From Ulva prolifera (lineage: Eukaryota; Chlorophyta; Ulvophyceae; Ulvales; Ulvaceae), in the NCBI GenBank assembly GCA_023078555.1, contig CM041197.1, forward strand, positions 1,832,501-1,896,500: a DNA stretch of 64,000 nt, given 5' to 3'. Numbering within the stretch: the stretch's first letter is position 1; every line of letters starts with the position of its first letter. Below are positions 1-64,000 of the stretch, piece after piece. The position numbers and the translations under genes are program-made. The notes below the pieces were generated by a model. It was not told the origin of the DNA. It ran no database searches and worked only from the letters and a program-made list of their open reading frames with translations.

Positions 1-1807
1 GAGGTGAGGTGCGCGGCGAGGCGGTACGGGCTCACGCGCGGCACCCCGTGCTCCGACTCCGGCTGCTGCAGGCCTGACTTCACCATCCACCACCCCACAA
101 AGCCCTGCACCCGCCTCCGCTGTTGCAGCCGCTGCAATCGTTCGTGCTGTCGCTACGAGGTTTCCTTGACAAGCTGCAAGAGCAAGAAAATGCATGCATA
201 CATTGACATGAACGGTAGAACCTCGGGTACTTGGGTATCACTTTCTTTTGTAGATATCCCAGCGGCCAACGCAGCGCTGCAAGGCTCCTTGTTCAATTCA
301 TTTACACAAGCCACACGAACCCCGTTCGACGGCCTCGCCACAATTGGAGGAAACGTGAGAGGATGACTCATCGGTGCATCACACGGTGGCGCTCGGCGCG
401 GCGGCCGCACCTGCGCGCCGCCCATGAGGAAGAGCAGCCCGAGGCGGCCCGCGAGGGGTCCGCGGATGTGGCCGCGGGCCGCAAAGTACAGCGCCGGCAC
501 CGCAAACACGAGGCCGAGGCTGCGGCCCCACATGCGGTGCGCGTACTCCATCCAGTAGATGAACTTGAACTCCTCGAGCGACATGCGGGAGTTCACGCGC
601 CGGAACTCCGGGCTCGAGCGGTACTTTTCCCACTCCGCCTCCCAGTCCTCCGCCGTCATCGGCGGCGCCTCCCCTGCAGCACGGTTGTTTGCACATTGGC
701 AGAGTGAGCTGTACGGTATGCAAAAAAACGATCAGATGTCGTGCCTGACCAACCTTTCGGCATCGAACACACTCCAGGCGGTCTGGTCAAACATGCGCAG
801 ACACAATCATATAACAACAGATCAAAAAGGCTGGCCAGAGTACATCGAACTAAGTGAAGCATGGCAGGGCTGGCGTCAGCCCAGGGAGCTGGCCATGCAA
901 GCCAGGTGCGGCTCGGTAACACTGGCAAGGTGTGAGGTACAACGTACCCCACGGCCAGAGCAGCTGTATGTCACGTTCACGTGAGATAGGCACAACTGTA
1001 CCACTCGACATGATTACACTCGTTTGGAGCCGTGCACCGCGGTGGGGTAGTTGGGAGGAAGGCCGGTGTTGCAAGCAGGGCAAGTCATGCGAGCCCATGT
1101 GTTGGCAGCACATCATACATCAGAGCGTGCGGGCTTCGACATTGAGATGCTGTGGACACGGTGGTCGAGTGCTGAGTCACCTGTGAACTTCCTTTTGCTC
1201 TGCCATACAACGGCCCGATATGTGTAAATTGCCACACCTGTGAACTTCCATTCCGTCATTGAGAGGCCGGACCGAGTGAGGCGGGTAACCCCTCCGAGGA
1301 TGATGAGGCTGAAGACCCAGCCTGTGCAGACTCCGAGCCATGCAGCCATGGCTTTGCGAGGGCCAGGCGCCAGCCCCCTGGCGATGAGATCGCCAGCTCT
1401 CTGCAGATTCGGTGCGCCAGCGTCAGGTCCACTCGCTTACATTACACCAGGAGTTGTCGCTGTATTTGAAACTAGGGGTCAGCGGTCTGGAAGCTTATGT
1501 GACACACAGCATCGTGCTGCCCGCCTGGCCGCCTTTCTCCTTGTAACACACAGTATGGTGCCATAGCATCCTTGTAGAGCCAGGCACAATGGAACGGCAT
1601 TCACTAGCAACGCGGCAAAGTTGAATACATGATGCCATTGTAGATTGTGCGTGTGATGCCAGTGTAGTGTGTGCGAATGCAGGGCGCTGAACAATGCTCT
1701 TGACATGGCACACCGTTGACTGGGGCAGCTAATCGTACCGACGTCACTTCTTCCACAACCGGTTGATTGAACAGGATTCTGGTCTTCGAGAATCTTCTCC
1801 GTAACAT
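1..1807 (-). CDS. COX15: COX15, heme A synthase, partial (C-terminus beyond window)
   Basis: Mitochondrial inner-membrane enzyme that converts heme O to heme A for cytochrome c oxidase. Four exons can be joined in phase on the minus strand: 1807-1739 ([10 protein letters not shown]..., basic and presequence-like), 1400-1238 (transmembrane segment with [13 protein letters not shown], a COX15/CtaA hallmark), 673-411 ([13 protein letters not shown], then [24 protein letters not shown], containing the E-x-x-HR heme-ligand helix), and 104 to the window edge (MVKSGL...[17 protein letters not shown]). The join at 1238/673 recreates the usual [15 protein letters not shown] transition. The first exon is the weakest: it is chosen because its donor phase fits and it looks like a transit peptide. 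An in-frame ATG at 1891 is an alternative start. The later transmembrane helices lie off the left edge. Confidence 0.85.
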
Positions 1808-3726
1808 AGCCAAACCGGGATGATGTGACGCAGACCCTGCATTACGACCGGCTTGTCTTACCACCGGAGCTGGTCGATTCGGCGAATTCAACTAGCGCCA
1901 GCATCGCACCCGGGTTGACACGAGAGCCCACGCAAGCCTTCCAAGACCACTGCGCAGCTTTGGTGCTGAACATTCTATGTCTTGCTTCCTGCACCCGGCA
2001 GATGCTCGTTGGCCCGGAAGCACCAAGACGTCCGATCCCATGGCTCTGCACAAGCTACGTGTATACAGCCTGAACTCAAGAGCCCACCGCCAGAAGCGAC
2101 TTCTTCAACCCATCTATACAACTGTATTCTGATGAAACATTGAGGGAGATGTTCTGCAGCGATTTGCTGGCTGGTACCCCGGTCCCGGACAGCCGGAACG
2201 CGCGTAGCGCTTGCAGCGCCACACGCTGCATGCTTGTGTCACAGCACCACTAAACAGATTTCAATCGCAAGCTCTTGCATATATTCACTGAGTTTCCTGC
2301 GCAGGCAAAATTGCTGACACCACCGGGAAATGCAACGTTCAAACCAGCGCGATTCGCTCAAAACAGTCACAAAGCGGGCTGACAGCTTTGCCGTCCTAAG
2401 CTGAGAATCTGGTCAGCCTCTGGTAGGTATCGGTATCTATACTGCACAATCTCAGGCATTTCCTCTGCTTCCTGTGCGGGGAACTGCGTGTACCGGTAGC
2501 CATTGATGAGCCGATGCACCTAGACGTTCATGCCTGGAGGTGATGAGACCGTGAAGGCAGCTGATGTGTATCATTTACACAGTCCATTATTGCAGCATCC
2601 ACGGCGATACCTCTATCCCTGAGTGAGCACACCAGCATGTTGCAAAGCTAATCCCAACGCACAGAACAAATTTCCCATCCTGATCATCAGAAAAAAGGTG
2701 GAACCTGAAAATCTAGCCAGCCCAGCCTAGATTGTGGACGCTAGTGCACCAGCACCGGCCCTCGCATCTGCCCTCCTGAGCAAAGCCGCCTGCACCCACA
2801 CCCACCCGGGCCACACATCAGCCCGACCATCCTCCTATCAGAAGGCCTACATCTTTGAAACACACAGCGCTGACGCGCCGAAATCTCTATGGCGCCCAAC
2901 AAGCTGGATGATTGCAGGCCTACCGTCAGAGGCCTCTGTGCTGCCAAATTGCAGCCCGCTTGATGCGCGCATGCATGCCTGTCCACGGCTGCAAACTTCC
3001 GGACCCATCTCTCCAAGCTACGCGGGACCCCTCGCCTCACGGCCCTCTAAGCCACAGCACGCAGCACGCTGACATTGCCGATGCCGAGACTCGCCACCCC
3101 ATGCACCCCAGCTTCGCGTGGATCAACGTGCACATTTCAGCCCTCCCAGCCATGGCTCCGGTGGAATCCCACATTTTGGCATGCTGGAAACCAATGAGTC
3201 ATCGGGCAAGGCACACGCGGTGGGCGCATGTGCATGGCCCGCACATCACTACGTCCTAGTCATGACACAACCACTCACACAGTCTCGCTCTGCCTAGACA
3301 GGTCAGCGCGGTGAGCGGAAGAAGGGAGGCGTGGACTGGGGTTGCCGCGGGCAGCTAGACCATGCCTCGCCTCGCCCCGACCACATCCTTGCACAGCGCA
3401 GGCGTGAAGGTACATCACCCACACGCTCTCCTCCAAGCCACCGCCATCGGGTCTTGCTGCAGATCCCCCACAGCCAGTGACAGCACGCCGTAGCATGCAC
3501 AGCACACCACGCTGCCCGCCAGCACCGCCGCCCGCCGCCAGATCCTCACAGCGCACAGCACGCAGCGCGCTGCAACTGCAGGGCGCAGGCGCGACCGCCA
3601 CCGCCCTCCCCTGCAAGCCACGCGTGCGCGATGACAGCACCGCACCGCACCGGCGCGTGCGGCTGCGGCAGTTAGCGCGCGCATGCTCGCACGCGCACGC
3701 GCGTGGGGGCGGGCGGGGGGTGCCCG
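1808..3726. other. COX15/PP5 intergenic region
   Basis: About 1.9 kb between the COX15 start and the end of the PP5 gene. The two genes run in the same (minus) direction, so this should hold the PP5 3' UTR and the COX15 promoter. I see no exon with recognisable protein similarity and no RNA gene. Short open frames on both strands look like chance frames in GC-rich DNA. Confidence 0.5.
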
Positions 3727-6700
3727 TTACAAGATGCCGCCGAAGAGCGACATGTCTGCGTAGGCCATGGGCTTCATCTCGGGGTGCTTCGACGCGGCGA
3801 ACTGCGTGAAGTGGGGCACCATGTCGCCGCCGTTGAAGGTGATGAAGGCGCCCTGGTTGCCCATGCTGTCGCAGTAGTTGGGCGCCGAGAAGACGGTGAC
3901 GCACTTGCCGTCGTGTGCGATCTCGTAGCCGCCGTCCTTCACCTGCACACCACCGCCGCCGCCTCCTCAGGGGCATGCATGCCGCCCGGGTCATGCGTTG
4001 CCCAGCTATGTCGGGGATGCAGGTGCCTGCGAAGGAGAGCCTGGAGATTGCTGCCTTTGTGGCGAGAACACTCGAGACGACGGCGCACAGGCATGGGCCA
4101 CATTGAGGCAGCCGACAGGCACACATGCACACGAGTGCGGGCAACCCCAGTGAAGCAGAGGCAGTGATGAACTAATCCCGGGCACCATATCATTGCCGCG
4201 AATTGCGACTAATTGGCCACTGAGTCCACGGGTGGAGTGCCGTTGAGGCGGGCGGCCGTGTACCGCCAATGGACAGGTGCTATCCATAGGCGTGCACAGG
4301 GCTGTGTGGATGAGGGCATGGTGATGCATGGACGAGGTGCATGAAAACCGGGCCGTGGATGCGTGAAAATAAAATCGTGGCGCTTCGTGGACGATCTGAC
4401 GGACCCGACAGAAGCCTTATGAGAGCAGCGAGTCCGGCAGAAAGAGATTGTACGAAGAGCATGATAGGGGGGGGGGGGGGGGGGGGGGGGGGCACCTCGT
4501 GGCTTCGCACGATCAGCTCCAGGCCATTATTCTCTAGGAATGCCTTCGTTATGTCAGGGCCTGCACCACATGTCACCGCAGTAAGCATGCCGTGTTATGC
4601 CCGTGCCTGTCTAGATTCACTTGACAGGCCAGATGCATCCGAGGTGGCACCGCAAACACTCAGACTCATCGAGCGCCCAGGGAATCTGATTCAACAGACA
4701 TATAGATGGCATTTGCGGGGGGTGATCAGTGGAATCATATGTCTCCTGGAGCCCAGGAGTGGCGCGAGGGAGGCCGCACCGAACTGGATGCCGCAGCCGC
4801 GCTTGCTAGGTGCGCGGCCGTTCTCCGGCTGGGGGTCCGACCAGAGGCAGTCGCACATGATGCCGCTGTCGGGAGGCTCGCGGAAGCGGTCGACGGCGCG
4901 GATGTCGTCGAGCTTGACGCCGTCCTCCTTGAAGAGGCCGCCGTGCAGCACCATCACGCGGTTGTTCAGTACGTACGCCAGCGGCAGCCAGCAGAACGTC
5001 TCCCTGTAGCCACACAGAGCGCGTCACGCACAGCGCAGGGCTGCCGCGCCGCATGCGCGGGCGTGGCGAAAACTGAAAACAAAACGTAAAGATCGGGCGC
5101 CCCCTCAGGCTGTGGCCCCTGCCGCACCTGGATGGCACCATGAGGGTTTACGGTGCGGGGGGTTTCACACACCGGCCACGGCACAGCTTGGCATAGCCAG
5201 AGAGACGGTGCACTGGGATGCTTTTTCAGCACGCACAAGATAGTCGACGCCTACAAGTCTCTCCACAGCTGCGCCGAAAACTCGCCGACAAGAGGAACGA
5301 GAGCGCGCCTGAAGATGTCCATGAGCTTCATGTTGTACTTTGCCTTGACCTCCCCCTCGAATCCGTAGATCTTATTCAGCGACATGGCCTCGTGGTTGCC
5401 GCGCGTGAGGTGCATGCATGACGGCTCGAGCACCTTCCACGCCATCAGCGTCACGATCACCTCGAGCGACCACGAGCCGCGGTCGACGAAGTCGCCGTTG
5501 AAGACGTACGGGTTACCCGCGGAGGGGAGGCCGTTGAGGTCGAAGATGTGGAGGAGGTCGAAGAACTGGCCGTGGGTGTCGCCGCAGACGGTGATCTTCT
5601 CCGAGGCCGGGATCGTGACGTCGACGAGCGAGGGCAGCTCCTTCATGATCGCCTGCATGCATGCGCGCCTCGCCATGTCCACCCCGGCGATCAGGAGGAC
5701 ACGCGTCGCCCGGTGACACGCAGGTGGCGCAGCATCATGCATGCTACAGCCCCATCTGGACAATCAGGAGCACTGCTATGGCTGCCACGAATCTGCCGCA
5801 ATGAGGAGGGAAGGGGAAACATGGGGCATCGGCCATGAAGGAACAAAGGACCCACGTGGTACATCAGCATGTTCCACCCCGGCCACAGCCGTTCCCTATC
5901 TGCAGGAGGATGGGCACCTGTTCAGCGCGTGTGACAAGAACCGCTTCAGCGCAAATTCCCAGAAGCGTGGCGAGCCAACCTCCCACGCAGCCGTCTCGCA
6001 CACAGTGACCCTGGACCAGACCCCGGCACACACCGCACTGACAGCGACTCGTCCAGCCATCGTATCAAACGGCAGCAGGTCTCCAGAATGGCGCACCCCA
6101 CATATTCAACGCAAAAAACCTGGGAAACGCTCCATTCACACATCAGTGATGTGACATCACCCACGATGCGCCATGGACAGGAGCCGACAGGCTGCATCGC
6201 CGCGGACGAGGCAGCAGGAGAGCACCTGGAAGTCGAGGAGGATCTGCAGCACGTAGCGCAGCGGCAGCTTCTTCTGGGCCTTGAAGTGGGCCATCATCGC
6301 CTCGACAAACTCCCGAGTCAGCCCGAGCTGCTCGACCGCGTCGTCGCCCGACGCCGCCATCACGACGTCGCCCGGCGGCGCCTCCGCGGGCTCCTCCGCC
6401 ACCATGCGGGGCCCGTCGTACGAGCTGTCTATCGAGTACGAGCTGAGGTCGATCGTGTCGCTGACTAGGGATGTGTCGTCCGGCCCTGCATGCAGAAGGC
6501 AGCGTCGGGTCGCCTCGCAGCATGTTCAGGGCTCTATTGTAGAAATGGGACTGTGAGTTCGAGATGTTCTCGATGCTGTCGGGCCCCAAGGACCCAACAG
6601 TGGGGGGGGGGGGGGGGGGGGTGCTCATCAGTCAGCAGGTGAGAGCCCCGCTGGACACCAGGCGAAGTCGCAGACTGGCAGCAACACAGGGCACGCCTTG

Positions 6701-9506
6701 CACGAGTTGCTGACCCGTAACACTGCGAGCAGCTGGATGGTGGGGTACGTGGGTGTCCTGTGCTGCGCTGTGCTGGCTTCAGTGCTGCCAGTAGACATTG
6801 ACCGGTGGAGCTGCGTGAAGCGACCATTCGATTCCGTGCACCCACCTGCCTAAAGCACCCCCCCTCATAGATCTGCAGGGCCGAGTAGGCACTCAGCGGT
6901 AGCAAGATGATCTCTCATCTCATTCAGCACGCCGCGCCTTAAAACGTGTCGCTTGGCAGAGCAACTATCAGGAAAACATGCCAGTCGGTGCTTCAGGGCA
7001 GGTAGTTGTTCTTGGTGGGGCACAGACGATCCCCTGGTTGTCACCTGATTTTGTTAAGAATGTAGCTCAGCACAGGATGCGGCCTGCCGCACGATTTCGT
7101 TGTCCCTACTTCAGCAGCTGCAGTGTGGCCACCCTCAGCGCTGCCAATGCGTGTGTGTACAGTGCACACACATCTGCCTACCTACTGACACAGGCCAGGC
7201 CCGGCTTGCATGGCAGTGTTGGATCAGCGACCGCCGCCTTCCCCCGCCGTCACCTGCTTCGACCGAATCTAGACACACCCCGCAATACAGAGCTCCATCG
7301 CTTGGCACAATTCTGGGTAGTATGCGTTCTGGGCACAAGGGCAGGCGGGCGGAGCGGAGCCCCGGGGTGCCGGCCCGCGCGAGCTGGCAGGGGCGAAGCG
7401 GGGGTGCGAGGGGGGCGCACTCGAGACAGCGTCGGCGAAGCGCTGTCGTTGGAGCTCCTTCTGGCACGCCATGAGCTTCCGCTTGAGGTCGGGGTCAGCC
7501 TTGGCGCCCTTCTGCGCCTGCTTGAAGTCCCGCAGCGCGTCCTTGTGCTTGCCGAGCACCATGCTCGCGTCCGCCCGCCGGTAGTAGCCCTGCATGCGCC
7601 GACAGAGCGGTGGAAACGCGGACAGTTCGGGCTGCGAAGACGTTCTCATGGCCGGTAGCAGCGCCGCATGCAGCGACTCAGCGGCTGAATCGCTGTCTGG
7701 TCGGGCTGAGAGCAGCTTCCCATGGACATCCCATGCCAGCAGCATCCCATGGGAACTAAGCACGCCCGTTAGTAACCCTGTTTGTACTGCCTAATGTGAA
7801 GCGCGACCGGAGCTCAGGCGCCGACCTGTCTGGGGGAGAAGAGGGCTGAGAAGAGACAGCCATGTTGACTAGCCCGCCTGACTGTGAACGGGTTTATGCA
7901 GAGGGGGCCTCGCAGAGGGGTGAACCAGATGGGGTCCCCTTGCCTTGCACCCCACATGCAGCATGTGCGCACACACCATACAGTGAGATACATCTCATGG
8001 TTTGCTGTGCTTGAAGCCCCGGAAATGACCACACACAGGCACTGGCGAGATGTGGGGGGCGCAGGCTGGGGGCGTAGACAGAGGAGCCATGCACATGTGG
8101 CTGTGCACGCAGGTGAGGATGCCTTGGCATGTTTGACAGTGTACAGGGCTTGAATGTGCGCGCTCATCTAAGGACAGCATCTGAGGTGACTGCAAGCAGA
8201 TGGCACGAGTGCAGAGGACGAGCGCCGAACAGGGGTGGCCTCACTGGGTGTCAGTGGCGGTGGTGCGTGAGGTGCTGGGGCACAGCGGCGGCGGTGCTGC
8301 GCATGGCCTTGCTGTGCTCGATTGAACCACAAAGGCCTGAGGAAACTCTCGTTAATGGATTCGTCAACAGATGTACATTGGATGGTGGATCTGCAGAAGG
8401 AGCAATGCCCGATCTGCCACGGCATGTCAGGCTATGCTGAGACACAACTCTTGTGAGAATGCAGGGCACAATTGTGGGTCCTCAGCCTCCGATGAACGTG
8501 CGTCAGTGACCGATTCCGGTGAACCCAACAGAGACGGTTGTGAAGCCGAGGGACAATCGTGGAGGCGTGAGACAGGAAACAATTGGACGCTGGTTGTCTC
8601 CAATTACAACACCACCTCAAGATGAGTACTTGGCCGACACGTGTAGCAAGAACGATGTCATTGCACAGATAATGAACGCCGCCTGGTAGCAGCGTAACGG
8701 TCGTCCATCTGGCTAGCCAGTGGATGATCAGTATATGGGTTGAGTGACCCAGCACAGCACAACCTAGAACATGATCAATCCTTGGGACGGTGAGAGCGTA
8801 ACAAAAGACCCAGCTACAGTCAAGAGGTACGCTGCTTGTGGTGGCATGCGGCAACCTACGGTACGTGGCCTGTTCGCGTGCGGGCGATGCCATGTGCGGT
8901 CAATTGGGCAGTTGACTGCCCACTCCTGGCCATTTGTTGCTTTCATCCGCAGTCGGATGCATCTGAGACCAGATCATTTCGTTGAGATCACACCTTGACA
9001 TAACCCGGGTCGAGTTCAATTGCTGCTGTTGCATCTTCTATGGCGCTGCCGTACTCCTCGAATTTGATATGCGCAAACGCCCGGTTGGAGTATAGCACTG
9101 CTGTTGGATTCAGCTCGATAGCCTTCGTGAACCAATCTATAGCCTCGTTGTAGTGCTTATCTGCAGCCAGGGCCTCTCAGGCACAGTTAGCAAGGTACGT
9201 TGTCGTGCGAAGGAAGGCTAACAGTGCCAACGACATGCGTGCCCCATCTAGCCTATGTGAGTCACAGGAAGATGATTTGCAAGTCCTCGCAATTGTGTTG
9301 TTATGCTGCCATACGCAAGCCCTTCCAGCGGCCGGCAGCGTCATTCAGAAGCCACGACTAGATCAAGCGCACACGGCACCAGAAACCTTGATCGCGCTCA
9401 TCAACACACCTTTGAAAGCTTGATTTCCTTTTTGCTTGAATTCGTCAGCTTGAGAGGTGGACGTGTCACCTGCTGGAGCCCCGGCAGGCTCCCCAGCAGA
9501 GCTCAT
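3727..9506 (-). CDS. PPP5: Serine/threonine-protein phosphatase 5 (TPR + PPP catalytic domain)
   Basis: Complete eight-exon gene: 9506-9410, 9175-8994, 7590-7421, 6485-6226, 5652-5309, 5003-4780, 4560-4496, 3944-3727. The sum is 1,560 nt, or 519 aa plus stop, close to the family's roughly 480-540 aa. Residues about 12-125 are three TPR repeats (for example [17 protein letters not shown] and [19 protein letters not shown]), which in this family bind Hsp90 and autoinhibit the enzyme. From about residue 235 comes the metallophosphatase domain with all PPP motifs: GDTHGQ, GDFVDRG, RGNHE, HGGLF, SHE and SAPNYCD. The ATG at 9506 opens MSSAGEPAG, just before TPR1. Intron 5 appears to use a GC donor (AG|GCGCGC at 5309/5308), since only that join keeps the [12 protein letters not shown] reading. 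Poly-C/poly-G tracts sit in two introns. Likely a cytosolic/nuclear Hsp90-client phosphatase. Confidence 0.95.
4467..4492. repeat. 26-bp poly-G tract in PP5 intron 7
   Basis: Uninterrupted run of 26 G on the plus strand. On the transcribed minus strand it is a poly-C run starting three bases after the donor GT of the intron that follows the VRSHE exon. The host gene otherwise reads intact. Confidence 0.9.
6602..6621. repeat. 20-bp poly-G tract in PP5 intron 3
   Basis: Run of 20 G on the plus strand inside the intron between the third TPR exon and the linker exon of the phosphatase gene. Confidence 0.9.
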
Positions 9507-10653
9507 GGCGCGCACGTCTGTGATGGCGCAAAGAGATCAAGAAATTATCAATCGAGTTCAATGTAGTTGTGACCTCCTGATGCGAAATCCTGTCTACCTT
9601 CGTTCAAATCGTGGACCTAGGTTTGTCTCGGCAAGTGCTGCTATGAACCGGCTCCAGTTGACCGCAAGTGAACAACATCCGCAGGCATCACAGGTCAGGT
9701 GGGTCTGCAGCTGTACTTCCGATGAGAAATGCTTCGTCATGTGTATGGCTCTGCCTGTCAAGGATGCCGCTGTTGATGAAGCAGTGGGCTCGAAACAACG
9801 CGCGATGACGACTCCCGCGGCACGATCCGAACTGCTGTGCACCCTCCCCTCGCGATGCATCGTACAGCAGCCCTCGAGGCATCGGCCACGCTGATGCGCT
9901 GTCTCTCCTATTGCGCCTGACCGTACGTGCTTCGTCGTTACATCGTTACTATGCCACATCCACCTTCGCGTCACACACCCATACCCGCGTCAAAGGAGTG
10001 CACTGCCCGTAGCCACACGGCGGAACGGCGGGAGGCTTCTCAGTCCAGGCGCAGCACAAGGGGGATACGTGACGTCGCCCATGGCGCGAGGGCGCCATGC
10101 AGCAGGAGGCCGCCATGCATACACCGCCGATGTACGTGATGCGATGCATTAATCAATTGCCACGCATACAGAAACTACGGCCCTTTCTTACACACGCATG
10201 TATCCCCTGGTCCAGGGTATTTGTACACGCCGGGCAGGCCGTTGGTCTGACACACAAGCGACGGCGGTGCAGGAGCCATGCATCGGCCTGCGTCAGCATG
10301 CATTGGCACATGCGCCCCATGCGCATCGTGCTGTGCAAGGTGGTCACCTGGCCACCCGGATGCATGACCGCCAAGCACACACACGCCGCTCAGGCCCCTG
10401 ACCTACCAGTGGCCGTGCGTGGACAAGGGCCGCCCGTGGCCGCCCATGCATGCATGTTCCGAGGAGAATCCATCCGCAGCAAACCGGTATGTACGCTGTG
10501 TCCAACTGTGCTTGCAGGTGTCTCAGCCGCTCTACCTCCGGCGGCGTCGCAAGGGCCTGCAAAGAGCACAAGGTCCAGGTGCGGGAATCGCAGAGTCCCT
10601 CGACTGCGTCAGAGTCCTCAACTCAAACGCTCTGCATGCACGTCAGCACATCT

Positions 10654-10747
10654 AGGTGGTGCAAAGCAGCCAGACGGGGCTCATGTGGGCCGTGAATGAT
10701 ATAATTCACAGCTCCCATGAGCCCCTGCCGGATGCTTTGCACCACCT
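10654..10747. ncRNA. Foldback hairpin, candidate small-RNA precursor or MITE
   Basis: Two 44-nt arms (10654-10697 and 10704-10747) are reverse complements except for about seven scattered positions, some of which would be G-U pairs, and are separated by a 6-nt loop (gatata). This single long stem with few bulges resembles an algal miRNA precursor or a tiny foldback transposon. Strand and expression cannot be told from sequence. Confidence 0.45.
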
Positions 10748-11304
10748 GTCATGACTCGGAAGCGGTCATGCTACACAAGCCCCTCTATGACGGTGCCTTG
10801 TCTTTGATGCCTCATCTTCATTCCAGAGGCAAGTGTGAGGACCGGCGCGGTTGTACAGTTGTGCCAGGGCACACGATCACAGCATAATTCACTATTGCGA
10901 TGTACACAGATGTTGGTGAAGCGACAACACAAGACAAAACAGGACGACTCTCCCAATGCGCAGCCTGTACACGTCGCCGCCACCCAGAAACGCGCCAAAG
11001 CCAACACTCTGAAAGACAATGACAGCAACGAGCCTCCAGAAACGTCACGATATATCACATAATCAAAGGTCTATACAGCAGCTGGCGGGGCGGCACAGTC
11101 TGGTCTGACTCCACTAATGTGCACACAGCAGGCAGCAGTCAGCAGGCACACGGCGGGACAGCCTGCCTCATCACAAGCGGCCACTGGGCCACACTATGCT
11201 GCTCATGCAACTTCCAGCTGCATGCATATATAGTCCTGCTGCCGGCCGCACAAGGATTTCTCTTGCGACACTGTATCCTGCCAGCAGCGCATGCGGTGCT
11301 GCCA

Positions 11305-11322
11305 CCCCCCCCCCCCCCCCCC
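11305..11322. repeat. 18-bp poly-C tract
   Basis: Uninterrupted run of 18 C in intergenic DNA, just upstream of the 11341-11486 inverted repeat. Confidence 0.9.
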
Positions 11323-11340
11323 AGAGTGCAATACATAAGT

Positions 11341-11486
11341 GAGACGCTGGGGCTCTGCAGCAGGCGGTGCCCTCTACGGCGCGGTGGCACCAGTCAGCAC
11401 ATATGCATTGCACTCGGGGGGATGCTGATGCCACTGGTGCCACCGCGCCATGGAGGGCAGCGCCTGCTCCAGAGCCTCAGCGTCTC
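11341..11486. repeat. 54-bp inverted repeat with 38-bp spacer
   Basis: Arm 11341-11394 (gagacgctgg...cagt) is the reverse complement of 11433-11486 with about five mismatches. The transcript would form a long hairpin. Candidates are a MITE remnant or a hairpin small-RNA locus. No direct repeats marking an insertion are obvious at the ends. Confidence 0.6.
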
Positions 11487-13389
11487 TGCAGCATGAGCCA
11501 ACGCCGCCGCCACGCGGTGCCCGCTCTCTCTGCGCGCCGCCGGCTGCATCGCGCTACCGGCCTGCCGCGGCGCCGCGGCCTTCCACCGCGCCAGCCTCGC
11601 CCACCTCGACATCAAGTGCTTGTCGGGCCGCCAACAGGGGGTGCTCATCGCTCATCACAACAGATCAATGGATTCTGCAGCCCAGAGAGTTGCAAACGGG
11701 TGTACCACTGGGTTGCTTGACACCGATCTCGATGGGCAGCCACACAGTGGCACACCGGTCGTATGCGTAGCACTGTATGGCATCCAGCGGCATGATGATC
11801 TGTACAGCGGTCATGCATAGCGGTCAACTGCCACAACGGACGTGCACAGCAGCAACGAGGGCATGCGTGCCGTGAGTGCACTCACTCCCTGCTCACGCGT
11901 GTTGGACCCAGCACGCGCAGCTGCAAGGTAGCCACAGCGTATGCAGAGGACGCCTGTGGCCACACCCGCTCATACATCCTCATAAGTACAGCTCGATGTC
12001 AGGGGTGACTGGCCCACCATGATCGTTCGAGCCACATGCGCCATGGCCTGCACACTTCTCCGGCAGATGATGTGCCAGGGTGCTTCATGAAATGGTCGGC
12101 TGTGCAAAACACAAGTATTTGCCGCATAGCTGAAGGTCAAAATGTTCACAGCTTGAAAAGCAGCATATCATCGCTGAGACTTACGATAGCCTGTCATCGA
12201 GACGCTGGCCCAGCGCCTGCCCATCAGAGTCTACTGCTCTCAACGGATGCAGTCCACCTGCTGGTCCTCTGGCTGCCTGCGAAAGCAAGACTCCTGTTTC
12301 GTGCAAACTGCAATTGAAAGCTCGAGCAGATCTGCACGATGAGTGGTGCAGGGGGGATGTGCGATCGCTACAGCGACTCCGGCACTTGATGGCCAAGCTT
12401 GAACCCCTAGCACAGCAGAGGAACTCAGGATGCAAAGTAGCAGCATCTCAGAGATATGCTGTGCACCATGTGGTTGCTCATCCGCTCGAGGGAGGCCTCG
12501 TCCCCCAGGCCTCAAGTGCCCGCGGCCCGGTAGCTTGAGGCTGCATGTAGAATCTACACAATGTGCATGAACAGTTCCTTTACGTAGCTATGGGAGAAGC
12601 AAAACGGACCTAAGCAATGCAGTTCAGTGCTTCGGAGCGCGCCAAGGGCCATTCGAATTTCAAAGAATTTGAAAATTCAAAGAATTTGAAAGCAGCCCAC
12701 CGTCCACAACAACGCCGTTCACGGAGTAATGCGGGAGCCGGCGGCGCAGAAGGAGCGACACCCCAGGTCGGTGGTGAGTGCATCCGAGGCCTGCTTCCGG
12801 AACCACCGCGCTGACGTCGGGAGTCAAGCGCATGTACATACCTGCTTGCAACGGACCTCACTGGGCTAGCTGATCGGCGTGCAGTCGACAAAAGCAGCAG
12901 TCATCACCGCCACGGAAAAAATGTGGAAGTGTCATCGTCGTTTCGGACTGGTGCAAGCGTGCTACATGTACAGCTAGCTTGCTCGTCAACTGTAGACATC
13001 CGCCATTCGGCTGCGTCTGACCTCTCGCCCGTCTGAGCAGCTAGCGTATGAGACTGCTGCTCATGGCATATATGAACCGCACGAATCTTGGGGTCACAAT
13101 TGCCCAGGCTGAGCTGTTGGGTGTCGTCGTTCCGAGCCGGTGTAGCGCGCAGGCCTCAGCAGGACACTGCGAAAAAGCAATAGCATTGATAATATCAGGT
13201 GAGGATTGTTCTCGTCGCTCCCGTGTTGCTTCATTTGGGTGTCCTCTGGAATCCTTTTGCTCTTGAGCTTCTTTGAGTGCCACAAACTGCACTCGCTGCA
13301 TCGAGCCGTGCGCCAGGTGATCCGGGCGAAGTGCAGTGAGCTCCATGCAGTGGTCAATGCAGTGTATGTCATTTGGACTCCGATGTCAC

Positions 13390-13620
13390 ACTTTACGGGA
13401 AACGCTAATTGTCCTGAGACCTTGGAGGCCAAACACTGCGTCGTGATGACGTGTGGCTCCAACACAAATAAGCCTTTCCTCCGGAGTCAATGATCATCGT
13501 GACAGGAACCTTGACAACAGTGCGCTTGAGGTGACGATTTTTTACATGTCTTGCTTGTGCATCTGGACAGCTGTGAACCAGACGTCGTCCACGTCTCCAA
13601 AGCCGAAATGTTTCCTGTTG
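13390..13620 (-). pseudogene. Possible retroelement aspartic-protease trace
   Basis: A minus-strand frame reads ...KRTVVKVPVTMIIDSGG (about 13,530-13,477), recalling the V-x-(M/F)-x-(I/V)DSGA active-site strand of retropepsins. The frame then stops, and a second frame continues on the same strand. No reverse transcriptase is seen nearby. Chance resemblance is quite possible. Confidence 0.2.
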
Positions 13621-13799
13621 CAGCTGCGAATTTGAGGTCCCACATCCTTGTTTGGACCTGCTTGAACTCTGTTGTGGGAGGCAGATCAGTTGCTGAATGA
13701 ACGAGTCAGACGGTGCAGCACTACGGTTGTAGAATGCCGCTAGGTATGTAACAATTTGTGTAATATTTATACAACATTCCTAGATCGTAAGTATCATGA

Positions 13800-13893
13800 G
13801 GGCGTATGGTCTAGTGGTATGATTCGTGCTTCGGGAAACACCGGAGATATTCGGGCATGCACGAGGTCGTGGGTTCGATTCCCACTTCGCCCC
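13800..13893 (+). tRNA. trnP-CGG: tRNA-Pro(CGG) with a 22-nt intron
   Basis: Acceptor GGGCGTA (13800) pairs with TTCGCCC (13886-13892), with one T-T mismatch, followed by discriminator C. D arm, anticodon stem CGTGC/GCACG, loop TTCGGG|T with anticodon CGG at 13832-13834, and T arm GTGGG-TTCGATT-CCCAC are all present. A-box and B-box promoter sequences are intact. A 22-nt intron (13836-13857) interrupts at the canonical 37/38 position and contains CCG, able to pair with the anticodon as in other pre-tRNAs. TTTT at 13896-13899 can serve as Pol III terminator. The array of large elements starts 15 bp downstream. Confidence 0.92.
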
Positions 13894-13910
13894 GGTTTTG
13901 TTTCCAACAA

Positions 13911-14450
13911 CCTTTTTGGCCACCTCGGCGGGACTGTCGGGCCCTGTTTTTCGGGCTGGGGGGGGGGGGGGGGGTGGCCACGGCGGCGGCTTTCGGGCCG
14001 GGGGGGGGGGGGGGGGGGGGGGGGGCTGTGGGGCTGTGGGCACCGGTTTTCAGCCAAACTCGCTGTCTCGCATGCAGCATGCGTCATGGACACTGCCACG
14101 CCATGCACTACACAACAGCGTTGGTGACACCTGGATCGCAGGTTCTGAGCAGGCGCACCCGCGGCTTTTTGGCCACCTCGGCGGGACTGTCGGGCCCTGT
14201 TTTTCGGGCTGGGGGGGGGGGGGGGGGGTGGCCACGGCGGCGGCTTTCGGGCCGGGGGGGGGGGGGGGGGGGGTGCTGTGGGGCTGTGGGGCTGTGGGCA
14301 CCGGTTTTCAGCCAAACTCGCTGTCTCGCATGCAGCATGCGTCATGGACACTGCCACGCCATGCACTACACAACAGCGTTGGTGACACCTGGATCGCAGG
14401 TTCTGGATCGCAGGTTCGGGGGTGACACCACACGGAGAATGTTATTTAGA
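13911..14450 (+). repeat. Element 5' end: two 253-bp tandem units with poly-G tracts
   Basis: The segment starting tttttggccacctcggcggg at 13913 recurs at 14166 (period 253 bp). Each unit holds gtcgggccctgtttttcgggct followed by poly-G, tggccacggcggcggctttcgggcc, a second poly-G tract, and then an AT-richer part with cagccaaactcgctgtctcg. Poly-G tracts are 13958-13974 (17), 14000-14025 (26), 14211-14228 (18) and 14254-14273 (20). One shorter unit occurs at the start of E6 (59,968-60,095). Apparent Gly- or Pro-rich open frames here are by-products of the homopolymers. Confidence 0.85.
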
Positions 14451-15650
14451 GGTAGTCTGCAAAGTGAGAGGCTCTTCTTGCAGGAGGCCATCTCTTGAGG
14501 TAAGTATGGAACTCTGGTTGGGCGGAATTGGGAGATACAGCATGCTGGACATTTGGCCTTGAGGAAGCTAATTCTGGCAACACAACATCAGTGGGAATGC
14601 AATTCGGGGTGTTTTGGGGTGCGTGTCTGGGAAGGTGCACATGTGCAGCTCAGCCCAGGGCACCGCGAGCAGCAATCATGGGAACTGCACACCGAGCAAT
14701 CTCCACGCACCCACGCAATGTCAGCACTTGCGCTGGCCACAGCCACACAGCCACACACACGACCACACCCACCCAGCAACACACTCAAGCCTCCCACCCA
14801 ACACCCACAAGCACACCCACAAGCCCACCCCCACCCACACCGGTCCGGCACAAAAGCCCAGAAAGCACATGCAGCCAAGGCCGCCGAGCACAGAAACAGC
14901 GAAACCCCAACAACAATCCCCACCCCGGGGAGGCCCCAGCCTCCTCCAGCACAACCCCTCTGCGCCCAGCTCCAGCGCACCACCCCGCCCACCTGCGAAA
15001 ACAGACCCACAACCCCAAAGACCAGCCCAGCCCGCCGCAATTGCAACCTACCTGGTCGCGCCCCAATGGCGGGCCACATGCAGACACACGGGGAAGACAG
15101 CGGCAACGCACGGCCCGCCAGATCCGCAACCACCACAAGGCGGACGGGCCACGAGCGCACGCGGCGACGATCCCCATCAGGCAGGCCAGGCGGGCGGGCT
15201 GCACCGCTCAGGCCAGATGGCCTGTGAGCGGCGTAGGGTCATCGGGCGGGACCGCGAGCCCTGTCAAAACTGCCTTCCCCGCATGACGCGCCATCAGCGG
15301 GGCAGCGGCGTGCACCTGTTGAGCCACCGTGCGGCACAGCGTTGTGTACAGGTCCCGCATGGTGTTCTCTGGGCATCCTCCAAGCATGCATGAATTTTGC
15401 ATGCATGCAAGCCACCGGGAACGTATGCTCAGTGATCGCGTGCACCTCAACGTCCTCAGCGGCATTCAGCGGCATGTGGCAGTACGAATGCCCATGGCAA
15501 ACTGGACCACAAGGGATGCGGGCGCTTGGGGTTGCTGGATGTTTGACATGGCATGCGGCTGAGGGGTGGCCACGGCAGTGGTCGTCACCGTGACAGCCAC
15601 GTTGGCCTTCAAGGCGCACGTACATCAGGCGCACAGATACCAGGCGTACT
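14451..15650 (+). other. Element 5' non-coding stretch, CA-rich
   Basis: Strongly C/A-biased stretch (for example cacacagccacacacacgacc), also present in E6 at about 60,095-61,310. It is open in several frames on both strands because stops are rare in this composition, but single-base insertions and deletions between the two copies shift every frame. I therefore call it non-coding, perhaps leader or promoter. Copies E2-E5 carry a different sequence here. Confidence 0.6.
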
Positions 15651-16059
15651 GACTATCGGCATTTCGACGAACATGTGTTCGGCAACTGTATATGTTGTCA
15701 GCGGTGGGCGCATGCAGCTGCGCAGCGTGTGGCTGGGGGCCGTCTGGAGAGACGCACATGCATGTGCAGCCGATCGGGATGGGCACTAGAGCCTGCCGTC
15801 TCCCTTGGTCATGGCAGCACATACAACATCTGACAGCATCTTCTTGGGGGGTGGAATCCGGGATAGGCCACTGCGTATGTGATGACGCTGTTGCAACACT
15901 TGTGAATCAGTTGTTCAGCACCCGTGCCAGTGTTCGACCGTGCACTAGGTGCAGCGTGACAGGAGGAACGTCCGGCGACCTGACGCACCGTTAGTAGAAC
16001 AGGCAGCAGCTCTTTTCAATAATAGTTCGGCTGTGTGGATAGCAGAGGTGGCTGCGGCA

Positions 16060-17235
16060 ATGACGGCGGGGCAGCGTCTGAAGGCAGGACAGGTGGGTGC
16101 GAAGTTGCGCAGCGGATGTGCGTGCAGGCACATGGTGGTAGGGGGTGGAAGCAGGGCGTGCGAGAGAATCTTGCACTGGCCTGCACTGCAGCACTCGACC
16201 CACACCGTCATTCCCCACGGTACAGTGATGTGACCTGAAATTCACAGGAAGTCACACCGCGTGCTGGTCATGCAGGAAGGCCCGGTCGGTGGTTCTGTGG
16301 CTGGGGTGCACGTGGAGCCCATGGCAGATGTGGATGGGGCAGCACGCATGGCCGCTGGCGTCCGCAGTCGCGATGCCCGTGTGGCTGGCGGCGGGCTGCG
16401 GCACCCGGAGCGGGTCAGCGACGTCTTCGCGATGCAGCAGCAGGTTGTGGCGGCGGTGCGGGTGGGGGCCATGTTTCCCGCGCTGCTGAGATCTGCGGGC
16501 ATGTGGGCCCTGCCGGATGTGTGGGTGCGGGTGGGGATATCCAAGGCGGGTGCCGAGGTTTACTTTGTGTTTGGGCAGCGCGTACGTGTACGCGTGCTGA
16601 CGGGTGCTCGCGTGGGACAGTTTTGGACGTCCATGGCTGCTGCCGCGGTGTGGAGGGTGGATGTTGGAGTGGGGTGGCAGCAGCCAGCGCCTGTGGATGT
16701 GTGTGTGTGGGTGCCGCGCCTGATTGGTGCGGCCGGGAGACGGCCAGGAACCCACCTCGCTGCGCGCGCCCGAGCTGGCACATGCTTCCAGCATATGAGT
16801 CGCCAGCCGTACGTAGGAAGGATTGATTTGGGAATACGCCTCTCTGTGAGGTGGTCGCCCGATGTGCGTGTCTACACCACCGAATATCTGCGGATGGGGT
16901 TCCTTACGCCAACTTCACCACCAGTGCATGACGGGGGTCAGCCGCAGTGACTGTATGCATGCCATGCTGTGTCTATTGTCTCTGCCGGTGGTACCTGCAT
17001 GCGACGGGATTGTGAAGTTGTTGAAGATTGTTTTTGCGGTGGGGTAGCCCCCCCCCCGGCGGTACATCAATATTGGCAGCTTTCCTTGCAGCTCAATTTT
17101 GTAACAATAACTCAGCCCAGCGAACCACCTGCTGTTTCGGCACCCGCCCACGTTGGATGTACCACAGTCGGACGGCTTCTTAGGAATCGTGACAATTCTG
17201 CGCTGTGGGAGTCTGCTCCGGTTGCAGTGACCTGA
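16060..17235 (+). CDS. S gene of E1, conserved element protein of unknown function (274 aa)
   Basis: Three exons: 16060-16092, 16276-16923 and 17102-less-10, i.e. 17092-17235, all phase 0 with gtgggt and gtgcat donors and ending in TGA. The product starts MTAGQRLKAGQ, continues EGPVGGSVAGVH and has a core rich in Val, Arg and aromatic residues (ISKAGAEVYFVFGQRVRV, PVDVCVWVPRLIGAAG, RLSVRWSPDVRVYTTEYL). No signal peptide, membrane helix or known motif is visible. The same gene occurs in E3, E4 (part), E5 and E6. Differences between E6 and the others in the last exon include third-position changes in this frame, which favours translation. Start and splice sites are inferred from phase and comparison between copies. 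Function unknown. Confidence 0.6.
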
Positions 17236-18109
17236 CCTGTGCTGTTTCGCACTTGAGACATGATTGCAGCACCTCCGGGCACTGCTATATATGAGCAGCA
17301 TCATTGCGCATCACTCACGGGCGCTGCACTGCTGGTGTCAAGCCTCACCATGGCAGCAGCAAGTGCCACCGTATCACCCTACTGACAGCCCAGAAGTTGG
17401 TAGTGGCTGGACGAAGGTTGCTGCGATGAAGCACTCATGATCAGGTGGCATGAACGCCTCACCACGTCACATCCAAAACACATGTGAAACAAGGCAACGC
17501 CAAAATCGACACAGAACCTGTCAACAGGACGAACAAGTAGCATGTCTTTGTGTGTCATCGGAGGTTCCATTTTGCCGAAAGTTTCAGGGCGAGGCGCGCA
17601 GATGTGGGGTTGGTCAGCGGCGGGTGCCATGCATACAGTTGCAGGCTTCGTGGCGAGAGGGCTGCACTGCCTGGACACCTGCATGTGGAGACAGGCGACG
17701 AAGGATGAATCGGTTGACTGATGCAACTCTGGAAAGTCGTGCATTCGTCTCTCAGCAGCTGTGCACGCGGGTTAATACGTGAGCAGACGGACGTCGTGTA
17801 CACAGAGTTGCATGTCAGTTACGATTTGTTCGACCTCTTGTTAGGCGAGCTCTGGCACGCATTGTGACATTTACATGGTAGAATTGAGATGAGCGTCTAG
17901 ATACGCACGTCTAGGCTTTGATTTAGAGTCGGTATTTGTCATCGCTGGAGCGTGGCAGCCTATTGCTTGAGTCGGAGATAGGTGCGACTGTCAGCTGGCG
18001 TGGCTGTGGGCGTACGCTTGCAAACTCGCACAGAGGCTCAGTGACCCACGGGCCGGGTCGGGCGCACCGAACCCCGAACACAGATCAGCGACGACGTGGG
18101 CAGGCAGCG
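17236..18109 (+). promoter_or_regulatory. S gene to giant gene spacer, probable 3' UTR and promoter
   Basis: About 870 bp kept with few changes in E1, E3, E5 and E6. Single-base indels between copies (for example at 17,703 versus 38,131) break the open frames, so it is probably non-coding: S gene 3' UTR followed by the giant-gene promoter and leader. It contains tatatatgag at about 17,287 and the imperfect palindrome cgtctagatacgcacgtctagg near 17,893. No defined promoter motif can be assigned. Confidence 0.4.
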
Positions 18110-21889
<3,780 letters not shown>

Positions 21890-22237
21890 GTGTGTATTCC
21901 ATGTTGCCCCCGCTGAATCCCATGTGCGTCTATGGCCTGTTCCGCGGACCCCACAGCGGTCTTGTGTTGTGTCACTTTGCGCGGGATCCCGACACATGCA
22001 TGCACGCATCATAAAGTGTTATTTGTCACCAACAACGCCACATACTTGAACTGCGGCAAAGCTGCCATACTGCATGTACATGTGAGTAACAATGCTGATA
22101 CTGTGCGGTGACTAGCGTATGTCTGTTGTGGCCGAACGCATCCGTTAGCATTCCATTCCTCACATGCTTAGTATCAGTTATGGCCACAGGGCAAAACCGC
22201 AAACATGTGTCGACACGGTGTGCAGAGTCAAGTGCAG

Positions 22238-24632
22238 CATCATGGACGCATCTGCAATGGCTCACCATGATGTTGTCATGCCGCGCCATGAGATGCAAGT
22301 GCGGAACTTGGCGTCACACCCGTTAGCCGTCTGGGATGACACAGATGCCAACTGGTACAAATGCATACCATGCCGTGGTGTGGAAGGCCAGAAGAAATCT
22401 GCGAGTGTAGCGTTGACATTCGCGCGTGGCTATCTGGCAGCGCTGGTGTCAGCTGTGGACGATCCAGCATTTGACCCTCGAGGAGATCCCAACCGCGCCC
22501 CCCCGGCTGAGATCTTAAATGACATGAAGAAATCATGCAACAGTGCAGGGGAGGTGCCAATGGGGGCCGTCGTGGAGTCATTCAGAAAGTGTCCCGGGCG
22601 TGTGTTTGGCCACACCTTGACGCTGCTGACATGGGCCGGTCACATAGGTAGTTTCAATACACTCGCCTTGTACAAGTACATTCTCACGGTCCTTGTGGAT
22701 GCGTATTGGGAGGGGCAATGGGAGCTGTTTCGCAGCGAAGCTTCTGTAGCCAAGGTGCGTTCATGCTTCCCATGTGCATCGATATGGTAGTGTGCGGCAG
22801 CATGCAATTACAAACGTCAGCATAAAGTGTCGTGTACACACTTCAAGGACCCGGCCATTTACGTGACGCGAGTGCGGCGTTGTTGACCCCTCACATGCAT
22901 TTAGAAGCGTGCTTGCCTGCAGGCTCATCGGGAGGCGTCTTATTTGTTCCGTGTATTCCAAATCAAAGTGCGGCTGTATGTGATGGCTCTCAAGGCGAAT
23001 GGTGCGATGAACACTCTAAAGCCAAAGCCGATGCAAGCCGCCGAGATCCGGAGCTGTGCTGAAGCCACTAACTGTGGCGCGATGACCATCATGTACGGGC
23101 GGGTGACGGCATTCTTGAAGATGCTTTCTGGAGCTCGGAACCCGGTCTTTGTGGCGTTGCGGTGGGGCCATATCCATTTCGTCCCAACCTACTACGTGGA
23201 CGAGGCGACTCGAACCACACAGGTGGGTTTGCCTCATTGACGTGTCTCCAACCTTGCATGCATGTGTCTTGTGGTCGATGGTTGCAGCATCATCCGCATG
23301 CATGCGCGTTATGCCTGCAACATTCGCATGCTCGCGCACCATGCATGCACCTCTCCGCCACAGTATCTGAATGGCGTGGTGCGTCATCGAGAGCTGACTC
23401 AGGGTTTCGTGAACAGGTAACATTTACATGTGAGTTTGCGATCGCATGGGACAAGGCCCCTAATGTGTTCGGCGTCAAGAACATTGTGGTGGACAGTACC
23501 GCAGCTCTCAACATTGAAGGAGCCGATTGGAACAGCAGCCTTGGTTCGGCTGGGGAGCATTTGTTGTCAATCGCAATTCACCAGAGGGTTGTCGATGTGG
23601 CAGATCTTGCGGGCCTGCCGATTGGAGAGCCATTCAAATTGAGTCATCTGATCAGAAGGCGTACGCTCACCAAGTTCGGGGACCCCACTCCAGCGGCTGT
23701 CGACGATATGTGCGTGGCTTCTCCATACTTGAAATCCATGTATCAATTCACATGTCCACCATTCCGGTTGCTGTGCTTCCCATGATGGGGTATAGAATTT
23801 TTGTCATGGGTCTGTTTGTTCACCCGCAAGGTTGATGCATGAGCTTGTTGTATGCAGGTTCTGCTTCTGTCGCTACCACGGCATGGTGCCACTACGATTC
23901 ATCCCCATGGCGCCATACGCCATGTCTGCCCTCTTGGCGCGATTCCTTGCCTCGACTGACATTCATGCATTGTCACGTGAGATGCGGACGGGGATGGTGT
24001 TTGGGCGCGTTATACAAGGGCACCTTCACCACAATGGCCACGAGAACAGAACGGCGATTGCTGTCGGTGGCCAATGGTCGACCAATTGCAACACATATCA
24101 AACAGATTACCTCCACCCTGCGTTCCTCAACGCATTGTTTGGAGATTTGGTGCGTCTCATGTGATCTGCACTTGTCGGAAAGGCGACTGCCCTGTGTGAT
24201 TGTGATTTATGTTGACATGATACCATGTGCTGGCCATGCTGTTGATGTATAATGGCAAATACATGACATCACACATGATGCAGGCCCTGTCTGACCTTGG
24301 TGTGCCATCGGCGATGAAGAACCTTGTCAAAACCGCTGCATTCAAGGCCTTACGCGTGCAGCGGGATGAAAACCCGTATGCGTTGGCGGTGTATCTACAT
24401 GCGGCCGTTGGGAACTTGTTCCTACAGAGTGTAGAGGGCACGCGGCAGTTGCGAGCTGCTGACATGCATGGTCGAGCTCTCCTAGACGCCAGCATGAGTG
24501 TTCATCAGACCGCTGGCGAGAGTGCTGTTGCCGCATACGGGTGGACATTGATCCGCAAGATGCACCCGCGCGGGCCCGGGCCACTCCATCTGTGGGGTGA
24601 GGACAAATACAAGCCCAGCGAGGACAGTGCAG
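22238..24632 (+). CDS. Giant element protein, exons 5-9: candidate tyrosine recombinase domain
   Basis: Exons 22238-22754, 22923-23222, 23417-23709, 23858-24149 and 24284-24632 continue exon 4 in phase (residues about 909-1492). Residues about 1105-1376 resemble a tyrosine-recombinase catalytic domain: helix QAAEIRSCAEA, then GARNPVFVALRWGHIHF, whose G-x-R...LRW-x-x-I spacing matches box I around the first catalytic Arg; a possible Lys at AWDKAPNVFGVKN; helix EHLLSIAIHQRVVDV; LSREMRTGM as candidate box II; and GGQWSTNCNTYQTDYLHP as the Trp/His plus Tyr end. The block recalls Crypton and Starship-captain enzymes more than phage integrases. The HxxR motif is not textbook, so this is inference. 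E5 keeps the proposed Arg, Lys, Trp and Tyr positions, and the last four exons have identical lengths there. Confidence 0.5.
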
Positions 24633-25770
24633 GTAAGAACACTAGCACGTCTTACAAAATATCTGTCATGTGCCTATTTTGCAAAGTGCATGTTCCGATA
24701 TCACAGTTTGCACGAGCCACTAGACGTCAACTGTTCACTCGGCCTTATGATCATCGTTGTTATGCATTTCCTTTGAATCGTTGTTCACCGTCCACTTTCT
24801 GCCCATGCAAGCGTGTTGTGGCAAGTTTGCAAACACCGTCGGCGGTCGACGCGGCTCAATGAAATTTGTTGTGGCTGTGTCACGACGGGCACTTACGTGA
24901 TTGCGATGCGAAGGTCTCTGTGTGGACCATCGGATGTGTGAACCATTTGTAGCTAAGATTTCCGTGACGGTCGCACCACTCTAGGCAGGGGGACATTGGT
25001 GGTGTTGTCTCGTGATTTTGGGATTGGGCGCTGCAAATTTTGTGTGAAGGGTTGGCCAATTGCGCCTACATTGGTCGTCGCGCGTAAAACGCATGTGCAT
25101 ATCAGTGGCCCGCTTGTATCGCCGCGTGTAAATCCGCTATTGGTCACTCCCCCATTTTCCGCCTAATTATGTTTCTGTTATGCCACCGCTGCTTTTGACC
25201 CATAAATGAATCGGGCTGCTGCCCGTTCGTTGACTGTGCGTTCGCGGGTAGAGGTGTCGCCGCTATCGTGGTGTAATCGTGTGTATGTATGATGTTGATT
25301 TGAAGGAGATTCGGTTTTGGTCTGTGTAAATGCGTAGGTGGCTTGCAGAATCACGCACGAGACACTAGCCCACGATGCCCATCAACAGTTCCACTTTTGG
25401 CCCTGTTGATGCCGCATCGTGCACCCTACCGTCCCGTCCTGGCACTGCTCACAGCACCATCATGTGATCAGCGTTAATGTGGAAGTTATTCACCGCTAAA
25501 ACTTATTGTTCACATGCGCATTGTTTACAGCGCACGTATGACTGTGTCTAGTACCCGCTGCTCGGTGGGGCATTGTGCGAAACATAAGCCAATTGCCCCC
25601 CGAATAACGTTGTCAATCAATCAAACCTTATATGCGCATGTTTGACAGTTGTACGTTTGGGAACTCGGCCGACATGCATGCATATTTGCACCCACTGTGT
25701 TGTCTGCATGCTGCTCCAATCGTTTCCACATGGCCACACGTGATGCTAATCGCGATTGATAACTGTGCAG
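24633..25770 (+). other. Intron 9 of the giant gene in E1
   Basis: 1,138-bp intron, AT-richer than its surroundings, with gtaaga donor and gtgcag acceptor. I see no gene or repeat in it. The same intron in E5 is 347 bp, unrelated in sequence, and carries two long poly-G tracts. Confidence 0.6.
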
Positions 25771-27370
25771 CGGAGGTGAAGGCCTTTTGCACCATGCTAC
25801 AGATTGGCGACGAGGTGCAGACGGCATGGTTGCACGAGTTGGAGGCTGCAGGTGGGGATCATGGTGTGGACTTGCGAAGCATGCTTAGCACGGCTAGCGG
25901 CAGCAAGATCTCATCTCCGCTGGAGGCCATGCGATCGGTTGGCGAGAGGGTCGTGGCCGACGTGTGTGACCACCTTGAAGATCGCGATGCTCAGACAGAG
26001 GGTTGCACTGTTGAGGACATTGCCGAAGACGTCGATCTCTGCCGATTTGGTCAAGAGATGTCCAATGCTGAGCTCTTCGGACAAGAGGGAGATTTCCTGT
26101 TGGAGCGCATGCGGAAACGCGAGTGCTTATACAATTCGGATGCAATGCGGCGGAAGCGGCTGACAAAACTTCGTGTCGGCACTGTTGAGGTGGAGGTTCG
26201 TGTTACCGCCTACTCATGTTCGGTAGCTCCTATATTGGTGCATGCCGCATATGCATATGTGCACCCAGCGGTTGGCAATGTTGCATTGTGGCAATGCATG
26301 TGTCGATGTTGAGACAGCCAACCTTGCTTGTTGGGTTGGTGTATCCGTTTCGCGACCTTTTTACACATGCATGGTGGGTTTGAGCTGCACCCGAGTCGCC
26401 CTCGTCACAGATGCATAGAAAATGGAGAGCCGCATCATGGCCACACGTGATTGAATGGTAGTGTTCACACATTCAAGATGTTGGCATGCAGGTGACCACG
26501 GAGGGCCTCAATGCGATCCTTGTCCACCGCAAGGCGACTTTGCAGCACTTCAGCATCCCGGTACAGAGGCCGCCGACGCTGAACATGCGGGACTGGATCT
26601 GGACCGCGGGCGGTGCGGGGTTCATGGGTGTCATTCGCCAAATACGGCAGGGCAACGACAGTTTGGAGCAAATGCTGCAGTATCTGCGCTTGGGTGCGAC
26701 CGCAACAACATTTGTGTTTTCCCTTGAGGGCTAGGTCTGTTGGTGAGTCGGCTGTCTACATGGCACAAGATTATGTTGATGCTCCACCGAAAATTTTGTT
26801 TCTCACAGCCCGCATGTTGTTGTAGAAAGAGCACCGGTGCCGGTGGTGGTGCGAAGCTACAAGTCGCTCGAGGTGGCAAATCCGGACATACCGCTTCAGG
26901 GCAAGTGCCTCGCTGTTGACTCCAAGAAATCGGCAGCGGGGGCGACGGGTGCAGACGAGCTGTGCCTTGCGGATACCGTGGGGGGGGTCAGCAATCAGAT
27001 GCATCTGTGCCCTCGCCACCTTCGGAAGCCGCTTCTTCTAATTGAAGATTTCCGTGGTACGCGGACCGCTGGCTTTGGGCGGTACTGCAAGAATACAGCG
27101 TGCAAGAAGGTTCTGGACATCGGGAATTTCACCGGATTTGCCACTGTTTGCAACATTCACAGGACAGGCGCAACGATGCTTGGCCGGAAGGCAGTGTTGC
27201 CGCCGGTGGATGAGGCATTTTACGGGGTGGCGGTGACTGAGCCACGGCTCGAGACTCTAGTCGCTGGCTCTGCCAATTTGCACAAACGCGATTTGACGCA
27301 TTGTGATGTCACCTCTTGCAGTGTGCTGCTAGAAAACCAGAAGACCGGCCTCTGCCCAAAGCATGTGAAG
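25771..27370 (+). CDS. Giant element protein, exons 10-12: linker and first zinc-ribbon-like units
   Basis: Exons 25771-26195, 26492-26693 and 26826-27370 (residues about 1493-1883) join in phases 1, 0 and 1. Exon 10 is acidic (DHLEDRDAQTEG, VEDIAEDVDLCRFGQEM) and predicted mostly helical. Exon 11 holds MRDWIWTAGGAGFMGVIRQIRQG. Exon 12 begins the Cys/His-rich part: LCPRHLRKP, CKNTACKKVLDIGNFTGFATVCNIH, and CDVTSC...GLCPKHVK. The second of these fits a C-x4-C...C-x2-H metal site. Function unknown; DNA or RNA binding is a reasonable guess. Similarity to E5 becomes near-identity abruptly just before exon 11. Confidence 0.55.
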
Positions 27371-27565
27371 GTGCTATTTCCATGCGTGTCTGCCCTAAGT
27401 CCACATGCCTTGCTATTCCATTCCACACGGGGTAGTGTTGTCGATTCAGTATTGCAGTACATGCATAAATAGATTGCCTTGCATGTGTTGTGAGTTTCAA
27501 ATTGGCACGTGAGTGTTTCTTCCTAAGATTTGCTTGTTAATTGACAAGGGATGTTTTTTTTGCAG

Positions 27566-29938
27566 ATCCCACGCCTGATCGATGCTAATGGGGTTGCTGC
27601 TGTCAGCTGCAGCCGCTGCTTCTACCTGAAGGAAGAGGGCCTTTTCGCACAGGACTCGCGCAACTGGAAGCGCCAATGCTGCGTGTGCCTGGAGATGGAC
27701 GCCCCGCGGCAGGAGCAGGACGAGCGAGTGCAGGCAGCATTGCCGCGTCCACCCGCACGTGCACCGGTGATGATCACCGCACGGATGCCAGCTGGCGCGC
27801 CCTGGCCGGGGAAGCTGACCGGCGCGCAATGCGCTGTGTATGTGTGGGACAAGAAGACGGAGGCATACGAGGCTTGCCCGGGGGGTTCGATGACACCTAG
27901 CAACCACCGGCACCCCTCCCGAGTGTGCCCCTATCACCGGAGCTGTGTCATCCACCACACAAATGCGCATGTTACATTTGAGAGAATGTTCTGCAATCGT
28001 TGCGCGCTGTGGAAGAGCCCGGACGCGTGGGTAACACGGGCCGACGGCACGACTGCGCGAAGCATTTGCAATGGTTGCGCTGAAGGCGGCGGTCCAAAGC
28101 GAGCTCCCGTGCGGCAAGTGCAGCATGGCACACAAACGCCCGACGGCTTGACCACTGTGCACCAGATCTTGCCCGACATGTCTGACGGCATGGAGTGGCT
28201 GCTTTTCTATGCCCCCAAGTCGCGTGCCAGTAAGGACACTGCATTCAACATGTGGCCGACTCGGGCGGACGAGTGCCATGTTGCCGGTTGCACCAACAGT
28301 GTCGGGCCCACGAAGTCAAGGGTGTGTTATCCTCACATTGATGATGTGTTGTTCCGACAAAGTCAAGACGGGTGGGATGCGACAGTCGTGTACTATTGTC
28401 GTGGGTGTCAGCGCTGGACGGACGTGAAGCTGTTGGAGGCAGACGGCACGTGCGGGTTGAGATGCGTGTTACGTGGGGATCGAGGGTCGAAGGCTCAGAT
28501 TGCGGGAGACAAGGACCTGAGACTCGTCCTCGAGCGTCTCCGGTCTGACCCGGCCCTCGCACTCCTGCCGGCTCGAGATTTCGCACGCGCCCTTGGGCTG
28601 CCCACGTGCGACATGCGGGACAAATCTGAGGTCACACGATGCCATTACATCGATAGTGTGAAGGGCCGTTGCAAGAATAAAATCTCGTTGACGCATGACA
28701 GCTGCATGTGCAGCGCCAAGCAGCACTGCCATGCAGTGGTGCTGAGGGTGTGCGATACAACAAGCGACGCCACAACGTGGTATTGCCCCAAGTGCAAGCG
28801 GGTCTGCTCCATCGAGGGGGTGGGCCTAGTGCGAGGCAGCTATGTATGCGCCCGCTGTTGTGCTGTACATGCGAAGCACCAGCAGGCAGCCGAGAAGGCT
28901 CGCATCGCCGAGCGAAAGGACGAGTCCTCGCCCGCAGGGAGTGTTCAGTTGTACAGTGATGAGGAAGATTTCGGCAATGCATGCTGTGTTTCCTCAGACA
29001 CTGGCGCGGAGGCTGAAGCCGTCGATGCTGATCAGCCTCCTTGTGATGTCGACACAGGTGACAGCGACGATGCACTCATGGGTGACGATTACGGCGCCTA
29101 CACCGAATCGGACTGTGATGGTGATGGGGTCGCCCTCATCGGAGAATGCATGCCCGTCGCGGCAGTGCAGGGACAGTCGGTGCCAGCCCCCGCACACGGT
29201 GGTGCAAGCTCAAGCCGGGCTGCTCTCGCGCAGACACCTGCTGACGCTGCAGTATTTGAATGCCTGCCGGCTCCGCCGCCCGGTCGCGCGCGTTGCCGCA
29301 ACGCGCCCGCGTGCAAGAAGACACTGCCGCCAGATCGGCTTGTCGACGGACTATGCATCACGTGCTTGTCGAGTTCGAAGGACAGTGGCACAGCTCTGGA
29401 CGCGATCGTGTTGGTGACTGTGCCGGGCACACTACATCGCAGCGCAGGTGCGATATTGAGCACATGCACTGAACTGTTAATTTGGTTGACATTTATAGGA
29501 TGACTTTGTGTGCACGACTCCTGGTGACTGCTCATGAGGACACGTTTACGCGTGAGTCAGTAGATGAGTGCACTGCGTGCATCCGTGTTGCAACTCAGCT
29601 AACGTCATTTGTGCATTTAATTGGCCAATGTCTTACACCAGTGTGCTGTGAAGGCACGCTTGACCTCGTGAAAGCCGATCTCATGGACGACGCGGCTGAT
29701 GGCGTGATTGTCCCGACCAACGCTCTGATGACGGATAAGGCTGCTAGGTACAACCACCGAAAGCGGCAGCGCTACGAAGCGAAGCCACTATCTGAGAAGG
29801 AGAAATTGCGGAAGGCGTACTCTGTGAGCATGCGGGCCGCACGCCGTAAGTCCAGCAAGGGCCTCAAAAACCTTGAGGCGGGCCCAGTCGCGAAAGCGAT
29901 GCGTGGTCGAACATCATCGAGTCGGCGATGTGAGCATG
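27566..29938 (+). CDS. Giant element protein, exons 13-14: tandem Cys/His zinc-ribbon-like region
   Basis: Exons 27566-29447 and 29642-29938 (residues about 1884-2609). Repeated CxxC pairs are spread along exon 13: CSRCFYL...CCVCLEM, CPYHRSC, CNRCALWKS...CNGC, CHVAGC...CYPHIDD, YYCRGCQRWT, MCSAKQHCHAV, YCPKCKRVC...CARCCAVH and CRNAPACKKT...CITC. Several follow one plan: CxxC, an aromatic/hydrophobic stretch of about 15-20 residues, then CxxC or CxxH. This suggests tandem zinc ribbons that bind nucleic acid or protein. An acidic segment (SDEEDFG, DTGDSDDALMGDDYG) separates the last ribbon. Exon 14 is basic (NHRKRQRYEAKPLSEKEK, RRKSSKG). An acceptor 12 nt further on is also in frame. Confidence 0.6.
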
Positions 29939-30248
29939 GTATGAACTCGGGGTCGTTCTGTTGTGTGACTGGAATCGCCCGCACGTGGTGTCCCTCCGCA
30001 CTGCTATGTATTAGAGTGACGTGGCCACCGAATGACCCCCTCCGCCTGGATCTGTGTCACGGTGCAGAAGTGTGATTTGTATTTGGCTGCGGCACAACAG
30101 GATGTGTCCACAAGGGTTGCTTGCGTAGGGTGCGTGCGCACGTATGAACACGAAAAAAATAAAATCTTTGTGTGTCAGCGATCACTGTGAATGCTTGTAT
30201 ACCATGCCAATACGGAGGTGTTCCGATGCTGTAGCACGCCTGTCGCAG

Positions 30249-31270
30249 TTGCGTTGCCAGCCGATGTGTCTACAAGGGTGGGGTCGGTTTGTGATGATGC
30301 CGACTATGCCAGTCCTTGCATTGATAGCACCTCGCTGACCGACCACATGCATGCAGCGTCATCAGCAATGCAAGTGATGGATGGGCTGCACAGTTTAAGC
30401 CTCGCGGACTGGACGAAGCTGGCAGCGGTGGAAGATGTGCTCCCTGACATCTCAGTCGAGGTGCCGATGTGGGTGAGGCAACGCAGCAAACAGACGCTGG
30501 TGGTCCAGGAGTTTGTTCCTGTCGGCTTTGACTTCAAGGCACCGCGGCCGTCCAAGACGCGGCCGATGAAGAAACAAGCACCGGCGCGAGCACGTGCGGG
30601 CGATGTGCAGGCATCCCAGGCTCAGCGGAGTGAGAACTCGGCGAGACTCCACATCGGGCTGTCTCACTGCAAGGCGGAAAAGGAACGCAGCGGCGACAAG
30701 GTACAGTGCCTCACGTACTCAATGCGCGTGCAGCACCTCTCCATGTCACGCGAAATGACAGCGCCACAACCCCAGATCGGCAAGGTGGACATTCGGTACC
30801 TCCAGTTGGTGAGGGACACAGGCGAGCTGCTCATTGCTCGAGCCTTTGACCCTGATGCCCATGGCTGTTTGCGCGTGACAGTGCACGTGACTACCATGCA
30901 GCTGCTGAAGCAGTTGCAGCAGCTCCCGCGTCCGACGCTGCCGGCGCTGCTGGCCCTGTTTGTGTGGGGCATCGCGCACTGCATCAAAGCTGTCCACGAG
31001 AGCTCGACAGACTCAAAAATTGCTGACCTGTCCAAGCTGATGTGGCACCATTCCTATGCGGAGGGCCTGTCGCTCTCATGGAAGCTCGTCCAGGTTGCTG
31101 CGGCCACGACTTGGGTCAACAGCGACGATGATGTCGGCACGGCCCTGTCGGTACTGGCCTGCATTCCCCGTGCAGCGCTCATCGGTTCAGAGCAGTTTGA
31201 CAAGACCTCCTGGGCGACCATCCTCGAGCGGTCACGGACGCGACAAGGGCACAGAGCACCACTTGATGAG
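30249..31270 (+). CDS. Giant element protein, exon 15: uncharacterised globular block
   Basis: A 1,022-nt exon (residues about 2610-2950). Only the acceptor at 30248 gives the phase that continues exon 14. It starts with a short Asp/Ser-rich part, then SLADWTKLAAVEDVLPDISVEVPMWVRQ, a basic proline-rich linker (APRPSKTRPMKKQAPARAR) and a folded-looking region with hydrophobic helices (LLKQLQQLPRPTLPALLALFVWGIAHCIKAVHE; SLSWKLVQVAAATTWV). No family was recognised. It sits between the zinc-ribbon region and the helicase, and has the same length and near-identical sequence in E5. Confidence 0.55.
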
Positions 31271-31426
31271 GTGCGCGCTGTTAAAATTCACCATCCTTGA
31301 GCATGAAGTGCTGCTGTGTGTGGTTCTGTGTTCGTGCATTGAGCCTGAGAGACATCTCGGCCGGCTTAAGCAAGCCCGGAAAATGTCAGTAGTGTCTGCC
31401 ATGAACTATACCTACGCAACATGCAG

Positions 31427-32344
31427 ATTCCATGGCCTGATGGATGTGACCCTGAAGTCATTGTGACATCGGGTTTTACACCTACTGACCTGACAAGTCT
31501 GAAGGCTGCCGCCAAGACGGACGCGACACGTCAGCAGTTTGCGTTCACCGCTGATGCCCGCGTACGTCCGGTTGGTGATGTCACGCGAGGGCAGGGTATC
31601 GGATCAAAGCGACGGGCATCAGCAGCCCGTGCAGCAGACAACGCGGGCGCGATCGATCTGACTGGTGACGGAGGCGCCTCTGCGCAGCCGCCAGCGATGC
31701 GTCGGAAAAGGGATACCAGCAGGAGTGGCCAGAGGGGCGTTCTTGCACCAGCCCGGCAAACGAAGTCACGGCAAGATCCTAGTTCAGGCGAGCGCAACAC
31801 GGGAGAGGTCTGCGCAGAAGCGATTGCTATCGTGGGCGATTGCGCGGGGACTGGAGGCCAGAAGCGTGCTAGGAGCCCCGTGCATGGGCACAGCGGCGCG
31901 CGGGCAAGTGATACCCCGAGCTCGCATGGAGGTGCAGGCAGCAGCAGTGGCACCGGCGTTGGTGAAGGCAGCATGGGACGCAACAGTCATGATGGAGCCC
32001 GAGGCGATATCGGCGGCGCTGCTAGGGGCGGCGGCGGCGGCGGCGACGGCGGCGGCGGTGACCCTGGGGGTGCTGGTGGGAGAGGCAGCGGCGGACCCAG
32101 ACGTGGCGCACGCTGGGCCCCTATTGATCACCGTGTGCCCGTCACAGTGCGCAATCCAACGCAGGTGGCCGCATTGCTGCAGTCATGCAAGGACACCACG
32201 GCACAGCCTTTCAGCTACAAGCTGAGGGTCAGAGACCAGCACATGGGACCTGGAAAGAGTGTCAGAGCCATCACCGGCGCGGTGTGCTCCTTCTTTGACC
32301 TTTGCCACATGCGCACTGACCCTCACGTCATGTCCGACTGTAGG
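31427..32344 (+). CDS. Giant element protein, exon 16: basic, Gly-rich linker before helicase
   Basis: A 918-nt exon (residues about 2951-3256), phase 0 at both ends. It opens IPWPDGCDPEVIVTSGFTP, then becomes low-complexity and basic (SKRRASAARAADN, MRRKRDTSRSGQRG), with a long Gly/Asp run near 32,020-32,100, and ends in a structured segment (DHRVPVTVRNPTQVAALLQ; SVRAITGAVCSFFDLCHM) that leads into the helicase. The linker is probably flexible. Confidence 0.55.
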
Positions 32345-32497
32345 GTGCGTGATATGTGTGTGCTTGTGATGGGCAATGTGCATGAAATGATATTGTCTCG
32401 TGCAGCATCTTTAAAAGAAAACACCGCTGTCACTGGTGTTTTGCCCTTTGTTATGTGACCCCTACCACGCAATGTACAAGGCTAGTCTTCCGTGCAG

Positions 32498-34645
32498 GAT
32501 CTGTTGCTGGCAGGACAGCCATCAGCCGACCATGCCAACGGAGTCATTGTTGTGGGCATGCCAGGGTCGGGCAAGACCGGGTTAATGCTGGACGCCCTCG
32601 CCCTGTCCGTTATCGGCTCGCCTCTGCGAACTGCAGCTCAGGGCAACACTGCTCAGCTGCCGGGGTTGACGCTCGATCAGGCAAAGCTAATGGTGCACAA
32701 GTCTGGTGTCACGCACAACATCGGGTTCCCCGCCGAGACGTGCTACAAGGCCATGGGCACCTACTTCTGGGAGCCGGCCTTGCCACCGCGACCAGCCGGA
32801 TATAATCGCCCGACCTTTGAGCGTGTGGCCGGCCGGAAGCTGCATGTGCTGGAGGAGGTGCAAGCGTGGGTGCAACAAGTGCCGCAGCTCTTCACCCAGC
32901 ATCAAAGAGGTCTTCAGCAGGCGAATATGGCAAGCGGGTCTGCCAATTTGCTCCGCCAGTGCCAGTACATTCTGTCGTGTGACCCGCACCAGAGCCCGTG
33001 CAAAACATACGGAATCACGAACATCGATCACCAAGGCAGGGTGCAACAAGAGAAGGCGGAGGTTGTTATGCCATGGACGGCTGTGTTCAACGCCCTCGGC
33101 CAGCCCTGCTCAACCATGCATTGGCACATCTTTGCGGTGCATGGTCAGAGGCGCCTGCGTGGCCTGGGCTTCCGGCTACTACACAATCCGTGCGCTCCTT
33201 GCCTGTGTGTTTGCTTTGTCATGGCTGCTATGATCGGGCTGGCACGTGGTACATGTGGTTGAGGGCACCGCGTGCTGTGCATCAGCACATTTACTGAACC
33301 GCGGCAGCTGCGTGGAGAATGTACCATCAATCACTGCAAGTGCTAGGGTTTGTCCGTGAGGGACATGGTTTGCTTTCAGGTCGAACGAGGACATCCGCAT
33401 GATGAAGGGTCGCAAGGTCAACCTCGCGACCAGCTTCAACTTCGTCACCTTTTGCACCTCTGATCTGAAGAAGACCCCGCGAGAGGCTGCGGAGCAGAAC
33501 ACGGGCATCAAAGGGGTCAACTTTGGCTGGCAGGAGGCTGGTGCGGACCCGGAGACCTACCGGAACCCGAACTACGCGATTGACCTGTCAGGGGAGGATC
33601 GCAGCCTTCCGACAGCCACTGTCGTCATCGCGCCGTACAAGGCAGACTGCAAAGAGCTGCGCGACATTCTGCTGACGCGCGCTGACTACCGGGCTCTCAT
33701 GTATTCATACAAGCGCACGGATGGTATGCGGCTCGGGCTCGGTGAGGGTACAACCTGCGAGATACCAGACGCTGTGTTTGCCGCAAGGGACGCGTATGCA
33801 TTCGAGTGCGCTTCGCAGCATCTCCCTGTGTGTGCTGCGTGCACGTGGGTAACCCTGAGGGCTAGTGTGTTGATTCCCATGTTCATGCAAAATGTGCTGG
33901 ACTGCTGAACCACATCGTTGTATTGTGCCCCACACAACTGCGGTGTCTAGGTGTGGGTGTGTGAATAGGTTGAAGTGTGGTGGTGCATGAGTTGCGCGCT
34001 GCTGCTTCACAGTTATTCTGACAAGCGTCAGTGCATGCAGCACGATGACGAAGGGTGGACAGAAGATGGTGCGACAGCTGGAGGACATGTCGTTCGCGAG
34101 CTGGGATTCCATCAAGATGTATCTGGGCGAGCCGATGCTTCTGACGGCGTGCCTCGGGCCGAGCCGGCCCAATGGGGCCTCGTGCTCGGCCGTGGCCTGG
34201 AAGTTTGTGGACACATCGACGGTGCGCGTGGAGTTCGAAAAGCGACTCGACTTCATGTGCAAGCAAGCGGACAGCCTGAAGGTCGCATGGACCCCCGTGC
34301 GGATGCGCACGGACACACATGACATAGACTCGGTCGAGAAGATTGCCTACAAGCTGCTGGAAGACTTCATCTCGGCAAATGAAGCCAAAGGCAAGATGCT
34401 CCTGCCCTATGTCGCGATCCGCTCGCCAGCCAACACCATGATCCTAGAGGCGCTGCACCCCGAGCCTGAGCTGGAGTTCGTGGTCAGGACGCGGAAGGTG
34501 GCTGCACTGCGAGTTCAGCTGCCCATTGTGCCGGCGGCGGTGCGCACGGCGTCGTCCATGCTGAGTGCGACCGTGGAGCTGTCCGGGCAGCGCGTGGTCG
34601 TGCACAGCAAGTCTGCAGCGGACACGACGCTAGACGCCAGCGCGC
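32498..34645 (+). CDS. Giant element protein, exons 17-19: P-loop SF1 helicase-like domain, 3' truncated
   Basis: Exon 17 (32498 to about 33,204) carries GVIVVGMPGSGKTGLML, a Walker A motif, at about residue 3275; RKLHVLEEVQAW in the position of motif II, with LEE rather than DE; and QYILSCDPHQSPC, resembling motif III (GDxxQ) of SF1/Pif1-type helicases. Exons 18 (33,380 to about 33,829) and 19 (34,041 onward) follow; VVIAPYKADCKELRDIL could be a later helicase motif. Donors of exons 17 and 18 are uncertain. At about 34,645 the sequence changes to the start of another element; the frame stays open to 34,914 but the added residues are foreign. The C-terminal helicase motifs may thus be missing. 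The replacements in motifs II and III leave ATPase activity uncertain. Confidence 0.5.
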
Positions 34646-34971
34646 CGGAGGCGACCTCCGCGCCACCCTCGGTCCCTGTTTTCTTTTGCGGGATGCCGGC
34701 GGGCCGCCGCGGCCGGCGTGGCCAGAGGTGCGTCGCTGCTGCGGCGCCCCGCTGCTCGATGCATGCTGTTTCCTTTTGGACTGTTGGACGGAACACGCCG
34801 ACGCGATGCGATCGGCATCGCGGAGTTTTTGGATGCAGATGCTTGGATTCGAAGCCGACGCCGCAGCTCCGACGCGGAGGCGAGGCCGATAGATACATGA
34901 ATGCAGGATGCTGAATATCATTCTTTTGATACTTGGAGGATGGTGGCTGCAGACACAAGGCTCGGTCCATT
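34644..34971 (+). mobile_element. Element E2: 5'-end fragment
   Basis: Begins gccggaggcgacctccgcgcc, shared with the starts at 34,974, 40,154 and 42,043, directly inside the last coding exon of E1. Its second half (from gacgccgacgcgatgcgatcgg to ggatggtggctgcagacacaagg) matches 35,566-35,730 of E3. It is cut by the start of E3 after about 330 bp. Confidence 0.65.
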
Positions 34972-37900
34972 CCGGCCGGAGGCGACCTCCGCGCCACCGT
35001 CGGGCCCTGTTTCCTTTTGGCCGCGACATGCGGCCGGCGTGGCCACAGGTGTCTCCGTGGCGGAGCGCCGACGAAGGCACCGCTGCAGAGGAACGTCGCG
35101 TAGTTGCCTGGTGTGCGGATGCAGCGAAGCCGACGCCGGCGTGGTGCAGCCGCCGGACACACGCCCGTACGTACATACATGCAGGAGGGCGGCTCGCGGC
35201 CCGGCCTCTGTCGTTTGCAACCGCATACAGGTTGCTGAACAGTAAACCTATGATATTTGGCGGATGGTGGCTGCAAACACGAGGCTTGGTCGTCTCCAGT
35301 CGGGTGCAGTGTTCCGTACCGCATGCGTCGCGTATGCATGCGCATTGGACAAGGGGGCGCGGCCGCTCGTGGATGGATGACATGGCACGCGGCTGAGGGC
35401 CGGCCACGGCAATTGATTCCCGTCGCATCGGACATGACGCATATGATCTGAATCGCGATGGTGATGCCTCGGCCGAGCCATCCGTGGCGCGGCGCAGCTG
35501 GAAGCCGCGTGGCCAGAGGTGCAGCGCGACTTTAACGCCCGGCACCGCTGCAGAGGGACGACGCCGACGCGATGCGATCGGCATCTCGGAGTTTTTGGAT
35601 GCAGATGCTTGGATTCGAAGCCGACGCCGCAGCTCCGACGCGGAGGCGAGGCCGATAGATACATGAATGCAGGATGCTGAATATCATACTTTTGATACTT
35701 GGAGGATGGTGGCTGCAAACACAAGGCTCGGTCGTCTCCAGTGTCGCGGCACAGTGTTGTCGTGCATTGACTATCTGTGCTGCTGCTGTATGTTGCTGTT
35801 GATTCGGATGAGATTCGGTTTCAGTGTTTGTTTTCTCGCGTTCACTCTTTTGTAAATACTAGCTGTGCTGCTCCTATGCATGCATGCGCGCGTGCATGCA
35901 GGCCACGGAGGACGGCCACGGCGTCAAATTAGGCGACATGGGAACGCGGGCGCTCATGGATGGATGACATGGCACGCGCATGACGGCAGACCACGAGAGT
36001 GGTCGTAACCGCGACAGGAGGCGCCGTTGGCCAGCAAGTCCATGGAGGAGGATATTTTCACGCAGTACACCATGCAGGGTGCTATCTCAGCATTTCGACG
36101 AACATGAGCTCCGCAACTGTATATGTGCTGTCAGCGGTGGGCGCATGCAGCTGCGAAGCGCGTGGCTGGGGGCCGTCTGGAGAGACGCACATGCATGTGC
36201 ATGTATAATTGCTGTCGACCGGGATGGGCTGAAGAGGCTGCCTTGTCGCTGGGACATGGCATCACATACAACAACTGACAGCATCTTCTTGGGTGGTGGA
36301 ATCCGGGATGGCCACTGCGTACGTGATTCACGCTGTTGTGATGAATCAGTTGTTCAGCGCTCGTGCCTGTGTACATGTTCGACCGTGCAGTAGGTGTGAC
36401 AAGGAGCACGACTAGCGACCTGACGCGCTGCTGGCCGAGCAGGCAGCCCTTCTTTTCAATCAGCCTTCGGCTGTGTGGGAGCGGCGATGGTGGCGGGACA
36501 GCGTTTGAAGCCGGCACAGGTGTGTGCGAAGTTGCTCGGCGGATGTGCGTGCAGGCACATGGTGGTAGGGGGTGGAAGCGGTGCGTGCGAGAGAATCTTG
36601 CTCTGGCTTGCACTGTAGCACTCGACACACACCGTCGTTCTCCATGTGTACAGTGATGCGATCTGCGATTCACAGGCTCTCACCTCGCGTGCTGATCATG
36701 CAGGAGGGGCTGGACGGTGGTTCCGTGGCAGGGGTGGAGCCCATGGCAGATGTGGATGGAGCAGCACGCATGGCCGCTGGTGTCCGCAGTCGCGATGCCC
36801 GTGTGGCTGGCGGCGGGCTGCGGCACCCGGAGCGGGTCAGCGACGTCTTCGCGATGCAGCAGCAGGTTGTGGCGGCGGTGCGGGTGGGGGCCATGTTTCC
36901 CGCGCTGCTGAGATCTGCGGGCATGTGGGCCCTCCCGGATGTGTGGGTGCGGGTGGGGATATCCAAGGCGGGTGCCGAGGTTTACTTTGTGTTTGGGCAG
37001 CGCGTACGCGTGCTGACGGGTGCTCGCGTGGGACAGTTTTGGTCGTCCATGGCGGCTGCCGCGGTGTGGAGGGTGGATGTTGGGGTGGGGTGGCAGCAGC
37101 GGGCGCCTGTGGATGTGTGTGTGTGGGTGCCGCGCCTGATTGGTGCGGCCGGGAGACGGCCAGGAACCCACCTCGCTGCGCGCGCCCGAGCTGGCACATG
37201 CTTCCAGCATATGAGTCGCCAGCCGTACATCGGAAGGATTGATTTGGGAATACGCCTCTCTGTGAGGTGGTCGCCCGATGTGCGTGTCTACACCACCGAA
37301 TATCTGCGGATGGGGTTCCTTACGCCAACTTCACCACCAGTGCATGACGGGGGTCAGCCGCAGTGACTGTATGCATGCCATGCTGTGTCTATTGTCTCTG
37401 CCGGTGGTACCTGCATGTGACGGGATTGTGAAGGTTGTTGAAGATTGTTTTTGCGGTGGGGTAGCCCCCCCCCCGGCGGTACATCAATATTGGCAGCTTT
37501 CCTTGCAGCTCAATTTTGTAACAATAACTCAGCCCAGCGAACCACCTGCTGTTTCGGCACCCGCCCTCGTTGGACGTACCACAGTCGGACGGCTTCTTAG
37601 GAATCGTGACAATTCTGCGCTGTGGGAGTCTGCTCCGGTTGCAGTGACCTGACCTGTGCTGTTTCGCACTTGAGACATGATTGCAGCACCTCCGGGCACT
37701 GCTATAGATGAGCAGCATCATTGCGCATCACTCACGGGCGCTGCACTGCTGGTGTCAAGCCTCACCATGGCAGCAGCAAGTGCCACCGTATCACCCTACT
37801 GACAGCCCAGAAGTTGGTAGTGGCTGGACGAAGGTTGCTGCGATGAAGCACTCATGATCAGGTGGCATGAACGCCTCACCACGTCACATCATGTGATGAT

Positions 37901-38481
37901 CCAAAACACATGTGAAACAAGGCAACGCCAAAATCGACACAGAACCTGTCAACAGGACCAACAAGTAGCATGTCTTTGTGTGTCATCGGAGGTTCCATTT
38001 TGCCGAAAGTTTCAGGGCGAGGCGCGCAGATGTGGGGTTGGTCAGCGGCGGGTGCCATGCATACAGTTGCAGGCTTCGTGGCGAGAGGGCTGCACTGCCT
38101 GGACACCTGCATGTGGAGACAGGCGACGAAGATGAATCGGTTGACTGATGCAACTCTGGAAAGTCGTGCATTCGTCTCTCAGCAGCTGTGCACGCGGGTT
38201 AATACGTAAGCAGACGGACGTCGTGTACACAGAGTTGCATGTCAGTTACTATTTGTTCGACCTCTTGTTAGGCGAGCTCTGGCACGCATTGTGACATTTA
38301 CATGGTAGAATTGAGATGAGCGTCTAGATACGCACGTCTAGGCTTTGATTTAGAGTTGGTATTTGTCATTGCTGGAGCGTGGCAGCCTATTGCTTGAGTC
38401 GGAGACAGGTGTGACTGTCAGCCGGCGTGGCTGTGGGCGTACGCCTGCAAACTCGCACAGAGGCTCAGTGACCCACGGGCC
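34972..38481 (+). mobile_element. Element E3: 5' end plus S gene, truncated
   Basis: Alternative 5' end (R type, 34,972 to about 35,780, with the submotif ggatggtggctgcaaacac repeated at about 35,262 and 35,702), a spacer, the S gene, and the spacer before the giant gene. It stops at 38,481 (cccacgggccg), about 60 bp before the giant-gene ATG in other copies. The stretch up to about 37,880 is almost identical to E5 at a fixed offset of 7,069 bp. Minus-strand open frames across the R region are unsupported by any indel-tolerant comparison and are not called. Confidence 0.7.
36487..37652 (+). CDS. S gene of E3 (270 aa), intact
   Basis: Exons 36487-36519, 36704-37339 and 37509-37652 give 813 nt in frame with the same splice sites as the E1 copy. 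Compared with E1 it lacks two residues in VAGV(HV)EP and two in the RVRV(RV)LTG repeat, and starts MVAGQRLKPAQ. No stop or frameshift is present, so it could still be expressed even though this element has lost its giant gene. Function unknown. Confidence 0.55.
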
Positions 38482-40144
38482 GCACTAGGACAAAAGGGCA
38501 GTTAGGCAACATGCCTTTCCACTGTGTCATGATCAAATCCATTACGGATCTCATGAATCGGCACCTTGGCTTTGTGTGTCTCCCATGTTGTGACAAGCCG
38601 ATCACACAATGGATGCATGGCTTTGGCAGTGTGGACCAGGGCATTCCGGTGTGGATAGCACACTTTCCATCGGGATCGCCCTGGAAATTACATAATGCAT
38701 CGTGGCATGAGCCTCATACAGTACCACGCTGGCATGCATGAGATGTTCGGCCAGCATGTTAAAATTGCGGTCCACAAGGGTCAGCAGCCTGACCATGATG
38801 GGTCAGAGACCATCTCAGCCCATGGCAGAGTGAATTGGTTTGGCTCCATGCTGGGGCAAGGGTTGACCATATTTGCATACACCTCTCTACAACCCACATT
38901 GGGTGTGCATCACCTCTGGTCCACTGTGGACTATCTGCACCCCTTCATACAAACAATCACCAACATTCCCCATGCTGGGGCATGGGTATACCAGACTTGC
39001 ACACACCTTTTAGGAAAATGTTGTGGGTTTGCATCAGTTTTGGTCCATCATGGAATGTCCACCCCCCCACCATGAGAATGTTCGCCCATAACTAATTACT
39101 GAGTGGTGTCCACTATGAAATAACGGCAGCCGTGCGGGATTCTTGACATCACACGAAAGCCAGAATCATTTCCATTCTACAGTATACAGCGATGCATACT
39201 GGATGTGCGACATGGAGTGTGTGCAAAATTGGGATTCCACAGTGGATGGTGCATGATCATGGTGGCGTTCATTCACAATCACTGTACTGTGGGTGCGCAT
39301 GCCGGCGATGCATCATGGTGCCAGTTGTGGTTCACCCCATGCTGGTGGCCAGCAGGGCACCCAGGGCTGTTGTGTTCCCGCCATGCCCATTAGCATGGCC
39401 ACTCGTGGTAATGCTAATGGCGCATGGCCGGCTCACCTTCCTGCGTGCCGCTGCTCACTGCACCGCGTCGGAGGCTGTGAGGATGCAATCATACCCGGTT
39501 CCAGTGCAAGGCAATGGTGCACATTGAGGTGCACACTTTGGTAAGAACGTCAGCCGTTGAAGATGACAAAAGGCTGGCTGGCTGTGCATGCATTCATCAT
39601 GTGTCAATAACATTGCGTAGCAAGCTCAAGTCATGACAAAGCGAAGATTGCACTGCGTTCGCATGCCACGCATGGCCGCAAGACACACATCACGGATATC
39701 CGAGCACACATACAAACCTAGCTCAGCTGTGAAGGCTATGTATGTGTACTGTTTTCTGCAGCCTGGTCATGCCAGAGTTCTTGGCAGATAGAGGTGCATG
39801 GCATAGTCACACCAAATCAGATGGCGGAGATACAATACTAAAAGCACATACCTGGCTTTGAGCGGTCCTGATTTGCACCAATATCCTGCACTCAGCTGAA
39901 GTCAGTATGAGGAGCACCGTCGGTCGATCGCAGGTCACAAATGTAGTCCGGATTTAGCTTCACATTGCATGGTAAAACATTACCCCGTTGCAGGCAGCGC
40001 AGGCAGAGCAGCTTCAATACCTGGCGGGTGACAAATGTTCAGCAGAAATTAATCTCTTGAAGCATTCTTGAGTCAGGAAATGTTGTCACCTGAGACGATG
40101 GAGAGGTCGTAGTCTCACAACAGTCTAACAATAGTGCATATATC
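38482..40144. other. Unrelated DNA between E3 and E4
   Basis: 1.66 kb with no match elsewhere in the window and lower GC than the elements. Short open frames (longest about 126 codons) have no recognisable features. A short hairpin lies at about 39,384-39,430 (cattagcat...atgctaatg). It may be old host DNA into which E4 inserted, or an insertion that split a tandem pair. No terminal repeats or target duplication were found. Confidence 0.5.
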
Positions 40145-42029
40145 GTCCATTCCGGCCGGAGGCGACCTCCGCGCCACCGTCGGGCCCTGTTCCTTTTGGC
40201 CGCGGCATGCGGCCGGCGTGGCCACAGGTGTCTCCGTGGCGGAGCGCCGACGAAGGCACCGCTGCAGAGGAACGTCGCGTAGTTACCTGGTGTGCGGATG
40301 CAGCGAAGCCGACGCCGGCGTGGTGCAGCCGCCGGACACACGCCCGTACGTACATACATGCAGGAGGGCGGCTCGCGGCCCGGCCTCTGTCTTTTGCAAC
40401 CACATACAGGTTGCTGAACAGTAAACCTATGATATTTGGCGGATGGTGGCTGCAAACACGAGGCTTGGTCGTCTCCAGTCGGGTGCAGTGTTCCGTACCG
40501 CATGCGTCGCGTATGCATGCGCATTGGACAAGGGGGCGCGGCCGCTCGTGGATGGATGACATGGCACGCGGCTGAGGGCCGGCCACGGCAATTGATTCCC
40601 GTCGCATCGGACATGACGCATATGATCTGAATCGCGATGGTGATGCCTCGGCCGAGCCATCCGTGGCGCGGCGCAGCTGGAAGCCGCGTGGCCAGAGGTG
40701 CAGCGCGACTTTAACGCCCGGCACCGCTGCAGAGGGACGACGCCGACGCGATGCGATCGGCATCTCGGAGTTTTTGGATGCAGATGCTTGGATTCGAAGC
40801 CGACGCCGCAGCTCCGACGCGGAGGCGAGGCCGATAGATACATGAATGCAGGATGCTGAATATCATACTTTTGATACTTGGAGGATGGTGGCTGCAAACA
40901 CAAGGCTCGGTCGTCTCCAGTATCGCAGTACAGTGTTGTCGTGCATTGACTATCTGCTGCTCCTATGCATGCATGCGCGCGTGCATGCAAGCCACGGAGG
41001 ACGGCCACGGCGGCAGATCAGGCGACATGGGAACGCGGGCGCTCATGGATGGATGACATGGCACGCGGACGAGGGCTGACCACGGGAGTGGTCGTCACCG
41101 TGACGGGAGGCGCCGTTGGCTTGCAAGTCCATGAAGGATGATATTTCCACGCGGTACACCATGCAGGATGCTATTTCAGCATTTCCACGGACCTGAGCTC
41201 CGCAACTGTATATGTGTTGTCAGCGGTGGGCGCATGCAGCTGCGCAGCGTGTGGCTGGGGGCCGTCTGGAGAGACGCACATGCATGTGCATGTATGATTG
41301 CAGTCGACCGGGATGGGCTGAAGAGGCCGCCTTGTCGCTGGGACATGGGACACAGCACATTCAACAATTGACAGCATCTTCCTGGGTGGTGGAATCCGGG
41401 ATGCCACTGCGTACGTGATTCACGCTGTTGTGATTCATGAATCAGTTGTTCAGCGCTCGCGCCTGTGTTCGACCGTGCACTAGGTGCAGCGTGACAGGAG
41501 GAACGTCCGGCGACCTGACGCACCGTTGGTAGAACAGGCAGCCATCTTTTCAGTAATAGTTCGGCTGTGTGGATGGCAGAGGTGGCAGCGGCAATGACGG
41601 CGGGGCAGCGTCTGAAGGCAGGACAGGTGGGTGCGAAGCTGCGCAGCGGATGTGCGTGCAGGCACATGGTGGTAGGGGGTGGAAGCGGAGCGTGCGAGAG
41701 AATCTTGCTCTGGCCTGCACTGTAGCACTCGACACACACCGTCGTTCTCCATGTGTACAGTGATGCGACCTGAAATTCACAGGGAGTCACATCGCGTGCT
41801 GATCATGCAGGAGGGGCTGGACGGTGGTTCCGTGGCAGGGGTGGAGCCCATGGCAGATGTGGATGGGGCAGCACGCATGGCCGCTGGCGTCCGCAGTCGC
41901 GATGCCCGTGTGGCTGGCGGCGGGCTGCGGCATCCGGAGCGGGTCAGCGACGTCTTCGCGATGCAACAGCAGGTTGTGGCGGCGGTGTGGGTGGGGGCCA
42001 TGTTTCCCGCGCTGCTGAGATCTGCGGGC
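40145..42029 (+). mobile_element. Element E4: 5' end plus start of S gene, truncated
   Basis: R-type 5' end (40,145 to about 40,950), spacer and the first part of the S gene, cut inside S exon 2 at tctgcgggc (42,029), where the R-type start of E5 takes over. Both E3 and E4 begin after the same tccattccggccgg sequence. The internal submotif ggatggtggctgcaaacac recurs at about 40,441 and 40,881. Confidence 0.7.
41594..42029 (+). pseudogene. S gene of E4, truncated by E5
   Basis: Exon 1 (41594-41626, MTAGQRLKAGQ) and the first 219 nt of exon 2 (41811-42029, up to FPALLRSAG) are intact. The reading then runs into E5 terminal sequence (VRDLRPEATSAPP...) and the last exon is missing. A broken gene. 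Confidence 0.65.
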
Positions 42030-43555
42030 GTTCGCGACCTCCGGCCGGAGGCGACCTCCGCGCCACCGTCGGGCCCTGTTTCCTTTTGGCCGCGACATGC
42101 GGCCGGCGTGGCCACAGGTGTCTCCGTGGCGGAGCGCCGACGAAGGCACCGCTGCAGAGGAACGTCGCGTAGTTGCCTGGTGTGCGGATGCAGCGAAGCC
42201 GACGCCGGCGTGGTGCAGCCGCCGGACACACGCCCGTACGTACATACATGCAGGAGGGCGGCTCGCGGCCCGGCCTCTGTCTTTTGCAACCGCATACAGG
42301 TTGCTGAACAGTAAACCTATGATATTTGGCGGATGGTGGCTGCAAACACGAGGCTTGGTCGTCTCCAGTCGGGTGCAGTGTTCCGTACCGCATGCGTCGC
42401 GTATGCATGCGCATTGGACAAGGGGGCGCGGCCGCTCGTGGATGGATGACATGGCACGCGGCTGAGGGCCGGCCACGGCAATTGATTCCCGTCGCATCGG
42501 ACATGACGCATATGATCTGAATCGCGATGGTGATGCCTCGGCCGAGCCATCCGTGGCGCGGCGCAGCTGGAAGCCGCGTGGCCAGAGGTGCAGCGCGACT
42601 TTAACGCCCGGCACCGCTGCAGAGGGACGACGCCGACGCGATGCGATCGGCATCTCGGAGTTTTTGGATGCAGATGCTTGGATTCGAAGCCGACGCCGCA
42701 GCTCCGACGCGGAGGCGAGGCCGATAGATACATGAATGCAGGATGCTGAATATCATACTTTTGATACTTGGAGGATGGTGGCTGCAAACACAAGGCTCGG
42801 TCGTCTCCAGTGTCGCGGCACAGTGTTGTCGTGCATTGACTATCTGTGCTGCTGCTGTATGTTGCTGTTGATTCGGATGAGATTCGGTTTCAGTGTTTGT
42901 TTTCTCGCGTTCACTCTTTTGTAAATACTAGCTGTGCTGCTCCTATGCATGCATGCGCGCGTGCATGCAGGCCACGGAGGACGGCCACGGCGTCAAATTA
43001 GGCGACATGGGAACGCGGGCGCTCATGGATGGATGACATGGCACGCGCATGACGGCAGACCACGAGAGTGGTCGTAACCGCGACAGGAGGCGCCGTTGGC
43101 CAGCAAGTCCATGGAGGAGGATATTTTCACGCAGTACACCATGCAGGGTGCTATCTCAGCATTTCGACGAACATGAGCTCCGCAACTGTATATGTGCTGT
43201 CAGCGGTGGGCGCATGCAGCTGCGAAGCGCGTGGCTGGGGGCCGTCTGGAGAGACGCACATGCATGTGCATGTATAATTGCTGTCGACCGGGATGGGCTG
43301 AAGAGGCTGCCTTGTCGCTGGGACATGGCATCACATACAACAACTGACAGCATCTTCTTGGGTGGTGGAATCCGGGATGGCCACTGCGTACGTGATTCAC
43401 GCTGTTGTGATGAATCAGTTGTTCAGCGCTCGTGCCTGTGTACATGTTCGACCGTGCAGTAGGTGTGACAAGGAGCACGACTAGCGACCTGACGCGCTGC
43501 TGGCCGAGCAGGCAGCCCTTCTTTTCAATCAGCCTTCGGCTGTGTGGGAGCGGCG

Positions 43556-44721
43556 ATGGTGGCGGGACAGCGTTTGAAGCCGGCACAGGTGTGTGCGAAG
43601 TTGCTCGGCGGATGTGCGTGCAGGCACATGGTGGTAGGGGGTGGAAGCGGTGCGTGCGAGAGAATCTTGCTCTGGCTTGCACTGTAGCACTCGACACACA
43701 CCGTCGTTCTCCATGTGTACAGTGATGCGATCTGCGATTCACAGGCTCTCACCTCGCGTGCTGATCATGCAGGAGGGGCTGGACGGTGGTTCCGTGGCAG
43801 GGGTGGAGCCCATGGCAGATGTGGATGGAGTAGCACGCATGGCCGCTGGTGTCCGCAGTCGCGATGCCCGTGTGGCTGGCGGCGGGCTGCGGCACCCGGA
43901 GCGGGTCAGCGACGTCTTCGCGATGCAGCAGCAGGTTGTGGCGGCGGTGCGGGTGGGGGCCATGTTTCCCGCGCTGCTGAGATCTGCTGGCATGTGGGCC
44001 CTCCCGGATGTGTGGGTGCGGGTGGGGATATCCAAGGCGGGTGCCGAGGTTTACTTTGTGTTTGGGCAGCGCGTACGCGTGCTGACGGGTGCTCGCGTGG
44101 GACAGTTTTGGTCGTCCATGGCGGCTGCCGCGGTGTGGAGGGTGGATGTTGGGGTGGGGTGGCAGCAGCGGGCGCCTGTGGATGTGTGTGTGTGGGTGCC
44201 GCGCCTGATTGGTGCGGCCGGGAGACGGCCAGGAACCCACCTCGCTGCGCGCGCCCGAGCTGGCACATGCTTCCAGCATATGAGTCGCCAGCCGTACATC
44301 GGAAGGATTGATTTGGGAATACGCCTCTCTGTGAGGTGGTCGCCCGATGTGCGTGTCTACACCACCGAATATCTGCGGATGGGGTTCCTTACGCCAACTT
44401 CACCACCAGTGCATGACGGGGGTCAGCCGCAGTGACTGTATGCATGCCATGCTGTGTCTATTGTCTCTGCCGGTGGTACCTGCATGTGACGGGATTGTGA
44501 AGGTTGTTGAAGATTGTTTTTGCGGTGGGGTAGCCCCCCCCCCGGCGGTACATCAATATTGGCAGCTTTCCTTGCAGCTCAATTTTGTAACAATAACTCA
44601 GCCCAGCGAACCACCTGCTGTTTCGGCACCCGCCCTCGTTGGACGTACCACAGTCGGACGGCTTCTTAGGAATCGTGACAATTCTGCGCTGTGGGAGTCT
44701 GCTCCGGTTGCAGTGACCTGA
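43556..44721 (+). CDS. S gene of E5 (270 aa), intact
   Basis: Exons 43556-43588, 43773-44408 and 44578-44721, all at a 7,069-bp offset from E3. It differs from E3 by only a few bases (for example an Ala-to-Val change near 43,830). It has no stop or frameshift, unlike the giant gene downstream in the same element. Function unknown. Confidence 0.55.
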
Positions 44722-45594
44722 CCTGTGCTGTTTCGCACTTGAGACATGATTGCAGCACCTCCGGGCACTGCTATAGATGAGCAGCATCATTGCGCATCAC
44801 TCACGGGCGCTGCACTGCTGGTGTCAAGCCTCACCATGGCAGCAGCAAGTGCCACCGTATCACCCTACTGACAGCCCAGAAGTTGGTAGTGGCTGGACGA
44901 AGGTTGCTGCGATGAAGCACTCATGATCAGGTGGCATGAACGCCTCACCACGTCACATCCAAAACACATGTGAAACAAGGCAACGCCAAAATCGACACAG
45001 AACCTGTCAACAGGACCAACAAGTAGCATGTCTTTGTGTGTCATCGGAGGTTCCATTTTGCCGAAAGTTTCAGGGCGAGGCGCGTAGATGTGGGGTTGGT
45101 CAGCGGCGGGTGCCATGCATACAGTTGCAGGCTTCGTGGCGAGAGGGCTGCACTGCCTGGACACCTGCATGTGGAGACAGGCGACGAAGATGAATCGGTT
45201 GACTGATGCAACTCTGGAAAGTCGTGCATTCGTCTCTCAGCAGCTGTGCACGCGGGATAATACGTGAGCAGACGGACGTCGTGTACACAGAGTTGCATGT
45301 CAGTTACGATTTGTTCGACCTCTTGTTAGGCGAGCTCTGGCACGCATTGTGACATTTACATGGTAGAATTGAGATGAGCGTCTAGATACGCACGTCTAGG
45401 CTTTGATTTAGAGTCGGTATTTGCCATCGCTGGAGCGTGGCAGCCTATTGCTTGAGTCGGAGATAGGTGCGACTGTCAGCTGGCGTGTCTGTGGGCGTAC
45501 GCCTGCAAACTCGCACAGAGGCTCAGTGACCCACGGGCCGGGTCGGGCGGACCGAACCCCGAACACAGATCAGCGACGACGTGGGCAGGCAGCG

Positions 45595-50153
<4,559 letters not shown>

Positions 50154-50350
50154 GTATGCGGCCACTCGTGTTTGTAATGAGTTCTACTGCCGTGCATGTC
50201 CCGCCTCCTCCGCACGAAAGCCATCTGTCATCATTGCAACGCATGCTGCCATTCACTGCAACGCACGCATGCATTGTGTGTTGAAACTATAGACGCCGGG
50301 CACATTCTCACCAGTAACGGCGAGCTTGCGTGAAGGATCAAGAACAGCAG

Positions 50351-52933
50351 CATGGGCACGGCGGCGATGGCGCATGATGAGGTGGTCATGCCGCGCCGTG
50401 AAATGCTAGTGCGCGGCCTGGCCTCCAAGTGGTCAGCTTCGTGGACTGACGCCGATGCAGATTGGTATAAGTGCATACCATGCAAAATGTCGAGAATCAG
50501 GAAGGTGCTGCAAGGTTGATGCTTGTGTTTGCACGAGCGTATCTTGTAGCGCTGGTCTCTGCGCAAGACGACCCTGTATTCGACCAGGGTAGCGATGACT
50601 CTCGGTCCACCCCTGTGAAGATTCTCGACGACATTCAGAAATCCAAGAATGGTAAAGGCGAGGTCAGCATGGGCAGCATTGTGGCCTCATTTGCTAAGTG
50701 CCCCGGGCAGGTGTTCTGCGAAACACTCACATTGTTGTCATGGGCTGGCCACATAGGAAGCTTCAATACGCTTGCCATGTACAGATACACCGTATCAACG
50801 GTTGTAGATGCGTACTTGGAGGGACAGCGTATGATTGTCCGTAAAACCCCGTCCGAGGAGCAGGTGTGGTCTCGATGCCCCTTTCGTGCATGCTGCAGTT
50901 TCGTACTGCACGCCCCACAATGTTCCATGGGCACAAAAATACTGACTGTACTGCAGCAGATCGCACAGCGTACCGGTGTATGCAGTGTGTGATGCTTGTC
51001 GATTGCGCATTGTGCCATCCAGTGCTACCGTCACGGCCACGTTGAATGCTGCTATGCAGGCCTGGAGAGAGGCGAGCCATTTGTTCCGCGCGTTTCGCTT
51101 GCAAGTGCGACTATACATTATGGCCCTCAAGGCAAACGGCGCTTTGAACGCATTGAAGCCAAAGCCGATGCAAGCTGCAGAGATCCGGAGATGCGCCGAA
51201 GCGACCAACTGCGGGTCTATCACCATCATGTATGGCCGGGTGGCGGCGTTCTTGAAGATGCTTTCGGGAGCCCGGAACCCCGTATTTGTGGCGCTCACAT
51301 GGGGTCACGTCCACTTCATCCCCACCTACTATGTGGATGAGGCAACTCAGACGAAGCAGGTGCGGGAGTTGCTCACTCAGCCATACTACATGGATGCACA
51401 GCCTATATGTGCATGCATGGTGTACATTGTTTATTCCATGTATGGTGACATGGATGCCTCTGCATCACTGGGGCACCATAGGGAGGCCTGCGTGCACATT
51501 GCAAAGTCGTGCACACCGTTATGTATTCATGCGTTGGGTGACTGACGCTCGTGCTGGTCTCACGTCAATATGGTCGAGGCGGGCCGTTTACGGGGGCCCG
51601 CGTGTAGGTCACATTCATGTGCGAGTTCGCTATCGCATGGGACAAGGCACCCAATGTGTTTGGGGTTAAGAATATTGTGGTTGACAACACCGCAGCATTG
51701 AATGAGGAGGGTGTAAACTGGAATGACAGTCTGGGCTGCGTCGGGGAACATCTACTCTCCATCGCCTTGCACCAACGCGTCATTGATGTGGAGGATCTCT
51801 GCAATCTCAAGGTCGGTGACAGTTTCAAGCTCAGCCACCTTATCAAGAAGCGCACATCAGCCCGGCCGCAGGACCCCACATCGGAGGATGTGGACGCAAT
51901 GTGTGACTTGCTCATATCCCTTTGCTGTGCCTGTTTTCTTGTTAAATTGTTACATGTGCGACATGATGCAATGCTAAACAACGCCCAATGGCTGCCGGCC
52001 GCTACTTGTGCATCATTCACACCATGGGTGCCAGCTGCAGCAATGTGTGGTGTCACAGCTCGGTGAGCACTCGGGGTGATTCGAAAGTATATGGCGCACG
52101 CAATGCACCCATGCAGGTTTTGCTTCTGCCGCTACCATGGTATGGTCCCGCTACGATTTGTACCACTAGCGCCGTACGCCATATCAGCTCTGGTGGCGCG
52201 GTTCACTGCGGCCGCCGACATGAAAGTACTTTCAAGAGAGCTGCGGACCGGCATGGTTCTTGGGCGCATCATCCAGGCGCAGCTACATCACAACGGCCAA
52301 GAGAACCGCGTTGCGATTGCCCATGCGGGGCAGTGGTCACTCAATAGCAGCACATACCAGACCGAGTACCTCCACCCCTCAATCTTGCACTCGCTGTTTG
52401 GGGACCTGGTACGGACTAGCCCGCAACAGCTTTATGGAAACTAAGTGATGTTGCCTGTTAGCGAGGGCGTGTGTATATATGGCCGCGTGCCGATACCAAT
52501 CCCTGTGATGCATACAGTCCGCTGCTTCGGACAACTGGCACGGCCGGTCGACATACTGTCTAAATTCGCAAGCATGGTACGCAGGCCCTCAAAGATCTGG
52601 GAGTGCCGTCGGCAATGAGCAACCTGGTCAAGACGGCAGCGTTTAAGGCCTTGAGTCTCGTGCGGGACAAAAATCAATATGCATTGGCGGTGTATATGCA
52701 TGCAGCTGTGGGGCAGTTGTTCTTACACAGCGACGAGGGCAGGCGGCAGTTGCAAGAAGCCGATGTTCACGGGAAGACATTGCTCGACGCAAGCTTGCGC
52801 ACTCATCGACGTGACCGCTCGGGAGCACTAGCTGCGTACGGCTGGACACTCATTCGCAAGATGCATCCCGATGGCCCTGCGCAACTCCACCTGTGGGGCA
52901 AAGACAAGTTTATGCCCGCTGAGAACCGTTCAG
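50351..52933 (+). pseudogene. E5 giant gene, exons 5-9: diverged recombinase-like domain with frameshift
   Basis: Exons 50351-50863, 51060-51359, 51608-51900, 52117-52408 and 52585-52933. Exons 6-9 have exactly the E1 lengths (300, 293, 292, 349 nt), yet their introns do not align with E1 and the proteins differ at many sites. GARNPVFVAL(T)WGHVHF, AWDKAPNVFGVKN, HLLSIALHQRVIDV, LSRELRTGM and GQWSLNSSTYQTEYLHP keep the candidate catalytic positions. In exon 5 one base is missing relative to E1 between about 50,480 and 50,515, which shifts the frame to a TGA unless an extra intron exists. Confidence 0.55.
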
Positions 52934-52966
52934 GTGCGTTTTTTAAGTTCGTGGGGTAGGGTTTCG

Positions 52967-52967
<1 letters not shown>

Positions 52968-53007
<40 letters not shown>

Positions 53008-53108
53008 GCGTAGGCTAACCGAGTTGCAGGTGCTGTACGGCCTTTTGTGCATCCATGTCGGTTACTGTTCTTGTAGTTGAAAGGGGGGGGGGGGGGGGGG
53101 GGGGGGGG
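52968..53108 (+). repeat. Two poly-G tracts (38 and 26 bp) in intron 9 of E5
   Basis: G runs at 52968-53005 (38) and 53083-53108 (26), separated by 77 bp of ordinary sequence, fill much of the 347-bp intron between exons 9 and 10. The E1 intron has no poly-G. Confidence 0.9.
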
Positions 53109-53280
53109 CAATTGCAGGTGTAGTATTGAGCTCAATAGATGTGTTTCGGGAGGCGGTGTACCTGCGTAGGGTTCGGGTGCGGGTCATGAAGGACGGCCAT
53201 TGTCCGCAGGAGTGCACTCGCGTGATACTCAAACCTGTTGGTACTTTGCGTGTCACACACAGTGTGTCTTCGCTGTGCAG

Positions 53281-54768
53281 GTGAGTTGAAGGCTTTCTGC
53301 GTTATGCTAAGAAATGCTGACGAGGTGCAGACGGCATGGTTACATGCACTGGAGGATGCTGGTGGTGATCATGGGGTGGATTTGCGATCCATGCTGAGCA
53401 CTGCCAGTGGCGGCAAGATGTTATCGCCACTGGAAGCCATGCATTCGGTTGGAGAGACAGTCGCAGCGGACGTGCGCGAGCACCTCGAAGATCGTGATGC
53501 CCAGCTTGACGGCGCCACCGTTGAAGACATTGCCCAAGACATTGACCTTTGCCGATTTGGGCAAGAGATGTCCACTGCTCAGCTCTTTGGGGAAGAGGGC
53601 GACTTCTTAGTGGAGCGCATGCGGAAACACGAGTGTGTATACAACGCGGACGCAATGAGGCAGAAGCGCCTTACAAAGCTCAATGTCGGTGCCGTTGAAG
53701 TGGAGGTACGTGCGGCAGTCATCTCATGTTGTGCAGCTCCTGCTTAGTGCATGCCATGTACAATGAGCCATGGTTGGTGGAGATGAATGCGTGTCGTCCT
53801 TTACATGTGGGCCACAGAATTGCGATGTTGCATCGTGGCCACAAGTACTCGCAAGACCACGCATCACAAGGCATGGTGTTGGCATGCAGGTGACCACGGA
53901 GGGCCTCAATGCGATCCTTGTCCATCGCAAGGCGACTTTGCAGCACTTCAGCATCCCGGTACAGAGGCCGCCGACGCTGAACATGCGGGACTGGATCTGG
54001 ACCGCGGGCGGTGCGGGGTTCATGGGTGTCATTCGCCAAATACGGCAGGGCAACGACAGTTTGGAGCAAATGCTGCAGTATCTGCGCTTGGGTGCGACCT
54101 CAACAACATTTGTGTTTTCCCTTGAGGGCTAGGTCTGTTGGTGAGTCGGCTGTCTACATGGCGCAAGATTATGTTGATGCTCCACCGAAATTTTGTTTCT
54201 CACAGCCCGCATGTTGCTGTAGAAAGAGCACCGGTGCCGGTGGTGGTGCGGAGCTACAAGTCGCTCGAGGTGGCAAATCCGGACATACCGCTTCAGGGCA
54301 AGTGCCTCGCTGTTGACTCCAAGAAATCGGCAGCGGGGGCGACGGGTGCAGACGAGCTGTGCCTTGCGGATACCGTGGGGGGGGTCAGCAATCAGATGCA
54401 TCTGTGCCCCCGACACCTTCGGAAGCCGCTTCTTCTAATTGAAGATTTCCGTGGTACGCGCACCGCTGGCTTTGGGCGGGTACTGCAAGAATACAGCGTG
54501 CAAGAAGGTTCTGGACATCGGGAATTTCACGGGATTTGCCACCGTTTGCAACATTCACAGGACAGGCGCAACGATGCTTGGCCGGAAGGCAGTGCTGCCG
54601 CCGGTCGATGAGGCATTTTACGGGGTTGCGGTGACTGAGCCCCGGCTCGAATCTCTGGTCGCTGGCTCTGCCAACTTGCACAAACGCGATTTGACGCGTT
54701 GTGATGTCATCACTTGTACTGTGCTGCTAGAAACCCAGAAGACTGGCCTCTGCCCGAAGCATGTGAAG
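53281..54768 (+). pseudogene. E5 giant gene, exons 10-12 with frameshift
   Basis: Exons 53281-53705 (425 nt as in E1 but diverged), 53890-54091 and 54223-54768. Exon 12 is 546 nt instead of 545: one extra G at about 54,480 (ggcgggtactgc) shifts the frame inside the first zinc-ribbon unit. From exon 11 onward the nucleotide sequence is almost the same as E1. Confidence 0.6.
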
Positions 54769-54964
54769 GTGATATTTCCATGCGTGTCTGCCCTAAGTCC
54801 ACATGCTGTGCTACTCCATGCCATGCCGGGGACGTGTTGCTGATTCAGTGTTGCAGTACATGCATAAATAGGTTGCCTTGCATGTGTTTTGAGTTTCAGA
54901 TTGGCTCGAGAGTGTTTCTTCCTAAGATTTGCTTGTCAAGTGACAAGGGATGCTATTTTTGCAG

Positions 54965-57337
54965 ATCCCGCGCCTGATCGATGCTAATGGGGTCGGCGCC
55001 GTCAGCTGCAGCCGCTGCTTCTACCTGAAGGAAGAGGGCCTTTTCGCACAGGACTCGCGCAACTGGAAGCGCCAATGCTGCGTGTGCCTGGAGATGGACG
55101 CCCCGCGGCAGGAGCAGGACGAGCGAGTGCAGGCAGCATTGCCGCGTCCACCCGCACGTGCACCGGTGATGATCACCGCACGGATGCCAGCTGGCGCGCC
55201 CTGGCCGGGGAAGCTGACCGGCGCGCAATGCGCTGTGTATGTGTGGGACAAGAAGACGGAGGCATACGAGGCTTGCCCGGGGGGTTCGATGACACCTAGC
55301 AACCACCGGCACCCCTCCCGAGTGTGCCCCTATCACCGGAGCTGTGTCATCCACCACACAAATGCGCATGTTACATTTGAGAGAATGTTCTGCAATCGTT
55401 GCGCGCTGTGGAAGAGCCCGGACGCGTGGGTAACACGGGCCGACGGCACGACTGCGCGAAGCATTTGCAATGGTTGCGCTGAAGGCGGCGGTCCTAAGCG
55501 AGCTCCCGTGCAGCAAGTGCAGCATGGCACACAAACGCCCGACGGCTTGACCACTGTGCACCAGATCTTGCCCGACATGTCTGACGGCATGGAGTGGCTG
55601 CTTTTCTATGCCCCCAAGTCGCGTGCCAGTAAGGACACTGCATTCAACATGTGGCCGACTCGGGCGGACGAGTGCCATGTTGCCGGTTGCACCAACAGTG
55701 TCGGGCCCACGAAGTCAAGGGTGTGTTATCCTCACATTGATGATGTGTTGTTCCGACAAAGTCAAGACGGGTGGGATGCGACAGTCGTGTACTATTGTCG
55801 TGGGTGTCAGCGCTGGACGGACGTGAAGCTGTTGGAGGCAGACGGCACGTGCGGGTTGAGATGCGTGTTACGTGGGGATCGAGGGTCGAAGGCTCAGATT
55901 GCGGGAGACAAGGACCTGAGACTCGTCCTCGAGCGTCTCCAGTCTGACCCGGCCCTCGCACTCCTGCCGGCTCGAGATTTCGCACGCGCCCTTGGGCTGC
56001 CCACGTGCGACATGCGGGACAAATCTGAGGTCACACGATGCCATTACATCGATAGTGTGAAGGGCCGTTGCAAGAATAAAATCTCGTTGACGCATGACAG
56101 CTGCATGTGCAGCGCCAAGCAGCACTGCCATGCAGTGGTGCTGAGGGTGTGCGATACAACAGGCGACGCCACAACGTGGTATTGCCCCAAGTGCAAGCGG
56201 GTCTGCTCCATCGAGGGGGTGGGCCTAGTGCGAGGCAGCTATGTATGCGCCCGCTGTTGTGCTGTACATGCGAACCACCAGCAGGCAGCCGAGAAGGCTC
56301 GCATTGCCGAGCGGAAGGATGAGTCCTCGCCCGCAGGGAGCGTTCAGTTGTACAGTGATGAGGAAGATTTCGGCAATGCATGCTGTGTCTCCTCAGACAC
56401 TGGCGCGGAGTCTGAAGCCGTCGATGCTGATCAGCCTCCTTGCGCTGTCGACACGGGTGACAGCGACGATGCACTCATGGGTGACGATTACGGCGCCTAC
56501 ACCGAATCGGACTGTGATGGTGATGGGGTCGCCCTCATCGGAGAATGCATGCCCGTCGCGGCAGTGCAGGGACAGTCGGTGCCAGCCCCCGCACACGGTG
56601 GTGCAAGCTCAAGCCGGGCTGCTCTCGCGCAGACGCCTGCTGATGCTGCAGTATTTGAATGCCTGACGGCTCCGCCGCCCGGTCGCGCGCGTTGCCGCAA
56701 CGCGCCCGCGTGCAAGAAGACACCGCCGCCAGATCGGCTTGTCGACGGACTATGCATCACGTGCTTGTCGAGTTCAAAGGACAGTGGCACAGCTCTGGAC
56801 GCGATCGTGTTGGTGACTGTGCCGGGCACACTGCACCGCAGCGCAGGTGCGATATTGAGCACATGCACTGAACTGTTAATTTGATCAACATTTGAAGGAT
56901 GACCTTGTGTGCACGACTCCTGGTGACTGCACATGAGGACAGGTTTACGCGTGAGTCAGTAGATGAGTGCATTGCGTGCATCCGTGTTGCGACTCAGCTA
57001 TCGTCATTTGTGCATTTAATTGGCCAATGTATTACACCAGTGTGCTGTGAAGGCACGCTTGACCTCGTGAAAGCCGATCTCATGGACGACGCGGCTGATG
57101 GTGTGATTGTCCCGACCAACGCTCTGATGACGGATAAGGCTGCTAGGTACAACCACCGAAAGCGGCAGCGCTACGAAGCGAAGCCACTATCTGAGAAGGA
57201 GAAATTGCGGAAGGCGTACGATGTGAGCATGCGGGCCGCACGCCGCAAGTCCAGCAAGGGCCTCAAAAACCTTGAGGCGGGCCCAGTCGCGAAAGCGATG
57301 CGTGGTCGAACATCATCGAGTCGGCGATGTGAGCATG
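54965..57337 (+). pseudogene. E5 giant gene, exons 13-14: zinc-ribbon region
   Basis: Exons 54965-56846 (1,882 nt) and 57041-57337 (297 nt), the same lengths as in E1 and with only scattered substitutions. All CxxC pairs listed for E1 are kept. Open on its own; part of a gene broken elsewhere. Confidence 0.6.
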
Positions 57338-57647
57338 GTATGAACTCTGGGTCGTTCTGTTGTGTGACTGGAATCGCCCGCACGTGGTGTCCCTCCGCAC
57401 TGCTATGTATTAGAGTGACGTGGCCACCGAATGATCCCCTCCGCCTGGATCTGTGTCACGGTGCAGAAGTGTGATTTTTATTTGGCTGCGGCACAACATG
57501 ATGTGTCCACAAGGGTTGCTTGCGTAGGGTGCGTGCGCACGTATGAACACGGAAAAAATAAAATCTTTGTGTGTCAGCGATCACTGTGAATGCTTGTATA
57601 CCATGCCAATACAGAGGAGTTCCGATGCTGTAGCACGCCTGTCGCAG

Positions 57648-58669
57648 TTGCGTTGCCAGCCGATGTGTCTACAAGGGTGGGGTCGGTTTGTGATGATGCC
57701 GACTATGCCAGTCCTTGCATTGATAGCACCTCGCTGACCGACCACATGCATGCAGCGTCATCAGCAATGCAAGTGATGGGTGGGCTGCACAGTTTAAGCC
57801 TCGCGGACTGGACGAAGCTGGCAGCGGTGGAAGATGTGCTCCCTGACATCTCAGTCGAGGTGCCGATGTGGGTGAGGCAACACAGCAAACAGACGCTGGT
57901 GGTCCAGGAGTTTGTTCCTGTCGGCTTTGACTTCAAGGCACCGCGGCCGTCCAAGACGCGGCCGCCGAAGAAACAAGCACCGGCGCGAGCACGTGCGGGC
58001 GATGTGCAGGCATCCCAGGCTCAGCGGAGTGAGAACTCGGCGAGACTCCACATCGGGCTGTCTCACTGCAAGGCGGAAAAGGAACGCAGCGGCGACAAGG
58101 TGCAGTGCCTCACGTACTCAATGCGCGTGCAGCACCTCTCCATGTCACGCGAAATGACAGCGCCACAACCCCAGATCGGCAAGGTGGACATTCGGTACCT
58201 CCAGTTGGTGAGGGACACAGGCGAGCTGCTCATTGCTCGAGCCTTTGACCCTGATGCCCATGGCTGTTTGCGCGTGACAGTGCACGTGACTACCATGCAG
58301 CTGCTGAAGCAGTTGCAGCAGCTCCCGCGCCCGACGCTGCCGGCGCTGCTGACCCTGTTTGTGTGGGGAATCGCGCACTGCATCAAAGCTGTCCACGAGA
58401 GCTCGACAGACTCAAAAATTGCTGACCTGTCCAAGCTGATGTGGCACCATTCCTATGCGGAGGGCCTGTCGCTCTCATGGAAGCTCGTCCAGGTTGCTGC
58501 GGCCACGACCTGGGTCAACAGCGACGATGATGTCGGCACGGCCCTGTCGGTACTGGCCTGCATTCCCCGTGCAGCGCTCATCGGTTCAGAGCAGTTTGAC
58601 AAGACCTCCTGGGCGACCATCCTCGAGCGGTCACGGACGCGACAAGGGCACAGAGCACCACTTGATGAG
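57648..58669 (+). pseudogene. E5 giant gene, exon 15
   Basis: 1,022 nt as in E1, with a handful of amino-acid differences (for example MKKQAPAR to PKKQAPAR). Open on its own; part of a gene broken elsewhere. Function unknown. Confidence 0.55.
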
Positions 58670-58828
58670 GTGCGCGCTGTTAAAATTCACCATCCTTGAG
58701 CATAAATTGCTGCTCTCTGTGGGTCTGTGTTTGTGCAATGAGCCTGAGAGACAACTCGGCCCGCTTAAGCAAGCCCGGAAAATGTTGTCAGTAGTGTCTG
58801 TCATGAACTATACCTACGCAACATGCAG

Positions 58829-59964
58829 ATTCCATGGCCTGATGGATGTGACCCTGAAGTCATTGTGACATCGGGTTTTACACCTGCTGACCTGACAAGT
58901 CTGAAGGCTGCCGCCAAGACGGACGCGACACGTCAGCAGTTTGCGTTCACCGCTGATGCCCGCGTACGTCCGGTTGGTGATGTCACGCGAGGGCAGGGTA
59001 TCGGATCAAAGCGACGGGCATCAGCAGCCCGTGCAGCAGACAACGCGGGCGCGATCGATCTGACTGGTGACGGAGGCGCCTCTGCGCAGCCGCCAGCGAT
59101 GCGTCGGCGAAGGGATAGCAGCAGGAGTGGCCAGAGGGGCGCTCTAGCACCAGCCCGGCAAACGAAGTCACGGCAAGATCCTAGTTCAGGCGAGCGCAAC
59201 ACGGGAGAGGTCTGCGCAGAAGCGATTGCTATCGTGGGCGATTGCGCGGGGACTGGAGGCCAGAAGCGTGCTAGGAGCCCCGTGCATGGGCACAGCGGCG
59301 CGCGGGCAAGTGATACCCCGAGCTCGCATGGAGGTGCAGGCAGCAGCAGTGGCACCGGCGTTGGTGAAGGCAGCCTGGGACGCAACAGTCATGATGGAGC
59401 CCGAGGCGATATCGGCGGCGCTGCTGGGGGCGGCGGCGGCGGCGGCGACGGCGGCGGCGGTGACCCTGGGGGTGCTGGTGGGAGAGGCAGCGGCGGACCC
59501 AGACGTGGCGCACGCTGGGCCCCTATTGATCACCGTGTGCCCGTCACAGTGCGCAATCCAACGCAGGTGGCCGCATTGCTGCAGTCATGCAAGGACACCA
59601 CGGCACAGCCTTTCAGCTACAAGCTGAGGGTCAGAGACCAGCACATGGGACCTGGAAAGAGTGTCAGAGCCATCACCGGCGCGGTGTGCTCCTTCTTTGA
59701 CCTTTGCCACATGCGCACTGACCCTCACGTCTTGTCCGACTGTAGGGTGTGTGATCTGTGAGTGTCTGTGATGGGCAATGTGCATGAAATGATATTGTCT
59801 CGTGCAGCATCTTTAAAAGAAAACACCGCTGTCGCTGGTGTTTTGCCCTTTGTTATGTGACCCCTACCACGCAATGTACAAGGCTAGTCTTCCGTGCAGG
59901 ATCTGTTGCTGGCAGACAGCCATCAGCCGACCATGCCAACGGAGTCATTGTTGTGGGCATGCCA
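58829..59964 (+). pseudogene. E5 giant gene, exons 16-17, truncated in Walker A
   Basis: Exon 16 (58829-59746, 918 nt) is intact. Exon 17 starts at 59900 with DLLLA, has one base deleted relative to E1 (ggcagacagcc versus ggcaggacagcc), and ends at 59964 in the codons for GMP of the Walker A motif, where E6 begins. The helicase is therefore absent from this copy. Confidence 0.7.
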
Positions 59965-61711
59965 CAACCTTTTTTGGCCACCTCGGCGGGACTGTCGGGC
60001 CCTGTTTTTCGGGCTGGGGGGGGGGGGGGTGGCCACGGCGGCGGCTTTCGGGCCGGGGGGGGGGGGGGGGGGGGGGGGGGTGCTGTGGGGCTGTTTGCAA
60101 AGTGAGAGGCTCTGCTTGCAGGAGGCCATCTCTTGAGGTAAGTATGGAACTCTGGTTGGGCGGAATTGGGAGATACAGCATGCTGGACATTTGGCCTTGA
60201 GGAAGCTAATTCTGGCAACACAACATCAGTGGGAATGCAATTCGGGTGTTTCGGGGTGCGTGTCTGGGAAGGTGCACACATGTGCAGCTCAGCCCAGGGC
60301 ACCGCGAGCAGCAATCATGGGAACTGCACACCGAGCAATCTCCTCGCACCCACCCAATGTCAGGCACTTGCGCTGGCCACAGCCACACAGCCACACACAC
60401 GACCACACCCACCCAGCAACACACTCAAGCCTCCCACCCAACACCCACAAGCACACCCACAAGCCCACCCCCACCCACACCGGTCCGGCACAAAAGCCCA
60501 GAAAAGCACATGCAGCCAAGGCCGCCGAGCACAGAAACAGCGAAACCCCAACAACAATCCCCACCCCGGGGAGGCCCCAGCCTCCTCCAGCACAACCCCT
60601 CTGCGCCCAGCTCCAGCGCACCACCCCGCCCACCTGCGGAAACAGACCCACAACCCCAAAGACCAGCCCAGCCCGCCGCAAATTGCAAACCTACCTGGTC
60701 GCGCCGCAATGGCGGGCCACATGCAGACACACGGGGAAGAACAGCGGCAAGGCACGGCCCGCCAGATCCGCAACCACCACAAGGCGGACGGGCCACGAGC
60801 GCACGCGGCGACGATCCCCATCAGGCAGGCCAGGCGGGCGGGCTGCGCCGCCTCAGGCCAGATGGGCCTGTGAGCGGCGTAGGGTCATCGGGCGGGACCG
60901 CGAGCCCTGTCAAAACTGCCTTCCCCGCATGACGCGCCATCAGCGGGGCAGCGGCGTGCACCTGTTGAGCCACCGTGCGGCACAGCGTTGTGTACAGGTC
61001 CCGCATGGTGTTCTCTGGGCATCCTCCAAGCATGCATGAATTTTGCATGCATGCAAGCCACGGGAACGTATGCTCAGTGATCGCGTGCACCTCAACGTCC
61101 TCAGCGGCATTCAGCGGCATGTGGCAGTACGAATGCCCATGGCAAACTGGACCACAAGGGATGCGGGCGCTTGGGGGTTGCTGGATGTTTGACATGGCAT
61201 GCGGCTGAGGGGTGGCCACGGCAGTGGTCGTCACCGTGACAGCCACGTTGGCCTTCAAGGCGCCACGTACATCAGGCGCACACATACCAGGCGTACTGAC
61301 TATCGGCATTTCGACGAACATGTGTTCGGCAACTGTATATGTTGTCAGCGGTGGGCGCATGCAGCTGCGCAGCGTGTGGCTGGGGGCCGTCTGGAGAGAC
61401 GCACATGCATGTGCAGCCGATCGGGATGGGCACTAGAGCCTGCCGTCTCCCTTGGTCATGGCAGCACATACAACATCTGACAGCATCTTCTTGGGGGGTG
61501 GAATCCGGGATAGGCCACTGCGTGTGTGATGACGCTGTTGCAAACACTTGTGTATCAGTGTGTTCAGCACCCGTGCCAGCTGTGTTCGACCGTGCACTAG
61601 GTGCATCGTGACAGGAGGACCGTCCGGCGACCTGACGCACCGTTGGTAGAACAGGCAGCAGCTCTTTTCAATAATAGTTCGGCTGTGTGGATAGCAGAGG
61701 TGGCTGCGGCA

Positions 61712-62880
61712 ATGACGGCGGGGCAGCGTCTGAAGGCAGGACAGGTGGGTGCGAAGTTGCGCAGCGGATGTGCGTGCAGGCACATGGTGGTAGGGGGTGG
61801 AAGCAGGGCGTGCGAGAGAATCTTGCACTGCCTGCACTGCAGCACTCGACCCACACCGTCATTCCCACGGTACAGTGATGCGACCTGAAATTCACAGGAA
61901 GTCACACCGCGTGCTGGTCATGCAGGAAGGCCTGGTCGGTGGTTCTGTGGCTGGGGTGCACGTGGAGCCCATGGCAGATGTGGATGGGGCAGCACGCATG
62001 GACGCTGGCGTCCGCAGCCGCGGTGCCCGTGTGGCTGGCGGTGGGCTGCGGCATCCGGAGCGGCGTCAGCGACGTCTTCGCGATGCACAGCAGGTTGTGG
62101 CGGCGGTGCGGGTGGGGGCCATGTTTCCCGCGCTGCTGAGATCCGCCCTCCCGGATGTGTGGGTGCGGGTGGGGATATCCAAGGCGGGTGCCGAGGTTTA
62201 CTTTGTGTTTGGGCAGCGTGTACGCGCGCTGACGGGTGCTCGCGTGGGACAGTTTTGGACGTCCATGGCTGCTGCCGCGGTGTGGAGGGTGGATGTTGGG
62301 GTGGGGTGGCAGCAGCCGGCACCTGTGGATGTGTGTGTGTGGGTGCCGCGCCTGATTGGTGCGGCCGGGAGGAGGCAAGGAACCCACCTCGCTGCGCGCG
62401 CCCGAGCTGGCATATGCTTCCAGCATAATGTGTCGCCAGCCGTACGTAGGAAGGATTGATTTGGAACTACGCCTCTCTGTGAGGTGGTCGACAGACCTGC
62501 GAGTCTGCCCTACCGAGTATCTGCGTATGGGATTCCCCACGCAGACTTCACCACCAGTGCATAACAGGGCTTAGTTGCAGTGACTATATGCTATGCCATA
62601 CTTTGTCTATTGTCTCTAGAGACAGATCTGTCGGTGTGTACCAGCATGTCACGGGCCTCTGCAGATCGTTTTCTGTGGTGGGGTAGCACCCCGGCTGATA
62701 CATCGATGTTGGCAACTTTCCTTGCAGCCAAATGTTTGTAACAAGTTGACCCCAACGAGCCGAGCGCTGTTTCGGCACCTGTCCACATTGGTCGCACCAC
62801 AGCCGAACAGCTTCGAATTCCTTGGGAACTGTGTCGTTTCTGCGCGGTCGTGCGCGGTGGGAGTCTGCTCAGGTTGCACT
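61712..62880 (+). pseudogene. S gene of E6, frameshifted
   Basis: Exon 1 is 61712-61744. Exon 2 starts at 61926 and has an inserted base (gagcggcgtcagc) compensated by a lost base (atgcacagcagg) near 62,060-62,090, a 12-bp loss around 62,145, and an uncompensated insertion at about 62,427 (cagcataatgtgtcg). The exon 3 region (from 62,728) is clearly diverged from the other copies. The gene is broken, and it belongs to an older or different subfamily. Confidence 0.6.
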
Positions 62881-63794
62881 GATCTGACCTGTGCTGTTCC
62901 GCACTTGAGACATAATTGCAGCACCTGCGGGCACTGCTACTAGCAGTATACAGTACTTATGAGCAGCATCGTTTCGCATCAATCACGTCCGCTGCAGTGT
63001 TGGTGTCAAGCCTCACCATGGCAGCAGTAAACTACCACTGTATCACCCTCCTGACAGCCCAGAATAAGTAGAAGTGGTAGTGGCTGCACCAAGGTTGCTG
63101 CAATGCAGCACTCATGTGGCATGAACGCCTCATGCACCACGTCACCATCCCAAATCACATGTGCAATAAGGCAACGCTAAAATCGACACGGAACCTGTCA
63201 ACGGGACCAACAAGCAGCCTGGATTTTTTGTGATATCGCAGGTTCCATTGGGCCGAAAGTTTCAGGGCGAGGCGCGCAGATGTGGGGTTGGTCAGCGGCG
63301 GGTGCCATGCATACAGTTGCAGGCTTCGTGGCGAGAGGGCTGCACTGCCTGGACACCGGTACCTGCATGTGGAGACAGGCGACGAAGGATGAATCGGTTG
63401 ACTGATGCAACTCTGGAAAGTCGTGCATTCGTCTCTCAGCAGCTGTGCACGCGGGTTAATACGTGAGCAGTACGGACGTCGTGTACACAGAGTTGCATGT
63501 CAGTTACGATTTGTTCGACCTCTTGTTAGGCGAGCTCTGGCACGCATTGTGACATTTACATGGTAGAATTGAGATGAGCTTCTAGATACGCACGTCTAGG
63601 CTTTGATTTAGAGTCGATATTTGTCATCGCTGGAGCGTGGCAGCCTATTGCTTGAGTCGGAGATAGGTGCGACTGTCAGCTGGCGTGGCTGTGGGCGTAC
63701 GCCTGCAAACTCGCACAGAGGCTCAGTGACCCACGGGCCGGGTCGGCGCACCGAAACCCCGAACACAGATCAGCGACGACGTGGGCAGGCAGCG

Positions 63795-63860
63795 ATGGCG
63801 GCACCAGACAGCCTGACGACGGCTGCTGCGATGGTAGAGCAGCGCATCGAAGTTGTGGCG
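63795..63860 (+). CDS. E6 giant gene, exon 1 (partial gene, runs off window)
   Basis: Same 66-nt first exon as in E1 and E5, starting MAAPDSLTTAAAMVEQRIEVVA with a gtatgt donor. The remaining exons lie beyond 64,000, so whether this copy is intact cannot be judged. Confidence 0.45.
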
Positions 63861-64000
63861 GTATGTCGGACGATCGCGCTGATATGGTGCAAGTGCGTGC
63901 ATACGCATGATCGAACAGGGTGGGATCTGGAAGTGCGAGTGGATCCAGTTCTGTGTGGCTGGAGGTGCCTGTGCAGAAACTGTGCATGCATGCTGCAAGC

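Follow-up and report, generated by a model that had tools for sequence, protein, structure and literature searches.

The elements closest to the one described here fall into several groups. To our knowledge, elements with a tyrosine recombinase (YR) have so far been small Cryptons, DIRS retroelements or Starships, while the eukaryotic transposons known to us that use a Pif1 helicase are all Helitrons, in which the nuclease is of the HUH type. Cryptons are described as YR DNA elements without a reverse transcriptase, some of which have accessory DNA-binding domains (PMC3212892); the word 'helicase' does not occur in the main text of that paper. The Zepp and ZeppL LINEs of Coccomyxa and Chlamydomonas are described as nesting in their own copies to form one cluster per chromosome, and these clusters are proposed centromeres (PMC8226300).

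The stretch of Ulva prolifera DNA analysed here (64 kb, below called the window) contains a long gene on the forward strand, with 18 exons and 17 GT-AG introns, running from an ATG at 19313 to 34645 (Table 1). This copy, copy A, splices to 3,731 amino acids with no stop codons, and phase is kept at every intron. An earlier note on this DNA had joined nineteen exons into about 3,840 residues; the joined frame and the phase hold, but the count is 18. It had also given the element as starting at 13908; 13908–19312 lies outside the gene and has a separate repeated ORF. The order of motifs that it gave is confirmed in the joined protein (SGARNPVF at residue 1090, GGQWS at 1332, TDYLHP at 1344, GMPGSGKT at 3164 and CDPHQ at 3305), as are its CxxC pairs, which are visible as cysteine pairs in exons 10–11. 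Its proposal of one long gene with recombinase-like, cysteine-cluster and SF1 helicase parts is supported, and the parts have the same order in families on contigs C1, C2, C4, C5 and C6.

Table 1 Features of the window and their positions. All lie on the forward strand.
Feature	Position	Strand	Content or basis
tRNA gene with intron (host)	13800–13893	+	Left edge of the array; ARAGORN, Rfam RF00005 49.2 bits
Type-1 element 5' boundary CAACCTTTTTGGCC	13905–13920	+	Self-blast, junction sequences
ORF2, 229 aa	16261–16950	+	Repeated ORF; same clusters as main gene
Exons 1–3	19313–19413, 19493–21889, 22190–22754	+	Joined open frame; conserved in C6 copies
Exon 4	22923–23222	+	Putative YR box I SGARNPVFVALRW, candidate catalytic Arg 1093; YR profile match
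Exon 5	23288–23709	+	WDKAPNVFGVK, hairpin-like segment, invariant lysines 1177 and 1185
Exon 6	23858–24149	+	[RKS]-x-x-R, GQW, Y of TDYLHP; remainder of YR-like active site
Exons 7–9	24284–24632, 25771–26195, 26492–26693	+	Joined frame, C6 copy matches
Exons 10–11	26826–27370, 27566–29447	+	Cysteine-pair, zinc-ribbon-like region
Exons 12–15	29642–29929, 30357–31270, 31427–32075, 32183–32283	+	Joined frame, C6 copy matches
Exon 16	32498–33204	+	Motifs I, II, III, IV-like; Pif1-like predicted fold
Exons 17–18	33380–33829, 34041–34645	+	Helicase; broken off at 34645 ahead of motif VI
Type-2 element 5' start CGGAGGCGACCTCC and 5' region	34646–38482	+	Interrupts exon 18 of copy A
Additional direct copies of 5' region	40145–46110	+	Self-comparison of window
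Copy B of main gene	46111–59963	+	Cut at P-loop by start of copy C
Copy C start	59964–64000	+	Runs past window end

The gene model goes beyond chance, and its open spliced frame, its conservation and the selection acting on it can be regarded as shown. Diverged copies on other contigs keep the exon order. Of the 18 exons, 17 fall within or overlap blocks with colinear translated matches to C6 copies, the last exon being matched separately, and the C1, C4 and C5 copies give colinear matches with some exons undetected. Splice sites were compared with a C6 copy at the last 15 of the 17 junctions. The donor GT is at the aligned place in 12 of the 15, plus one with the donor shifted by one base, and the acceptor AG is at the aligned place in 12 of the 15, plus one with the acceptor at 34040. 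Substitution is strongly purifying, with dS 1.41 and dN 0.276 (dN/dS about 0.2) over 2,567 codons.

Exons 4–6 are the candidate for a YR domain. Aligned by hhalign to a profile of 70 diverse YR sequences, they score 30.25 (P 0.0014), in register at box I; none of 300 column shuffles reaches this score, the best of them giving 22.6, and the probability assigned by hhalign itself is 17.8%. The profile combines 11 of 83 XerD-family sequences with 60 of 80 loci, minus one with a stop, and its members were picked for length and variety ahead of the result. It was made after a profile of the 83 XerD-family sequences, which was tried first and gave no significant match (with 50 of 200 shuffles scoring at least as high). 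Exon 4 alone reaches P 0.00026 and an hhalign probability of 43.7% against the diverse profile, and is the sole block of 16 that stands out; exons 5–6 alone are not significant. Exon 6 was aligned to YR at a low threshold in one of three hhalign modes, and global mode left the second half unaligned.

The K, xxxR, W and Y of exons 5–6 are invariant and in YR order. The two lysines of exon 5 are invariant in all four rows, and in exon 6 R45, G73-Q74-W75 and Y86 (alignment numbering) are invariant in all five rows, one per family; the candidate residues of exon 6 in the joined protein are R1305, W1335 and Y1346. The first His of HxxR is replaced by R, K or S. The sequence HENR of exon 6 was considered as the HxxR and dropped, since other families have CQND, HNQ or HNH, and the candidate is now [RKS]-x-[LM]-R.

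Sequence profiles from Pfam, PHROGs and the PDB find no YR in the pieces of exons 4–6. Their best other matches are an unnamed PHROGs family (E 0.015), Pfam DUF2946 (E 0.032) and RACK1 in the PDB (E 0.33). PF00589 has no match anywhere in the genome at E up to 10, a search with sensitivity limited by the splitting of the domain over exons. A homologous protein search with the YR alignment returned four proteins, P0001–P0004, at least the first of which resembles the genome's own C6 family. An AF2 model of P0001 (exons 4–5, with the intron read through) has a pLDDT of 31.8, and Foldseek finds no match for it at E 0.001, the best being E 1.1. The order of helices and strands in this model is like that of a YR, an observation given no weight here. 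For the tyrosine recombinase of the earlier note, the support is a profile match, tested by shuffling, that is confined to box I; this fragment brings no confirmation by fold. Overall, the data support a putative YR domain in exons 4–6, with box I assigned by profile and the residues K, [RKS]xxR, W and Y from motif order and from their invariance.

Domain scans of the gene covered the ORFs of exons 2–8, 10–14 and 16–18, one by one, and statements on scanned exon ORFs below have this scope. Exon 2 resembles DUF6655 (E 0.003, under the cut-off), and exon 10 has a weak, sub-threshold resemblance to PF18721 CxC6 (E 0.053), a likeness to KDZ transposons; there is no match to the KDZ transposase in the scanned exon ORFs. 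A homologous protein search with the exon 11 ORF returned no relative.

The helicase is more clearly defined. Exon 16 contains motifs I (GMPGSGKT), II (LEEVQ), III (CDPHQ) and a IV-like HGQRR; its predicted fold has a pLDDT of 75.9, and all 19 of the best realigned structure matches are Pif1 helicases. The SF1-like helicase of the earlier note can therefore be narrowed to a predicted Pif1-family SF1B helicase, on the basis of core fold and motifs. By sequence, the helicase pieces give P-loop-type matches and chance hits in the PDB and Pfam, including one AAA_19 (E 0.003, under the cut-off). Copy A halts inside the last exon without motif VI, which other copies retain; a C6 copy extends about 110 codons beyond the point equivalent to 34645 before it reaches a stop, and this extension includes a segment resembling SF1 motif VI.

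Element 5' starts recur at unrelated flanks, within sister copies. The type-1 start recurs at 59964, inside the P-loop exon of another copy, and the type-2 start is found also at C2:1,908,044, inside exon 11 of another copy. Three 5' junctions are nested, and for each of them a sister copy has the site uncut. In two cases an intact 3' region leads up to a join of a single N. Copies A and B are 96–98% identical in DNA sequence over most blocks, and 72–80% identical over exons 4–8. A second copy of ORF2 lies at 36572–37366, within the type-2 5' region. ORF2 has no Pfam match at E 0.5, and in the clusters that it shares with the main gene its orientation relative to the gene varies.

The clustering of copies can be taken as shown, as can the fold of the helicase. 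On the large contigs, 31 of 34 YR exons fall within one 260-kb interval per contig, compared with 15 of 81 reverse transcriptases, whose matches are dispersed in the genome among those listed; none of the 150 listed RVT_1 matches (150 of 452 candidates were scored) is in the window. Five contigs have a tight main cluster; on C3 and C7 matches are few, second sites exist on C4 and C6, and copy searches of C8–C10 found none. Copy sets are largely chromosome-specific and many repeats are tandem duplications. There is an 18.8-kb repeated unit, and seven copies on unplaced contigs have the same truncation of the helicase exon. C1-type helicase copies occur also on C3 (4.41 Mb, 87–90%) and C6 (5.87 Mb, 89%), as though copies had passed from one chromosome to another. 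The two contig ends read have no telomere repeat. The genome also gives 38 match rows for chlorophyll a/b-binding proteins, which mark it as that of a photosynthetic eukaryote.

On the basis of these observations, we consider it moderately likely that the gene is the principal one of a mobile YR-Pif1 element nesting within clusters of its own copies, and that it encodes a protein of approximately 3,700–3,840 residues with YR, cysteine-rich zinc-ribbon-like and Pif1 SF1B domains. The YR would cut and rejoin the element ends and the target, the zinc domains would bind element or target DNA, and the helicase would open an intermediate that allows copying by replication. New copies would insert preferentially into older ones, as suggested by the nested junctions and their uncut counterparts, and unequal exchange would afterwards spread segments, as suggested by the 18.8-kb unit with its one common truncation. 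This would leave at least five chromosome-size contigs with one main cluster each. These clusters are possibly centromeres, by analogy with what has been proposed for the Zepp LINEs of other green algae.

Chromosome-specific copy sets, the 18.8-kb unit, the one truncation common to seven unplaced-contig copies and purifying selection throughout the gene would also fit a host gene family in special chromosome regions, amplified by tandem duplication and gene conversion, with domesticated YR-like and Pif1 domains and no mobility of its own. Such a family would not be expected to show the same 5' start at unrelated flanks, some of them exons of sister copies, and the broken copies, the C1-type copies on C3 and C6 and the changed orientation of ORF2 also argue against it; we regard it as unlikely. 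An endogenous virus or polinton-like virus would bring a YR integrase together with a helicase, as polinton-like viruses do. A single spliced gene with 17 introns does not suit such an origin, no capsid or protein-primed polymerase was matched in the ORFs scanned, a subset of those of the unit, and three IMG/VR contig scans gave no relative, making it very improbable.

A further alternative is that exons 4–6 are not a YR, and that this is a very diverged rolling-circle (Helitron-like) or other element with its nuclease elsewhere in the protein, beside the Pif1 helicase. This seems to us quite improbable: exon 4 is set apart from the other blocks by its match to the YR profile, which is in register, and neither Helitron_like_N nor Rep is matched in the scanned exon ORFs. 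An LHLW run in exon 7 was considered as an HUH motif and dropped, the run not being conserved (in place of its H, C5 has K and C4 has C). The YR-Pif1 element that we favour differs from Helitrons in having a nuclease-like domain that matches YR box I.

It resembles Cryptons as a DNA element with a YR-like domain and no reverse transcriptase, but this domain lies within an 18-exon gene for a 3.7-kaa protein, where a cysteine-rich region and a Pif1 helicase share its frame, and the copies are clustered. DIRS and Ngaro elements have a reverse transcriptase beside the YR, and no RVT match was found in the scanned ORFs of the gene. Starships are likewise very large and YR-driven; the present element has a fused helicase, no DUF3435 captain match in the scanned exon ORFs and no cargo in evidence. 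Like Zepp and ZeppL, it seems to nest in its own copies, with a main cluster on each of five contigs, but Zepp is a reverse-transcribing L1 LINE. The literature searched, which included few subscription papers and did not extend to Repbase, yielded no YR-helicase fusion transposon. It is plausible that the element represents a distinct class of large eukaryotic transposon, as the earlier note proposed. Rather doubtful, and offered tentatively, is the fuller proposal of a new DNA transposon class, a YR-Pif1 counterpart of the HUH-Pif1 of Helitrons, which would insert into clusters of its own copies and build the centromeres. If the fusion is real, helicase-coupled transposition would have arisen with two nuclease chemistries instead of one. 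With these clusters, the long-standing question of how algal centromeres or similar regions fill with one element family becomes testable; the filler would here be a DNA element in place of a LINE or LTR element, with subfamilies largely separate per chromosome.

It is worth adding that the element probably occurs beyond its source genome, judging from public assemblies of reads and of metagenomes. Fourteen strong helicase relatives were found there, at least four of which (P0005, P0006, P0007 and P0015) resemble the genome's own families. Two others, P0008 and P0009, reach 62 and 61% to the window, and match no genome copy among those listed.

The big gene of copy A can be read from an ATG at 19313 to 34645 as 18 exons joined by 17 GT-AG introns, giving 3,731 aa with no stop. 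The long spliced frame proposed in the earlier note is upheld, with one exon fewer than its 19 and a product slightly shorter than its roughly 3,840 aa. The window occupies C2:1832501-1896500 in a genome of 88.9 Mb in 44 contigs, whose 38 match rows for chlorophyll a/b-binding proteins indicate a photosynthetic eukaryote, probably an alga. Translated search finds the blocks of the gene in unchanged order in copies on the large contig C6, the in-frame blocks being 43–87% identical; the copies on C1, C4 and C5 are colinear with the window gene but more distant, and some of their exons were undetected. Between the window and C6, 14 exons (2,567 codons) give a dS of 1.41, saturated in exons 5 and 9, and a dN of 0.276, falling to 0.093 in exon 4 and 0.157 in helicase exon 16. 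The splice sites were compared over 15 junctions, from the third to the last of the gene: donor GT and acceptor AG each fall on the corresponding position in 12, and each in one more after boundary adjustment. Conserved blocks, purifying dN/dS and conserved splice sites together are as expected of a single gene that is spliced and under selection, as judged from sequence.

The putative tyrosine recombinase (YR) lies in exons 4–6. Searches of the exon sequences against Pfam, PHROGs and PDB sequences found no YR, and PF00589, run over the whole genome with exons searched separately, gave no match (14/14 controls matched). A XerD-family profile (83 sequences) scored 16.9 against the family, which was equalled or exceeded by 50 of 200 shuffles. 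A more diverse profile was then built from 70 Xer, Fim and viral-contig integrases. It scores 30.25 against the family alignment of exons 4–6 (P 0.0014, hhalign probability 17.8%), a value reached by 0/300 column shuffles (best 22.6); control comparisons with two helicase profiles gave 14.0 and 11.7. When 16 exon blocks of the big gene were compared with this profile, exon 4 alone stood out (29.8, P 0.00026, probability 43.7%), the next block scoring 18.7, and exons 5–6 alone were not significant. Family residues 34–86 align with the YR box I region, placing the family arginine on Arg148 of XerD. In local mode at a very low threshold the path extends to put R248xxR251 on H244xxR247 and Y292 on Y279, an alignment absent in two global modes. 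The motifs kept in the C1, C2, C4, C5 and C6 families are, in order, [SC]GxRNPxxxAxxW, DKxP plus a further lysine, RFxFCRxHxMxPLR, [RKS]xxR, GQW and Y. The YR assignment thus has profile support for the first half of the domain, while the second half is backed by the order of its motifs. A weak exon-6-like match at C5:3342505-3342663 (−), within a 2,630-aa open frame, is a candidate intron-poor relative.

The best reading is that the big gene belongs to a mobile element with a YR and a Pif1 helicase; the steps by which its protein would bring about movement are inferred. The YR would act on the element ends, the helicase would open or copy an intermediate, and insertion may be targeted to existing copies. 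In this last respect we propose a likeness to Zepp LINEs, which are described as inserting into their own copies and are thought to build a single cluster on each chromosome, at the centromeres of Coccomyxa (PMC8226300). No element combining a YR with a helicase was found in searches of open-access papers, which take in neither Repbase nor most subscription journals. The main text of the Crypton paper (PMC3212892) contains the word helicase 0 times. In the sections consulted of a review of giant transposons (PMC6431247), tyrosine recombinases are mentioned twice, both in the bacterial section, and helicases come up in connection with Helitrons, Teratorn and large viruses.

Features in and beside the array of copies in the window
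Feature	Position	Remark
Intron-bearing tRNA gene	13800-13893	about a dozen bases ahead of the array and copy A start
ORF2	16261-16950	229 aa, repeated in window
ORF2 copy	36572-37366	
ORF2 copy	43641-44435	
ORF2, less complete	in 41679-42314	
ORF2, less complete	in 61797-62459	
(CA)n tract	18982-19129	148 bases, copy A
(CA)n tract	46310-47585	1.3 kb, upstream of copy B gene
Divergent exon 4-8 stretch, copy A	22966-26246	compared with copy B
Divergent exon 4-8 stretch, copy B	51103-53755	compared with copy A

ORF2, a second repeated frame, is likely to be a second gene of the element. It has 68 match rows in big-gene clusters on C1, C2, C6 and unplaced contigs, and two further rows, one on C7, where the only helicase match lies 10 kb away, and a weak one at 0.66 Mb on C4. 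Its orientation relative to the big gene is the same in the window and opposite on C6 and C1.

A 1-kb DNA probe has at least 28 matches at 99–100% and at least 6 at 69–70%. YR exon 6 matches in 60 rows. Of these, 26 belong to small unplaced contigs and the other 34 to C1, C2, C4, C5 and C6, with 31 of the 34 inside a single 260-kb interval per contig; the yardstick on the same contigs, drawn from 150 scored rows among 452 reverse transcriptase candidates, is 15 of 81 reverse transcriptase matches. Sites outside the main clusters lie at 1.80–1.84 Mb on C6, 6.86 Mb on C4 and, singly, 12.12 Mb on C1, with a few on C3 and C7. The clusters on C1, C2, C5 and C6, of about 150–250 kb at one main site per contig, are centromere candidates. 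In the exons compared, the window is about 70–77% identical to C6 and 30–43% to C1, C4 and C5. The subfamilies are not strictly chromosome-bound, because C1-type helicase copies also occur on C3 at 4.41 Mb (87–90%) and C6 at 5.87 Mb (89%), and copies within the C2 array, unplaced contigs included, are 62–73% alike in exon 6.

The copy A gene is interrupted at 34645 by the type-2 start CGGAGGCG, which also interrupts exon 11 of another copy at C2:1,908,044 (the place equal to 29292). In copy B the P-loop exon is interrupted, at the position corresponding to 32563, by ACAACCTTTTTTGGCC. This start is also found at 13905, next to the tRNA gene, which could be an insertion hot spot. All three interrupted sites occur uncut in sister copies. 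In seven unplaced-contig copies the helicase exon ends at the identical residue 25, and neighbouring copies are spaced by about 18.8 kb; the common end and the spacing speak for later segmental duplication. Two intact 3' regions lead into a single-N join, where no 3' junction is readable.

Copies A and B are 96–98% alike over most of the gene and 72–80% in the DNA of the exon 4–8 blocks, which hold the YR part, as if this part had been exchanged between subfamilies. The stretch 34646-34914, after the type-2 start, has many weak protein-level matches dispersed over the large contigs, and is perhaps an unrelated dispersed repeat.
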